This document shows, one piece after another, positions 1-64,000 of a stretch of DNA of 64,000 nucleotides; positions within the stretch are counted from its first letter, which is position 1; every line of letters starts with the position of its first letter. Made by a program: the position numbers and the translations under genes. The DNA is from Rhodovulum marinum. GTDB taxonomy: Bacteria; Pseudomonadota; Alphaproteobacteria; Rhodobacterales; Rhodobacteraceae. The notes under the pieces were generated by a model that was not told the origin of the DNA, did not search any database, and saw nothing but the letters and a program-made list of their open reading frames with translations. Location of the stretch: assembly GCF_004343075.1 (NCBI RefSeq), contig NZ_SLXP01000009.1, positions 62,001 through 126,000 on the forward strand, given 5' to 3'.

Positions 1-469
1 GGTGGCGGCCTGCATCCTCGTCTACCTGCTGATCTGGCGCACGCGGCTGGGCTATGAAATCCGCGCGCAGGGCCATTCCGAACCCGCGGCGATCTATGCC
101 GGCATCCGGCCCGTGCGCATCGTCATGGCGGCGATGCTGATCTCGGGTGCGCTGGCGGGGCTGATGGCGGTGAACAACGTGATGGGCGAGGCCGAACGGC
201 TGGTGCTGAACTCGGTCGAGGGGGCGGGCTTCATCGGCATCGCGGTCGCGCTGATGGGGCGCAGCCACCCGTTCGGCGTATTCCTCGCCGCGATCCTGTT
301 CGGGTTTCTCTACCAGGGCGGCGCGGAACTGGCGCTGTGGACGGACATTCCGCGTGAACTCATCGTGGTGATCCAGGCGCTTGTCATCCTGTTCACCGGG
401 GCGCTGGACAACATGGTGCGGATGCCGCTGGAACGGCTGTTCCTGGGCCTGCGAAAGGGGCGCGCCTGA
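1..469 (+). CDS. Nucleoside-type ABC transporter permease, C-terminal part (partial)
   Basis: The gene enters from the left edge and its start is not in the window; about 155 residues are visible. They are strongly hydrophobic with a charged segment (RAQGHSEPAAIYAGI) typical of the cytoplasmic coupling loop of BPD_transp_2 (ribose/nucleoside/branched-chain) permeases, followed by several membrane helices. Its TGA overlaps the ATG of the next permease by one base, so the two are translationally coupled. By family and arrangement this is the first permease of a BmpA/NupPQ-like nucleoside importer; the ATPase and binding protein would lie upstream. The exact substrate is inference. Confidence 0.85.
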   Translation, partial: VAACILVYLLIWRTRLGYEIRAQGHSEPAAIYAGIRPVRIVMAAMLISGALAGLMAVNNVMGEAERLVLNSVEGAGFIGIAVALMGRSHPFGVFLAAILFGFLYQGGAELALWTDIPRELIVVIQALVILFTGALDNMVRMPLERLFLGLRKGRA

Positions 470-1434
470 TGGATTTCGCCACGATCCTGCAGGTGCTCGA
501 CTCCACCGTGCGGCTGGCCACGCCGCTTTTGCTGGCCTGCCTTGCGGGGCTGTTTTCCGAACGCGCCGGCATCTTCGACATCGGGCTCGAGGGCAAGATG
601 CTGTTCGCGGCCTTCTTTTCCGCCGCCACCGCCGCCGTCACCGGGTCGGTCTGGCTGGGGCTGCTGGCGGGGATAGTGTCGTCGATGGTGCTGGCGGGCA
701 TCCATGGCCTTGCCTCGATCACCTTCCGCGGCAACCAGTTGATCTCGGGCGTGGCGATCAACTTTCTGGCCGCGGGCCTGACCGTCGTCATCGCGCAGGA
801 CTGGTTTTCCCAGGGCGGACGCACGCCGTCCCTTCTGGGAGGTGCACGGTTCAACCCGATCACCCTGCCCTTCGCCGAAACCCTGCAACCGGTGCCGATC
901 CTCGGCCCCGTCTACCACGACCTGATCTCGGGCCACACGATCCCCGTCTATTTCGCCTTCGCGATGGTACCCTTCACCTGGTGGCTGCTGTTCCGCACCC
1001 GCTTTGGCCTGCGCCTGCGCGCGGTCGGCGACAGCCCCGAGGCGCTGGACACCGCCGGTGTCTCGGTCGTCGCCACGCGCTATGCCGCCGTCGCCATCTG
1101 CGGCGTGCTGTGCGGCATCGCGGGGGCTTATCTCGCCACCGCGCTGCAGGCGGGCTTCGTCAAGGACATGACCGCGGGGCGGGGTTACATCGCGCTGGCC
1201 GCGCTGATCTTCGCGAAATGGCGGCCCTGGTATGCGCTTTCGGCCACGCTTCTGTTCGGGCTGTTGCAGGCGGTCGCGCTGCGCTACCAGAATATCGACC
1301 TCGGCGGCATCGTGGTTCCGGTGCAGGTGATGGACGCGCTGCCCTATATCCTGACCGTGGTGATCCTGGCAGGGTTCGTCGGCCGGGCGATCCCTCCCCG
1401 CGCCGGCGGCGAGCCCTACGTGAAGGAACGCTAG
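469..1434 (+). CDS. Nucleoside-type ABC transporter permease, second subunit
   Basis: This 321-residue inner-membrane protein has eight or more hydrophobic segments and the BPD_transp_2 hallmarks: SERAGIFDIGLEGKM-type residues near position 35 and a coupling loop RAVGDSPEALDTAG near residue 185. It is the YufQ/NupQ-like partner of the preceding permease, with which it overlaps by one base. The pair would form the heterodimeric channel of an ABC importer, probably for nucleosides or purines. No transporter ATPase follows, so the operon seems to end here. The substrate is inferred from family resemblance only. Confidence 0.88.
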   Translation: MDFATILQVLDSTVRLATPLLLACLAGLFSERAGIFDIGLEGKMLFAAFFSAATAAVTGSVWLGLLAGIVSSMVLAGIHGLASITFRGNQLISGVAINFLAAGLTVVIAQDWFSQGGRTPSLLGGARFNPITLPFAETLQPVPILGPVYHDLISGHTIPVYFAFAMVPFTWWLLFRTRFGLRLRAVGDSPEALDTAGVSVVATRYAAVAICGVLCGIAGAYLATALQAGFVKDMTAGRGYIALAALIFAKWRPWYALSATLLFGLLQAVALRYQNIDLGGIVVPVQVMDALPYILTVVILAGFVGRAIPPRAGGEPYVKER

Positions 1435-1484
1435 GGCGCGCAGCCACCTTGCCAGAACCGGGCCCAAGGCATTAGGGACCATAC

Positions 1485-2399
1485 ATGCAGATTTACCTGC
1501 CCATCGCCGAGGTTTCCGTAAACGCCTTTCTGCTTTTGGGGCTGGGCGGGCTGGTGGGCATTCTCTCGGGCATGTTCGGGGTGGGCGGCGGGTTCCTCAT
1601 CACGCCGCTTCTGTTCTTCGTGGGCATCCCGCCCGCCGTCGCGGTCGCCACCTCGGCCAGCCAGACGGTGGCCTCGTCCTTTTCCGGCGTGCTCGCCCAT
1701 CTCCGGCGCAAGACGGTCGATTTCCGAATGGGCACGGTGCTGCTGATCGGCGGGCTTGCGGGTGCGGCGGCCGGTATCGCGATCTTCAACATCCTGCGCC
1801 AGCAGGGCCAGGTCGATCTTCTGGTCAAGCTGTGCTACGTCGTGTTCCTCGGCGTGATCGGCCTTCTGATGCTGGTCGAAAGCCTGCGCACCATCCGCCG
1901 GATGCGCGGCGGCAAGACCACGCCCAAGCGGCGCCAGCGCACCTGGGTCCACGCGCTGCCCTTCAAGATGCGGTTCCGCACCTCGGGGCTTTACATCTCG
2001 GTGATCCCGCCGCTGGTCGTGGGGGCGGCGGTGGGCGTGCTGGCGGCGATCATGGGGGTGGGCGGCGGTTTCATCATGGTGCCGGCGATGATCTACATCC
2101 TCGGCATGCCGACCAAGGTGGTGGTCGGCACCTCGCTGTTCCAGATCATCTTCGTCACCGGCTTCAGCACGCTGTTGCACGCCACCACGAACTATACCGT
2201 CGACCTCGGCCTGGCGCTGCTGTTGCTGGTGGGCGGCGTGATCGGGGCGCAGATCGGCACGCAGATCGGCCTGCGGATGAAGGCCGAACAGCTGCGCATC
2301 CTGCTTGCGGTGCTGGTGCTGGCGGTCTGCGGCATGCTGGCCCGCGACCTGCTGGTGCGCCCCGACGAGCTGTATTCCATCGCGATGGGGCCGCGCTGA
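1485..2399 (+). CDS. TauE/SafE (TSUP) family membrane permease
   Basis: This 304-residue protein is an internal duplication. Two glycine-rich motifs, GMFGVGGGFLITPLL near residue 30 and AIMGVGGGFIMVPAMI near residue 190, each open a four-helix half, as in the TSUP family of exporters for sulfite, sulfoacetate and related anions. A basic cytoplasmic loop (RRMRGGKTTPKRRQR) separates the halves. The stop overlaps the start of the next gene (TGATG), so the two are coupled. That partner, TIGR02186, is a regular companion of this TSUP subgroup in alphaproteobacteria. The transported anion cannot be read from sequence. Confidence 0.9.
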   Translation: MQIYLPIAEVSVNAFLLLGLGGLVGILSGMFGVGGGFLITPLLFFVGIPPAVAVATSASQTVASSFSGVLAHLRRKTVDFRMGTVLLIGGLAGAAAGIAIFNILRQQGQVDLLVKLCYVVFLGVIGLLMLVESLRTIRRMRGGKTTPKRRQRTWVHALPFKMRFRTSGLYISVIPPLVVGAAVGVLAAIMGVGGGFIMVPAMIYILGMPTKVVVGTSLFQIIFVTGFSTLLHATTNYTVDLGLALLLLVGGVIGAQIGTQIGLRMKAEQLRILLAVLVLAVCGMLARDLLVRPDELYSIAMGPR

Positions 2400-3154
2400 T
2401 GCTGTGGCGGGTGCTTTTGCTGTGCCTTTTCGCGGCGCTTCCGGCGCGGGGAGAAACGGTCGTCGCCGGGCTCAGCCAGACCCGCGTCGCGATCACCACC
2501 AATTTCGCCGGATCCGAGATCCTGATCTTCGGCGCGGTCCGCCGCGAGGCCCCCCTGCCCGCGGGCCCGCTGCATGTCGTCGTCACCGTGGCGGGCCCCT
2601 CGACCCCCGTCACCGTCCGGCGCAAGGACCGCCGCGCCGGCATCTGGGTCAACACCGACGCGGTCGAGATCGACGCCGCCCCCAGCTTTTACGCCGTTGC
2701 CGCCACCGCGCCGCTGGCCGAGACGCTGTCCGATACCGAGGACCTGCGCCGCAAGGTCTCGATCCAGCGGGCGATCCGCGCCGTCGGCAGCGCGACCGAA
2801 TCCGCCGATGCCCAGACCTTCACCGAGGCGCTGATCCGCATCCGCAAGGACAAGGGGCTGTACCAGGAATTGCCCGGCGCCGTGACGCTCAGCGAGGACA
2901 CGCTGTTCCGCACCTCGATCGCGCTGCCGGCAAACCTGACCGAGGGCGATTACACGACGCGCATCTTCCTGACCCGCGAGGGCACCGTGATCGACGCCTA
3001 TGACACGACGATCGGCGTGCGCAAGGTGGGGCTGGAACGCTGGACCTACACGTTGGCGCACGAACGGCCGCTGGTCTACGGCATCCTGTCGCTGGCCATC
3101 GCCATCGGCGCGGGCTGGGGCGCTTCGGCGCTGTTCCGGCTGGTCCGGGGCTGA
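2399..3154 (+). CDS. TIGR02186 family membrane-anchored periplasmic protein
   Basis: The start is the ATG at 2399 that overlaps the TSUP stop; a longer frame upstream is a shadow of that gene. The 251-residue product begins with a signal-like segment (MLWRVLLLCLFAALPARG), has a beta-rich extracytoplasmic body and ends with one membrane helix (about residues 225-245) followed by a short basic tail. This is the layout of TIGR02186 proteins, which accompany TauE/SafE permeases. A role as an accessory subunit of that permease is inferred from coupling; no catalytic motif is visible. Confidence 0.85.
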   Translation: MLWRVLLLCLFAALPARGETVVAGLSQTRVAITTNFAGSEILIFGAVRREAPLPAGPLHVVVTVAGPSTPVTVRRKDRRAGIWVNTDAVEIDAAPSFYAVAATAPLAETLSDTEDLRRKVSIQRAIRAVGSATESADAQTFTEALIRIRKDKGLYQELPGAVTLSEDTLFRTSIALPANLTEGDYTTRIFLTREGTVIDAYDTTIGVRKVGLERWTYTLAHERPLVYGILSLAIAIGAGWGASALFRLVRG

Positions 3155-3161
3155 CCCGGCC

Positions 3162-4694
3162 TCAGCCCTCCTCGCCCCCCGGCGTCAGGGTCAGCGGCGC
3201 GGCCGGCGCCACCAGGTCGTCGGTGCCCAGCGGCCGGGCGGGCCGCCCCAGGCGATAGCGCGTGACCCAGATCAGCCGCTTTTCGGCCCGCGTGATCGCC
3301 ACATAGGCCAACCGTTTCCACAGCGGTTGCCCGGCCTCGCTGCGGCCCGCCCGCGCCGCCGCCCACAGGTCGGGCGCGAACACCTGCACCGCTTCCCATT
3401 GCGATCCTTGCGCCTTGTGGATCGTCACCGCCGCCCCGTGCAGGAAGGCCGCGCCCATGTTGGCGGCAAATGGGATGAACGGCTCTTCTTCCTCGGGCAG
3501 CTCGATCTTGACGATCGAGGCGGCCGAGATCTGCGGATCTTCGGCCCCGATGACGTGCAGCCGCGAGAAGCCGGGCTTGCGGCCGGGGCCCAGATAGATC
3601 ACCTGCGCCCCCTTGATCAGCCCCCGCGCCTCCAGGTCCAGCCGCTTGCGCCGGTGCTTCAGCGGCAGTTCGATGCCGTCGCAGATCAACGGCTCGCCCG
3701 ACAACAGCGCGTCCTCGGGGGCGCCATGGGCCCGGCGAAAGGCATGGATCAGCCGGATGCGCGTGGCGTTGCGCCAGACCAGCACGGGCGACCGCGCCAT
3801 CAGGTCGGAATCGACGCGCGGCGCGACCACCACCCGGTCGTCGCGTGCGGCGGCCTGTTCGACCATCCGCTCGAACGCCTCGAACCCCAGGTCGGGGTCG
3901 GACAGCGCGTGCGCCAGGTCCAGGATCGGGTTGTCGTCGGCCTGCCGGTGCACCCGGTGCAGGGTCAGCTTCTGCGCCTCGGGCAGCCCGTCGAACACCA
4001 TCGCGCCCGACTGGTTCACCGGGGCCAGCTGCGCGGGATCGCCGAACAGCACCAGCGCCGGGAACAGCTCCTTGAGGTCGTCGAATTGCCGCGCGTCCAG
4101 CATCGAGGCCTCGTCGACGAAGCCGATATCCAGCGGCTCGTCGCGCCGCTTCCAGCCCTTGATGAAATCGCTGCCCCGCAGCCCCGCGGCGGCCAGCGCG
4201 CCGGGCACCGACTTGACGCTTTGGTAAAACGCGTGCGCGCGATCCAGCGCCGCCTCGGTCAGCCCCTCGATCTGGGGCCGCTCGCCCTCGCCGGTCAGCC
4301 ACTCGGCGATCTTCTCGTATTCGGGGTCGTAGACCGGGGTATAGATGATGCGGTGAATCGTCGTGGCGGGCACCCCGCGGGTGCGCAGCACGCTCGCCGC
4401 CTTGTTGGTCGGCGCCAGGATCGCCAGCGTGCGCCGGTCGCGGCGCCGCCGCCCCTCGTAATCGCCCGAAACGGTTTCGACGCCCGCCTCCTCCAGCGCC
4501 CCGACCAGCCGGGACAGCAACATCGTCTTGCCGGACCCGGCCTTGCCGGTGATCGCCAAAAGCGCCTCTTTCCCCTCCGCCCGGGGGGTCAGCGCGCCCG
4601 CGTCTATATCCACGCCGACACCGCGCAGCATCTCTGCCACGCGGTCATGGGCCTCGGCCTGGTCATCGGAAAAAACAAGGGCAGGAACGCTCAT
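3162..4694 (-). CDS. RecD/PIF1-like ATP-dependent DNA helicase
   Basis: The 510-residue protein has a Walker A motif GKAGSGKT at residues 50-57, a motif LAPTNKAA near 130, FVDEAS (Walker B) near 205, FGDPAQLAPV near 230, and a C-terminal UvrD_C_2 part with TIHKAQGSQW and YVAITRAEKRLIWVTR. These are superfamily 1B helicase motifs in the right order. The protein resembles stand-alone RecD-like helicases common in Rhodobacterales rather than the RecD subunit of RecBCD, since no recB or recC neighbours it. It is convergent with the TIGR02186 gene, with seven bases between the stops. The cellular role (repair or recombination) is inferred. Confidence 0.88.
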   Translation of the reverse strand: MSVPALVFSDDQAEAHDRVAEMLRGVGVDIDAGALTPRAEGKEALLAITGKAGSGKTMLLSRLVGALEEAGVETVSGDYEGRRRRDRRTLAILAPTNKAASVLRTRGVPATTIHRIIYTPVYDPEYEKIAEWLTGEGERPQIEGLTEAALDRAHAFYQSVKSVPGALAAAGLRGSDFIKGWKRRDEPLDIGFVDEASMLDARQFDDLKELFPALVLFGDPAQLAPVNQSGAMVFDGLPEAQKLTLHRVHRQADDNPILDLAHALSDPDLGFEAFERMVEQAAARDDRVVVAPRVDSDLMARSPVLVWRNATRIRLIHAFRRAHGAPEDALLSGEPLICDGIELPLKHRRKRLDLEARGLIKGAQVIYLGPGRKPGFSRLHVIGAEDPQISAASIVKIELPEEEEPFIPFAANMGAAFLHGAAVTIHKAQGSQWEAVQVFAPDLWAAARAGRSEAGQPLWKRLAYVAITRAEKRLIWVTRYRLGRPARPLGTDDLVAPAAPLTLTPGGEEG

Positions 4695-4735
4695 GGGCGG
4701 AGCCTACAGGCACCGCCCATGGGGGGCCAGCGCGA

Positions 4736-5380
4736 TCAGGCCGCTTCCAGGATGCTCTTTTTCTCGGGCGCGGCGGCCGAGAACGCGGCGTTGAACCATT
4801 CCAGCGAGGTCTCGCGCGAAATACCCAGGCGGCGCAGCGTGCGCGGCCAGGCCTCGGGCTTCATTTCCCACAGACCCACGGCGATCTTGTCGCGGCCTTC
4901 ACCGGCGGTGCCGATCACGTCGGGTTCCACGCCCAGCAGGCGATAGATGCGTTCCATCCGCGGATCGAACACGGCCACGAAATGCTCGATCGCGAATTGC
5001 GCCATCACTTCTCCCGCGCCCAGCACCAGCGCCGCCGACACCTCGCGCCCCGCGTCGGGCGCCAGGCAGAAGCGGGTGCATTCCCAGATCAGCGGGCTTT
5101 CGATGCGCACGCCGTCGGTCAGGTGCAGGAAATGTTCGTTCACCATGGTCCGCCCGGTCGTCGGCAGGAACCGCATCGACCCGCCATGGGTGCCGTCGGC
5201 GCGTTCCCAGATCACGTAAAGCGGGTTCAGCGCGTCGTATTGGTCACGCTCCTCGCCCTTGTCGTTCACGCTGACCTCCCAGCCCAGGCGGTCGTGGAAC
5301 TGGATCGCGCGATCGCGGAACATCGTATCGCGCAGACGCGGGAACTTGTGGAGATCGACGCCGTAGATGTAACGAAGCAT
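4736..5380 (-). CDS. luxI: Acyl-homoserine-lactone synthase (LuxI family)
   Basis: This makes N-acyl-homoserine lactone from S-adenosylmethionine and an acyl carrier. The ATG at 5380 (MLRYIYGVDLHKFP) is chosen because the family begins here, whereas the 33 extra codons of the longer frame look like leader DNA. The 214-residue product keeps the conserved set: FRDRAIQFHDRLGW near 17-30, DQYDALNPLYV near 43-54, GGSMRFLPTTG near 64-74 and IWECTRFCL near 95. It lies downstream of luxR on the same strand, separated by a 130-base leader with a strong inverted repeat covering its ribosome binding site. Acyl chain length cannot be predicted. Confidence 0.95.
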   Translation of the reverse strand: MLRYIYGVDLHKFPRLRDTMFRDRAIQFHDRLGWEVSVNDKGEERDQYDALNPLYVIWERADGTHGGSMRFLPTTGRTMVNEHFLHLTDGVRIESPLIWECTRFCLAPDAGREVSAALVLGAGEVMAQFAIEHFVAVFDPRMERIYRLLGVEPDVIGTAGEGRDKIAVGLWEMKPEAWPRTLRRLGISRETSLEWFNAAFSAAAPEKKSILEAA

Positions 5381-5386
5381 TTCGGT

Positions 5387-5431
5387 AAGCCCTTTCCCAG
5401 TCGCTGACGGGAAGGAAATTACGAAGGGCTT
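5387..5431 (-). promoter_or_regulatory. Leader hairpin sequestering the luxI ribosome binding site
   Basis: In the luxI 5' leader AAGCCCTT (5387-5394) is matched by AAGGGCTT (5424-5431). Inside it a second stem pairs TTCCC-A-GTC (5394-5402) with GACGGGAA (5406-5413) around a three-base loop, with a single bulged A. The arm nearest the gene contains the AAAGGG Shine-Dalgarno, about seven bases before the luxI ATG. If the RNA folds this way the ribosome site is covered. The pairing is seen directly; a regulatory effect is inference. Confidence 0.55.
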
Positions 5432-5510
5432 GGTTACCGCTGCCCTAACGCTGCGCGCCGTTTCTGCAACGCAGCGCAACAGAACGCATCGTGAACACGA
5501 ACTGTTGCCG

Positions 5511-6224
5511 TTACAGCACGATCAGCCCCGCGCTCAGCGCGCGCGCGACCGCATGGGTGGTGTTCAGCGCCCCCAGCTTGTGGCGCGCGGCCTCGATATA
5601 GACCCGAAGCGTGTGTTCCGAGATCTGCAACTCGTCGGCCGCCTGCGCGCGACTCAGCCCCTTGGCCAGCAACGTCATCGCCGACAGCTCGCGCGGCGAC
5701 AGCGCGGCGGTGGGCGCGGGGTCCGCGCCACGTTCGAATTCCAGGGCTTTCCGGTTGAAATCATGCGCGATCAGGATCAGGTCGCGCTTGTTCGCCTCGA
5801 TGAAGCGTTCCCACTCGGTATCGGTACAGCTGTTGTTCACCGTGAACAGGGCGAACTGTCCCTTGGGGCCATGTATCGGCACCGAGAATCCCTGATTCCC
5901 GACCCCGTGGGCCACCGCATCGGCAAAGAAGGCCCGCGCCGACTTGGATGACCAATCCAGCTGCTTCCAGTCGATCGGGTGGAATCGCTGAAAGCAGCCA
6001 AGGATGACCGGGTCCATCCGCAGGTAATCGCATTCCAGGTATCGGTCGACCCAATCGGTGCTGTATGTGCCCGCCCCGTAGCGCTCTCCGACGCTATTCA
6101 CCCAGTGATAGACGACATGGCTTACGCCGTAATGGTCGCGCAGTTCCTCGGTCGCAAGCTGAAGATGCTCAAGCGTCGTTGCCCGTTGCAAGCGGTCGAG
6201 GAACGATTCTAAGACGTCTTTCAT
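5511..6224 (-). CDS. luxR: LuxR-type autoinducer-binding transcriptional regulator
   Basis: The 237-residue protein has an N-terminal autoinducer-binding domain (about 20-160) with the conserved pocket residues in YHWVNS, DYLRMDPVIL and FHPIDWKQLDW. A C-terminal LuxR helix-turn-helix (about 172-232) contains LSPRELSAMTLLAKGLSRAQ and the recognition-helix region ISEHTLRVYIEAARHKLG. It should bind the signal made by the adjacent LuxI and regulate target promoters. Its 5' end overlaps the 3' end of a small upstream ORF by 56 bases, so the two are probably cotranscribed; luxI follows 130 bases downstream. Confidence 0.95.
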   Translation of the reverse strand: MKDVLESFLDRLQRATTLEHLQLATEELRDHYGVSHVVYHWVNSVGERYGAGTYSTDWVDRYLECDYLRMDPVILGCFQRFHPIDWKQLDWSSKSARAFFADAVAHGVGNQGFSVPIHGPKGQFALFTVNNSCTDTEWERFIEANKRDLILIAHDFNRKALEFERGADPAPTAALSPRELSAMTLLAKGLSRAQAADELQISEHTLRVYIEAARHKLGALNTTHAVARALSAGLIVL

Positions 6225-6426
6225 TACCCGTCGTTATTCCCACCGGGGCCCGGCAGGCCCCGTTTCCCCCAGCTTCCGCGCACGCGGGCGCAGCCTCAAG
6301 CGAAGAGATCTCCACCGCGGCCAGGGCCTGGCAGGTGGACAACTCTTCCGAGAGCGCGACCAACCCGTTCTTGCGGGCATAATTCCTGAGATCCCCGAGA
6401 ATGTCGATCAGCCACTCGTGTTTCAT
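6169..6426 (-). CDS. Small conserved hypothetical protein upstream of luxR
   Basis: The ATG at 6426 is preceded by GGGGAAG at suitable spacing; a TTG five codons upstream is the alternative. The first 50 residues (MKHEWLIDILGDLRNYARKN, then ...LVALSEELSTCQALAAVEISS) look like a real helical domain, and I have the impression that such short ORFs sit beside luxR in other Rhodobacterales. The last 30 residues run into luxR in another frame and look less constrained. No function is recognised. Because of the overlap, its translation may control luxR expression. Confidence 0.6.
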   Translation of the reverse strand: MKHEWLIDILGDLRNYARKNGLVALSEELSTCQALAAVEISSLEAAPACAEAGGNGACRAPVGITTGNERRLRIVPRPLATGNDA

Positions 6427-6597
6427 GGTTTTCTTCCCCAAGTGGTTAATGAAGCGTTAACACAAGCCTAGCACGAGTTAACTTTCCGAGATATTCACCG
6501 ATTTTCACTCCCCAGAAATGGTGAGGTGAGGGATTCCAAGGCCTTGATTTCCCCGGTGTGGCCGTCCGGCAACGCCCAACGGCCCCTCGGACAGGAA

Positions 6598-6630
6598 ACG
6601 GCCCGGGCCGGCAATGCCGGTCCGGGCCGT
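6598..6630 (-). terminator. Probable ccr transcription terminator
   Basis: A near-perfect inverted repeat pairs ACGGCCCGG-G-CCGGCA with TGCCGG-T-CCGGGCCGT around a one-base centre, 36 bases beyond the ccr stop. In the ccr direction the stem is followed by TTTCC, a short T run. The stem is very GC-rich, so it should be stable, but the weak T run leaves the mechanism uncertain. It also separates ccr from the luxR unit read in the same direction. Confidence 0.7.
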
Positions 6631-6665
6631 GCCCGCAACGCGAAACCTTTACCTTTCGGGCCGCC

Positions 6666-7958
6666 TCAGGCGCCCGTCCGGGCCTCCAGCACGTCCTCGA
6701 AGGTGCGCAACCCAGTGCGCGGCGCCTGCACCAGCACCGCCATGTTGCCGGGCTTGTGCTCGTTGTGCAGCATCTTGAGATGCGCGGCCGGGATTTCCGC
6801 CCAGGGGAACACCTCCGACATGCAGGGGTCCAGGCGGCGCTGGCACATCAGCCGGTTGGCGGCGGCGGCCTGTTTCAGGTGGGCGAAGTGGCTGCCCTGG
6901 ATGCGCTTCTGGTGCATCCAGACATAGCGCGCGTCCATCGTCAGGTTGAACCCGGAGGTCCCGGCGCAGATCACCACCATGCCGCCGCGTTTCACCACGA
7001 AGGTGGACACCGGGAAGGTCGCCTCGCCCGGGTGCTCGAACACCATGTCGACATTGTTGCCCTTGCCGGTGATGTCCCAGATCGCCTTGCCGAACTTGCG
7101 CGCCTCGCCGAACCACTCCTTGTATTCCGGCGTGTTGACCTTGGGCAGTTGCCCCCAGCACTTGAAATCCTTGCGGTTGATGACCCCCTTGGCGCCCAGG
7201 TCCATCACGAAATCCCGCTTGGATTCGTCCGAGATCACCCCGATCGCGTTGGCGCCCGCCGTGTTGATCAGCTGGATCGCGAAGGACCCCAGCCCGCCCG
7301 AGGCCCCCCAGACCAGCACGTTCTGGCCGGGCTTCAGCTCATGCGGATGATGGCCGAACAGCATCCGGTAGGCGGTGGCCAGCGTCAGCGTGTAGCAGGC
7401 CGATTCTTCCCAGGTCAGGTGCTTGGGCCGGGGCAGCAATTGCTGCGCCTGCACGCGGGTGAACTGCGCGAACGACCCGTCCGGGGTTTCATAGCCCCAG
7501 ATCCGCTGGCTGGGGCTGAACATCGGGTCGCCGCCGTTGCACTCTTCGTCGTCGCCGTCGTCCTGGTTGCAGTGGATCACGACCTCGTCGCCCACCTTCC
7601 AGTTCTTCACCGCCGACCCCACGGCCCAGATGATCCCCGAGGCGTCCGACCCCGCGATGTGATAGGGCGCGCCATGCCCGTCAAAGGGCGACACGGGCAC
7701 GCCCAGACCGGCCCAGATACCGTTATAGTTCACGCCCGCGGCCATCACGAGAACCAGAACCTCGTGGCTGTCGATCTCGGGGGTGTCCACCACCTCGACC
7801 TGGAAACTCTTGTCGGGGTCGCCGTGGCGTTCGCGGCGAATCGCCCAGGCATACATCTTGGGCGGCACGTAGCCGAGCGGCGGCATCTCGCCGATCTCGT
7901 ACAGCTCTTTCTCGGGCGCCTCGTAGGGGACGACGGACGGGTTGGTGTCGAGTGCCAT
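6666..7958 (-). CDS. ccr: Crotonyl-CoA carboxylase/reductase
   Basis: This is the key enzyme of the ethylmalonyl-CoA pathway: NADPH-dependent reductive carboxylation of crotonyl-CoA to ethylmalonyl-CoA in the cytoplasm. The start at 7958 (MALDTNPSV) is preceded by GGAGG six bases upstream and gives 430 residues, the family length; two ATGs up to 7 codons upstream are alternatives. It is a medium-chain reductase with the NADPH-binding GASGGLGSFAIQL motif, plus HCNQDDGDDEECNGGDPMFS, DMVFEHPGEATFPV and HKPGNMAVLVQAPRTGL stretches characteristic of Ccr. It is divergent from ecm, the next enzyme but one in the pathway. Confidence 0.97.
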   Translation of the reverse strand: MALDTNPSVVPYEAPEKELYEIGEMPPLGYVPPKMYAWAIRRERHGDPDKSFQVEVVDTPEIDSHEVLVLVMAAGVNYNGIWAGLGVPVSPFDGHGAPYHIAGSDASGIIWAVGSAVKNWKVGDEVVIHCNQDDGDDEECNGGDPMFSPSQRIWGYETPDGSFAQFTRVQAQQLLPRPKHLTWEESACYTLTLATAYRMLFGHHPHELKPGQNVLVWGASGGLGSFAIQLINTAGANAIGVISDESKRDFVMDLGAKGVINRKDFKCWGQLPKVNTPEYKEWFGEARKFGKAIWDITGKGNNVDMVFEHPGEATFPVSTFVVKRGGMVVICAGTSGFNLTMDARYVWMHQKRIQGSHFAHLKQAAAANRLMCQRRLDPCMSEVFPWAEIPAAHLKMLHNEHKPGNMAVLVQAPRTGLRTFEDVLEARTGA

Positions 7959-8032
7959 CGGGGCCTCCATGTCGCTCATGTTGTCGCCGCAGCGCAGAAT
8001 CGCCCGGCAGGTTCAGGTGAAATAGAATTCGC

Positions 8033-8048
8033 TGCGCAATTTTGCAAT
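8033..8048. promoter_or_regulatory. Candidate operator: adjacent TGCGCAAT and TTTGCAAT
   Basis: Two related octamers abut exactly in the ccr/ecm divergent intergenic region. The second is one base from TTTGCAAA, the half-site I associate with ScfR-family short-chain acyl-CoA regulators such as PccR. A TTGCGCAA palindrome also occurs upstream of mcl2 (19511-19518). The repeats are seen in the sequence; the regulator is inferred. Confidence 0.4.
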
Positions 8049-8189
8049 AGACAAAGGCAGTGAATGAGTAATTTTATGTCCCCGCCGCTGCGCCCCACGC
8101 CGCAACGCAGCGAATTGACATCGCCAGATTCTTTCCCGTATCACCGCGAGAGCGAAATTTTATTGCCACCTGTTCCCGCGAGGCGCGCC

Positions 8190-10157
8190 ATGACCGAAAC
8201 GACCAAAGACCGCCCCTGGCTGATCCGCACCTATGCGGGCCATTCCACGGCCCAGGCGTCGAACGCGCTCTATCGCAAGAACCTCGCCAAGGGCCAGACC
8301 GGCCTGTCTGTCGCCTTCGACCTGCCCACCCAGACGGGCTATGACAGCGACCATGAACTCGCCCGCGGCGAGGTCGGCAAGGTCGGCGTGCCGGTGGCGC
8401 ATCTGGGCGACATGCGCACGCTGTTCGACGGCATCCCGCTGGAACAGATGAACACCTCGATGACGATCAACGCGCCCGCGCCCTGGCTGCTCGCGCTCTA
8501 TATCGCCGTGGCCGAGGAACAGGGCGCCGGCATCTCGAAACTGCAGGGCACCGTCCAGAACGACATCATCAAGGAATATCTCTCGCGCGGCACCTATATC
8601 TGCCCGCCGAAACCGTCCTTGCGGATGATCACCGACGTCGCTGCCTATACCCGCGCGCACCTGCCGAAATGGAACCCGATGAACGTGTGTTCCTACCACC
8701 TGCAAGAGGCCGGCGCGACGCCCGAACAGGAACTGGCCTACGCGCTGGCCACCGCCACGGCCGTGCTGGACGACCTGCAGACCAAGGTCGACCCGGCCGA
8801 TTTCCCCGAAATGGTCGGCCGCATCTCGTTCTTCGTGAACGCGGGCATCCGCTTCGTCACCGAGATGTGCAAGATGCGCGCCTTCGTCGAGCTGTGGGAC
8901 GAGATCTGCCGCGACCGCTACGGCGTCGAGGATGCGAAATACCGCCGCTTCCGCTACGGCGTGCAGGTCAACTCCCTCGGCCTGACGGAACAGCAGCCGG
9001 AAAACAACGTCTACCGCATCCTGATCGAGATGCTGGCCGTGACGCTGTCGAAAAACGCCCGCGCCCGCGCCGTGCAGCTGCCCGCCTGGAACGAGGCCCT
9101 GGGCCTGCCGCGCCCCTGGGACCAGCAATGGTCGATGCGCATGCAGCAGGTCATGGCCTATGAAACCGACCTCCTGGAATATGGCGACCTGTTCGACGGC
9201 AACCCCGTGGTCGCCGCCAAGGTCGAGGAACTGAAGGACGGCGCGCGCGCCGAACTGGCCCAGATCGACGGGATGGGCGGCGCCGTCGCGGCCATCGAGC
9301 ACATGAAATCGCGCCTTGTCGAATCGAACGCCGAACGCATCGCCCGGGTCGAAACCGGCGACACCGTCGTGGTCGGCGTGAACCGCTGGACCGAGGGCGA
9401 ACCCTCGCCGCTGACCGCGGGCGACGACGCCATCATGACCGTCGACCCCAAGGTCGAGGCCGACCAGATCGCCCGCCTGAACGCCTGGCGCGACGCCCGC
9501 GACGACGATGCCGTGCAGCACGCGCTCAAGGCGCTGCGCGAGGCCGCCGCCACCGGGGCCAACATCATGCCGCCGTCCATCGCCGCGGCCAAGGCGGGGG
9601 CCACCACGGGCGAATGGGGCGACGTGATGCGCGCCACCTTCGGACAGTACCGCGGCCCGACCGGCGTGTCGGCCAGCCCGTCGAACCGTACCGAGGGGCT
9701 GGACGAAATCCGCGCCGCGGTCGACACGCTGACCGGACAGCTTGGCCGCCGGCCCAAGCTTCTGGTGGGCAAGCCGGGGCTGGACGGCCATTCGAACGGC
9801 GCCGAACAGATCGCCGCCCGCGCCCGCGACTGCGGCATGGACATCACCTATGAAGGCATCCGCCTGACCCCCGCCGAAATCGTCGCCACGGCCAAGGACG
9901 GCGGCGTGGACGTGGTCGGGCTGTCGATCCTGTCGGGCAGCCACATCCCGCTGATGGAATCGCTGATGCGGCTGATGAAGGAAAACGACCTGATGCACAT
10001 CCCCGTTGTGGTCGGCGGCATCATCCCTGACGAGGACGCGCGCCGGCTGCTGGCGATGGGCGTGGCCAAGGTCTATACGCCCAAGGATTTCGAACTGAAC
10101 CGGATCATGTTCGACATCGTCGGGCTGATCGGCCCTGCCCCCGTCGCCGCCGAATAG
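8190..10157 (+). CDS. ecm: Ethylmalonyl-CoA mutase (coenzyme B12-dependent)
   Basis: This converts (2R)-ethylmalonyl-CoA to methylsuccinyl-CoA. The ATG at 8190 (MTETTKDRPWLIRTYAGHST) is chosen because the methylmalonyl-CoA-mutase family homology begins immediately; 42 upstream codons are leader sequence. The 655-residue protein has the mutase barrel (about 10-500), including RTYAGHST and FDLPTQTGYDSDHE. A C-terminal cobalamin-binding domain (about 515-645) has the KPGLDGHSNGAEQ motif that supplies the cobalt-ligating His, then GLSILSGSH and VVVGGIIP. The meaA-type length and pairing with ccr favour Ecm over methylmalonyl-CoA mutase. Confidence 0.95.
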   Translation: MTETTKDRPWLIRTYAGHSTAQASNALYRKNLAKGQTGLSVAFDLPTQTGYDSDHELARGEVGKVGVPVAHLGDMRTLFDGIPLEQMNTSMTINAPAPWLLALYIAVAEEQGAGISKLQGTVQNDIIKEYLSRGTYICPPKPSLRMITDVAAYTRAHLPKWNPMNVCSYHLQEAGATPEQELAYALATATAVLDDLQTKVDPADFPEMVGRISFFVNAGIRFVTEMCKMRAFVELWDEICRDRYGVEDAKYRRFRYGVQVNSLGLTEQQPENNVYRILIEMLAVTLSKNARARAVQLPAWNEALGLPRPWDQQWSMRMQQVMAYETDLLEYGDLFDGNPVVAAKVEELKDGARAELAQIDGMGGAVAAIEHMKSRLVESNAERIARVETGDTVVVGVNRWTEGEPSPLTAGDDAIMTVDPKVEADQIARLNAWRDARDDDAVQHALKALREAAATGANIMPPSIAAAKAGATTGEWGDVMRATFGQYRGPTGVSASPSNRTEGLDEIRAAVDTLTGQLGRRPKLLVGKPGLDGHSNGAEQIAARARDCGMDITYEGIRLTPAEIVATAKDGGVDVVGLSILSGSHIPLMESLMRLMKENDLMHIPVVVGGIIPDEDARRLLAMGVAKVYTPKDFELNRIMFDIVGLIGPAPVAAE

Positions 10158-10213
10158 GCGGCGCCGGCCGGCAGTTGAGCGGCGGCCCCCCGCGGGCTAG
10201 GAAGGGGTGACCC

Positions 10214-10732
10214 TTGCCGCCGGTGCCGCCGATGTCCCAGCCCCCTTCGTTCCGCATCGTCGACGCGCTGATCGCGCTTGCGGCACGCGACGGGCTGGGC
10301 GAAACCGTCGACTGGCACGAGGTCGAGGCCGCGATCGCCGCGCTGGTGCTGGACCCGGTCGGCCCCAGCAACCTGCGCCGCCGCATGGCCAAGCTGAACG
10401 ACCCCGAGGTGGCGCGCACCCTGAACGACTGGTTCCTGCGCGCTGCGGCCGACCGCGGCGCCGATGCGCGCGAGGCCGCGCGCCCCGCCGATACCCTGCT
10501 CGCGCCGATCCAGAACGTGGGCCTCGGCGCGGCGGCCACTGCCGCGGTGCTGACCGCCGCGGGCACGCTGGGGCTGGGGGCCGGGGTGCTGATCGGGCTG
10601 GGGGCGCTGCTTGCGGCGGGCTCGGCCAGCCTGGGGCGCTATCTGCTGGCCGACCGGGCCAACCGGGCACAGGCCGACGCCGACGCGATCCGCCGCTGCA
10701 TTGAAAGCGTGAAGAAAGACCCCAGATCATAG
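10214..10732 (+). CDS. Hypothetical protein with C-terminal hydrophobic segment
   Basis: The frame gives 172 residues. GGAAGGGG lies six bases before a TTG at 10214, which I take as the start; the ATG at 10232 (MSQPPSFRIVDAL) is the alternative but lacks a well-spaced ribosome site. The N-terminal half is helical and charged (IVDALIALAARDGL, LNDPEVARTLNDWFLRAAAD). Residues about 100-145 form a Gly/Ala/Leu-rich hydrophobic stretch that could be one or two membrane helices. I do not recognise a family. Confidence 0.6.
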   Translation: MPPVPPMSQPPSFRIVDALIALAARDGLGETVDWHEVEAAIAALVLDPVGPSNLRRRMAKLNDPEVARTLNDWFLRAAADRGADAREAARPADTLLAPIQNVGLGAAATAAVLTAAGTLGLGAGVLIGLGALLAAGSASLGRYLLADRANRAQADADAIRRCIESVKKDPRS

Positions 10733-10807
10733 GGCGGCGGGCAAGACACCCGCGACGGTGGCATCACGCCCCGAGATGGGCTATCCTGCACCGGAAGGAG
10801 ACCAGGC

Positions 10808-10987
10808 ATGACCGATCTCGAACTCGTCGTAAGCTGCGCCTCGCTGGCCGCCGGCGTGCTCAGCTCGTTCTACGTGGCCTACCTGGTGCGCACCAGCGGC
10901 CGCGACCGGCCCGATTCGCCGGACCTGGTGTGGCACATGGTCGAAACCGCCCCCTACGAGCGCTTGCACAACGTCATCCGCAAGTGA
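10808..10987 (+). CDS. Small single-pass membrane protein, 59 residues
   Basis: This short ORF has a clear GGAAGGAG ribosome site seven bases before its ATG. It encodes one hydrophobic helix near the N-terminus (VSCASLAAGVLSSFYVAYLV) followed by a polar tail ending in RLHNVIRK. The strong ribosome site, high-GC codon pattern and isolated position suggest a real gene. I do not recognise a family and propose no function. Confidence 0.55.
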   Translation: MTDLELVVSCASLAAGVLSSFYVAYLVRTSGRDRPDSPDLVWHMVETAPYERLHNVIRK

Positions 10988-11006
10988 CCCCCGGGGCGCG
11001 CGCGAC

Positions 11007-11216
11007 CTAGTCGCCGCCGTCGCCCCCGTCGTCGCAATCGCCGAACCAGCCGCCACCGCCACCATCGCCGTTGCGCGGCCCCGACGACACCAGCGACCAC
11101 AGCAGATAGGCCACGAACGCCCCTATCGCCAGGCTCCACACCTCGCCCGAGGCAAACCCCTCGCCGAGGGTAAGCCAGCCTTGATCCGTTGCGCCCTGCG
11201 GCTCAGACGTCTGCAT
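11007..11216 (-). CDS. Small membrane protein with Gly/Asp-rich tail
   Basis: The 69-residue ORF has AAGGGGAA just before its ATG. It has a polar N-terminus, one membrane helix (about 27-45, [16 protein letters not shown]) and a tail made almost only of Gly and Asp with one Cys, ending [10 protein letters not shown]. Similar glycine-rich tails end several unrelated bacterial membrane proteins. An anion-rich tail might bind metal or calcium, but this is speculation. It is read toward the 59-residue ORF, ending 19 bases from it. Confidence 0.55.
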
Positions 11217-11347
11217 CGCGATTCCCCTTTTCGATCACCCTGCCCGGCGAAAAAGGCCCGAACGTGACATCGACCGGACACGTCGGGAACCTTGGCCTTG
11301 GCGCGCCGGCCCGATACCGTTCCGCCGACCTCAACGCGGAGCCTGCC

Positions 11348-12052
11348 ATGACTATCCATATCGGCGCGAAACCCGGCGAGATCGCCGAAACGGTTCTCTT
11401 GCCCGGCGACCCGATGCGCGCGAAATGGGCCGCCGAGACCTTCCTGACCGATGCTGTCTGCGTGAACCGCGTGCGCGGCATGCTGGGCTATACCGGCACC
11501 TGGAAGGGGCACCGCGTCACCATACACGGCAGCGGCATGGGCATGCCGTCACTGTCGATCTACGTGAACGAACTGATCCGCGATTACGGCGCGAAAACGC
11601 TGATCCGCATCGGTTCGACCGGCGCGATGCAGCCCAGCATCGCCCTGCGCGACATCGTCCTGGCGATGACCGCCTCGACCCTCTCCACGCCGTCGCGCGG
11701 CATCTTCCGCGAGCTGAACTTCGCCCCCTGTGCCGATTTCGGCCTGCTGGCCGCGGCGCATGCGGCCGCCAGGACCCGCGGCGTGCCGACCCATGTGGGC
11801 GGCATCTATTCCTCGGACGTTTTCTATGACGAACGCCCCGACCTGAACGAGCAGATGACCCGCCACGGGGTTCTGGCCGTCGAGATGGAGGCGGCCGAGC
11901 TGTACATTCTTGCCGCCCGCCACGGCGCCCGCGCGCTGGCCGTTCTGACCGTATCCGACCATCTAATGACCGGCGCGGCGATGGCGCCCGACGACCGCGA
12001 GCAAAGCTTTGGCGACATGGTGGAAATCGCCCTGGAAGCCGCCTTCGCCTGA
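11348..12052 (+). CDS. deoD: Purine-nucleoside phosphorylase (DeoD type)
   Basis: The enzyme cleaves purine ribo- and deoxyribonucleosides with phosphate. The ATG at 11348 opens [22 protein letters not shown], the exact family start; the longer upstream frame is not used. The 234 residues include [22 protein letters not shown], the phosphate-binding [18 protein letters not shown] and the base-binding [12 protein letters not shown], with SDH near residue 203. The length matches hexameric bacterial DeoD. It stands alone in a salvage role; the nucleoside ABC importer at the left edge is on the same strand but 10 kb away. Confidence 0.95.
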
Positions 12053-12116
12053 CCGGCGGCAGGCCCGGTGGCGGGCGTCGGGCCGTGAGTATTTTTCCCA
12101 AGAAAAAGAGGGCAGG

Positions 12117-12962
12117 TCACGCGCCGTGACTGCGGTCATAGCTGTTGGGGGTCGGCGGCTTCCATCCGTTCAGTACACCCGGCGCGGGCGCGAAGACCTC
12201 GATCCGCAGCGGGAAACAGGCCGCCGTGTCCGAGGAATGTTCCGCCCCGCAATCGCCCCCCGGACAGGCCGACAGCGCCCCCAGAAGGTCGATCTCGGCG
12301 AAGAATTCCAGGTGGTCGCCGGGCCGCACGGGGCTGGCCTTCATGAAATACTGATGCGTGTCGCGGGTGAAGCCCGTGCACATGAACACGTTCAGCACGT
12401 CATGCACGTGGCGCTCGACCTCGGCCGGCGGCAGGCCGGTTTCGGCGGCCAACGCGCGGGTAAGGTTCGAGTGGCAGCACTGGTGATAGGGCGCGCCGCC
12501 CAGCAGCGCGTTGGTATAGGGATCGCAGCGCGTGCCGATCACGTCATGCACCCCTGCCCCGTCCGCGTCGATCCCGTACCAGGACAGGCTGTCGGCGGTG
12601 ATCGTCGCCATCGGGCGCAGATGCGGAAAACAGGACCACATCCGGTGCCCCGTGGTCAGGTGCGTGCCATGCAGCGCCCGCGTCTTGCCGGAATAGAACC
12701 GTTCCGACAGGTCGGCGGCGTTCCACAGGTTCAGATCGCCCACCTGCGGCCCGTCCACGCAGGAGATGCGGAAAAATCCGCCCGCCGGCACATGGAAGCA
12801 CCGCGCCGCGCGCGGCGGGACCAGCACCTCGCCGGTCTTTTCCGCCTCCGCCCGCGCCCGGGCGTACAGCCCCAGGTCGGGTGCGGGCAGCGTCTCGGTC
12901 GGATAGCAGATCACCGGGCGGGCGGCACGGCGGGCGGCGGCGTCCGGGGGCGGGGTGGTCAT
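12117..12962 (-). CDS. DUF1989 / urea carboxylase-associated family protein
   Basis: The 281-residue protein shows DUF1989 features: a cupin-like N-terminal part with FHVPAGGFFRISCVDGPQVGDLNLWN, then RMWSCFPHLRPMATITAD, YHQCCHSNLTRAL near the centre and VLNVFMCTGF. Cys and His residues in these motifs could bind metal. Relatives are often encoded with urea carboxylase/allophanate hydrolase, but none is adjacent here, so its substrate is open. The ATG at 12962 fits the homology start. Four bases separate it from the small zinc-ribbon gene upstream, so the two are probably cotranscribed. Confidence 0.85.
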   Translation of the reverse strand: MTTPPPDAAARRAARPVICYPTETLPAPDLGLYARARAEAEKTGEVLVPPRAARCFHVPAGGFFRISCVDGPQVGDLNLWNAADLSERFYSGKTRALHGTHLTTGHRMWSCFPHLRPMATITADSLSWYGIDADGAGVHDVIGTRCDPYTNALLGGAPYHQCCHSNLTRALAAETGLPPAEVERHVHDVLNVFMCTGFTRDTHQYFMKASPVRPGDHLEFFAEIDLLGALSACPGGDCGAEHSSDTAACFPLRIEVFAPAPGVLNGWKPPTPNSYDRSHGA

Positions 12963-12966
12963 GGCG

Positions 12967-13173
12967 CTACTCCTTGGGATCACCGCGCGCGCAGCGGCGC
13001 GGCGGCTGGCCGGGGCCGGTGAACATGACCGCCCCGCAGGCGGCGCACACGAATTTCCGCCGATCTTCGGCATGGCCCGTCCGGTCCTCGCGCCAGCGGC
13101 ACATGCGCATATCGGGACGCGCATGGATCGCCAGCAGGACGACCGCGACGACAAGGCCCAGCGCAACAAGCAT
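12967..13173 (-). CDS. Small membrane-anchored zinc-ribbon protein
   Basis: The 68-residue protein has an N-terminal membrane helix (MLVALGLVVAVVLLAIHARP), then RMCRWREDR and a CAACG ... CARG cysteine arrangement that could bind zinc. I have an impression of similar short proteins near sdhB in other Rhodobacterales, but no function is known to me. It lies 58 bases beyond sdhB on the same strand and four bases before the DUF1989 gene, so it may be the last gene of the sdh transcript. Confidence 0.65.
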   Translation of the reverse strand: MLVALGLVVAVVLLAIHARPDMRMCRWREDRTGHAEDRRKFVCAACGAVMFTGPGQPPRRCARGDPKE

Positions 13174-13231
13174 CGTTCAGCCCGCCGCCCTCATCCCCGG
13201 GATCGGAACATCGCCCCGCGCCGCGCGGCCG

Positions 13232-14011
13232 TCAGATCGCCCGCTCGACCATCATCTTCTTGATCGACGCGATCGCCTTGGCCGGGTTCAGACCCTTGGG
13301 GCAGGTCTTGGTGCAGTTCATGATCGTGTGGCAGCGATAGAGCTTGAACGGGTCTTCCAGCTGGTCCAGCCGCTCGCCCGTCGCCTCGTCGCGGCTATCG
13401 ATGATCCAGCGATAGGCATGCAACAGGGCGGCCGGGCCCAGGTACTTGTCGCCGTTCCACCAGTAGGACGGGCACGAGGTCGAGCAGCTGGCGCACATGA
13501 TGCATTCGTAAAGCCCGTCGAGCTTTTTCCGGTCCTCGGGGGACTGGCGCCATTCCTTGGCCGGTTCGTTGGTGGACGTCTCCAGCCAGGGCATGACGCT
13601 GGCGTGCTGGGCATAGAAATGCGTCAGGTCCGGCACCAGGTCCTTGACCACCGGCATGTGCGGCAGGGGATAGATCTTCACCGGCCCCTTGATCTCGTCC
13701 ATGCCATAGGTGCAGGCTAGCGTGTTGATCCCGTCGATGTTCATCGCGCAAGACCCGCAGATGCCCTCGCGGCAGGACCGGCGGAAGGTCAGCGTCGGAT
13801 CGATCTCGTTCTTGATCTTGATCAGCGCGTCCAGGACCATCGGCCCGCAGGTATCGAGATCGACGAAATAGGTGTCCACCCGCGGATTTTCCCCGGTGTC
13901 GGGGTCCCAGCGGTAGATGCGGAACTCGCGCACATTGGTCGCGCCCTGGGGTTGCGGCCAGGTCTTGCCGGTGCGGATGACCGAGTTCTTGGGCAGCGTC
14001 AGTTCAACCAT
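13232..14011 (-). CDS. sdhB: Succinate dehydrogenase iron-sulfur subunit
   Basis: This subunit carries electrons from the SdhA flavin to quinone in complex II on the cytoplasmic membrane face. The 259 residues contain the [2Fe-2S] ligand set CREGICGSC (about 65-73) plus a later Cys (LAC), the [4Fe-4S] motif [12 protein letters not shown], and the [3Fe-4S] motif [17 protein letters not shown]. The ATG at 14011 (MVELTLPKN) is preferred over one seven codons upstream, which overlaps the end of sdhA. It is the last structural gene of sdhCDAB; ten bases separate it from sdhA. Confidence 0.97.
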
Positions 14012-14021
14012 GTCCGTGTCC

Positions 14022-15827
14022 TCAATAGACACGCGCCTTGGGCGCGATCTTCTTCAGGTCGATGCCGCCCTCTTCGGGCGTGGTCAGCGGGTCCAGATGC
14101 ACCGGGCGGTAATCCAGCCGCACCTGCGCGCCCTCGACCCAGGACAGCGTGTGCTTGCGCCAGTTGGCATCGTCGCGGTCGGGGTAATCCTCGTGGGCAT
14201 GGGCGCCGCGGCTTTCCTTGCGCGCCTCGGCGCTGACCACGGTGGCCAGCGCGTTGGGCATCAGGTTGGTCAGCTCCAGCGTTTCCATCAGGTCCGAGTT
14301 CCAGATCAGCGACCGGTCGGTGACCTTGATGTCGTCCATCTTGCCCGCCACGGCTGCCATCTTCTGACAGCCTTCGGCCAACGTCTTGTCGGTGCGGAAG
14401 ACGGCCGCGTCGGCCTGCATCGTCTTCTGCATCTCAAGGCGCAGTTCGGCGGTGGACACATTGCCCTTGGCGTGGCGCAGCCCGTCGAACCGCGCGAGCG
14501 CCGCGTCGATCGACGCCGTGTTGGGTGCCGGCACGTTGGTCGAGGGGTCGACCACGTCCTTGGCCCGGATCGCCGCCGCCCGGCCGAACACCACCAGGTC
14601 GATCAGCGAGTTCGAGCCCAGCCGGTTCGCGCCATGCACGCTGGCACAGCCCGCCTCGCCCACGGCCATCAGGCCGGGCGCGACATTGTCGGGATTGCCG
14701 ATCTTGGGGTTCAGCACCTCGCCCCAATAGTTCGTCGGAATACCGCCCATGTTGTAATGCACCGTCGGCAGCACCGGGATCGGTTCCTTGGTGACATCGA
14801 CACCGGCGAAGATCTTGGCGCTTTCGGAAATACCCGGCAGGCGTTCGGCCAGCGTTTCGGGCGGCAGGTGCGACAGGTTCAGGTGGATGTGGTCCTTGTG
14901 CTCGCCCACGCCGCGGCCTTCGCGGATTTCCATGGTCATGCAGCGGCTGACCACGTCGCGCGACGCCAGGTCCTTGTAGGTCGGCGCATAGCGTTCCATG
15001 AACCGCTCGCCTTCCGAGTTGGTCAGATAGCCGCCTTCGCCGCGCGCGCCCTCGGTGATCAGGCAGCCCGCGCCGTAGATGCCCGTGGGGTGGAACTGCA
15101 CGAATTCCATGTCCTGCAGCGGCAGGCCCGCGCGCGCCACCATCCCGCCGCCGTCACCGGTGCAGGTATGGGCAGACGTGGCGCTGAAATAGGCGCGGCC
15201 ATACCCGCCCGTCGCCAGAACCACCATCTTGGACGCAAAGACATGGATCGTGCCATCGTCCAGCTTCCACGCCACGACGCCCTGGCACACGCCATCGTCC
15301 GACATGATCAGGTCGATGGCGAAATACTCGATGAAGAACTCGGCCTTCTGTTTCAGCGACTGGCCGTAAAGCGTGTGCAGGATCGCGTGCCCGGTGCGGT
15401 CCGCCGCGGCACAGGTGCGCTGCACCGGCGGGCCTTCGCCGAATTCCGTGGTATGCCCGCCGAACGGGCGCTGGTAGATGCGGCCCTTTTCGGTGCGCGA
15501 GAACGGCACGCCGTAATGTTCCAGCTCGTAAACCGCCTTGGGCGCCTCGCGGGCGAGGTATTCCATCGCGTCCGTGTCGCCCAGCCAGTCCGACCCCTTG
15601 ACGGTATCGTACATGTGCCATTGCCAGTGATCGGGGCCCATGTTGCCAAGGGACGCGGCGATGCCGCCCTGGGCCGCCACCGTGTGCGACCGCGTCGGGA
15701 ACACCTTGGTGATGCAGGCGGTGCGCAGGCCCTGTTCGGCCATGCCCAGCGTGGCCCGCAGGCCCGCGCCGCCGGCGCCCACCACCACCACGTCGTATTC
15801 ATGCGTCTCGTATTCGTAAGCGGCCAT
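14022..15827 (-). CDS. sdhA: Succinate dehydrogenase flavoprotein subunit
   Basis: This is the catalytic subunit of complex II, oxidising succinate to fumarate. The 601 residues show the FAD dinucleotide-binding start [12 protein letters not shown] (about 15-26) and the covalent flavin His in [10 protein letters not shown] (His48). The active-site region is [22 protein letters not shown] (shown here in words: Thr, Glu and Arg are present). [11 protein letters not shown] lies near residue 400. The length and motifs match alphaproteobacterial SdhA. It lies between sdhD and sdhB with gaps of about 20 and 10 bases, in one transcript. Confidence 0.97.
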
Positions 15828-15847
15828 GTGCCCGTGTTCTCCGTAAC

Positions 15848-16219
15848 TCAGATCGCGATCCGCAGGACCGCGTAAAGACCGGCCGCCATGACCGTGTAGC
15901 TGATGCAGATATTGACGATCAGCAGGATTTTCTGGGTGACGCCGCGCGAGTAATCCTCGATCGCGGTCTGCGCGCCCTTGCGGAAATGCAGCATGCCGAC
16001 CCAGATCGTCAGCAGCGCCACCAGCGCCGGGAAGGGCCGCGAGAAGGTGGCGACCACCTCGTCATGCGAGGCCCCCAGCGCCCGGCCGAAGATCAGCACG
16101 AAGGCCAGCACCAGCCCCACCAGGGCTACGCCGCTGACGATCATGAACCAGTGATGCTCGGTCCCGGACTTGGCCGCGCCCAGCCCGAGGGCCCGCTTGC
16201 GGTCGGTGATGTAACGCAT
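15848..16219 (-). CDS. sdhD: Succinate dehydrogenase membrane anchor subunit D
   Basis: The 123-residue hydrophobic protein has three membrane helices. Motifs of SdhD are [13 protein letters not shown] near the N-terminus, the heme/quinone-side [16 protein letters not shown] between helices two and three, and a C-terminal helix. The ATG at 16219 ([12 protein letters not shown]) is the family start; a start seven codons upstream overlaps sdhC. With SdhC it anchors the SdhAB catalytic pair and binds quinone. The gap to sdhC is 13 bases. Confidence 0.95.
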
Positions 16220-16232
16220 GTCCCGGCCCTCC

Positions 16233-16616
16233 TCAGACAACGATCACGGTCAGCAGGGTCAGAACGGCCGACCCGCCGATGATGCCCCAGCCCATCGCCT
16301 GGGCGATGCCCAGTTCCAGCCCGCGGCCCGCATCCCAGATCACGTGCCGGATACCGGCCAACGTGTGATACCACAGCCCCCAGACCGACAGCGTCATCAC
16401 GATGTCGCCGACCCACGAGGTCAGCACCCAGTTCGCCCGGTCGAACGCCTCGGGGCCGGTGGCCGCGGCCAGGAACCACCACACGATCAGCACCGCCGCC
16501 ACGATCAGCGCGTTGCCGGTGACCCGGGTCAGGATCGAACTGACCGAGGTGATCTGCGGGCGATAGACCTGAAGATGCGGGGAAAGCGGCCGGTTTCCGC
16601 GGTTGAAGTCAGCCAT
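16233..16616 (-). CDS. sdhC: Succinate dehydrogenase cytochrome b556 subunit
   Basis: The 127-residue protein begins MADFNRGNRPLSPHLQVYRP, the diagnostic SdhC N-terminus, and has three membrane helices. SILTRVTGNAL marks the first helix, and the heme-ligand histidine lies in WGLWYHTLAGIRHVIWD. It is first in sdhCDAB. The upstream 170-base region separates it from the mesaconyl-CoA hydratase gene read in the same direction and holds a paired TGTGATCAC operator and a promoter-like TGCGGCATAAAA. Confidence 0.96.
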   Translation of the reverse strand: MADFNRGNRPLSPHLQVYRPQITSVSSILTRVTGNALIVAAVLIVWWFLAAATGPEAFDRANWVLTSWVGDIVMTLSVWGLWYHTLAGIRHVIWDAGRGLELGIAQAMGWGIIGGSAVLTLLTVIVV

Positions 16617-16706
16617 GGGATCCCTCTCGTCCTGGGGCGCAGCTTTGACCGATGTGATAACGGTTTTCACGCCGGTGTCACGGCTTGCACCGGGTTTCGG
16701 GCCGAA

Positions 16707-16718
16707 TTTTATGCCGCA
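16707..16718 (-). promoter_or_regulatory. Promoter-like element upstream of sdhC
   Basis: Read toward sdhC this is TGCGGCATAAAA. The same 12 bases occur upstream of mcl2 (19523-19534) in the same orientation, and a GCGAAATTTCGC palindrome (16722-16733) lies just upstream. CATAAA is a plausible -10 hexamer. The identity of the two copies is seen; the promoter assignment is inferred. Confidence 0.45.
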
Positions 16719-16738
16719 GACGCGAAATTTCGCAGCTA

Positions 16739-16769
16739 TGTGATCACGCCCGGCCCGCACGTGATCACA
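16739..16769. promoter_or_regulatory. Paired TGTGATCAC operator upstream of sdhC
   Basis: TGTGATCACG (16739-16748) and CGTGATCACA (16760-16769) form a perfect ten-base inverted repeat with an 11-base spacer; the centres are 21 bases apart, two helical turns. The same core is duplicated upstream of sucC and occurs once at the start of the GntR gene at 31279-31929. This looks like a two-dimer operator for one regulator. Confidence 0.65.
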
Positions 16770-16786
16770 AAATCGTCGCCCGCCCG

Positions 16787-17821
16787 TCAGACCGGGATCA
16801 GCGCCCAGTAATCTAGGTCCAGCAGGACATGCGGCAGGTACTTGCCGTCCTCGCCCTTCAACTGGCCCGGCACGCCGCCCGGCTTGACCGCCACCAGTCG
16901 CAGCCGCAGCGCGCCCACGCCCGGCGCGTCCGTCTCGGCCTTGTCCAGCACCTCGGACCAGGCCGCGACCGTGTCGCCGGCAAAGCACGGGTTCGCATGC
17001 GCGCCGCCGTTCAGCCCGACGATCATCTGCGCATTGGCCAGCCCGTTGAAGGACAGCGCGCGCGCCAGGCTGATGACATGGCCGCCATAGATCAGCCGCC
17101 GCCCGTCCTCGCGCAGGGTGGCATCGAAATGCACCTTGGACGTGTTCTGCCACAGCCGGGTGGCCATCATGTGCTCGGCCTCTTCGACGGTCACCCGGTC
17201 GACATGGTCGATCACCTCGCCCACCGCGTAATCGCCCCAGCGATGCGGTTCGCCCGCCAGGGTGAAATCGTAGCCGGTGAAATTCAGCACCGAGGGCACC
17301 ACCAGCCGATCCGCCGGAACCGACGCGGCCAGCTCCGGGATCACCGTCTCGGGTGCGGGCGCCTGCGGGTCGCGTTTGCGCACCATCACCCAGCGGACAT
17401 AATCCAGAACGACCTCGTCCTTCTGGTTCAGCCCGCGCGTGCGCACCCACACCACGCCCGACTTGCCGTTCGAGTTCTGTTTCAGCCCGATCACCTCGGA
17501 TTCGGACCGCAGCGTATCGCCCGCCCAGACCGGCCGGTGCCAGCGCCCCTCGGCATAGCCCAGGTTCGCCACCGCGTTCAGCGAGATGTCGGGCACCGTC
17601 TTGCCGAACACCGTGTGGAACGCGATCAGGTCATCCAGCGGCGCGTTCGGCAGTCCGCAGGATTGCGCGAACGCATCCGAGGAATACAGCGCGTGCCGCG
17701 CCGGATACAGCGCGTGATACAGCGCCCGTTCGCCGCCAGAAACGGTGCGCGGCACGGCATGTGCGATCACCTGGCCGACACGGTAATCCTCGAAGAAACG
17801 GCCCGGGTTGGTCTTTACCAT
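16787..17821 (-). CDS. mch: Mesaconyl-CoA hydratase (MaoC-like)
   Basis: The 344-residue protein is a double MaoC/hot-dog dehydratase. It contains GRFFEDYRVGQVIAH at the N-terminus, VWAGDTLRSESEVIG, LNQKDEVVLDYVRWVMV in the first half, and RLIYGGHVISLARALSFNGL with CFAGDTVAAWSEVL in the second. Length and these motifs fit the enzyme interconverting mesaconyl-CoA and beta-methylmalyl-CoA in the ethylmalonyl-CoA pathway. It is the last gene of an operon with mcl2, an NnrU-like gene and a DUF1737 gene, which supports the assignment. sdhCDAB follows downstream. Confidence 0.92.
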   Translation of the reverse strand: MVKTNPGRFFEDYRVGQVIAHAVPRTVSGGERALYHALYPARHALYSSDAFAQSCGLPNAPLDDLIAFHTVFGKTVPDISLNAVANLGYAEGRWHRPVWAGDTLRSESEVIGLKQNSNGKSGVVWVRTRGLNQKDEVVLDYVRWVMVRKRDPQAPAPETVIPELAASVPADRLVVPSVLNFTGYDFTLAGEPHRWGDYAVGEVIDHVDRVTVEEAEHMMATRLWQNTSKVHFDATLREDGRRLIYGGHVISLARALSFNGLANAQMIVGLNGGAHANPCFAGDTVAAWSEVLDKAETDAPGVGALRLRLVAVKPGGVPGQLKGEDGKYLPHVLLDLDYWALIPV

Positions 17822-17825
17822 GAAC

Positions 17826-18032
17826 TCACAACTCTCCCAGATTCAGATGGGGCGCATAATCCCCGGGCACGTCCTTGATGACCGCCTGCGCACAGCGCAT
17901 CTTGCCGGTCTTGGGGTCGTAGGCATAGGCGGGGTTGCCGAACAACTCCCACCCCCCGTCAAGGGCGGCACTCACCTTGTGGCAAAAGGCCGAGGTATCC
18001 TCTTCGGTCAACAGCCGATAGGCACGCATCAC
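17826..18032 (-). CDS. DUF1737 domain protein
   Basis: The 68-residue protein reads MMRAYRLLTEEDTSAFCHKV, then LDGGWELFGNPAYAYD, the DUF1737 pattern of a short alpha/beta domain. Its function is unknown. Its start overlaps the stop of the NnrU-like gene by four bases and mch begins four bases after its stop, so it belongs to the mcl2-mch operon. Confidence 0.85.
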   Translation of the reverse strand: MMRAYRLLTEEDTSAFCHKVSAALDGGWELFGNPAYAYDPKTGKMRCAQAVIKDVPGDYAPHLNLGEL

Positions 18033-18601
18033 GCGGCCCCCGGCACCGGAAGCGGCCAGACACCCAGCCAGTTATGGACATAGATGATCACCAGGTAGAT
18101 CACGATGGCGATCACCGCCAGGCGGATATCCCCGGCCAGGCTGCCGCCGCGCCAGCGCGTGACCGCGTCCTGCGAATTGATGATCACGATTTCGGCCAGC
18201 GCCCAGATCAGCAGCCCGCCGAACAGCACGATCGACGCGAGATCCCCGTTCACCAGCAAATGCGCCACAGCCCAGGTCGAGAACCCGTAAAGCTGCGGGT
18301 GGCGGAACAGCTGCCGCGCCCGGCTTTTCGAATTGCCCACGCCATAGAACGCCACCGCCAGCAGCATCAGCGTGTTGTTCAGATGCACCGTCCAGGCCGG
18401 CGTTCCATAGATGATCGGCGCGGTGTTGCCGCGATAGCCCATCACCATCAACACGACCGACGCGACCAGGACCACCGCGAACAGGATCTTGGACCCGGCC
18501 ACGCCCAGCGCGCCTTCCAGCGCCGCGCGCGGCCCCGGGAACAGCCGCTTGAACAGGTGGGCGAAACTCCACAGCAGAACGCCAAGAATAATCAGGGTCA
18601 T
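18029..18601 (-). CDS. NnrU family membrane protein
   Basis: The 190-residue integral membrane protein has about six hydrophobic helices and NnrU features such as SFAHLFKRLFPGPR, a short loop GYRGNTAPIIYG and FRHPQLYGFSTWAVAHLL. NnrU was first noted with nitric-oxide respiration genes, but many paralogues are found elsewhere, and no denitrification gene is present here. It overlaps mcl2 upstream and DUF1737 downstream by four bases each, so it is cotranscribed with ethylmalonyl-CoA pathway genes. Its role there is unknown. Confidence 0.85.
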   Translation of the reverse strand: MTLIILGVLLWSFAHLFKRLFPGPRAALEGALGVAGSKILFAVVLVASVVLMVMGYRGNTAPIIYGTPAWTVHLNNTLMLLAVAFYGVGNSKSRARQLFRHPQLYGFSTWAVAHLLVNGDLASIVLFGGLLIWALAEIVIINSQDAVTRWRGGSLAGDIRLAVIAIVIYLVIIYVHNWLGVWPLPVPGAA

Positions 18602-19458
18602 GTCACAGCCTCCAGTTGCGCGATCGCCGCCGCCTTGGCGAGCGTTTCCCGAGCCGTAACGATATGCAGATTCTCGACAATGCGGCCATCCACCACGGCG
18701 ATGCCGAGGCCCGATTTCGTCGCCTGCTCGAACGCGTCGATCTGGCGGCGCGACAGGTCGATCTCGTCGTCGGACGGCGCAAAGGCGGCATTGGCCGGCG
18801 CGACCTGCGCGGGATGGATCAGCGACTTGCCGTCAAAGCCCAGGTCGCGGCCCTGTTCGCATTCGGCGGCCAGGCCGGCCTCGTCCTTGAACGCGTTATA
18901 GACCCCGTCGACCGCCACGATGCCATGGGCGCGCGCGGCCAGCAGGGCGTGGCTCAGGCTGGACATCAGCGCCATCCGGTCGGCCCGCACCCGGCAGCCC
19001 AGTTCCATCGCCAAGTCATTGGTGCCCATCACGAAGCCTTCCAGGCGGGGATGCGCGGCCAGCGTATCCGCATTCAGCACACCCCGCGGCGTCTCGATCA
19101 TCGCCCAAAGCGGCACCCCCGGCAGCGCCTCGGCCAGCGCGTCCAGCTGCGCCGTGGTCTCGACCTTGGGCAGCAGCACCGCATCCATCGCGGCCCCGCG
19201 AATCGCGTTCAGGTCATCGGCGCCCCATTCGGTATCCAGCCCGTTGATGCGCACGATCCTGTAGCGCGCGCCATAGCCGCCCTCGGCCAGCGCTTCGGCC
19301 AGCGTGCTGCGCGCGGCGCGCTTTTCCTCGGCGGCGACGGCATCTTCCAGGTCGAAGATGATCGCATCGACGGGCAGCGTCTTGGCCTTCTCCAGCGCAC
19401 GGGCCTTCGAGGCCGGGATGTAGAGAACGGAACGGAACGGGCGGGCGCGCGTGCTCAT
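18598..19458 (-). CDS. mcl2: (3S)-malyl-CoA thioesterase (Mcl2-like; HpcH/HpaI family)
   Basis: The 286-residue CitE-like protein starts at the ATG 19458 (MSTRARPFRSVLYIPAS), preceded by AAGGGAG. It has IIFDLEDAVAAEEK with metal-binding Asp/Glu, YRIVRINGLDTEW, LLPKVET, MIETPRGVLNA, FVMGTNDLAMELG and GFDGKSLIHPAQV. Malyl-CoA lyases (Mcl1) are nearer 318 residues, while Mcl2, which hydrolyses (3S)-malyl-CoA to malate, is about 285; the length and the mch neighbour favour Mcl2. The lyase activity is the alternative. It heads the operon mcl2-nnrU-DUF1737-mch. Confidence 0.85.
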   Translation of the reverse strand: MSTRARPFRSVLYIPASKARALEKAKTLPVDAIIFDLEDAVAAEEKRAARSTLAEALAEGGYGARYRIVRINGLDTEWGADDLNAIRGAAMDAVLLPKVETTAQLDALAEALPGVPLWAMIETPRGVLNADTLAAHPRLEGFVMGTNDLAMELGCRVRADRMALMSSLSHALLAARAHGIVAVDGVYNAFKDEAGLAAECEQGRDLGFDGKSLIHPAQVAPANAAFAPSDDEIDLSRRQIDAFEQATKSGLGIAVVDGRIVENLHIVTARETLAKAAAIAQLEAVT

Positions 19459-19510
19459 TGATTCTCCCTTCGGGTCATTTTGTTGCGCCAAACACCACAG
19501 CAGGGACATA

Positions 19511-19534
19511 TTGCGCAACCCCTTTTATGCCGCA
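19511..19534 (-). promoter_or_regulatory. mcl2 promoter region with TTGCGCAA and TGCGGCATAAAA
   Basis: Upstream of mcl2 a palindromic TTGCGCAA (19511-19518) lies next to TGCGGCATAAAA (19523-19534, read toward mcl2). The latter is identical to the element before sdhC, and the former resembles the ccr/ecm octamer TGCGCAAT. This suggests a promoter sharing control with both groups. No transcription start is known. Confidence 0.4.
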
Positions 19535-19638
19535 TCGCAGAAAAACAGCGTGCGCAGGGGTAGGCTTTTGTTGGCACCTCTCGCGCAGGGTTGATCGCGA
19601 CAGCCGCCGATCCCCCCTGCCCCGCACGGAGCCCCAGG

Positions 19639-19941
19639 ATGACCCGCCCCCTCGCGCTTGCCGCCCTTTGCCTTGCCCTGCCCGCCCTCGCCCAGGCCCA
19701 GACCGCCCGGCAATGCGCCCCGCGCGACGATGTCGTGGCACTTCTGGCCGACCAGTACGGCGAGGCGCGCCAGGCGATGGGGCTGGCTGCGAACAACGTG
19801 GTGGTCGAACTTTTCGCCAATGCCGACTCGGGCAGCTGGACGATCACCGGCACCACCGCCACGGGGCTGACCTGCCTGATCGCCAGCGGCGAGGCCTACC
19901 AGGCGCTGGCCGAAAAACTGTTGCCCGGCCAGGGCACCTGA
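19639..19941 (+). CDS. Small secreted hypothetical protein upstream of mdh
   Basis: The ATG at 19639 opens a clear signal peptide (MTRPLALAALCLALPALAQA), giving a 100-residue precursor and roughly 80-residue periplasmic product with two cysteines (QCAPRDDV, LTCLIAS) that may form a disulfide. Further motifs are YGEARQAMGLAANNVVVELF and GSWTITGTT. I have an impression that similar short proteins precede mdh in other Rhodobacterales, but I know no function. A 213-codon frame on the other strand covers it and is probably spurious. Confidence 0.7.
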   Translation: MTRPLALAALCLALPALAQAQTARQCAPRDDVVALLADQYGEARQAMGLAANNVVVELFANADSGSWTITGTTATGLTCLIASGEAYQALAEKLLPGQGT

Positions 19942-21321
<1,380 letters not shown>

Positions 21322-21337
21322 GGCCGGACGAAAACGG

Positions 21338-21374
21338 GTTTGTGATCACACCCGTGAAAGGTGTGATCACAAAC
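21338..21374. promoter_or_regulatory. Paired TGTGATCAC operator upstream of sucC
   Basis: GTTTGTGATCACACC (21338-21352) and GGTGTGATCACAAAC (21360-21374) form a perfect 15-base inverted repeat around seven bases; the two TGATCA centres are 20 bases apart. The right half overlaps a plausible -35 position for the CATAAT at 21388-21393. It could also act as an RNA hairpin after mdh, but each arm is itself palindromic and the core recurs upstream of sdhC, favouring an operator. Confidence 0.7.
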
Positions 21375-21387
21375 ACCAAAAACATCG

Positions 21388-21393
21388 CATAAT
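21388..21393 (+). promoter_or_regulatory. Possible -10 hexamer for the suc operon
   Basis: CATAAT lies 84 bases before the sucC ATG and 14 bases beyond the operator. The -35 position 17 bases upstream falls inside the right TGTGATCAC half, so a bound regulator would contact or block RNA polymerase. No experiment is available; this is a pattern-based guess. Confidence 0.35.
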
Positions 21394-21476
21394 CGCGTGA
21401 AGTCCGGGCGAAAACCGTTTCGCGATTGCCTGTTCCATGCTTAGACGCGAAAACCGCACCAGCATGGGACAGCTTG

Positions 21477-22669
<1,193 letters not shown>

Positions 22670-22670
<1 letters not shown>

Positions 22671-23206
22671 TGCGCTTCGCCGTCGCCCTTGCCTGCGCGG
22701 CGCTTGCGCTTGCCGCCCCCGCGAAGGCCCAGACCTTCGAGGAGGCGGTGCGCGCGAATATGGGGCTCGGCCTGCGGCTGTGCCTTGCGGGCGGGGGCGA
22801 CATGGCGGCCTGGGTCGCAAGCTTCCGCGCGGCGGGCTTTGCCGAGCGGGTCGAGTGGCAGGGCAACGGCGACACCACGCATCACTTCACGGCGCCCGCC
22901 GACACGGCCACGGTCGAACTCTATTACGGCCAGATGCCCGAGGAATGCACCGTCACGACCGCCCATATGGGCGTGACCCGTGCGGCGCAGGTGCTGGACG
23001 AGGTCGTCCCGCAGGTGTTTCCCACCTTCGTGCGGGTCATCGAACAGGGGGCCGTCGATCCGGCCACCGGCCGCCCTGCGCTCTGCGTGCGCTACGAAGA
23101 CCCCGCCAACCCGATAGGACTGGTGATTGGCGCCTGGCCCGGCAACGAGGCCGACGCCTGCGTCGAGAACGGCACCAGCATCCTCTATCAATCATATCGC
23201 GTTTGA
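22670..23206 (+). CDS. Secreted hypothetical protein between sucC and sucD
   Basis: The ATG overlaps the sucC TGA by one base. The 178-residue product has a signal peptide ([20 protein letters not shown]) and a mature part with four cysteines in [22 protein letters not shown] and EADACVEN, consistent with two disulfides in the periplasm. The family is not one I can name. Its tight coupling to sucC and closeness to sucD (16 bases) suggest cotranscription, though a periplasmic role in a TCA operon is unexplained. Confidence 0.75.
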
Positions 23207-23222
23207 AGGAATAGGACCAAGA

Positions 23223-24107
<885 letters not shown>

Positions 24108-24169
24108 CGCACGGGCAGGCGCGGCCGCCGGGACACGGCCGCGCCCCCGACACCCGAGGGAGGACACCC

Positions 24170-27139
<2,970 letters not shown>

Positions 27140-27145
27140 CCGTAA

Positions 27146-28666
27146 ATGTCCACCGAAGTCCGAGTCCCCACCCTGGGCGAAAGCGTCACCGAGGCCACCG
27201 TCGCCACCTGGTTCAAGAAACCCGGCGATGCCGTCGCCGCCGACGAGATGCTGTGCGAGCTGGAAACCGACAAGGTCACCGTCGAGGTCCCCGCCCCGGC
27301 CGCCGGCACGCTTGCGGAAATCGTCGCGGGCGAGGGCGAAACCGTCTCGGTCGACGCCCTGCTCGCCACCATTTCCGAAGGCGCCGCCAAACACGCCGAG
27401 GTCCAGCCCGACACCGCCAGGTCCGTCCCCGAAGAGGCCGCCGCCCAGGGGTCGGGCGAAACCGTCGACATCATGGTGCCGACCTTGGGCGAAAGCGTGA
27501 CCGAGGCCACCGTCTCCGCCTGGTTCAAGCAGCCCGGCGATACCGTCACCCGCGACGAGATGCTGTGCGAACTGGAAACCGACAAGGTCTCGGTCGAGGT
27601 CCCGGCGCCGGCCTCCGGCACCCTGTCCGAAATCCTCGCCCCCGAGGGCGCCACGGTCGAGGCCGGCGGCAAGCTGGCCCTGATGACCGCCGGCGAAGGC
27701 GCCCCCGCCGCGGAAAAACCCGCCGCCCAACCCGCCCCCGCCAAATCCGGCAAGGATGTCGAACACGCCCCCTCGGCCAAGAAACTGATGGCCGAAAAGG
27801 GCCTGTCCCCGGATGACGTCAAGGGCACCGGCCGCGACGGCCGCATCATGAAGGAAGACGTGCAAAAGGCCGCCGAGGCCCCGAAACCGGCCCCCAAACC
27901 GGCCGAGGCGGCGAAACCCGCGCCCGCCCCCGACGCCGCCCGCGCCCCCATTCCCGCCGAGGATGCCGCGCGCGAGGAACGCGTGCGCATGACCCGCCTG
28001 CGCCAGACCATCGCCCGCCGCCTCAAGGACGCGCAGAACACCGCCGCCATGCTGACCACCTATAACGAGGTCGACATGTCCGGCGTCATGGCACTGCGCA
28101 AGGAATACAAGGACCTCTTCGAAAAGAAGCACGGCGTGAAACTGGGCTTCATGTCCTTCTTCACCAAGGCCTGCTGCCACGCCCTGACCGAGGTGCCCGA
28201 GGTCAACGCCGAGATCGACGGCACCGACATCGTCTACAAGAAATTCGTCCACATGGGCATCGCGGTCGGCACCCCCACGGGCCTCGTCGTGCCGGTGCTG
28301 CGCAACGCCGATTCCATGGGCTTCGCCGAGATCGAGAAGCGCATCGCCGAACTCGGCATCCGCGCCCGCGACGGCAAACTGTCGATGGCCGAGATGCAGG
28401 GCGGCACCTTCACCATCTCGAACGGCGGCGTCTACGGCTCGCTCATGTCCTCGCCGATCCTCAACCCGCCGCAATCGGGCATCCTGGGCATGCACAAGAT
28501 CCAGGACCGCCCCGTCGTCGTCGGCGGCCAGATCGTCATCCGCCCGATGATGTACCTCGCCCTCAGCTACGACCACCGCATCGTCGACGGCAAGGGCGCG
28601 GTGACCTTCCTCGTCCGCGTGAAAGAGGCGCTCGAGGACCCGCGGCGGCTGTTGATGGATTTGTAG
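27146..28666 (+). CDS. sucB: 2-oxoglutarate dehydrogenase E2 (dihydrolipoamide succinyltransferase), two lipoyl domains
   Basis: The 506-residue core subunit has two lipoyl domains: residues 1-77 with ETDKV (Lys43) and about 106-183 with ETDKV (Lys147). A Pro/Ala-rich linker, an E1/E3-binding domain (about 205-245, [15 protein letters not shown]) and a longer linker follow. The catalytic acyltransferase domain ends [10 protein letters not shown] (His477, Asp481). Many SucB proteins have one lipoyl domain and are near 400 residues, so this is a duplicated-domain form. The two domains are similar enough that duplication within the gene is likely. Confidence 0.96.
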
Positions 28667-28726
28667 TCGTTTTCCAGACTTTGGATGCGTGCAATCAGAT
28701 AGCGAAAAAGATCGCAGGTTCAGCCA

Positions 28727-29143
28727 ATGGACATACTTTCGGGTCTCACCGCCGCCACAAAGGCTTTAGAAGTCTTAAAGGGCATCCGCGAACTCGACGA
28801 GTCGATCGGTCAAGCGGAGTTCAAACTAAAGCTAGCCGATCTAACTTCATTGCTTGCTGACACTAAGGTCGCACTCGCAGACGCGAAAACGGATTTAAAC
28901 GCAAAGGCTGCCGAAATTGCCAATTTAAGCGCTGAGATCGAGCGGCTCAAGAAGGGGGATTTTTGCCCAAGGTGTCATAGTGGAAGACTGCAGCTTATCT
29001 CAACTGAAGAATACCCATACCAAGGTCTCCACATCTATGGCGTCGAAGAATGGCATTATGGGTGTGACAATCCCGAATGCGGTTTCGAACAGAACCGCCT
29101 TCACGATCCTCATAATGTAATACCAGGTACATCGAAAAGATGA
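28727..29143 (+). CDS. Hypothetical coiled-coil / zinc-finger protein inserted in the suc-lpd block
   Basis: The 138-residue protein has a long helical, probably coiled-coil region (about 15-83, LKLADLTSLLADTKVALADA and repeats). A C-terminal metal-binding module follows, with CPRCHSG near residue 86 and CDNPECGFE near 118. The gene is visibly more A/T-rich than its neighbours and uses rare codons such as TTA, CTT and AGT, suggesting recent acquisition. It overlaps the MAPEG gene start by four bases (ATGA). I know no function; the layout resembles small accessory proteins of mobile or defence regions, which is speculation. Confidence 0.75.
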   Translation: MDILSGLTAATKALEVLKGIRELDESIGQAEFKLKLADLTSLLADTKVALADAKTDLNAKAAEIANLSAEIERLKKGDFCPRCHSGRLQLISTEEYPYQGLHIYGVEEWHYGCDNPECGFEQNRLHDPHNVIPGTSKR

Positions 29144-29535
29144 CCCCCGAACTCTATGCCCTCGCCCTCGCCATCCTGCTCCAGGCCGCGCAACTCGCGA
29201 TCTTCGCCATCCCCGCGAATTTCGAACTGGGCAGCCGCTACACCACCTCCCCCCGTGACGAGCCGCCCGAAAACGCGCTCTCCACCCCCACCGCCCGGAT
29301 GCAGCGCGCCTTCCAGAACCATTTCGAGGCGCTGATCCTCTTCACCGCCGCCGTGGTCCTCGTCACCGTCTCGAACCAGTCCACCTGGGTCACCATAACC
29401 TGCGCCTTCACCTACCTCGCCGCCCGCGTCCTCTACATCCCCGCCTACGTGCTGGGCTGGACGCCGGGCCGCTCCCTCGTCTGGGCCGTGGGCTTCCTCG
29501 CCACGATCCTGATGACCCTCGCGGCGCTGGTATGA
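29140..29535 (+). CDS. MAPEG family membrane protein
   Basis: The 131-residue protein has four hydrophobic helices. The MAPEG signature lies in RMQRAFQNHFEALILFTAAV near residue 55, followed by YLAARVLYIPAYVLGWTPGRS. MAPEG proteins include glutathione-dependent membrane enzymes, but bacterial members of this type have no settled role. The start overlaps the stop of the A/T-rich ORF, so it is now translationally coupled to it. It lies between sucB and lpd. Confidence 0.9.
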   Translation: MTPELYALALAILLQAAQLAIFAIPANFELGSRYTTSPRDEPPENALSTPTARMQRAFQNHFEALILFTAAVVLVTVSNQSTWVTITCAFTYLAARVLYIPAYVLGWTPGRSLVWAVGFLATILMTLAALV

Positions 29536-29569
29536 CCTTCTTCTGGCCCGAAATATCCTCGGGGGGAGT

Positions 29570-29605
29570 CGCGCCGAAGGCGCGGCGGGGGGCGGACAGC
29601 CCCCC
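29570..29605. repeat. GC-rich double hairpin, probable dispersed intergenic element
   Basis: After the MAPEG gene, CGCGCC-gaa-GGCGCG (29570-29584) is followed by a six-G run and a six-C run (29587-29605) separated by seven bases. The segment starting near AAATATCCTCGGGGGG resembles a short intergenic sequence I associate with many Rhodobacterales genomes. It may act as a transcription terminator, though no T run follows. The family assignment is from memory. Confidence 0.4.
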
Positions 29606-29624
29606 TCCCCGGTCCGACGAAAAC

Positions 29625-29663
29625 TCATATGGAATTCATATGCGATTCATATGGAATTCATAT
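29625..29663. repeat. Two 22-base tandem repeats upstream of lpd
   Basis: TCATATGGAATTCATAT occurs at 29625-29641 and again at 29647-29663, spaced exactly 22 bases, ending 25 bases before the lpd ATG. Each unit contains overlapping short palindromes (CATATG, GAATTC, ATTCATAT). The A/T-rich character contrasts with the surrounding DNA. Two helical turns between units suggests a protein-binding site or a locally duplicated leader element. Confidence 0.5.
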
Positions 29664-29688
29664 CGCCCAATCCGGCAAAGGAGACCCC

Positions 29689-31077
29689 ATGACAAGCTAT
29701 GATGTGATCGTGATCGGCTCCGGCCCCGGCGGCTATGTCTGCGCCATCCGCTGCGCCCAGCTGGGCCTGAAAACCGCCTGCGTCGAGGGCCGCGAGACAC
29801 TGGGCGGCACCTGCCTCAACGTCGGCTGCATCCCCTCCAAGGCGCTCCTGCACGCCTCCCACCAACTCCATGAATCGCAACACAATTTCGAAAAGATGGG
29901 CCTCAAGGGCGCGCCCCCCAAGGTCGACTGGAAACAGATGCAGGCCTACAAGGACGACGTGATCGGCCAGAACACCAAGGGCATCGAATTCCTGTTCAAG
30001 AAGAACAAGATCGACTGGATCAAGGGCTGGGCCTCGATCCCCGAACCCGGTCTGGTCAAGGTCGGCGAAGACACCCACAAGGCGAAAAACATAATCATCG
30101 CAACGGGTTCCGAACCCTCCACCCTGCCCGGCGTCGAGATCGACGAAAAGGTGATCGTCTCCTCCACCGGCGCCCTGTCGCTGCCGAAGATGCCGAAAAA
30201 GCTGGTCGTCATCGGTGCGGGTGTCATCGGCCTGGAACTGGGCTCCGTCTATGCCCGCCTCGGCGCCGAGGTGACGGTGCTGGAATATCTCGACCAGGTC
30301 ACCCCCGGCATCGACACGGAAATTGCCCGCAGCTTCCGATCCTTGCTGAAAAAACAGGGGCTTGAGATCATCACCGGCGCCGCCGTGCAATCCGCCGAGG
30401 CGCTCAAGACCAAGGCCAAGGTGACCTACAAACTGCGCAAGGATGACAGCGAACACCAGGTCGACGCCGACGTGGTGCTGGTCGCCACCGGCCGCAAACC
30501 CTACACCCAGGGCCTCGGCCTCGATGCGCTGGGCGTCGAGATGACCAAGCGCGGCCAGATCGCCACCGACGCCCATTACAAGACCAATATCGCCGGCCTC
30601 TACGCCATCGGCGACGCCATCGAGGGGCCGATGCTGGCCCACAAGGCCGAGGACGAGGGCATGGCCGTGGCCGAGATCCTGGCCGGCCAGGCAGGCCACG
30701 TGAACTATGACGTGATCCCCGGGGTGATCTACACCCACCCCGAGGTCGCCGCCGTCGGCCAGACCGAAGACCAGTTGAAAGAGGCCGGCCGCGCCTACAA
30801 GGTCGGCAAGTTCTCGTTCATGGGCAACGGCCGCGCCAAGGCGAATTTCGCCGCCGACGGCTTCGTCAAGATCCTGGCCGATGCCGAAACCGACCGCATC
30901 CTGGGCGCCCATATCATCGGCCCGGCGGCGGGCGACCTGATCCACGAGATCTGCGTCGCGATGGAATTCGGCGCGGCCGCCGAGGACCTGGCCCGCACCT
31001 GCCACGCCCACCCCACCTATTCCGAGGCGGTGCGCGAGGCGGCGCTGGCTTGCGGCGACGGGCCAATCCACAGCTGA
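29689..31077 (+). CDS. lpd: Dihydrolipoyl dehydrogenase (E3)
   Basis: The ATG at 29689 ([20 protein letters not shown]) has AAAGGAG at good spacing. The 462-residue flavoprotein reoxidises dihydrolipoyl groups of the 2-oxoglutarate dehydrogenase complex. It has the FAD site GSGPGGY (10-16), the redox disulfide Cys42/Cys47 in [13 protein letters not shown], an NAD site [13 protein letters not shown] near residue 177, and the catalytic His-Glu region [13 protein letters not shown] near the C-terminus. Its place after sucAB supports assignment to that complex. Confidence 0.97.
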
Positions 31078-31278
31078 GATGCCCGAACCCGCGGGAATGG
31101 TCGGGGCGGCCGCCGAAATTGACGCCGCCCCTGCCCATGCCGAAAGGCCGGACGTTCGCACCGGCGCCCGGGGGAAAAGGCGCCCGCGTCGGTCGACCAT
31201 AGAACAACCGCTCTGGCCGGTCCGTCATCCGGCGCACATTTCGCGATCTCGGCCGGCAATTGACGTCAACGGGCCGCC

Positions 31279-31929
31279 TCAGGTGGCCAGCATCCGCAAC
31301 CCCTGGGTCACGTCGGTCCGTACCGCCAGCCGCAGCGCCGGTTCGTCACCCGCCCTCAGCGCGGCAAGGATCATGCGGTGATGCTGGGGCGGCTCGGTCC
31401 GGCCAAGCCGACCGTAAAGCGCGCGCATCGTTGGCCCCAGTTGCAGCCAGACGGTTTCCGCCATCGCCAGCATCGCGGGGGCCTGGGCGCGCAGGTACAG
31501 CGCGCGATGGAATTCCAGGTTCGTGCGGATGAACCCCACCGCGTCGCCCCGCGCCACGGTCTCGCCGATGTCGGAATTGATCTTCTGCATCCGCTCGATC
31601 AACGCCATATGCGCGCGCGGCAACGCGCGGCTGGCCAGTTCGGGTTCCAGCAGCGCGCGGAGTGCGGCCAGTTCCTCGATCCGCTCGTTCGTCAACTCGG
31701 GCGTCGAAACCCGCCCCGACGAGGACAGCGTCAGCGCCCCCTCGGCCACCAGCCGCCGCACCGCCTCGCGTGCGGGCGTCATCGACACGCCGAACTGGCG
31801 GCCGATTCCGCGCAAGGTCAGCGCGGCACCCGGCGTCAACTCGCCGTGCATGATCTGGGTTCGAAGCGTGCGGTACAGCCGGTCATGGGCCGCGGTGCCC
31901 GTTTCGCCCGGCCGGGTCTGGATCAGCAT
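31279..31929 (-). CDS. GntR family regulator, FadR/FCD subfamily
   Basis: The 216-residue regulator has an N-terminal winged helix (about 10-75) with LYRTLRTQIMHGELTPGAAL and FGVSMTPAREAVRRLVAEGAL. An all-helical FCD ligand domain (about 90-210) contains the metal-type pattern EFHRAL and QHHRMILAALRAGD. Such regulators bind short palindromes as dimers and respond to organic acids. A TGTGATCAC palindrome lies nine bases upstream of its ATG, and the same core is paired upstream of sdhC and sucC, so I propose that it controls the TCA block and itself. It is convergent with lpd. Confidence 0.9.
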   Translation of the reverse strand: MLIQTRPGETGTAAHDRLYRTLRTQIMHGELTPGAALTLRGIGRQFGVSMTPAREAVRRLVAEGALTLSSSGRVSTPELTNERIEELAALRALLEPELASRALPRAHMALIERMQKINSDIGETVARGDAVGFIRTNLEFHRALYLRAQAPAMLAMAETVWLQLGPTMRALYGRLGRTEPPQHHRMILAALRAGDEPALRLAVRTDVTQGLRMLAT

Positions 31930-31937
31930 GGACGAAC

Positions 31938-31946
31938 TGTGATCAC
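31938..31946. promoter_or_regulatory. Single TGTGATCAC site at the GntR gene start
   Basis: The nine-base core lies 9-17 bases before the GntR ATG and matches the halves of the sdhC and sucC operators. Its position suggests autoregulation by blocking transcription or leader clearance. One nine-base match could occur by chance, so its value depends on the other two sites. Confidence 0.5.
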
Positions 31947-31960
31947 CAAGCGCCCCGCCG

Positions 31961-32653
31961 TCAATCGCCGAAGCGCACCCGGTGCAGCGCCGCCCCATTC
32001 GCGCGCAGCCAGGACCGCGGCGCGGCGTAGTCGGGCATCAGCCGCTCGACCACCGCCCAGAAGGCGGGCGAGTGGTTCATCTCGGCCAGGTGCGCGACCT
32101 CGTGGGCGGCCACGTAATCCAGCACCTGCGGCGGCGCCATGATCAGCCGCCAGGAAAACATCAGGTCGCCGCGCGACGAGCACGACCCCCAGCGCGACCG
32201 CGTATCGCGCAAGGTCAGCCGGCCATAGCCCCGACCCAGCGCGGCGGCGTGGCGGTCGGCGGCCTCGGCCAGGGCGGCGCGCGCCTCGGTCCGCAGGAAC
32301 CCCTGGACACGGGCGGCAACGCCGGTCGCGGGCCCCGGTACCGCAAGGGCCTGCTCGGCCAGTCTCGGCGCGCGCCCGCTACCCGCCACGATGGCCAGCG
32401 CGCGGCCGCGGAACGGCACGGTGCCGCCCAACGCCACCGTGTGCGTATCGGGGCGCGCGGCCAGGTGGCCGCGGATCCAGCCCTCCTTGTCACGCAGGAA
32501 GGCCAGCCCCTCGGCCAGCGGCGCGCGTTTTGGCAATGTCAGCGTCACCCGCCCGTCCAGCTGGGAAATCCGCAGCGAATAACGCCGCGCCCGCGCCGAG
32601 CGGCGCAGGCTGATCTCGAGCGGGGGGTCTCCGGGAAGGTGGGTGGTGCCCAT
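31961..32653 (-). CDS. YgjP-like (DUF45) zinc metalloprotease
   Basis: The 230-residue protein ends with the YgjP/SprT-like metallopeptidase core: LTLRDTRSRWGSCSSRGDLMFSW (Trp/Arg/Cys pattern; shown in order, residues about 146-168) and HEVAHLAEMNHSPAFW with zinc ligands His184, His188 and probably His194. The ATG at 32653 (MGTTHLPGDP) fits the family start; the longer upstream frame crosses the promoter region. The substrate is unknown. It lies 31 bases upstream of the GntR gene on the same strand. Confidence 0.88.
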   Translation of the reverse strand: MGTTHLPGDPPLEISLRRSARARRYSLRISQLDGRVTLTLPKRAPLAEGLAFLRDKEGWIRGHLAARPDTHTVALGGTVPFRGRALAIVAGSGRAPRLAEQALAVPGPATGVAARVQGFLRTEARAALAEAADRHAAALGRGYGRLTLRDTRSRWGSCSSRGDLMFSWRLIMAPPQVLDYVAAHEVAHLAEMNHSPAFWAVVERLMPDYAAPRSWLRANGAALHRVRFGD

Positions 32654-32765
32654 GTCTGCCTCGTGGTTTTCGCTCTGTTCTAGCAGCCCAAAAGGGCTTT
32701 GACACGTCGGGGGACTTGTGGCAGGTGGCTGCAACCGCAAAGACGACACCCGTGAGAGGACATCC

Positions 32766-33104
32766 ATGCCCAAGGAAGAATGGGGCGTAAAGCGCGTTTG
32801 CCCGAACTGCACGACACGCTTCTACGACCTTCAGCGCAACCCGATGACCTGCCCGTCCTGCGGCCACGGCTTCACGCTGGAAAGCCTGACCGCGGGCAAA
32901 AGCCGGACGCTGATCTCCGAAAAGGCGACGCCGGTCAAGGCCGCGACCGATGATGACCTGGAAACCGATGACGACGTGATCGACGACGAGGACGACGCGA
33001 CCGATGTCGACCTCGGCGATGACGTGCTGGACGACGACGATGACGACAGCGTCTCGCTGGACGACATCGCCGACATGTCGTCCGACGACGACGAGGAATC
33101 CTGA
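32766..33104 (+). CDS. TIGR02300 family zinc-ribbon / acidic-tail protein
   Basis: The 112-residue protein starts MPKEEWGVKRVCPNCTTRFY, has a two-CxxC zinc ribbon (CPNC, CPSC) in the first 35 residues and a tail made mostly of aspartate with some serine. This is the TIGR02300 pattern of alphaproteobacteria; its function is unknown. GAGAGGA precedes the ATG at 32766. It is divergent from the metalloprotease gene and just upstream of the tRNA-Ala promoter. Confidence 0.92.
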   Translation: MPKEEWGVKRVCPNCTTRFYDLQRNPMTCPSCGHGFTLESLTAGKSRTLISEKATPVKAATDDDLETDDDVIDDEDDATDVDLGDDVLDDDDDDSVSLDDIADMSSDDDEES

Positions 33105-33128
33105 CCTGCCGCGGGGCGTTTTTTTCGC

Positions 33129-33157
33129 TTGATCTCGCCCCGCCGCTTTCATAGATA
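33129..33157 (+). promoter_or_regulatory. Promoter of tRNA-Ala
   Basis: TTGATC (33129-33134) and TAGATA (33152-33157) are separated by exactly 17 bases, placing transcription start near 33164, about 25 bases before the tRNA. A GCGATCCG-AA-CGGATCGC palindrome follows in the tRNA leader. The spacing and hexamers are close to a sigma-70 consensus. Confidence 0.65.
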
Positions 33158-33189
33158 CACCGAGCGATCCGAACGGATCGCACCCGGTC

Positions 33190-33670
<481 letters not shown>

Positions 33671-33800
33671 ATAGCTCCTTGGCTTGGCGGTAGGTCATCC
33701 AGAACGGGGAGTTATAGCCCTGCTCCATCGAAGCCGCCCAAAGCATCAGGACATTAATCCCGCCATAGGCCACGCCGTTATGGCGCAGGGGCTTCGGGGC
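33671..33800 (-). pseudogene. ArdC-like antirestriction protein fragment
   Basis: On the minus strand the frame PKPLRHNGVAYGGINVLMLW followed by AASMEQGYNSPFWMTYRQAK is typical of the N-terminal single-strand DNA-binding domain of ArdC/DUF1738 antirestriction proteins of plasmids and integrative elements. It joins in frame to the recombinase remnant near 33670, so a deletion fused two genes. The 5' end is lost where an MFS fragment on the other strand begins. No functional product is expected. Confidence 0.75.
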
Positions 33801-34030
33801 CGGCGCTGTTCGTCGAGATGTTTCCAGAACGCGACCGTCTCTCGGGGTATTCCGTGGCCTTCAATATCGGTGTCGGGGTTTTCGGCGGCCTTTCGCCAAT
33901 GATCGCGACCAGCCTGATCGCCGCAACGGGTTCGGCGACCGCACCGGCGCTCTGTACCGCATTCGCGGGACTGACGGCGGTCGTTGCTCTGGCACTCACC
34001 CCAGGCCGGAACCGCGCGCCATTGCGTTGA
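33785..34030 (+). pseudogene. C-terminal fragment of an MFS metabolite:H+ symporter
   Basis: The plus-strand frame reads ASGPALFVEMFPERDRLSGY and then SVAFNIGVGVFGGLSPMIAT before a last membrane helix and a TGA at 34030. This matches the last third of sugar-phosphate/proline-type (MHS) MFS transporters. Everything upstream is missing and the breakpoint coincides with the ArdC fragment. It is a third truncated gene in the scar between the tRNA and the ATPase operon. Confidence 0.75.
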
Positions 34031-34138
34031 GCGCGGAGAAAGGGCGTAGGCCTCGATTTCTTGAGGGAAAGCCAGAAAAATTGACGTCAGTCAATGCCCG
34101 AGGCCCCAAAGTGCAACACCCTGTACGATGCGGAATAA

Positions 34139-36055
<1,917 letters not shown>

Positions 36056-36063
<8 letters not shown>

Positions 36064-36343
36064 ACCCGACCACGACGGACGCCGCGATATGCAAGAGGCC
36101 GTGCGCCGCCGCGCAGAACGCCGCGCCACCTGGGAGAAAGAGGGCGAGCGGCCCCTTTGGAAGAACATGTCGATGATCGGCGCGCTGGGCTGGTTGATCG
36201 TGATGCCGACGCTCTTGGGCGTCTTCGCTGGGCGCTGGCTTGACGGAATGCTGGGAACCGGCGTCACATTCAGCGGGGCGCTGACCTTCGTGGGCGCGGG
36301 TCTGGGATTTTACCTGGCATGGAAGAGGATGAACCAGGAATGA
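36056..36343 (+). CDS. atpQ: N-type ATPase AtpQ (AtpI-like) subunit
   Basis: The 95-residue protein has a basic, charged N-terminus (about 1-35) and two membrane helices separated by a short polar turn (WLDGMLGTGVTF). This matches the AtpQ/AtpZ-like protein placed after epsilon in N-ATPase operons, thought to help c-ring assembly or ion access. It starts inside the end of atpC and overlaps atpR by four bases. Confidence 0.88.
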
Positions 36344-36612
36344 GCATGGCCCTCCTTGTTCAGGCCGTCGCGGGGCTTGCCGGGGGCCTGGCCCTGGGCG
36401 CGGTCTATTTCGCGCTGCTGGGGCGCAGTGTGGCGCTGGCCGCGCCCACCGGCACGCGCGGCCGGGCGCTGATCTTCTTCGGTTTGCGCCTGTCGCTGGC
36501 CGCGGGGGCGCTGTGGTTGACGGCGCAGGCCAGCGGCCTGGCGCTGATCGCGATGCTGGCGGGATTCCTGTTGGCGCGCGGCGTGGTCCTTCGCCGGGTC
36601 AGGGAAGGCTGA
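36340..36612 (+). CDS. atpR: N-type ATPase AtpR subunit
   Basis: This 90-residue protein has three predicted helices (LLVQAVAGLAGGLALGAVYF, ALIFFGLRLSLAAGALWL, ALIAMLAGFLLARGVV) and a basic C-terminus. AtpR is a small subunit specific to N-ATPases. Its conserved arginine in the second helix (FGLRLSLA) has been suggested to interact with the c ring; that is family knowledge, not shown here. Start and stop are close-packed with atpQ and atpB. Confidence 0.88.
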   Translation: MSMALLVQAVAGLAGGLALGAVYFALLGRSVALAAPTGTRGRALIFFGLRLSLAAGALWLTAQASGLALIAMLAGFLLARGVVLRRVREG

Positions 36613-36615
36613 GAC

Positions 36616-37284
36616 ATGGACGCCAGCCCGCTTGCCCCGGACGTTTTGTTCATGCTCGGCCCGGTGCCGATCAGCCGGGCGGTGGCGACCACCTGGGCCA
36701 TCATGGTGCTGCTCTGGGGTGTGCTTGCCCTGGCCTTCCGCACGGGCGCGCCCAGGGGCGGCGCGCTGCAATCGGCGCTGGAGATCGTGGTGACGACCAT
36801 CGCCGCGCAACTGCGCGAGATCTTCGACCGCGACCCCTGGCCGTTCCTGCCTCTGCTGGGCTCGCTCTTCATCTTCCTCGTGCTGGCCAATCTGGCGGCT
36901 GTGGTGCCCGGGGTGACACCGCCCACGGGCCATATCGAAACGCCGATGGCGCTGGGGTTGATCGTGTTCCTGTCGGTCCATGCCTACGGGCTGCGGGCAC
37001 GGGGCACGCGGCGCTACCTGCATCACTATCTTGAGCCCACCCCGTTCCTGTTGCCACTGAACCTGCTGTCCGAGTTGACGCGCATCTTCTCGCTGATGAT
37101 CCGGCTGTTCGGCAACATGATGAGCCATGAATTCGTCATCGCGATCCTCGCACTTCTGGCCGGGCTCTTGGTGCCGGTGCCGTTCCTGCTGCTTGGTATC
37201 CTGATCGGGCTGATCCAGGCCTATATCTTCACCGTGCTTGCAACCGTCTATATCGCCGCCGCCGTCGGCGCGGTGGAGGCGTGA
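36616..37284 (+). CDS. atpB: N-type ATPase subunit a
   Basis: The 222-residue stator channel subunit has five to six helices. The essential arginine lies in the conserved LMIRLFGNMMSHEF motif near residue 160, and YIFTVLATVYIAAAVGA ends the protein. The sequence is shorter than the housekeeping subunit a and typical of N-ATPases. It forms the ion half-channels against the c ring. Confidence 0.94.
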   Translation: MDASPLAPDVLFMLGPVPISRAVATTWAIMVLLWGVLALAFRTGAPRGGALQSALEIVVTTIAAQLREIFDRDPWPFLPLLGSLFIFLVLANLAAVVPGVTPPTGHIETPMALGLIVFLSVHAYGLRARGTRRYLHHYLEPTPFLLPLNLLSELTRIFSLMIRLFGNMMSHEFVIAILALLAGLLVPVPFLLLGILIGLIQAYIFTVLATVYIAAAVGAVEA

Positions 37285-37300
37285 GAAAGGACAGGACCAC

Positions 37301-37549
37301 ATGGAAAACGCCGTCGAAATCATCAGTGTCCTGGGCGCGGCGCTCGCCGTTTCCGTGGGCGCCATCGGCCCGGCGCTGGGAGAAGGGCGCGCCGTTGCCG
37401 CCGCGATGGAGGCCATCGCCCGCCAGCCCGAGGCCGCCGGGACGCTGTCGCGCACGCTGTTCGTGGGGCTCGCGATGATCGAGACCATGGCGATCTACTG
37501 CCTGGTGATCGCGCTGCTTCTGCTCTACGCCAACCCGTTCACCGGCTAG
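37301..37549 (+). CDS. atpE: N-type ATPase subunit c
   Basis: The 82-residue hairpin protein has two helices around the loop ARQPEAAG (40-47). In helix two Glu61-Thr62 and Tyr66 (ETMAIY) occupy the positions of the Na+ ligands Glu-Ser...Tyr of the Ilyobacter c ring. In helix one Glu28 (GEG) replaces the glutamine ligand, as in other N-ATPases. This supports Na+ binding, but proton use is not excluded by sequence. AAAGGA lies before the ATG. Confidence 0.93.
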   Translation: MENAVEIISVLGAALAVSVGAIGPALGEGRAVAAAMEAIARQPEAAGTLSRTLFVGLAMIETMAIYCLVIALLLLYANPFTG

Positions 37550-37552
37550 GCC

Positions 37553-38290
37553 ATGCAGATCGACTGGTGGACGCTTGCGCTGCAGACGATCAATTTCCTG
37601 GTCGTCGTCTGGCTGCTCAGCCGCTTCCTGTACCGCCCGGTCCGGCGCATGATCGAAGAGCGCGAGGCGGCCGACCGCAAGGCCGCCGAGGCGGCAGAGG
37701 AAAAGGCCCGCAAGGCCGAGGAGGCGCGCGCGGACTACGAGACAAGGCGCGCCGAACTGGACGAAACCTATCGCAAGCGCGAGGCAGAGCTGCACGCCGC
37801 AGCCGCAAAGGAACGCAACGCCATGCTGGAGGCTGCGCAGAACGAGGCGGATGCCCTGATCGCCGAGGCACGCGACAGGATCGCGCGCGAGCGCCGCGAG
37901 GCGCTGGAGGCCCTGCAGGCGCGTATTGCCGGGTTGGCCGCGGACCTGGCGAAAACCGCCCTGAAGGGCCAAGCGCCCTCTGCCACGGCCGAGGTCGAGC
38001 GGGTCGCCGCCTTTCTGGACGGCCTGTCCGGGGCCGAGCGCGAGGAGTTGCGCCGCGACCTTTCGGCGGACCGGGGCGCCGTGACGGTCACGACCGCTGC
38101 GGCCCCGCCCGAAGACCTTCGCACGGCCTGGCGCGCGGCGCTGTCCCAACGGCTGGGTGACGATCTGCGCGTGGAGTTTATCGAGGATCCCGCGATCCTG
38201 GGCGGGGTGGAATTGCACCTGCCCCACGGCGCGCTGCGGTTTTCCGTGGCGGACCGCCTGAACCGGGCCGCCGCTGCGATGAAGGACTAG
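37553..38290 (+). CDS. atpF: N-type ATPase subunit b with C-terminal delta-like region
   Basis: At 245 residues this is much longer than a normal b subunit (about 156-180). It has one N-terminal membrane helix (about 10-26), then a long Ala/Glu/Arg-rich coiled coil (30-135). A globular C-terminal part ends with IEDPAILGGVELHLPHGALR, which resembles the end of delta/OSCP. The operon has no delta gene, so this region probably replaces it as the stator link to F1. The delta resemblance is by eye. Confidence 0.9.
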   Translation: MQIDWWTLALQTINFLVVVWLLSRFLYRPVRRMIEEREAADRKAAEAAEEKARKAEEARADYETRRAELDETYRKREAELHAAAAKERNAMLEAAQNEADALIAEARDRIARERREALEALQARIAGLAADLAKTALKGQAPSATAEVERVAAFLDGLSGAEREELRRDLSADRGAVTVTTAAAPPEDLRTAWRAALSQRLGDDLRVEFIEDPAILGGVELHLPHGALRFSVADRLNRAAAAMKD

Positions 38291-38293
38291 GCA

Positions 38294-39826
38294 ATGGGAC
38301 TGGAGCGCGAGGCAGGCGACTGGATCGAGGGGGCACGCGCCCGCCTGGAGGGCGCCGACATCTCCCCGAGGCTGGACCATGTCGGCCGGGTAGAGGAAAT
38401 CGGCGACGGGGTCGCCCATGTCTCGGGCCTGCCGCATACGCGCCTGGACGAGCTTTTGCGCTTCGAGGACGGCACGCTGGGTCTTGCCATGACGGCAAGC
38501 GAGCGGGTCACGGGCTGCGTCCTGCTTTCCTCCGGGGACGGGGTCAGGGCTGGCAGCAAGGTCTATGGCACGGGACAGATCGCCCGCGTGCCCGTGGGCG
38601 AGGCCCTGCTGGGCCGGGTCGTGTCGCCGATCGGCCTGCCGCTGGACGATGGACCGCCGCTTGCCGCCGATCGCCGGGACCCGGTCGAACGCCCCGCGCC
38701 GGGCATCGTGGACCGCGACCTGGTGACCGAACCGCTGCTGACCGGGCTGACCGTCATCGACGCGATGATCCCGCTGGGCCGCGGCCAGCGGCAGTTGATC
38801 GTGGGCGACCGCAAGACCGGCAAGACCACCATCGCCATCGACACGATCATCAACCAGCGCGCCTCGGACGTGGTCTGCGTCTATGCCGCCATCGGGCAGA
38901 AGGCGTCGACCGTTGTGCGCGTGATCGACGCGGTAAAAAGCCATGGCGCGGCGGAGCGGACGATCTTCGTCGTGGGTGCTGCCGATGCCGCGCCGGGCGC
39001 GCAATGGATTACGCCCTATGCTGCCTGCACCATCGCGGAGTATTTCCGCGACCGCGGCCAGCATGCCCTGCTGATCCTCGACGACCTGACCAAGCACGCG
39101 ATCATCTACCGCCAGCTTTCGCTGCTGCTGCGCAAGCCGCCGGGGCGCGAGGCCTATCCGGGCGACGTGTTCTACCTGCATGCGCGCCTGTTGGAGCGCG
39201 CGGCGAAGCTGTCGGCGGACCGGGGCGGCGGCTCGATGACGGCCTTTCCGATTGCCGAAACCCAGGCGGGCAACCTGACCGCCTATATCCCCACCAACCT
39301 GATCTCGATCACCGACGGGCAGGTCTACCTGGAGCCGAAGCTGTTCTACGAGGGGCAGAAACCGGCGGTGAATGTCGGCATGAGCGTCAGCCGGGTCGGC
39401 GGCGCGACACAGGCCAAGGCGATCAAGTCGCTCGCGGATTCGCTCAAGCTCGATTACGCGCAGTTCCTGGAACTGGAGATCTTCACCCGCTTCGGCGCGA
39501 TGGCCGACGAGCGCACCGCAAGGAAAATCGCGCATGGCCGACGCCTGCGCGCGATCCTGGCGCAGACCGAATACGCGCCGCTGCCGCTGTCGTTGCAGGT
39601 CGCGCTGCTGATTGCCGTGGCGACGGGCAAGCTGGACGACCTGCCCCTGGAAAAACTGCCCCGCCTGCGCGCCATGCTGAGCGAACGCCTGCCCCAGGAC
39701 CGGCCCCGCGCGGCATCCGAGATCGACACGACGGGCGAATTGTCCGACGCGGCACGCGCGACCCTTGTAGACCTGATCGACGCCTGCCTGCGTGATCTGT
39801 CCGGCGCTGATGCCCCGGGGGAGTAG
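38294..39826 (+). CDS. atpA: N-type ATPase alpha subunit
   Basis: The 510-residue F1 subunit contains Walker A GDRKTGKT near residue 173, IGQKASTVVRV, LLILDDLTKHA and PGREAYPGDVFYLHARLLER. It alternates with beta in the F1 hexamer and binds nucleotide non-catalytically. The start is three bases after atpF and the stop directly abuts the GTG of atpG, so translation is coupled. Confidence 0.96.
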   Translation: MGLEREAGDWIEGARARLEGADISPRLDHVGRVEEIGDGVAHVSGLPHTRLDELLRFEDGTLGLAMTASERVTGCVLLSSGDGVRAGSKVYGTGQIARVPVGEALLGRVVSPIGLPLDDGPPLAADRRDPVERPAPGIVDRDLVTEPLLTGLTVIDAMIPLGRGQRQLIVGDRKTGKTTIAIDTIINQRASDVVCVYAAIGQKASTVVRVIDAVKSHGAAERTIFVVGAADAAPGAQWITPYAACTIAEYFRDRGQHALLILDDLTKHAIIYRQLSLLLRKPPGREAYPGDVFYLHARLLERAAKLSADRGGGSMTAFPIAETQAGNLTAYIPTNLISITDGQVYLEPKLFYEGQKPAVNVGMSVSRVGGATQAKAIKSLADSLKLDYAQFLELEIFTRFGAMADERTARKIAHGRRLRAILAQTEYAPLPLSLQVALLIAVATGKLDDLPLEKLPRLRAMLSERLPQDRPRAASEIDTTGELSDAARATLVDLIDACLRDLSGADAPGE

Positions 39827-40723
39827 GTGGAGGATCTCGCGCGCATAGAGGCCCGCCTCGAAAGCCTGGACGAGTTGGGCGAACTGGTTGGCGCCCTGCG
39901 CTCGATGGCGGCAGCGCGGGCGCGCGAGGCCCAAGACGCGCTGGTAGGCACCCGCGCCTATAGCAGCATCATCGAGCGAGCGATTGCCAGTGTTGCCCCC
40001 GCTGCCTCTCTTGAGGCGGCGACTGGATCGGGTGGACGGCCCGTGCTGCTGCTGATCGCCTCGGAAAACGGATTTGTCGGCGGCTTCAATGCCCGCATGA
40101 GCGCCGTGGCGCGACAAGCCCGCTCCCCGGACGAGCGGTTGATGATCGTCGGGCGAAGGGGGGAAATCGCGGCCATGGAAGACGGGCTTTCGGCCGAGCG
40201 CAGCTTTGCGATGACCTCGCGCGTGGGGGGGATCGGCGCGCTGGCGCGCCGCGTTACCGCCTGCCTGTCGGACGTGCACAGCGCCCGTATCGCCTTTGCC
40301 CGGCACCAGAGCGGGGCCAGATACGCCCCCGTCGTCAGGCAGGTGCTGCCGCTTGTCCCGATATCAGAGCCCGCCAGCGGCCCAGCGCCGACGCCGCTCT
40401 TCCACCTGTCCCCGGACGCTCTGATCGCGGCGCTGGCCCGGGAATACCTGTTTGCCGAGATCGCCCACGCGCTGATGGAAAGCCTTGCCAGCGAGAACGC
40501 CGCACGGATGCAGGCGATGGACGCGGCGTCGCGCAATATCGACGACCGGCTGGAGATGCTGAAAGCCCACGAACGCGCCGCGCGTCAGGAAAAGACGACA
40601 TCCGACATGCTGGATGTCGTCACCGGGGCCGAGGCCGTGAACCAGCGCCCCGAGCCGTCAGCCGGCATGGAACAGAAAGGCCGCAACCAGGCCGAACAGG
40701 GCGGCAACCATCAGTGCAAGTAG
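39827..40723 (+). CDS. atpG: N-type ATPase gamma subunit
   Basis: The 298-residue central stalk subunit starts with GTG immediately after atpA. Its N-terminus (IEARLESLDELGELVGALRSMAAARARE, given in part) and C-terminus (LMESLASENAARMQAMDAAS) are the coiled-coil parts conserved in gamma. The extreme C-terminus (Gln/Asn-rich) overlaps the convergent DUF202 gene by 66 bases and may be less constrained. It ends the nine-gene operon. Confidence 0.93.
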   Translation: MEDLARIEARLESLDELGELVGALRSMAAARAREAQDALVGTRAYSSIIERAIASVAPAASLEAATGSGGRPVLLLIASENGFVGGFNARMSAVARQARSPDERLMIVGRRGEIAAMEDGLSAERSFAMTSRVGGIGALARRVTACLSDVHSARIAFARHQSGARYAPVVRQVLPLVPISEPASGPAPTPLFHLSPDALIAALAREYLFAEIAHALMESLASENAARMQAMDAASRNIDDRLEMLKAHERAARQEKTTSDMLDVVTGAEAVNQRPEPSAGMEQKGRNQAEQGGNHQCK

Positions 40724-40978
40724 CCCATCCCCCAGCCCTGTCGTGTCGGGCTCCAAGCCGGGAGAGTCGATCCTGCGCCTGATCCGCCGCATGCGCAGGA
40801 AAGCCAGCGCAATCACGATGCCGCCGACGAGCATCAAGGACAGTTCGCTCCAGGCCGCCGGCGTCTCGGGACGCATGCGGGCAGCTACCAGGCCAAAGCC
40901 CTCTATCGCGACCACGGTTCTGACCCATGCCAGAAAGGTTCGTTCGTTCGCGGCATGGGAGTCATGGTTCCGGATCAA
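40658..40978 (-). CDS. DUF202 (YidH-like) membrane protein
   Basis: The 106-residue protein begins ANERTFLAWVRTVVAIEGFG after a short polar start, the DUF202 hallmark, and has three membrane helices. The function of the family is unknown. It converges with atpG, overlapping its end by 66 bases, so the two transcripts may interfere. Confidence 0.85.
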   Translation of the reverse strand: MIRNHDSHAANERTFLAWVRTVVAIEGFGLVAARMRPETPAAWSELSLMLVGGIVIALAFLRMRRIRRRIDSPGLEPDTTGLGDGLLALMVAALFGLVAAFLFHAG

Positions 40979-41054
40979 TGCCGAAATCCCTTTTTATCGC
41001 GGCCCTTGGTTATACCGCTGGGTCAACCATCGATGACCGGCGCCCGGCCACAGA

Positions 41055-41414
41055 TCATGCGCACAGCCAGTCCCAGGCGGTTTCCAGTTCCGCACCGGTG
41101 AAGATCCGCACCTCGCCCTTGAACAGAAAGGCGCTGAGCCGCACGCACCAGACGACCCAATCCGGGGCGCCCACGAGGGCCAGCCGGTCGAAATCCGCCA
41201 TATGCCCGAAGCCGAGCGAGGCATCGGCCCAGGCGGCCTGCAAGTCCCAGCCTTCGAAACCGGCATCGGCATAGAACAGAACGCGCAGCTTGCCATGCCG
41301 CCGGAACAGCTCTTCCAGTTTCGGCAGCAGCGCATCGTAGTCCGCCTGGTGCAAGCGCCCGGTGACATGGATGGCCACACGGTTGCCCTCGCTTCGATCC
41401 ATCATCTCGATCAT
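41055..41414 (-). CDS. SpoIIAA-like (STAS-fold) protein
   Basis: The 119-residue protein has the SpoIIAA-like pattern: VAIHVTGRLHQADYDALLPK, KLRVLFYADAGFEGWD, FDRLALVGAPDWVVW and FKGEVRIFTGAELETAWDWL. It is a STAS/CRAL-TRIO-like fold with a hydrophobic pocket found in many proteobacteria, often in stress or membrane-related islands. No partner kinase is visible. It lies 24 bases after the beta-CASP nuclease gene on the same strand. Confidence 0.85.
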   Translation of the reverse strand: MIEMMDRSEGNRVAIHVTGRLHQADYDALLPKLEELFRRHGKLRVLFYADAGFEGWDLQAAWADASLGFGHMADFDRLALVGAPDWVVWCVRLSAFLFKGEVRIFTGAELETAWDWLCA

Positions 41415-41438
41415 CTCGTCCTCCCGCGGTCTCCCTTC

Positions 41439-42809
41439 TCAAAGCTGATGAACGCTGTGCAGGGCGGGCACGACGACCTGCTTGTCCTTCAGCGCATCTT
41501 GCAATGCGGTCATGGCCTTGTGCTCGCCATGAACCAGAAAGGTCCGCTTGGCCGGCCCGACCTTGCCATGCCAGTCGATCAGGTCACGCCGCCCGGCATG
41601 GGCGGAAAAGCCGTTGATCGTATGAACCTTGGCGCGCACCGGGATATGGTCGCCGAACAGTTTTACCGATTTCGCGCCCTCGACGATGATCCGCGCCAGC
41701 GTGCCCTCGGCGGCAAAGCCCACGAAGATCACGGAACAATCGCTATGCGCGAGGTTGTGGCGCAAGTGGTGGCGCACCCGCCCACCCGTGCACATGCCCG
41801 AGCCGGCCATGATGACGGCACCGGACCGGATGCGGTTCAGCGCCATCGACTCGGATGCGTCACGGGTGAAATGCAACTCGGGCAGGTGGAATGGATCGCC
41901 GCCGTGGCGCAGCATCTCGGCGACCTCGGGTTTCATCGCCTCCGGGTGGCGCTGAAAGATGCGGGTCGCGGAAATCGCCATCGGGGAATCGAGAAAGACC
42001 TGCAAGGAGTCGCGCAGCGCACCCGCCTCCATTGCCTCGCGCATGAAGAACAGCAATTCCTGCGCGCGTTCCAGCGCGAAGGTCGGGATGATCACGTTGC
42101 CGCCGCGCGCCTCGGCATCGGCGATCGCGTCCTGCAACTCGGCCACGGAGGCGGCCAGCCGCCGGTGATCGCGGTCGCCATAAGTCGTTTCCATGACCAC
42201 GGCATCCACGTCGCTTGGCGGGGCCGGCGCGTTCAGCAGCGGCCGTTCGCTGGGCCCGATATCGCCGGAAAACAGAATGCGTTTGCGGCGGTCGTCCTCG
42301 GTCAGCTCCAGCAGGATGCTGGCCGAGCCCAGGATATGGCCCGCATCGTGAACGGTGGCCGTCACGCCCTCGGCCAGGCGTATCGGCTTGCCATAGGCGG
42401 CGACACGGCCAAAACGGTCCAGGCTGTCGACCGCATCCATCGTATCGTAAAGCGGCTCGCGCGGTTCGCCGTGGCGGTGATGGTGCCTTGCCTCTTCCTC
42501 GTGCAGGTGGGCTGAATCCAGCAGAACCAGCCGGGTCAGGTCGCGGGTGGCCGCAGTGCAGATCACCTCGCCGCGAAAGCCGCGCTTGACCAGCAGCGGG
42601 ATACGCCCGCAATGGTCCAGATGGGCATGGGTCAGCAGCAAAAAATCGACCTCGGCGGGGTCGAATCCGAAGGGCGCGGCATTGTCCGCATGCAATTCGT
42701 GCGAACCCTGGAACATGCCGCAATCCACCAGGATCACCTTGCCCGCCGCGCGCAACAGGTGGCAGGATCCGGTAACACCGCCGGCGGCGCCGTGAAATTC
42801 AACCTGCAT
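41439..42809 (-). CDS. Beta-CASP metallo-beta-lactamase-fold RNase
   Basis: The 456-residue protein has the metal site HAHLDH (61-66), later metal ligands in HDAGHILGSAS and FSGDIG, a beta-CASP insert (METTYGDR, IPTFALERAQELL, GSGMCTGGRV) and the final INGFSAHAGR and VHGEH motifs. It belongs to the CPSF/YSH1-like exonuclease group (COG1236). It probably cleaves RNA; its biological target is unknown. The start is the ATG at 42809, overlapping the LOG gene by 11 bases. Confidence 0.92.
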   Translation of the reverse strand: MQVEFHGAAGGVTGSCHLLRAAGKVILVDCGMFQGSHELHADNAAPFGFDPAEVDFLLLTHAHLDHCGRIPLLVKRGFRGEVICTAATRDLTRLVLLDSAHLHEEEARHHHRHGEPREPLYDTMDAVDSLDRFGRVAAYGKPIRLAEGVTATVHDAGHILGSASILLELTEDDRRKRILFSGDIGPSERPLLNAPAPPSDVDAVVMETTYGDRDHRRLAASVAELQDAIADAEARGGNVIIPTFALERAQELLFFMREAMEAGALRDSLQVFLDSPMAISATRIFQRHPEAMKPEVAEMLRHGGDPFHLPELHFTRDASESMALNRIRSGAVIMAGSGMCTGGRVRHHLRHNLAHSDCSVIFVGFAAEGTLARIIVEGAKSVKLFGDHIPVRAKVHTINGFSAHAGRRDLIDWHGKVGPAKRTFLVHGEHKAMTALQDALKDKQVVVPALHSVHQL

Positions 42810-43782
42810 CCTCTTCCCTCCCTGTCGTTCCACCCGTCAGTGGTTTGCCCGCCCGGTCGTACCAGCGCCGGATATCGTCCCAGATTTCCTCGGCCGTCTC
42901 GGCGTACCAGAAAAGCTCTCGGTCCTCGGGATCGATCACGCCCTCTTCGACCAGGAAATCCGGATCGAAGGCGCGCGACCAATACGCCCGGCCCACCAGG
43001 ATGACGGGCACGGGGGCGATCTTGCGGGTCTGGATCAGGGTCAGCGTCTCGAACAGTTCGTCCAGTGTGCCATAGCCCCCCGGGAACACCACGAGCGCCC
43101 GTGCCCGCAGCAGGAAATGCAGCTTTCGCACCGCGAAATAATGGAACCGAAAGCAAAGCCCGGGCGTCAGGTAGGGGTTCGGGTATTGCTCATGCGGCAG
43201 GCTGATGTTGAGCCCGACCGTCCGGGCGCCGACATCCCGGGCACCGCGGTTCGCCGCCTCCATCATGCCTGGACCGCCGCCGGTGGCAACGACAAGGCAA
43301 TTGCCCTCAGATCCCTCGGCGTGCCCGACCGTGCGGCCGAAGTCGCGCGCGACATCGTAGTAATGGCTTTTCGCAACGATCCGCTGCGCGATACGCAGGC
43401 TCTTCTTCAGCCCCTCATCATCCGGTTTGGCATTCAGTGCGGCCTCTATCTCCTCAGCCCTTTTCAAGGCCGCTTTGGGTTCCGGTATACGGGTGCCGCC
43501 GAAAACGACGATCGTGTGCGCAATCCCCGCCGCCTCCAGCAGCTTCTCGGCCTTCATGTAATCCAGGTGCAGCCGTAGTCCCCGCGTACCATCGTGGGAC
43601 AGGAACTCGACATCCTGATCCGCGAGGCGATATTCGGGACTGTCGAGGATCGCCGCCACCAGCCCGGGGGCCGAGGGGTCCTCGTGACCCGGTTTCGGCG
43701 TTTTCCAAGGCAGATCGGAGCGCCGCCGTTCCGGGTGCGCCGGCCCGGGTTTCGCCTGCATTGCTTTCGGCTCGTCTGGCAA
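42799..43782 (-). CDS. LOG family (TIGR00730) Rossmann-fold protein
   Basis: The 327-residue protein has an N-terminal extension followed by the LOG domain, with VVFGGTRIP, GGGPGMMEAANRGA and the PGGYGTLDELFE active-site motif. LOG-type enzymes cleave nucleoside 5'-monophosphate N-glycosidic bonds (cytokinin activation in plants); older databases call them lysine decarboxylase-like. It is cotranscribed with the downstream nuclease, suggesting a nucleotide or RNA-related role. Substrate is inferred. Confidence 0.88.
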   Translation of the reverse strand: MPDEPKAMQAKPGPAHPERRRSDLPWKTPKPGHEDPSAPGLVAAILDSPEYRLADQDVEFLSHDGTRGLRLHLDYMKAEKLLEAAGIAHTIVVFGGTRIPEPKAALKRAEEIEAALNAKPDDEGLKKSLRIAQRIVAKSHYYDVARDFGRTVGHAEGSEGNCLVVATGGGPGMMEAANRGARDVGARTVGLNISLPHEQYPNPYLTPGLCFRFHYFAVRKLHFLLRARALVVFPGGYGTLDELFETLTLIQTRKIAPVPVILVGRAYWSRAFDPDFLVEEGVIDPEDRELFWYAETAEEIWDDIRRWYDRAGKPLTGGTTGREEDAG

Positions 43783-43875
43783 GAACGCGCCCCTCCCAAA
43801 TGTTCATCAAAGCACGGATGCCGCTGCGTCGCCCTTGATTTGCCTCAAGAGGGACCGGCGGAACGGACGCGAACG

Positions 43876-44237
43876 TGCCAATCGGCATTGAGCCGTGACC
43901 TCGTATGGGTGCCCGATATTGGCCCACTTGGGCCTGAACTGGCCCGGCGCTGCGTCGACCCCATGTAACGCAGCGGCGACGGGCCTGCGGGGGGTCCGCT
44001 TGCGCCAAGATCTGTTCTTGAAGCGCCTGCTTTCGTTGCCGGTCCGGACGATCTCAAAGTGATGCGTCTGGCGATCGAGGAGCGCGGTGGTCATCTTGGC
44101 ATCAACGAGCGGACCAGCGTTATCATCACAACCAATCTCAGCGCAGCGAATGGGCGACACTCTTCGGCGATGCAAAGATGACCACCGCGCTCCTCGATCT
44201 CCTCACCCACCGCTGCCACATCCGAGAATCCAAGTGA
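43876..44237. mobile_element. IS21-family remnants (two inverted istB 3' fragments)
   Basis: On the minus strand 44008-44103 encodes DAKMTTALLDRQTHHFEIVR followed by TGNESRRFKNRS, the C-terminus of an IstB ATPase. On the plus strand 44104-44237 encodes NERTSVIITTNLS, a frameshift, then EWATLFGDAKMTTALLDLLT up to a TGA. The two share a 31-base inverted repeat (44073-44103 and 44169-44199) with one mismatch. Sequence at 43876-44007 may be an IS21 end. Both copies are 5'-truncated and dead. Confidence 0.75.
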
Positions 44238-44292
44238 TTCGACGAACACCGGCGTGAACCGGCGCGGCCGCAAACCCGACGCTGTTCCAAGA

Positions 44293-45306
44293 TCAGTGCC
44301 CGTACCTACTGCGTGCTATCATGGCGCGAAGTTTCCAGACCCGCCGACGAAAGCCATTCCAGCGTTCGACCTGGATATACTTGGCCACCTCGGCGGGGGG
44401 CACGAAGCGCGTTCGGGCGGCATGAACCTGCCCGTCGTCAATGGCACGCATCGCGTCGACGACGCGGGACAGGATCACGTCGCGACGCGCGCTGCGCGCA
44501 TCCGAGGTCTTGCCGAATGTCGGGAAGGTCGGGTTCGGGTTCACCTCGAATATCACGGGCTTTCCGTCGCATAGGCCATAGTCGATCCGGCCGAATTGCA
44601 GACCTGCCAGGTCGGTCGCCGCCAGAAGCGCCTCGCGATGCGGGTTGTCGCGCACGAAGTCCAGCTCTTCGGCGGCGAAATCCGCGGTCTTCCGGCTGAT
44701 CGAGGATTTCACCACCCAATGCGGACTGCGCAGGATGTGTTGCGGGATGATCGCGTCTCCGATCCTGAAGGCGCCGTATTTGCGAAACAGGCCATCGCTG
44801 TCCGGGCGGGTTTCGAAACTGACCGCGATGTGCCGTTTCAACGGCCGCCCGGCATCGCGCATCGCCCGAAGTTCTGCATCCAGTTCGTCCGCAGAGTGGA
44901 TCAGACCTGATTCCGCGCCCAGGCAGCCATCCTCGAGCCGCAGGAACACCGGAAAGCGGGAGGGGCGGTCGCCAGCCTCGAGCCGGGTCACCTCGACCGG
45001 GTTCAACCCGGCCGCATGCAACTTGCGCAACAGGGCATACCGCTCGCATGCGGTGCACGGATGGTTGAGGATGCGTGTTCGCGGGTTTTCATGGCGCGCC
45101 GCTTGGGCAATGGCGGCTGCCGCGGCAAGTTGGAACCCGTCCAGGAACTCGAAATCGGAAAAGATCAGTGTCCCGGTCGGAAAGGACAACCGCCGAAACG
45201 CGTCCTGGTAGGTGACGACCCTGAGAAAAGGCAGATGCCGCCCCGCGCTTGCCAGCAGCTTTCGCGACGGGTTCAGGTTCAACTCGTGAACGAAGAAGGT
45301 GATCAT
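44293..45306 (-). CDS. RimK/ATP-grasp-like protein of unknown function
   Basis: The 337-residue protein starts at 45306 (MITFFVHELNLNPSRKLLAS). It has a pre-ATP-grasp domain (TGTLIFSDFEFLDGFQLAAA, RILNHPCTACERYALLRKL) and an ATP-grasp-like half with FRKYGAFRIGDAIIP, GLQFGRIDYGLCDGKPVIFE and the metal-binding EVNPNPTFP. The C-terminus is basic. Such enzymes ligate carboxylates to amines or thiols, but the substrate is unknown. It is divergent from a methyltransferase gene 424 bases away, a possible functional pair. Confidence 0.75.
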   Translation of the reverse strand: MITFFVHELNLNPSRKLLASAGRHLPFLRVVTYQDAFRRLSFPTGTLIFSDFEFLDGFQLAAAAAIAQAARHENPRTRILNHPCTACERYALLRKLHAAGLNPVEVTRLEAGDRPSRFPVFLRLEDGCLGAESGLIHSADELDAELRAMRDAGRPLKRHIAVSFETRPDSDGLFRKYGAFRIGDAIIPQHILRSPHWVVKSSISRKTADFAAEELDFVRDNPHREALLAATDLAGLQFGRIDYGLCDGKPVIFEVNPNPTFPTFGKTSDARSARRDVILSRVVDAMRAIDDGQVHAARTRFVPPAEVAKYIQVERWNGFRRRVWKLRAMIARSRYGH

Positions 45307-45730
45307 GCCGTGTGAACGCCCTTTGGGCACGAGCCGGATGCCGTCACGTTGCGGGCGTTGCGCGAAGAGTGCAAGCCCGCCACCGCAGGCGCACATGCGG
45401 CAAATCGGGAATTGGACTTCGCCGCCGACTGGGATTTGATGAGGCGGAAAAACGATTAGGACTCAAGGATGAACGCCGCCGCCACCGTCGAACCGAACCG
45501 GCCCCTCGAGCCGAACGGGCTGGCCATCCGAGTGATCGGCCCCGTCGGCGGCCGAGCCGAAGAAAATCGGCCAAGGGCATGCGTGGGCCCCGGTGCTCTG
45601 GAACGCAATATCGGCTGGCAGGTCTTGTGGGAGGGAAAGACGGGTGACTGCCGCATCCGTGCATCTGGCGGCTTTCTTCCAAAACGGCAGATCGGTTGCG
45701 TCTGTGCTGAAGGATAACGCGAGCCTCGCA
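45307..45730. other. 424-base divergent gap between ATP-grasp and methyltransferase genes
   Basis: It should hold both promoters. An 82-codon frame at 45469-45717 (MNAAATVEPNRPLEPNG...) starts with ATG but has an AAGG directly touching the start and no recognisable content, so I do not call it. I see no strong promoter pair or repeat here. Confidence 0.4.
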
Positions 45731-46570
45731 ATGCACCCGACCGAACCGCTAGACGACTTGGCGCGGTTCTCTTTCGAACATGCGGGCAATCTGTGTGAAA
45801 AGGAACATGGCTGCCTGGCCTATCACCGCGCCTGGAGCGTGATCCGCCTGTTGCTGAGGAACGGGGCGGTGCCGGCGGGGACGGATTTCTTTGCCGAGGG
45901 GCTGGCGCGGGCGGCCGTCGATGGTCGGTGCCGGGTGCTTTTGTCGGGGGCCGCCGACAGCGGGCTTGCGGCCATGGTGCTGGGTGCGCTTGCGCGGTGC
46001 GGGCTGAGCGGCGAACTGGTGCTGGCGGAACGCTGCGCCACCCCGATCGAACAGAACCGGCGTCTCGCGGCGCATCTGGGGCGCGGGATCGAACTTCATC
46101 ACGGCAACATCCTGGACCTGGATTGTGCCGCAGTCGATGCGGTTGTCGCCCACAGTTTTCTGAATTTCCTTCCGGCGGAATTGCGCCCGGACCTCGTTGC
46201 CACCTGGGCCAGGGTCCTGCGTCCCGGCGGTCTTCTCCTGCTCCATCAGAAGCTGGGCGATCTGGTCTGGCATCTCGATGCGGCGGCGCTCCAGGCGAAC
46301 CGTCAGCGACTGGAGGCCGCGGCGCTGGCGCGCGGGTACAGGCCCGAGACGGTGCAGGCAATCGGCACGGCCGGACACGCGTTCTGGACGCGCCCGCGCG
46401 TAACGCCATCGACGCGCGACTCCGAGCTGCGCGAGATGTTGGCCCGTTCGGGCCTTGAATGCCTGTCGGTGAACGGGCTTGACCGGCTTTCGGTGCAATC
46501 GCCGTCCTATGTGCCGGGGATCTCGCCCGAAATCCGGCAAAGCCTGATCGTGGCGCGCCGTCCGTTGTGA
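45731..46570 (+). CDS. Class I SAM-dependent methyltransferase
   Basis: The start at 45731 (MHPTEPLDDLARFSFEHAGN) is preferred to upstream in-frame starts because the fold begins here. The 279-residue protein has a Rossmann methyltransferase core: RVLLSGAADSGLAAMVLGAL (motif I region, about 68-87), LVLAERCATPIEQNRRLAAH, GNILDLDCAAVDAVVAHSFL (motif IV) and WARVLRPGGLLLLHQ (post-motif). A helical N-terminal extension may bind substrate. The substrate is unknown. It is convergent with the TctA-type gene and divergent from the ATP-grasp gene. Confidence 0.82.
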   Translation: MHPTEPLDDLARFSFEHAGNLCEKEHGCLAYHRAWSVIRLLLRNGAVPAGTDFFAEGLARAAVDGRCRVLLSGAADSGLAAMVLGALARCGLSGELVLAERCATPIEQNRRLAAHLGRGIELHHGNILDLDCAAVDAVVAHSFLNFLPAELRPDLVATWARVLRPGGLLLLHQKLGDLVWHLDAAALQANRQRLEAAALARGYRPETVQAIGTAGHAFWTRPRVTPSTRDSELREMLARSGLECLSVNGLDRLSVQSPSYVPGISPEIRQSLIVARRPL

Positions 46571-46588
46571 CGCTTCCCTTCCTTACGT

Positions 46589-48553
46589 TCAGGCCGGCAA
46601 GACAGGCACGATCGGCGCCGGCAGGTCGAGAACCGCGACGCGGTCGAGATAAAGCGTGACAACAACCACGGTCACAAGCGCGGCGGCCACGACCAAAGCC
46701 AGCCGGCGCAAGGCGTTGCCCTGCCGCAATGACGGCAGCATCCAGAACAGAACCAGCCCGCCGCACGCGAGCGGAAGGCCGAAAAGCAGCGTCAGCCCAG
46801 GTGCGATTGCCACAAGCAGGAGCGGCAGCCGATGCGATGCCGGCAGGAACGGCCTTTCCTTGCCCGATCCGCCCGCGAGAGAAGGCGCAAAAGCCTGCGC
46901 AAGGGCCAGCGCGGCGAAGGTGCCCAGCGTCACGAAGCACACCCCCAAGGCATAGCCCGAATAGGCCCGCCCACCGGTCAACGCGATCCCGGCGAAAAGC
47001 GCGACACCGCATCCCAGAAGGATCGTCACGCCCCGATCCGCGATGCTGGCGCGCTGGACCTCCGAGGCTCCGTGTCGTGGCCGCGTCACCATCCAGACCA
47101 CCGAAAGGAGCGTCAGCGCGATGATGACCCAGGCGAGGGGACGCGAGCCTAAGTCAAGCCGGTCCACCGCATGAAGCTGGCATACCAGGGCAAGATTGCT
47201 TTCCAGGCTGGGCCCAAGCACGAAGGCGATGACGAACGGCACGCGCGGCCAGTCGAGACGGCGGAACGCATAGCCCAGGGCGGCAAAGCCCACGGCGACG
47301 AACAGATCGGAGACGAGGCCGTCAATCTGCACCACCGTCACCAAACCGACCACGATGACCGGCAACGCGATGCGGTCGATCGGCAACCGCGTAAGACGGG
47401 ACAGTCCGGGCACAAGCGCCAACCCCAGCGCAGAGGTCAACAGGTTCGAGGCGAGCAAGGCGAAAATCAACGTGAAGGTGAAAGGCAGATCCGCGCCCAG
47501 CATGGCGCTTCCGGGAACGAAACCGTGGATCGCCAGCACGGTAAGCAGGAAGACCCCGCCCTCGCTGCCCGGCACGCCCAGCGCCAGCACCGGCAGGAGC
47601 GAGCCGCCATCCTTTGCATCGACGGCGGCCTCGGGGCCGATCACGCCGCGGATGTCGCCCTTGCCGAAACCGGAGCGGTCGCCGCGCGCTGTCTGTACCG
47701 TCTGGCCATAGGCGACGAACCCCGCCACCGTTCCACCCACGCCGGGAATGATGCCGACGAGCAGGCCGATCAGCGAGGCACGCAGCACCAGCGCGCGTTC
47801 CTTGAGCACCCCAAGCACGCCCCCGCGCGTCGTGTCGTCGGGCGCGGCGTGCCGTGGAACTGCCTTCAGGTCGTGGCATTTGCGCCAGGACAACACCTCG
47901 GACAACGTGAAGAAGCCAAGCAGCATCGCCCCTTGCGCAAGCCCGTCGCTGATCTCGAACCGGCCGAAGGTCCAGCGCGGCTGGCTGGTTGTCGGATCGC
48001 TTCCGACCATGGCCAGAAGCAGGCCAAGACCGGTCGCCGCAAAGGCCTTGAGCGGCCTGCCATTGAGCACGGCGATGATCGTGGCAAGCCCCCAGACCGC
48101 CAGTGCCGCGCGTTCCAGGGGGCCGATCTGCAGCAACAAGGGCCGGATCGCAGGCAGAAGCAGGATCAGAACCACCACGCCGAAGACCGAGCCCAACGCC
48201 GAGGCCGTGGCCGCTGCGGCCAGGGCGGTGCGGGGCCGGCCGGCATGGGCCATCGGGTGCCCATCCAGCAAGGTGACGGAACTTGCGGCATTTCCGGGGA
48301 TCCCGAAGAGGATCGCCGTGACCGACCCCATGAACGTCGCACCGCCCGTCAACGCGCCGAACAAAAGCAGAACCTGCACCGGTTCCCAATGCAGCGTCAG
48401 TACCACCATCACCGCCGCCAGGCTTGCCGCGCCGATCCCGGGCAGGAACGAAACGGTCATCGCCAGAACGGTGCCCAGAACCGGTATCAGGACATTCGGC
48501 CAGCTGAAGACGTTCTGCAGGCCGATCCCAAGCGCAGTGATCGTGTCAGGCAT
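46589..48553 (-). CDS. Fused TctA-TctB tripartite tricarboxylate transporter membrane protein
   Basis: The 654-residue protein has the TctA part (about 1-495) with FLPGIGAASLAAVMVVLTL, IPGNAASSVTLLDGHPMA and GIIPGVGGTVAGFVAYGQT, then a TctB-like four-helix part (about 515-640, GVTILLGCGVALFAGIAL). Normally TctB is a separate small protein, so this is a fusion. With the upstream TctC-like receptor it would import a carboxylate using the ion gradient. If Na+-coupled it would use the gradient produced by the nearby N-ATPase; that link is inference. Confidence 0.9.
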   Translation of the reverse strand: MPDTITALGIGLQNVFSWPNVLIPVLGTVLAMTVSFLPGIGAASLAAVMVVLTLHWEPVQVLLLFGALTGGATFMGSVTAILFGIPGNAASSVTLLDGHPMAHAGRPRTALAAAATASALGSVFGVVVLILLLPAIRPLLLQIGPLERAALAVWGLATIIAVLNGRPLKAFAATGLGLLLAMVGSDPTTSQPRWTFGRFEISDGLAQGAMLLGFFTLSEVLSWRKCHDLKAVPRHAAPDDTTRGGVLGVLKERALVLRASLIGLLVGIIPGVGGTVAGFVAYGQTVQTARGDRSGFGKGDIRGVIGPEAAVDAKDGGSLLPVLALGVPGSEGGVFLLTVLAIHGFVPGSAMLGADLPFTFTLIFALLASNLLTSALGLALVPGLSRLTRLPIDRIALPVIVVGLVTVVQIDGLVSDLFVAVGFAALGYAFRRLDWPRVPFVIAFVLGPSLESNLALVCQLHAVDRLDLGSRPLAWVIIALTLLSVVWMVTRPRHGASEVQRASIADRGVTILLGCGVALFAGIALTGGRAYSGYALGVCFVTLGTFAALALAQAFAPSLAGGSGKERPFLPASHRLPLLLVAIAPGLTLLFGLPLACGGLVLFWMLPSLRQGNALRRLALVVAAALVTVVVVTLYLDRVAVLDLPAPIVPVLPA

Positions 48554-48574
48554 GGCAGCGGCGTGCAGCGTCGC

Positions 48575-49627
48575 TCAGGGGCGCAGCTGCGTCGCCACCT
48601 CGTCGAGAAGCGGGGCCGCCCGCGAATAAGCCTCCAGCTTGTTTTCGAAGATTCTTTCAGCCTCCTGCGCGCCGATCGGCGTCACATCCCGGCCTTGTGC
48701 CTGTGCGGCATCGCGGAAATCAGGCGAGACCAGCGCCGCGTCGAAGATCGCATTCAGGCAGACCTGTACATCATCCGGCACCGCGGCCGAGTTCATCAGG
48801 ATGCGGGCGCCCGAGGAGAGCGACACCGCAAGCTGTGCGATCTTCTGCCGTTCGGCGCGTTCCGCTTCGGGCAGGCCCGCGGTCAGATGCGCGACAAGTC
48901 CGCCCTCGCCGGCGAGCCAAGGTACATCCGGCAGCATGGGATCGGGTCCGTCGGACAGCACGAGAAGCACCTTCAGATCGCCGGATTTCATCGCCCGGAG
49001 CGCGGTTCCCTTGGCTTTCGACGTGAAATCGGTCTCGCCCCGCAGGACCGCCGCGAACTGATCTCCGCTTCCGGCGTAACCGGCCACCAGCCGGACCGTG
49101 TGCCCCGTGGCCATCGCCGGCAGTCCGACGGTTCCCAGGTTCGCCTCGACTGAGGAAACCGCCGCCACAAGCGGCCCGGCATCGGGGTCCATCAGATTTA
49201 GATCGGGGCGCCCGACCCAAGCCTCCGGTTCGACCTGGACAATACCAAGGGCCCGAAAATCCTGCGGCGTCTTGCCAAGCGAAGGATCTTCGAGCAGTTC
49301 GGCGACGATATCGCCTGCGTTGTCTATGAGAACCGCGTAATCATCCGACGGCGCATTCGCCACACGCAAGAGCGCCGCCTTGCCACCGCCGCCCGGCATG
49401 TTGGACACCCGCACCGTCACGCCGCCGATCCGTTCAAGTTCGGGCGCAAGGCTGCGCGCATAGATATCGAACCCACCCCCGGCCGCATTCGGCACCACGA
49501 GGGTCAGGCGCTGACCCTTCATCCGGTCGGCACATCCCGACGGAAGGGTAGCATCTGCACGAACCTCGGAAACGAACAGAGGCGCAAGCGCAAACACGAG
49601 GCCGGCTGCGAAGACCTTCAAGACCAT
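48575..49627 (-). CDS. TctC-like (Bug family) periplasmic solute receptor
   Basis: The 350-residue protein starts at 49627 with a signal peptide (MVLKVFAAGLVFALAPLFVS). Motifs typical of the Bug receptor fold include LTLVVPNAAGGGFDIYARSL, VRVSNMPGGGGKAALLRVAN and GLPAMATGHTVRLVAGY. It lies 21 bases upstream of the TctAB-type gene on the same strand and supplies its ligand. An odd feature is a pair of cysteines (SGCADRM near residue 32, VCLNAIF near 295) that may form a disulfide. The ligand is unknown. Confidence 0.85.
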   Translation of the reverse strand: MVLKVFAAGLVFALAPLFVSEVRADATLPSGCADRMKGQRLTLVVPNAAGGGFDIYARSLAPELERIGGVTVRVSNMPGGGGKAALLRVANAPSDDYAVLIDNAGDIVAELLEDPSLGKTPQDFRALGIVQVEPEAWVGRPDLNLMDPDAGPLVAAVSSVEANLGTVGLPAMATGHTVRLVAGYAGSGDQFAAVLRGETDFTSKAKGTALRAMKSGDLKVLLVLSDGPDPMLPDVPWLAGEGGLVAHLTAGLPEAERAERQKIAQLAVSLSSGARILMNSAAVPDDVQVCLNAIFDAALVSPDFRDAAQAQGRDVTPIGAQEAERIFENKLEAYSRAAPLLDEVATQLRP

Positions 49628-49906
49628 GATGCCTGATCCACCTTTTCTTCCCGGTTTGGCGATACCGCCCCTGACCTGCTGCATGGTGGTTTCATTCTCA
49701 AAACAACAGACTGCAGGCTGAAATCGGTAGTGGGCTTCATCGTCCGGGGCAAGCACGCCTGGCGTCGCGGCTTCGATTTGTCAAATCGATCGGCGCCTGT
49801 GCGGCGGCGTTCGGGCACTGCCAGCCGGGCGGCAAAGGCACCGTGCCGCGCCCCCGGGCGTACGTCTGACCGGCGGCCATGGTGGTGCCACGGCCCCGGG
49901 GCGGGG

Positions 49907-51172
49907 TCAGGGTGTGGCGCCCGCAGCCGGGGAAACGTGCAGCCGTCCCGCGGCAAGCGCCGAGGCCGCCACCATCAGGGCAGCGGCGCCAAGCATCAGC
50001 GGCAGGCCACCGGCCGCGTAGGTCAGCCCGGACAGGACGGTGCCGACAAGCCGCCCGGCGGCATTGGCCATGTAATAGAAGCCGACATCCATCGTCACCC
50101 TTTCGTCCCGGCTGAAGGCGAGGATCAGGTAGGAATGCAGCGACGAATTGACCGCGAACAACGCGCCGAAGGCCAGGAGCCCCGTAACCAGCGTGGCGGT
50201 CAGCCATGGTGACGGGCCGTCGGCCAGCAGGGCGGCGCCCGTCAACACCGCGGGCACGGCCGCCAGCGCCCAGGCCCAGCCGCGCGCCGCGGCGATCAGG
50301 GCGGCCTCGGGGCGGGTGCCCGCGCGCAAGAGCCGGGGCGCAAAGGCCTGCACCGCGCCGTACAGGATGATCCAGCCGGCCATGAAACCGCCGATCAGGA
50401 AAAAGGCCGCGCGGTTGCCCGCCTCGGTCCCATCCGAAAGCACCGCGTAGAAATAGACCGGGATACCGACCACGAACCACACGTCGCGCGCCCCGAACAG
50501 CACCACGCGGGCCGCCGAAAGCCAGTTGACGTTCCGCGATGTCGAAAAGACCTGCGCGAATTTCGCCCCCTTGCGTCCCCGGGGCAGCCCCGGTGGCATG
50601 GCGATCAGGACCGCAACCAGGATCGCCGCCAGAACGGTCGCCATGGCCAGAACCGCCCAGGTGAACCCGAATGTCGCCAAAAGCGCCGCCCCCAGCAGAA
50701 AGCCCAGCCCCTTCACCGCGTTCTTGGACCCCGTCAGCGCGGCGACCCAGCGAAACAGGCCGTCTCCGCCCTTCGGCGCCAGCAGCTTGACCGCCGACTT
50801 GGCGGACATCTTGGCCAGGTCCTTGGCGACCCCGCTTGCGCCCTGCACCGCCATCACATAGGCGACCGAAAGGCCGATCGCCCAATCGGGGTTCAACCCC
50901 GCCAGCGCGATCAGCGCCGCCACCTGGATGCCCAACCCCGCATAGAGCGTCGATGCCAGTCCGAAACGCGCCGCCAGCCAGCCCGCAGACAGGTTGGTGA
51001 GAATGCCCGCGATTTCATAGAGCACGAACAACCAGGCCAACTGGATCGGCGTAAACCCGAGGGTGTGAAAATGCAGAAGCACCAGCATCCTGAGCGCGCC
51101 ATCGGTCAGCATGAACGCCCAGTAGGCCACGGTAACCGCGACATAGGCCGACAGGCCGTCGGATCGGCTCAC
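49907..51172 (-). CDS. arsJ: ArsJ-type organoarsenical efflux MFS transporter
   Basis: The 421-residue, 12-helix MFS protein has [20 protein letters not shown] near the N-terminus, [20 protein letters not shown] after helix 4 and [20 protein letters not shown] near helix 10, typical of ArsJ. It exports 1-arseno-3-phosphoglycerate, which then breaks down to arsenate outside. The start overlaps the GAPDH stop by four bases; GAPDH and the upstream ArsR-ArsC gene complete the operon. Confidence 0.92.
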
Positions 51173-52167
51173 AGCGACGCCCCCACCATCAGCGCGATAT
51201 CCACCAGCCGGTGTGCATAGCCCATTTCGTTGTCATACCACGCATAAACCTTGAGCTGGGTGCCGTTGACGACCATGGTGGACGGCCCGTCCACGATCCC
51301 CGAACGGGTGTCGTTCACGTAATCGGCCGACACCAGCGGGCGGTCTTCATACCCGAGAATACCCCTCAGCGGGCCTTCGGCGGCGGCCTTGAACAGCGTG
51401 TTGACCTCGTCCGCCGTCACCTCGCGCTGGACCTCGAACACGCAGTCGGTCAGCGACCCGTTCAGCAACGGCACCCGCACCGCGTGGCCGTTCAGCCTGC
51501 CCTTCAGCTCGGGATAGATCAGGGTGATCGCCGTGGCGCTTCCGGTGGTGGTGGGGATCAGCGAATTCAGCGCGGACCGCGCGCGGCGCAGATCCTTGGC
51601 GGGGCGGTCGACGATGGTCTGGGTGTTGGTCACGTCATGGATCGTGGTGATGACGCCGTGGCGGATGCCGATCTGTTCGTGGACGACCTTGACCACCGGG
51701 GCGAGGCAATTCGTGGTGCAACTGGCCGCCGTCACGATGCAGTGCCGGGCGGGGTCGTAGATGCCATGGTTCACCCCGTAGACGATATTCGCCGCATCGC
51801 CATCCTTGACCGGGGCCGAGACCACGACCTTTTTCACGCCCTTCTCGAAATAGGGGGCGATGCTGGCCTCGGTCTTGAACACGCCGGTGCAATCGATCAC
51901 CACGTCGACACCGTCCAGCGGCAGGTCTTCGATCCGGTCGCGGCCTGCGAAGGGCAGCCGGGTGCCGTCGATGGTCACGCTGCCTTCGTCATGGGAAAAC
52001 GCCGCGTCCCACCGCCCGTGCACGGTGTCGAATTCCAGCAGATGCGCGGCCATGGCCGGGTCACCGACGGCATCGTTGATCCAGGCGATGTCCGCACCGC
52101 GTTCCAGAAGGGGGCGCAATGCCAGCTTGCCGATGCGGCCCAGCCCGTTCAGTGCGAAAACCGTCAT
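51169..52167 (-). CDS. ArsJ-associated glyceraldehyde-3-phosphate dehydrogenase
   Basis: The 332-residue GAPDH starts at 52167 ([20 protein letters not shown]). It has the NAD-binding GLGRIGK (8-14), the catalytic Cys150 in [10 protein letters not shown] and the conserved [14 protein letters not shown] near the C-terminus. In ars operons this enzyme joins arsenate to glyceraldehyde 3-phosphate, giving the ArsJ substrate. It overlaps the ArsR-ArsC fusion and arsJ by four bases on each side. Confidence 0.93.
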
Positions 52168-53009
52168 GCCGTCAACCCAGCCACGGCGCGCCCGATCTCG
52201 TCGACCGCCTTTTGCAGCGCCAGCCGGTCCAGCGCGTCCAGCCGCAGCGCGGTAAAGGCCTGGATCCGGTTCTTCAGCGCGCCATAGGCCTGCTGAAAGG
52301 CGAGGCTTTTCTGCGCGTCGGTGCCCTCGGCCTTGACCGGATCGGGCATGCCCCAATGGGCGGTGACGGGCTGGCCTTCCCAGGACGGGCATTCCTCGTT
52401 TGCGGCTTGGTCGCAAACCGTGAAGACGAAATCGAGATGCGGCGCGTCCGGCCCGCTGAACTCGGACACGTTCTTGGCGCGCAGAACCGAAACGTCATGG
52501 CCTTTGTCCCTGAGCACCTGCAGGGCGAAAGGGTTCAGTTCGGAATAGGGTTTGGTGCCCGCGGAATAGGCGTTGAACCGGTCGGGCGCGGCGGCACGCA
52601 GCAGCGACTCGGCAAAGATCGAGCGGGCGGAATTGCCAGTGCAGATGAAAAGCACGTTGAATTTGCGGTCGGACATGGGGGGGGCTCCTGTGAGCATGGG
52701 CAGAGAGACGGGCGAACACAGGTCCGACCGCCCGCGGCAGCAATCGAAGAACAGGAAATCGAGGGTGCGTCGCACCTCTGTCATGTTGATCTCATAGCGC
52801 AACGACGTGCCCTCACGCGTCTGGCTGACCAGCCCCGCCCCCATCAGGGCGGACAGATAGGCCGAAAGCGTCGACGGCTTAAGCCCCAGCGCCGCGCCGA
52901 TTTCACCGGCGGGCACGCGGTCGGGATAGCGCCGCATCAGAAGCCGGAAAATCGCTAGCCGCTGGGGATGGCCAAGGGTCGCAAAGCGGGAGGGAATCAA
53001 TTTTTCCAT
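52164..53009 (-). CDS. ArsR repressor fused to LMWP-type arsenate reductase
   Basis: Residues 1-90 form an ArsR winged helix ([40 protein letters not shown]) with a putative As(III) site Cys90-Cys91 and Cys98, similar to AfArsR-type spacing. Residues 112-281 form a low-molecular-weight phosphatase-like ArsC with the catalytic loop CTGNSARS (Cys123). An in-frame ATG at codon 112 has AGGAG eight bases upstream, so ArsC may also be made separately. The junction is a run of eight Cs. It heads the ars operon. Confidence 0.9.
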
Positions 53010-53031
53010 ATTTCGAGAATATCGGAAATAT
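53008..53031. promoter_or_regulatory. Probable ArsR operator over the arsR start
   Basis: ATATTTC (53008-53014) and GAAATAT (53025-53031) are perfect seven-base inverted arms around GAGAATATCG and touch the start codon. Such A/T-rich palindromes are typical of ArsR-family operators. There is no clear Shine-Dalgarno before the ATG, so the transcript may be leaderless with the operator overlapping the promoter. Confidence 0.6.
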
Positions 53032-53114
53032 ATGACAGGGCAATGACGGCCTGCCGCGTCGAGACCCGGTTCGAACGGGATGCGCCCGCGTGCAAAGCCT
53101 TCTGCGCGCGCGCC

Positions 53115-54008
53115 CTATCCCACGGGATCGTTACAGGGGATCACGTCGACCCGGTGAACGGTCGTGTGCGTGCCTTCGGTCCGCAGCGACCCGCGCACCG
53201 GTGCGACATCTGCATAGTCGCGCCCGATGGCCACCGCGATATGGTCGGCCCCCACCACGATGTCGTTCGTGGGGTCGATCTCGACCCAGCCGGTTTCGGC
53301 CCCGCACCAGGCCCGCACCCAGGCATGCATCGCATCGGCCCCTTCCAGCCGGGGCTGCCCCGGCGGCGGGGTCGTGCGCAAAAAGCCGCTGACATAGCCC
53401 GCGGGGATCCCCACGGCGCGCAGCGCGGCGATCGTGACATGGCTGATATCCTGGCAGACCCCGCGGCGGGCCTCGAACGCCTCGATCGGCAGGGTCGTCA
53501 CCTCGGTCGCCTCGGGGTCGAATTCGAACCGGCTGTGCACCGCATGCGAAATGGCGCAGGTCGCGGACAACGCCGACATATCCGGCTGAACCAACTCTGC
53601 CGCAAAGGCGGCGATCCGGGATTCGTGGCGGATGCGTTCCGATTCCCCCAGGAAATGATGCGGCGCGTCGGGGCCGATGCCCACGACTTCGGCGATATCG
53701 CCGTGCAGCCGCGCCAGGTCGGTCGACAGGTCCAGCCCCGGCGCACCCCCCAGCCGGCGCACCCGCCCCGCAAAGCGGAAGGCGATTTCGGTCAGCGGCC
53801 GGTCATGCGCCAGCTCGGTCGTGGCATTGCCGAAGAAATCGGCGCTGTCACGCCGGAAATCGGGTTCCGGATCGGTATCGACGAAGCCCGAGATCAAGGT
53901 CTGCTCTGCCGAGGTCAGCGGCAGCATCCTGAGCAACGTACGGCTGGATCCCGCGGGCGTTTCGTAGCGATACGCGATCTCGAGCCGGATGTCATAGTCG
54001 GTTGCCAT
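53115..54008 (-). CDS. Transglutaminase-like cysteine protease family protein
   Basis: The 297-residue protein starts at 54008 (MATDYDIRLEIAYRYETPAG). It has a bacterial transglutaminase N-terminal beta domain (1-80) and the papain-like core with Cys185 (RRGVCQDISH), His228 (DAMHAW) and Asp245 (WVEIDPTND). It is the last gene of a three-gene operon with the ATP-grasp/alpha-E protein and the DUF2126 protein. It is presumably a peptidase or amide-bond-forming enzyme acting with them; no substrate is known. Confidence 0.9.
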   Translation of the reverse strand: MATDYDIRLEIAYRYETPAGSSRTLLRMLPLTSAEQTLISGFVDTDPEPDFRRDSADFFGNATTELAHDRPLTEIAFRFAGRVRRLGGAPGLDLSTDLARLHGDIAEVVGIGPDAPHHFLGESERIRHESRIAAFAAELVQPDMSALSATCAISHAVHSRFEFDPEATEVTTLPIEAFEARRGVCQDISHVTIAALRAVGIPAGYVSGFLRTTPPPGQPRLEGADAMHAWVRAWCGAETGWVEIDPTNDIVVGADHIAVAIGRDYADVAPVRGSLRTEGTHTTVHRVDVIPCNDPVG

Positions 54009-54013
54009 GGGTA

Positions 54014-56413
54014 TCAGCTCAGGTAGCGTGCGGTCAGCGTGTCTGACACCTCGCGCAGATCCTTCTGAAGCGCGAGCAGCCGGGCGGGTGTCAGGTCCTC
54101 GGGCGCGGCGACCGAAAGCGCGGTGTGCAGCAGCAGGATGCGGCGCGCGAGATCGGACATCGGGCCGCCCTCCTTGACCGTGGTCAGCATCGCCTCCTGT
54201 TCGCGCAACACATCGAGCTGGAACAGCACCGAACGCGGGTTGCCGGCATCCAGCGCCAACAGGTCGACAATCGTGCAGCAACTGGTGGCCATCGGGTAAC
54301 GCCGACGGTGGGTCATCACGCTGTCGCCGACCTCGACGGCCACGTCGAAGCTTCCGGGGGGGGCCTCGGGATCGGCAAACGCCGCCAGCAAGGTCAGCAT
54401 CTGGTCGGCCCGTTCCAGCGCGCGACCCATCGTCAGAAAGCGCCAGCCGGAAAAGCGGAACATGTTATCATGCACCAGCCCCGCGAACCCGGCGAGCCTG
54501 CGCAGCAATTCGGTCATCTTGCGCGCCGCCTCGTCGCCCGGGCGCACGCGGTTGTACATGCCCCGCGCGGTGAAGGCGAGGTCGTTCAGCGCGTGCCAGC
54601 CGTCGGTCGAGAACCGGTCGCGCACCTTGCCCGCGCAGCCCTGCGCCGCCTCGAACAGTTCGAGGATGGCGGCGGGCACGGGTTCGTCGGGGTCGATGTC
54701 GAACCCGTCCAGATAGCGTTCAAGATGCGCAAGCACCGGCATTTCGCGGTGACCGACCTCCTCCAGCCGCAGGTGATAGGCGCGCAGTTCGCGCACCCGT
54801 GCCTCGGCCCGTTCGACGTAACGGCCCAGCCAATACAGGTTGTCCGCCGCGCGCGAGGGCAGCACGCCCGGCAGGCGGCGCGCGAATGGCCCCTCTTGCC
54901 GGCTGGCCAGGCTGTCGGGGGTGACGGGGTCGTCGCTGACCACCCAGACATCGGCGACCGAACCGCCGTTCTTCATCGCCAGTGCCGTCGGGTCCTCGGT
55001 CCGGCCGATCCGGGCATAGCCGCCGGGCATCACCACCCAGCCATCGGGGGTGCGCGCGGCGAAGACGCGGATCAGCATCGGGCGGGGCACCAGTTCGCCG
55101 TCGATCATGGCGGGCGTGGTGGACAGCGTCGCGGCCTCTTGCCCGACCAGCTTGGCGCCGTCGGTTTCCAGCCAGTCGCCGATGGGTTTCTGCGCCGTGC
55201 CCCGGAAATCGCCACCCAGCGCGGTCGAGGCGTCCACCTCGAAGGGAAGGTCGGTGGACAGCGCCCGGCCGATCATCATCCGCTGGAGGTTGTCATAGAC
55301 ATAGGCCCGCTCGGCCGCCTGCCCGCACCACCAGGTCGCGATGTTGGGGATTTTCAGGCCCTCGCCGGTCAGCCGTTCGCAGATGCGCGGCAGGAACGCC
55401 ATCAGCGCCCGCGCCTCGAGCACGCCCGAGCCCAGGCAGTTCAGCATCGTCAGCTCGCGCGCCCGAAGCGCCGCGACCATGCCCGGCGTGCCCAGCGCCG
55501 AGGTTTCGTCCAGTTCCAAGGGGTCGGCAAAGCGGGAATCAAGCCGCCGCCACAACACGCTGACCGGCTGTGGCCCGTCGATGGTGCGCACCGTCAACTT
55601 GCCCCGCTCGACCTTCAGATCCTCGCATTCCAGAAGCAGGAAACCGAGGTAGCGGGCGATATAGGCATGCTCGAAATAGGTATCGGAATGCTGGCCCGGC
55701 GTCAGGATCGCAACCCGGCCCGCATCGCCCCTGAGCGCGTTCATCGCATCGCGATAGGCCCGGAAAAAGCCCGCCAGCCGGCGGATATTGGCGGCCGGGA
55801 ACAGATCGGGAAAGACCCGCGCCGTCGCCATGCGGTTTTCCAGCGCAAAGCCCGACCCCGAGGGCGCCTGGGTCCTGTCGCCCAGCACCAGCCACGACCC
55901 GTCGGGCGAACGGCCGACCTCGAAGGCCACAAAATGCAGAAAATGATCCGAACGGGGACGTATCCCCACCACGGGCCGCAACCATTCGCGGTTGCGCGCC
56001 ACCAGTTCGGGCGGCAGCAGCCCCTGCGACACCAGCCTGGCCGGCCCATAGAGATCGGCCATGACCTGTTCCAGCAGGTCGGCGCGCTGGACCAGGCCTT
56101 CGGACAGGCGCTGCCATTCGTCGTCGGCGATCATCACGGGGATATGCGACAGCGGCCAGTCGCGCACGGTCGACCCGCTCGACGTATGCTGGCGGTAATA
56201 GACGCCCGCGTCGTGCAGGTGCTGGTCGCCACGGGCGAACCGCTGGGACAGGTCCTCGGCGCCCTGCCCGGCCAACAGGTCGATCAGGGGCTGCCAGACG
56301 GGCCGGACACTTCCATCCGGTCGCAACAACTCGTCCGCAACGCCGGGCGGCGGGCGATAGCCCCGCAGAAGGGCCGCGGCCGGATCGTCCTTCAGGTGAC
56401 CCGCGGAACTCAT
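54014..56413 (-). CDS. Circularly permuted ATP-grasp plus alpha-E domain fusion protein
   Basis: The 799-residue protein combines two families usually encoded separately. Residues about 1-480 are a COG2308-type circularly permuted ATP-grasp (HIPVMIADDEWQRLSEGLVQ, ILTPGQHSDTYFEHAYIARY, ATWWCGQAAERAYV). Residues about 505-799 are an alpha-E domain (COG2307; RAADNLYWLGRYVERAEARV, FTARGMYNRVRPGDEAAR). A predicted amidoligase makes a peptide-like product, with alpha-E as a partner. It sits one base from the DUF2126 gene and five from the transglutaminase gene. Confidence 0.9.
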   Translation of the reverse strand: MSSAGHLKDDPAAALLRGYRPPPGVADELLRPDGSVRPVWQPLIDLLAGQGAEDLSQRFARGDQHLHDAGVYYRQHTSSGSTVRDWPLSHIPVMIADDEWQRLSEGLVQRADLLEQVMADLYGPARLVSQGLLPPELVARNREWLRPVVGIRPRSDHFLHFVAFEVGRSPDGSWLVLGDRTQAPSGSGFALENRMATARVFPDLFPAANIRRLAGFFRAYRDAMNALRGDAGRVAILTPGQHSDTYFEHAYIARYLGFLLLECEDLKVERGKLTVRTIDGPQPVSVLWRRLDSRFADPLELDETSALGTPGMVAALRARELTMLNCLGSGVLEARALMAFLPRICERLTGEGLKIPNIATWWCGQAAERAYVYDNLQRMMIGRALSTDLPFEVDASTALGGDFRGTAQKPIGDWLETDGAKLVGQEAATLSTTPAMIDGELVPRPMLIRVFAARTPDGWVVMPGGYARIGRTEDPTALAMKNGGSVADVWVVSDDPVTPDSLASRQEGPFARRLPGVLPSRAADNLYWLGRYVERAEARVRELRAYHLRLEEVGHREMPVLAHLERYLDGFDIDPDEPVPAAILELFEAAQGCAGKVRDRFSTDGWHALNDLAFTARGMYNRVRPGDEAARKMTELLRRLAGFAGLVHDNMFRFSGWRFLTMGRALERADQMLTLLAAFADPEAPPGSFDVAVEVGDSVMTHRRRYPMATSCCTIVDLLALDAGNPRSVLFQLDVLREQEAMLTTVKEGGPMSDLARRILLLHTALSVAAPEDLTPARLLALQKDLREVSDTLTARYLS

Positions 56414-56414
56414 G

Positions 56415-59400
56415 TCAAAGGCCCGGCGCGCGGCGCAGGTCGAGTGTCATCGGGAATTCGGGATGGGGCTGTTCAGGGGCGGGCCAATAGCTGCCCGGCG
56501 TATGGCCCATCTTCTCGAACCGGGCCAAGCGGCGGGCCTCGGCCTCGTTGGCATTCACGGGGAAGGTATCGTAGTTGCGCCCGCCCGGATGCGCGACGTG
56601 ATAGGTGCAGCCACCCAGCGCCCGCCCCGACCAGGTGTCGAAGATGTCCAGCGCAAGCGGCGCGTTGACCGGCAGGACGGGGTGCAGCGCCTCGGCCGGT
56701 TGCCACGCCTTGAAGCGGACGCCGCCAATGGCCACGCCGGCAGTTTCGGTGGGGTGCAGCGGCACGGCACGGCGGTTGCAGGTCACGATGTAGCGGCCCG
56801 GGTTGGTGGCGGTCAGTTTGACCTGCATGCGTTCCACCGAACTGTCGGTATAGCGCACGGTGCCGCCGATGGCGCCGCGCTCGCCCAGCACGTGCCAGGG
56901 TTCCAGCGCCTGGCGAAGTTCTAGGTGCACGCCCTCGTAGTCCACCTCGCCGCAGAACGGGAACCGGAACTCCTGCTGCGCCTCGTACCAGTCCGGCCGG
57001 AACGCGAAGCCGTGATCGGCAAGATCGCGCAGCACGCCGAGGAAGTCCTGCCACACGAAATGCGGCAGCATGAACCGGTCATGCAGTTCCGTGCCCCAGC
57101 GCACCGGCTTGCCCTTGACCGGGTTCGCCCAGAGCCGCGCGAGGATCGCCCGGATCAGCACCTGTTGCGCCAGGCTCATCCGCGCATCGGGCGGCATCTC
57201 GAAGCCACGGAATTCCACCAGCCCCAGGCGTCCCGTGGGGCCGTCAGGCGAATAAAGCTTGTCGATGCAAAGTTCCGCCCGGTGGGTGTTGCCTGTAACG
57301 TCGATCAGGATGTTGCGCAGCAGGCGGTCGACCAGCCAGGGCGCGGGCGCCTCGCCCTCGCCCGGATCGGGAAACTGCGCCAGCGCGATTTCCAGCTCGT
57401 AGAGGCTGTCATGGCGGGCCTCGTCGATCCGGGGGGCCTGCGACGTCGGGCCTATGAACAGGCCAGAGAACAGGTAGGACAGGCTGGGATGCCGCTGCCA
57501 GTAGAGGATCAGCGAACGCAGCAGGTCCGGTCGGCGCAGGAAGGGCGAATCGTTGGGCGTTTCGCCGCCCACCACCACGTGATTGCCGCCGCCCGTGCCG
57601 CAATGCTTGCCGTCGATCATGAACTTGTCAGCGCCAAGGCGGGTCAGCCGCGCCTCTTCGTAGACGCCTTGGGTGATGGTCTTGCAATCCTCCCAGCCGT
57701 TCGCCGGGTGGATATTGACCTCCAGCACGCCGGGGTCGGGGGCCACGCGGATCACGTTCAGCCGCGGGTCGTGCGGCGGCGCATAGCCCTCGATATGCAC
57801 GGGCAGACCCATTTCGGCAGCCGTCGCCTCGGCCACAGCGACAAGTTCCAGGTAATCCTCGACATCCTCGACGGGGGGCATGAACACGCAAAGCCGCCCG
57901 TCGCGGGGTTCGACCGACAGCGCGGTGCGGACCGCGTCGGTCCCCAATTCCTGTTCGCGCACATCCTGCACTGCGCCCCCCCCGGTGAAGCGGGCGACGG
58001 GCTGGGCGTGGCCCGGCGTCGTTTCGGGCAGCCCGGCCGCGGCGGCGCGGTCGGCGGCGTCGAACTCGGGAAGCGGGCCGCGCGCGACCGTCGGATCGGT
58101 GACATAGGTATAGGGGTATTGCGCGGGCGGGATGTGCGGCAGGCTGCCCAGCGGCAGGCGATAGCCCACCGGGCTGTCGCCGGGCACCAGGAACAGCTTG
58201 CCGCGGCGCATCTTCCATTTCTCCGACCGCCAGCGCTTGCCGGTCGCCTTGGCCTGCCACCGCTGGATCGGCAGGATGTGACCCGCCGGGTCGGTCAGGC
58301 CGCGGGCAAAGACGCGGGCGATGCGGGCGCGTTCCTCGGGGTCCTTCAGTTTCGAGTTTTCGGGGGTGACGTTCTCGGGCAGGTTGCCCTCCTTGAGAAT
58401 CCACTCGGCCGGATCCTCGTAGGCAGGCACCACCATGTCGGCGTCCACCCCCAACCGGTCGGCCATGCCTTTCAGCAGAGCCTCGGCCTGATCCGGGCCT
58501 GCCCCGGTCTGGGCCGTTTCCTCGGCGATCAGGTCGGGGTTCTTCCAGATCGGCTTGCCGTCCCTGCGCCAATACAACGAGAAGGTCCAGCGCGGCAGCG
58601 TTTCGCCCGGGTACCACTTGCCCTGTCCGTAATGCAGGAATCCGCCCGGCGCAAAACGGTCGCGCAGACGCCGGATCAGCCGGTCGGCCAGGCCGCGTTT
58701 CATCGGGCCCACGGCGGCGGTGTTCCACTCGTCCGATTCGAAATCGTCGATGGAAACAAAGGTCGGCTCGCCCCCCATGGTCAGGCGCATGTCGCCCGCC
58801 TCGATCGCGGCATCGACCTTGTGGCCCAGCGCATCCAGCGCCTGCCACGCCTCGTCCGAAAACGGCTTGGTGATGCGCGGGTGTTCTGCGGCGCGATGCA
58901 CCTCCATGTGGAAGTCGAAATCGACCTCGGCGGGGCTGGCCATGCCGGTGATGGGCGCGGCGTTGCGGTAATGCGGCGTGGCGGCCAGCGGGATGTGGCT
59001 TTCGCCGGTCAGAAGCCCTGAGGTCGGGTCGAGCCCGATCCATCCCGCCCCGGGCAGATAGACCTCGCACCAGGCGTGCAGATCGGTGAAGTCGTGATCG
59101 GTGCCGGGTGGACCGTCCAGCGCCACCAGGTCGGGTTTCAGCTGGATCAGGTAGCCCGACACGAACCGCGCCGCGAGGCCGAGGTGCCGCAGCACCTGCA
59201 CCAGGAGCCACGAGGTATCGCGGCAAGAGCCCGACTTCAGGCGCAACGTGTCCTCGGGCGTCTGCACGCCGGGTTCCATGCGGATGACATAGCCGATCTC
59301 GCGTTCCAGCCGGGCGTTCAGTTCGACGATGAAATCGACCGTCCGCTCGGCCGCGCGCGGGATGGTGGCAAGAAAGGCGGTCAGCAGCGGCCCCGCCGGT

Positions 59401-59762
59401 TCGGGCGTGCGGTAGATCGACAGGTCATCCACCAGGTCGGCGGGATAGTCGAAGGGCCATGCCTCGGCGATCTCGTCCACGAAGAAATCGAACGGGTTGT
59501 AGACCGTCATGTCGGCGACGAGGTCCACCTCGATCCTGAGTTCGCGCACCGGTTCGGGGAACACGAAGCGCGACAGCCAGTTGCCGTAGGGGTCCTGCTG
59601 ATGATTGACGAAATGGCCCTCGGGCGAAACCTTGAGGCTGTGCGAGATCACCCGCGTGCGGCTGTGCGGCGCGGGCCGCAGGCGGATCACCTGCGGACCC
59701 AGGCTGACCGGACGGTCATAGCGATAATGCGTCAGGTGACGGATGCTTGCGGTGATGGCCAT
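56415..59762 (-). CDS. Transglutaminase-DUF2126 fusion protein
   Basis: The 1115-residue protein has an N-terminal transglutaminase-like module (1-290) with Cys180 ([11 protein letters not shown]), His229 ([10 protein letters not shown]) and Asp245 (GLDPTSGLL), and a large C-terminal DUF2126 region (about 300-1115, COG4196). The latter contains [59 protein letters not shown] and [13 protein letters not shown]. The last motifs resemble glutamine-synthetase-like or ATP-grasp ligase metal and nucleotide sites. It is first in the operon. Confidence 0.92.
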
Positions 59763-60117
59763 ATGTGGGTTCGCGCGTTTGGGGCTTCATCGCAGCAAAG
59801 ACGGTTTTCCGAGCACTGTAAACCGGTTCCGCGGGCTTGCCGCCAATCCGCCCCCTGGGAAAGCGGGGCGCATGCTGCGGCGGATGGCCCGGCAGATGCG
59901 CCACCACCCGCCGAGGCGGCCCCGGCGCGGCCGGGTGGCACGTCGTGGCGGCGAAAGCTGTGCCCACCGCGCAGCCCGAGCGTGGTATCGTGACGCGGAC
60001 AGCCCCGGATCACGGCGGTACTGCGGAGGAAACACGACAGGGGCGAAATACGCTAGAACCACCGCCTGACGGTGGGATTCCGTCGGAGAAGCAAACAAAA
60101 CACCAAGGGAGGAGTGA
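59763..60117. other. Divergent gap between the DUF2126 operon and a hydrolase gene
   Basis: The 355 bases should contain both promoters. The only clear structure is CCACCG-cctga-CGGTGG near 60058-60075, 43 bases before the hydrolase ATG, and a GGGAGGAG ribosome site directly before it. Open frames here are GC-driven and not convincing. Confidence 0.5.
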
Positions 60118-61314
60118 ATGAACACCAACGGATGGAAGCCGGCCTTCGATGCCGTTCTGGACGGCGTGACGGCGGGGGCGCAGGCAAACCGCGTACCGGG
60201 CGTCGTCGCCATGGTCACGGACCGCATGGCCAATGTCTACGAGGGCGCCAGGGGCGTCCGCGACCTGGGCACCGAGGTTGCGATGACGACCGACACGGTC
60301 TTCGCCCTTTTCTCGACCACCAAGGCGATCGGCGGGACGGCGGTAATGCAATGCGTCGAGGAGGACCTTCTGGACCTTGACGCGCCGGCGAAGGAATACG
60401 CCCCCGCGATAGGTGAATTGCAGGTGCTGGACGGGTTCGACGCCGACGGCAACCCCGTGCTGCGCCCCCCGAAATCCGATATCACCACGCGCCAGTTGAT
60501 GCTGCATACGGCCGGGTTCGGATACGATTTCTTCAACGCGAACTACCTGAAGATGGCCGAGGATCACGGCCAACCCTCGGTCGTCACCGGCACGATGGCG
60601 GCGCTCAAGACGCCGTTGCTGTTCGATCCGGGCGAGAAATGGGAATACGGCACCAATATCGACTGGGCGGGCCAGGTCGTCGAGGGCATCCGCGGCAAGC
60701 GGCTGTCCGAGGTGCTGGCGGAACGCGTTTTCGAACCTCTTGGCATCACCGACATGGCCTTTACCCGCACCGACGACATGAAGGCGCGGACCGCCTCGAT
60801 CCATGCCCGCGGCGCCGACGGGTCGCTGACGCCGCTGGGTTTCGCGCTGCCGGACAATCCAGAGGTCGACATGGCCGGGCACGGGCTTTACGGCCCGGTC
60901 GGCGAATACATGAAATTCATCCGGATGTGGCTGAACGACGGGCTGGGGCCGAACGGGCGGGTGCTGAAGCCCGAAACCGTGGAACAGGCCGTCCGCAACG
61001 GGCTGCAGCCGCACCAGAAGGTGGTGATGCTGCCCGGTGTGATCCCGTCGCTGTCGAACGATGCAGAGTTCTTTCCTGGACTCAAGAAAAGCTGGTCCTA
61101 CAGCTTCATGGTCAACGACGAAGACGCCCCGACCGGTCGGCCGGCGGGCGCCATCGGCTGGGCGGGGCTGGCGAACCTGTTCTACTGGATCGACCGGCAG
61201 AACGGGTTCGGCGGCTTCTGGGCCACCCAGATCCTGCCCTTCGGCGATCCGGTGTCGTTCGGGGCCTATCTTGATTTCGAAACGGTTTTCTACCGGAACC
61301 TGCGCGGGTCGTAG
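60118..61314 (+). CDS. Serine hydrolase of the beta-lactamase / EstB family
   Basis: The 398-residue protein has the SxxK nucleophile motif FSTTK (Ser66-Lys69), a YGTN tyrosine motif near residue 180 and a [10 protein letters not shown] region near the end. It lacks a signal peptide, so it is a cytoplasmic esterase or amidase rather than a periplasmic beta-lactamase. GGGAGGAG precedes the ATG. The substrate is unknown. It is divergent from the DUF2126 operon and convergent with the flavoprotein gene. Confidence 0.87.
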
Positions 61315-61351
61315 GCCGCGTGAGCGTGACGGTCCACTGCCCGCCGGGGCG

Positions 61352-62593
61352 TCATGCCACGGCGGGGGCGGGTGGGGACGCTGTGCGCCTTAGAAGGGCA
61401 GCAAGATCGGTGCCCGGGTCCGCGATCTCGGCGGGGGTGACGGGCAGGCCGCCCTCGATCAGGCGTTTGCCGGCCATATAGCCGCGCGCGTCGTTCATCG
61501 CGTCCACCGCCAGCAGGCGATCGCCGCGGAAATACCAATGCGACCGCCCGCGACCATCCTCGCGGATCACAACGCGGTCATGTCCGGTATTCAGCCCGGC
61601 GATCTGCAGCTTGACGTCGTACTGGTCGGACCAGAACCACGGCCTGGCCTCATAGGTGACGGGCTGGTCCAGCATCGCCGCGGCGACGGCCTCGGCCTGG
61701 TCGATGGCGTTCGGCACGCTTTCCAGCCGGATCCGGCCCCCGCGCCACGGAAACGACGCACAGTCCCCCGCCGCAAAGATACCGGGTGCCGAACTGCGCC
61801 CGGCAGCATCCACCGCGATGCCGTTGTCGAGGACAAGTCCCGCCGCCTCGGCAAGGGCGGTGTCGGGCCGGACGCCGATGCCAACGATGACGAAATCGAC
61901 TGCGATCGCGCTGTCATCGGACAGCACGGCACGGGTCACGCGGCCCGCCGCGCCCTCCAGCCGGGCAAGCCCCGCGCCTTCGCGCAGGTCGACGCCATGG
62001 GCCCGGTGCAGGGTGCGGAAATAGTCGGCCGTCTCGGCGGACGCGACGCGGGCCAGTATGCGCGGCGCCTGTTCGACCAGCGTGACCGCCAGCCCGCGCT
62101 GGGCGGCGACCGCTGCCGCTTCGAGGCCGATATAGCCACCGCCGACGATCAGCACCCGGCGCCCCGGCCGGATTTCCGGCCCGATGTGATCGGCATCGGC
62201 AAGGTTGCGCAGGCAATACACCCCGTCGAGTTCCCCGCCCAGGGCCGCGGGAAGGCGGATCGGCACGGCCCCGGTGGTCAACGCAAGCCGGTCGTATTCC
62301 AGCTGTCGTCCATCCGACAGCTTCAGCGTGCGGGCGGCGGGGTCGATGGCCCCGACACGAATGCCGGTCAAAAGATCGATCCCCTGCTCGGCATAGTACG
62401 CCTCGGGGCGGAGCATAAGCCGCTCCAGCGGCAGTTCGCCCAACATGTACTTCTTGGAGAGCGGCGGGCGCTGGTAAGGGGCGGCCGGTTCCTCCCCGAT
62501 CAGCGTGATACGGCCCCGGTGGCCGAGTGTGCGCAGCTTGGCGGCAAGCGCCGCGCCGGCCTGTCCGGCACCGACGATGGCGATGTGATGCAT
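61352..62593 (-). CDS. Ferredoxin reductase-like FAD/NAD(P)H oxidoreductase
   Basis: The 413-residue flavoprotein starts at 62593 (MHHIAIVGAGQAGAALAAKL). It has the FAD GxGxxG (GAGQAG), YQRPPLSKKYMLGELPLERL, the NAD(P)-binding VLIVGGGYIGLEAAAVAAQR, and FAAGDCASFPW near residue 265. The C-terminal WFWSDQYDVKLQIAG motif is typical of putidaredoxin/rhodocoxin reductases. No ferredoxin or P450 gene is adjacent, so its partner is unknown. It lies downstream of the sulfurtransferase gene. Confidence 0.9.
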   Translation of the reverse strand: MHHIAIVGAGQAGAALAAKLRTLGHRGRITLIGEEPAAPYQRPPLSKKYMLGELPLERLMLRPEAYYAEQGIDLLTGIRVGAIDPAARTLKLSDGRQLEYDRLALTTGAVPIRLPAALGGELDGVYCLRNLADADHIGPEIRPGRRVLIVGGGYIGLEAAAVAAQRGLAVTLVEQAPRILARVASAETADYFRTLHRAHGVDLREGAGLARLEGAAGRVTRAVLSDDSAIAVDFVIVGIGVRPDTALAEAAGLVLDNGIAVDAAGRSSAPGIFAAGDCASFPWRGGRIRLESVPNAIDQAEAVAAAMLDQPVTYEARPWFWSDQYDVKLQIAGLNTGHDRVVIREDGRGRSHWYFRGDRLLAVDAMNDARGYMAGKRLIEGGLPVTPAEIADPGTDLAALLRRTASPPAPAVA

Positions 62594-62661
62594 TCGTGCT
62601 TTCTCCTGCGGGGATCGGGCGCCGCCCCGCCGCGGCAAGTGCGCGGGCGGGGCAGCCCGGT

Positions 62662-63516
62662 TCAGGCGCCGAAGGGCAGGCCCTCGTCGATGGGCAGCGC
62701 GGGGTCGCGCGACCATTCGTTCCAAGACCCGAAATACAGCCGCACATCCCGCACCCCGGCCTCTTTCAGGGCGAGGAACGTGTTCGAGGCCCGCGCCCCC
62801 TTGAAGCAGTACAGCCGCACCGGCGTGTCGGAGGTAATGCCGACGGTCGCGCATTCGGCCAGCACCTCTTCGCGCGACTTGAAGACCGGGCCGGCGGGCG
62901 AAGGCTTCATCATCCGGTACCACTCGATCCAGACCGCACCGGGCAGCCGGCCCTTGCGCGGGCAGAAATCGCGGCCATAGGGCGAGGAGGACGCGCCCAC
63001 CCATTCGTCGACGTCGCGCACGTCCAGGATCACCGCGGCGGGATCGTCCAGCGCGGCCTGCATCTGGGCGGCGTCCAGCATCAGTTCGGACCCGGTCGCG
63101 TCGACCGGGAAGGTTGCGGGGGCGGGCGCCACGGGCGCGGTCGACACCGCAAGCCCCGCTGCCGCCCACCCGGCGAACCCGCCATGCAGCACCTTGACCG
63201 ATGGATAGCCCAACCAGGACAGCAGGAAATAGCCCCGGCAGGACTGGCCGAAACCGGTATCCATGGACTGTTCGTAGATCACCGCGGTCTTTTCGCCATC
63301 GAGGCCGGCCGCGCCGAATTCATCGGCGAACTTGCTGCGCAGCGCGGACAGCCCCTCGGCATCCGAGGTCGCGAGATAGGTGAAGATGTCGTGCATGTTC
63401 ACCGCACCCGGGATGTGGCCCGCGGCGAAACTGTCGGGGTCGCGGGTGTCGATCAGGACAACCGCGCCGTCCCGCATCGCCGCGGCAAGCTGTTCCGGGG
63501 AAATAAGTGCCGTCAT
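62662..63516 (-). CDS. Two-domain rhodanese-like sulfurtransferase
   Basis: The 284-residue protein has two rhodanese domains. The C-terminal one carries the active-site Cys237 in the loop YCFKGARAS; in the N-terminal one the equivalent loop is replaced (YEQSMDTGFGQSC), as usual for the inactive half. It is a thiosulfate or mercaptopyruvate sulfurtransferase. The +3 loop is CFKGAR rather than a clear CRxGxT or CGSGVT, so the donor is uncertain. It is 68 bases before the flavoprotein gene. Confidence 0.88.
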   Translation of the reverse strand: MTALISPEQLAAAMRDGAVVLIDTRDPDSFAAGHIPGAVNMHDIFTYLATSDAEGLSALRSKFADEFGAAGLDGEKTAVIYEQSMDTGFGQSCRGYFLLSWLGYPSVKVLHGGFAGWAAAGLAVSTAPVAPAPATFPVDATGSELMLDAAQMQAALDDPAAVILDVRDVDEWVGASSSPYGRDFCPRKGRLPGAVWIEWYRMMKPSPAGPVFKSREEVLAECATVGITSDTPVRLYCFKGARASNTFLALKEAGVRDVRLYFGSWNEWSRDPALPIDEGLPFGA

Positions 63517-63595
63517 TCCTGTTCCCTTCCCTGTTGGCGCCCGGGCCGTATGCCCGGGGGCATTGGTCGCGGCCAGATTTGAACCGGTCTTCCGT

Positions 63596-64000
63596 TCAGG
63601 CCGGCAGTTCGGCCAGCATCTTGCGCAAATGCTTGGTTGCCGGGGTCACGATTGCCACGAAATAGGCCTCGCGCAGGCGGCGCTGGGCTGCGCCGTGGCT
63701 GACATAGCCGCGCGCCCCGCAATGCAGCATCGCGTAGTGCGCCGCCTCGACGGACAATTCACCGCCCTTTAGCCGCGCCTGAAGCACGCGCCGCCAATAC
63801 GCAGCCGAGGGGTCGTAGGGCGTCTTGGCCAGTTCCAGGACCTCGGCCAGCAGGGCGTCGTATTCCGACTGGAAATCGGCAGGCTGCTTTTCGAGGTGGC
63901 GGTTGACATGGCCCAGCGGCCCCTCGACCTGGCGCATCATGTCGATGGCGCTGGCGATCATGCCGGCGGCCATCCCGCATTGCAGCAGCACGAAACCGGC
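63596..64000 (-). CDS. Acyl-CoA dehydrogenase-like protein, C-terminal part (partial)
   Basis: The gene runs off the right edge; only its last 134 codons or so are seen. FVLLQCGMAAGMIASAIDMM followed by long helices and VSHGAAQRRLREAYFVAIVT looks like the C-terminal helical bundle of acyl-CoA dehydrogenase/SfnB-type flavin enzymes. The catalytic domain lies outside the window. The nearby sulfurtransferase would fit a sulfur-metabolism context, but this is inference. Confidence 0.65.
   Translation of the reverse strand, partial: AGFVLLQCGMAAGMIASAIDMMRQVEGPLGHVNRHLEKQPADFQSEYDALLAEVLELAKTPYDPSAAYWRRVLQARLKGGELSVEAAHYAMLHCGARGYVSHGAAQRRLREAYFVAIVTPATKHLRKMLAELPA

Follow-up and report, generated by a model that had tools for sequence, protein, structure and literature searches.

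A three-gene transglutaminase, ATP-grasp/alpha-E and DUF2126 operon of Rhodovulum marinum belongs to a predicted amide-bond system

What does a compact operon of two transglutaminases, an ATP-grasp/alpha-E fusion and a DUF2126 domain make, and does it act alone? The question was raised by a locus in a 64,000-nucleotide stretch of Rhodovulum marinum DNA (the window, on contig C9). We found that the operon belongs to a widespread, previously predicted amide-bond system that has been little assayed so far. Its gene families and an Anbu gene elsewhere in the genome agreed with the original prediction that it is part of an amide- or peptide-making system, and, as that prediction also held, no product, substrate or target was found in the literature searched. 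Our main reading, to which we give a probability of about 0.58, is that one pathway of amide synthesis and turnover is distributed over two loci, the DUF2126 arm in the window and an Anbu arm on contig C2, and perhaps serves nitrogen limitation.

Operon layout and domain content

The three genes formed a tight operon at 59762-53115 on the minus strand (Table 1), with gaps of one base between genes 1 and 2 and five bases between genes 2 and 3. The open reading frames and their Pfam matches confirmed the tight packing and gene identities originally proposed. A longer open reading frame for gene 3 (388 aa, from TTG 54281) runs into gene 2, and ATG 54008 is the likely start. Sigma-70 promoters and terminators were not commoner than in shuffled sequences, and an NCBIfam search with the three operon proteins gave zero matches. 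A phage origin was rejected; just two weak matches were obtained, both confined to the transglutaminase part.

Table 1. Positions of the window operon genes, their domains and the Anbu operon of the same genome
Feature	Position	Strand	Description
Gene 1	56415..59762	-	1115 aa; transglutaminase-DUF2126 fusion, DUF2126 being a probable glutamine-synthetase-like amidoligase
Transglut_core of gene 1	59025..59354	-	Residues 137-246; triad C180, H229, D245
DUF2126 domain of gene 1	56433..58934	-	Residues 277-1110; conserved GGEPTF (330-335) and EVNIHP (681-686)
Gene 2	54014..56413	-	799 aa; circularly permuted ATP-grasp (92-469) and alpha-E (518-798), fused
Gene 3	53115..54008	-	297 aa; transglutaminase; triad C185, H228, D245
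Four-gene operon, contig C2	L008 5860-9798		ATP-grasp, alpha-E, transglutaminase, Anbu
Anbu gene, contig C2	L008 9055-9798		E 1.3e-88 to PDB 5loy

Gene 1 matched Bact_transglu_N, Transglut_core (E 4.9e-16) and DUF2126 (1338 bits) in Pfam. The DUF2126 domain was complete (Pfam positions 2-826 of 826) and lay C-terminal to the transglutaminase, showing the N-terminal transglutaminase and whole-length C-terminal DUF2126 that define the Rv2566 (transglutaminase-amidoligase) family. Gene 3 matched Transglut_core with an E value of 4.1e-19. Both transglutaminases had intact Cys-His-Asp triads, as had been claimed from the sequence, and no catalytic residue was lost on alignment: the triad positions were kept in 119/119 copies of gene 1 and 98/98 copies of gene 3, the window copies included and copies with a stop or of insufficient length left out.

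Gene 2 was identified by Pfam matches and by its conserved core as a circularly permuted ATP-grasp (COG2308 type) joined to alpha-E. It matched CP_ATPgrasp_2 over the full length (E 4.6e-124) and Alpha-E over positions 1-294 of 294 (E 1.3e-55), with the ER motif present. When translations with a stop or of insufficient length were excluded, 39 ATP-grasp positions reached 95% conservation or more among 102 fused copies and likewise among 26 'split' copies (of which the L158 one is a mis-assigned fused copy), and 18 alpha-E positions reached 90% or more among 105 fused and among 24 split copies; the window protein kept all of them. The predicted structure of gene 2 (pLDDT 88.3) was closest to 3n6x, followed by glutathione, glutathionylspermidine and trypanothione synthetases. 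The fusion had been singled out as notable and proved to be ordinary, being found beside DUF2126 in 40 of the 46 DUF2126 genomes of the phylum sample. Among 80 named loci of alphaproteobacteria, ATP-grasp lay directly downstream of DUF2126 in 73; in 5, gene 2 was missing despite 10 kb of downstream sequence, which counts against the two-locus reading.

GGEPTF was kept in 41/41 DUF2126 sequences (set A2) and G-x2-EVN-x-HP in 35/41. GhExE, a ligase-superfamily signature according to an excerpt of PMC2588565, was not found in gene 1 and occurred anywhere in only 4/41 sequences. When a structure model of DUF2126 (pLDDT 74.5, pTM 0.78) was submitted to Foldseek, the best 50 of 210 matches (E <= 10) were all titled glutamine-synthetase superfamily; among these 50 the top E value was 5.7e-3, none was under 1e-3, TM-scores by query length were low (0.11-0.17) and the rmsd was 7.6 to 14.2. 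The same excerpt describes the family as a carboxylate-amine ligase and Pfam labels it a 'putative amidoligase enzyme', so that treating DUF2126 as a blank domain was rejected. DUF2126 is probably a glutamine-synthetase-like ligase, as published, with weak support from the modelled fold.

Anbu and known systems

The original prediction remarked on the absence of a visible Anbu gene and suggested a genome search. The absence held for the window, where no Anbu gene was seen either inside the operon or anywhere else. It did not hold for the genome: the search placed an Anbu gene in a four-gene operon on contig C2 (Table 1). Searching the genome with Pfam Proteasome yielded one match, adjoining an HslU-like open reading frame, and did not reveal Anbu, which was identified by reading the C2 locus together with structure-database and protein searches. 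ATP-grasp and alpha-E are separate genes in the C2 operon and fused in the window operon, and even with adjoining contigs at least some 97 kb would separate the two arms.

Iyer et al. (2009, Mol Biosyst) reportedly predicted a system of ATP-grasp, glutamine-synthetase-like ligase, Anbu and alpha-E. The permuted ATP-grasp, alpha-E, transglutaminase, ligase-transglutaminase fusion and genomic Anbu are all shared with it; here, however, the arm with the ligase and the arm with Anbu lie on different contigs, and only the first has ATP-grasp joined to alpha-E. According to excerpts of PMC6376114 and PMC7801951, the Anbu operon of Yersinia bercovieri comprises ATP-grasp, alpha-E, transglutaminase and Anbu, the families of the C2 operon, and Pseudomonas putida PP_2685-2688 comprises one proteasome-like, one transglutaminase and two 'hypothetical' genes; both descriptions give four genes and no DUF2126. 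Relative to these Anbu operons, the window operon adds DUF2126, the fused gene 2 and a second transglutaminase. An excerpt of PMC2588565 presents as a new ligase family that of Mycobacterium tuberculosis Rv2566, in which a transglutaminase and a carboxylate-amine ligase domain are fused as in gene 1. Unlike the window operon, Rv2566 is actinobacterial. We take Rv2567 to be an ATP-grasp/alpha-E fusion and Rv2409c-2411c to be the split set. In Burkholderia cenocepacia, I35_5080-5083 have the order DUF404/407, DUF403, transglutaminase and large transglutaminase protein (excerpt of PMC5491218) in a single run, unlike the two loci here; from the gene order of B. stagnalis, we infer that I35_5083 would carry DUF2126.

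Gene content, active-site conservation, co-occurrence of the two arms and, in some relatives, their adjacency were observed directly; the mechanism of the two-locus pathway is our inference. ATP-grasp with alpha-E, and the glutamine-synthetase-like DUF2126, would use ATP to activate a carboxylate as an acyl-phosphate, which then reacts with an amine to yield a small amide of gamma-glutamyl or isopeptide type. Through an acyl-thioester, the papain-like transglutaminases would transfer or hydrolyse this amide, and Anbu may hydrolyse the product or a conjugate of it. Such a cycle could store or recover nitrogen when nitrogen is limiting.

Co-occurrence of the two arms in relatives

The system was common, with DUF2126 in 46 of the 150 genomes sampled from the phylum and in 50 of 149 from its own family. 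In the phylum sample, split alpha-E was found in 46/46 genomes with DUF2126 compared to 37/104 without it, and in the family it was found in 49/50 DUF2126 genomes among the matches listed (G264 had no call). Anbu was present in 27/46 phylum genomes with DUF2126 compared to 26/104 without, leaving 19/46 DUF2126 genomes without Anbu, a point against the two-locus pathway. The corresponding values in the family were 47/50 and 58/99 (p 2.8e-6).

Where the fused partner was missing, DUF2126 adjoined Anbu in all seven judgeable cases. Four of four were in the family, at distances of 3.4-3.9 kb, with 'no fused partner' meaning a single alpha-E match in the genome; G157 and G224 among them are 82-83% complete, and DUF2126 of G157 is in pieces on two contigs. 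In the phylum sample the distance was 158-225 bp in three of three cases, after G049, G085 and G097, with DUF2126 at a contig start, had been excluded from the six that carried DUF2126 but no fused copy. This adjacency, and the near-constant presence of the unfused operon in DUF2126 genomes, are new here. Both arms stood side by side in Pseudooceanicola pacificus and in Burkholderia stagnalis, the split arm of the latter being without Anbu.

These counts weigh on an alternative in which the three window genes suffice to make a metabolite of glutathione-like or gamma-glutamyl type, with the Anbu operon as an unrelated paralogue. It would suit the closest structures to gene 2, which synthesize small peptides and polyamine conjugates, and the preference for peptide metabolites rather than protein conjugation expressed for the DUF2126 family in an excerpt of PMC2588565. 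The operon is also usually apart from Anbu, which lay within 12 kb in only 1 of 46 family genomes counted with a fused partner. However, DUF2126 almost never occurred without the split operon, and it adjoined Anbu wherever the fused partner was missing, so we regard this alternative as unlikely.

The two-locus pathway can also be worded more specifically. The operon of the window and its distant Anbu counterpart would act as a single pathway of nitrogen starvation, storing or recovering nitrogen by way of a new isopeptide-type amide; the ligase DUF2126 would be an optional second stage dependent on the Anbu/alpha-E stage, ancestrally beside Anbu and later gaining its own fused ATP-grasp/alpha-E and transglutaminase. 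We offer this version tentatively, as possible rather than probable.

Protein tagging and neighbouring genes

In another alternative, the ligases make a peptide tag that the transglutaminases link to proteins, and Anbu then strips off the tag or degrades the protein that carries it. Enzyme families that make, transfer and cut amides are indeed all encoded, and Iyer et al. (2009) are said to have proposed a tagging cycle as well. Tagging was also put forward for the Anbu operon in excerpts of PMC5666114 and PMC6376114. Yet the published assays excerpted from PMC6376114 gave no Anbu peptidase activity, and the excerpt of PMC2588565 notes that a Pup-like small open reading frame is missing near the DUF2126 family. 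Tagging is improbable in our view. The lack of peptidase activity also speaks against the two-locus pathway, as does the failure of published assays to detect specific mutual interaction of the operon proteins.

When open reading frames outside the core genes were clustered over 120 stretches, no further fixed partner gene was found; because only frames of at least 110 aa were taken, this survey is blind to a Pup-like one. The commonest neighbour family occurred in 33/120 stretches, 2 of those in the diverse set. The only annotated neighbour family, the Peptidase_Mx zinc metallopeptidase, occurred in 11/120 stretches and 21/150 genomes and was absent from the window's genome, and was rejected as a fixed partner.

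Nitrogen limitation and sigma-54-type sites

According to an excerpt of PMC5491218, I35_5080-5083 of B. cenocepacia were all strongly reduced in a nitrogen-limited ntrC mutant; this strong NtrC dependence matches sigma-54-type sites, and the NtrC-dependent set also includes urease and urea transport genes. An excerpt of PMC7801951 reports that nitrogen limitation induced three of the four operon genes of P. putida, with only a 1.12-fold change of the Anbu gene PP_2685 in the wild type. In an rpoN mutant, induction of the other three persisted at 14- to 20-fold, and NtrB/NtrC was named merely as a putative regulator, which together argue against a strict sigma-54 requirement there. In Acidithiobacillus caldus the cluster adjoins ntrB/ntrC, a further sign of a nitrogen link. 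A purely catabolic route, with the transglutaminases as hydrolases breaking down proteins or amides to ammonia or amino acids when nitrogen is limiting, would fit the company of urease and urea transport genes in B. cenocepacia, the induction next to urea transporter genes in P. putida (same excerpt), and the A. caldus cluster with its ntrB/ntrC and a nearby aliphatic amidase. Two ATP-dependent ligase domains fit such a route poorly, and we regard it as improbable.

At both own operons no -24/-12 (sigma-54) promoter was found, the sequence having 3 mismatches each in a scan that used dinucleotide shuffles and retained the L158 copy, and a search for an NtrC-type palindrome at the window operon found none. 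The nitrogen link of the two-locus pathway is thus carried over from relatives. There, sites of the sigma-54 type with at most one mismatch were found upstream of the split operon in 28/77 loci compared to 0.57 expected from dinucleotide shuffles, the mis-assigned L158 copy being left out and the 77 not being independent (related genera; G130 counted twice). With the spacing one base off, the number of sites dropped to 1 and 0. Absence of rpoN was uninformative as a control, since 138/150 genomes carry it. Together with the dependency of DUF2126 and its adjacency to Anbu, the sites indicate which genes to co-delete and under which condition, and so make the question of the product practical to approach. 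Upstream of the transglutaminase-DUF2126 gene, sites with at most one mismatch were found in just 2/118 loci, the L158 copy retained, compared to 0.22 expected from single-base shuffles.

Operon organization and conserved residues

The window operon is well conserved and belongs to a system that is already known and predicted, Iyer et al. (2009) being the main prediction paper. ORFs and Pfam matches agreed with the original prediction of a tight three-gene set carrying two transglutaminase modules, DUF2126 and an ATP-grasp/alpha-E fusion, the genes lying at 59762-53115 on the minus strand with intergenic gaps of 1 and 5 bases. Gene 3 likely starts at ATG 54008; an alternative, longer ORF from TTG 54281 starts within gene 2.

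Genes of the window operon
Feature	Position	Strand	Evidence
Gene 1, transglutaminase + DUF2126	59762-56415	-	ORF, Pfam
Gene 2, permuted ATP-grasp + alpha-E	56413-54014	-	ORF, Pfam
Gene 3, transglutaminase	54008-53115	-	ORF, Pfam

The Cys-His-Asp triads were intact as predicted (gene 1, C180/H229/D245; gene 3, C185/H228/D245) and were present in 119/119 gene-1 copies and 98/98 gene-3 copies, the window copies among them; copies containing a stop or too short were left out of the triad and conservation alignments. In the ATP-grasp part, 39 positions reached 95% conservation or more in each of two sets, 102 fused copies and 26 split ones (separate genes; the 26 include one mis-assigned fused copy), and all were present in the window. 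Fused and split alpha-E shared 18 positions at 90%. Alignment thus revealed no loss of catalytic residues, with both triads and the ATP-grasp core retained. In a Burkholderia stagnalis cluster (L122), a split-operon transglutaminase (8975-9931) had Ser replacing the catalytic Cys; this cluster also holds the two other transglutaminases.

Fusion of ATP-grasp with alpha-E and presence of Anbu

Two features had originally been singled out as notable, the fusion and the absence of a visible Anbu gene; both points dissolve. When "fused" was defined as an alpha-E match inside an open frame of at least 780 aa, DUF2126 occurred in 46 and the fused frame in 44 of 150 Pseudomonadota genomes (phylum sample). 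The fusion was found in 40/46 DUF2126 genomes versus 4/104 others, and all 40 fusions were within 12 kb of DUF2126, showing that the fusion is ordinary beside this gene. Among the named alphaproteobacterial loci examined, the best 80 of at least 593 candidates, ATP-grasp was directly downstream in 73 and the third gene too in 71; of the other 7, five had no ATP-grasp in 10 kb and two ended too early to judge.

The genome search for Anbu proposed in the original prediction located the gene on contig C2, where ATP-grasp, alpha-E, transglutaminase and Anbu form a single run (L008, 5860-9798). This Anbu protein matched solved Anbu structures (5loy, E 1.3e-88). The window operon, on contig C9, is at least about 97 kb from the Anbu operon even if the contigs adjoin. 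A Pfam Proteasome search of the genome gave one match, adjoining an HslU-like ORF (L009).

Co-occurrence of the two operons

The DUF2126 arm and the split/Anbu arm belong together. In the phylum sample, split alpha-E was present in 46/46 DUF2126 genomes versus 37/104 others, and Anbu in 27/46 versus 26/104. In the family sample (149 Rhodobacteraceae genomes, one per genus), 50 had DUF2126; Anbu was found in 47/50 of these versus 58/99 others (p 2.8e-6), and split alpha-E in at least 49/50. Two useful additions come from these samples: DUF2126 depends on the split operon, and it is positioned beside Anbu where the fused partner is missing. Such partner-less genes are the informative cases for arm linkage: Anbu was 3.4-3.9 kb away in 4/4 in the family sample (two genomes only 82-83% complete) and 158-225 bp away in 3/3 judged in the phylum sample, three further cases at a contig edge being left out. 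With the fused partner present, Anbu was within 12 kb in 1/46 (family) and 9/40 (phylum). Pseudooceanicola pacificus had both operons back to back (L043), the sole Anbu case among the best 80 of at least 593 loci.

Predicted folds of gene 2 and DUF2126

The predicted structure of gene 2 (pLDDT 88.3) had 3n6x as best structural match (E 1.2e-28), followed by glutathione, homoglutathione, glutathionylspermidine and trypanothione synthetases. The DUF2126 model (pLDDT 74.5, pTM 0.78) gave weak matches with low TM-scores (best E 5.7e-3, none below 1e-3); the best 50 of 210 matches (E up to 10) were all of the glutamine-synthetase superfamily by title. According to excerpts of a 2008 study, the Rv2566-type family was classed with carboxylate-amine ligases, for which a GhExE signature was named (PMC2588565). 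GhExE was absent from the gene 1 sequence, which counts against that placement; GGEPTF and EVN-x-HP are conserved in DUF2126 in its place. DUF2126 is likely, not proven, to be a glutamine-synthetase-like ligase.

Sigma-54-type sites and the nitrogen link

We scanned 400 bp upstream of split ATP-grasp for the -24/-12 consensus with at most 1 mismatch, taking expectations from dinucleotide shuffles. The initial 26 split loci (one mis-assigned) had 9 sites versus 0.15 expected, which prompted a wider test; the later 52 had 19 versus 0.3. Together, 28/77 partly non-independent loci had a site versus 0.57 expected, and spacing shortened or lengthened by one base gave 1 and 0 loci. This spread of sites at the split operon is a further useful addition. 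Upstream of transglutaminase-DUF2126 a site occurred in only 2/118 loci (0.22 expected from single-base shuffles), and neither R. marinum operon had one. Sigma-54 itself had two matches in R. marinum (C2:531794-532270 and C8:95702-96160); in a sample of 5 family members, no match was found in 4 and a marginal one in the fifth.

In excerpted data for the B. cenocepacia ntrC mutant under nitrogen limitation, I35_5080-5083 (DUF404/407, DUF403, transglutaminase and a large transglutaminase protein) changed by log2 -8.2, -9.4, -9.4 and -6.0 (PMC5491218). Gene order in B. stagnalis (L122) suggests that I35_5083 carries DUF2126. For P. putida PP_2685-2688, the excerpts give NtrB/NtrC as putative regulator; wild type showed 11- to 15-fold induction of PP_2686-2688 but only a 1.12-fold change in proteasome-like PP_2685. 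Induction of PP_2686-2688 persisted at 14- to 20-fold in the rpoN mutant (PMC7801951), evidence against sigma-54 being strictly required in P. putida. A marine metagenome study, as excerpted, tied domains of this system to urea metabolism (PMC3597751).

On an Acidithiobacillus caldus plasmid (L124), ntrB and ntrC adjoin the cluster, which also has an aliphatic amidase and two Anbu-like matches (3566-4276 and 7199-7912) around it. Transglutaminase-DUF2126 appears to be broken into two pieces there, and this stretch also contains IS elements.

Reported activities

As excerpted, an Anbu-operon ATP-grasp releases phosphate from ATP, Anbu showed no peptidase activity and the operon proteins no specific interaction (PMC6376114). 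Rv2569c, termed YebA-superfamily, is described in excerpts as having protease activity that is susceptible to inhibitors of serine proteases (PMC11081392). Excerpted literature on DUF2126, Anbu, permuted ATP-grasp, alpha-E, related Rv genes and NtrC-transglutaminase named no product or target, in agreement with the original view that neither is established.

Neighbouring genes

A zinc-binding metallopeptidase, Peptidase_Mx, recurs beside the cluster (L046 16650-17681; L123 8814-9875, named from annotation). Of 21 genomes with Peptidase_Mx, 14 had DUF2126; a search of the R. marinum genome found none. Minus-strand genes at 46589-49756 of the window are predicted to encode a tripartite tricarboxylate-type transporter: they include a TctA permease, and TctC is matched at a score under the Pfam cut-off. 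Adjoining the operon, 49907-53009 (minus strand) holds a probable arsenate-efflux set. One of its proteins joins an ArsR-type HTH to a low-molecular-weight phosphatase domain of the arsenate reductase type; the others are glyceraldehyde-3-phosphate dehydrogenase and an MFS transporter, which we take from context to be ArsJ-like.
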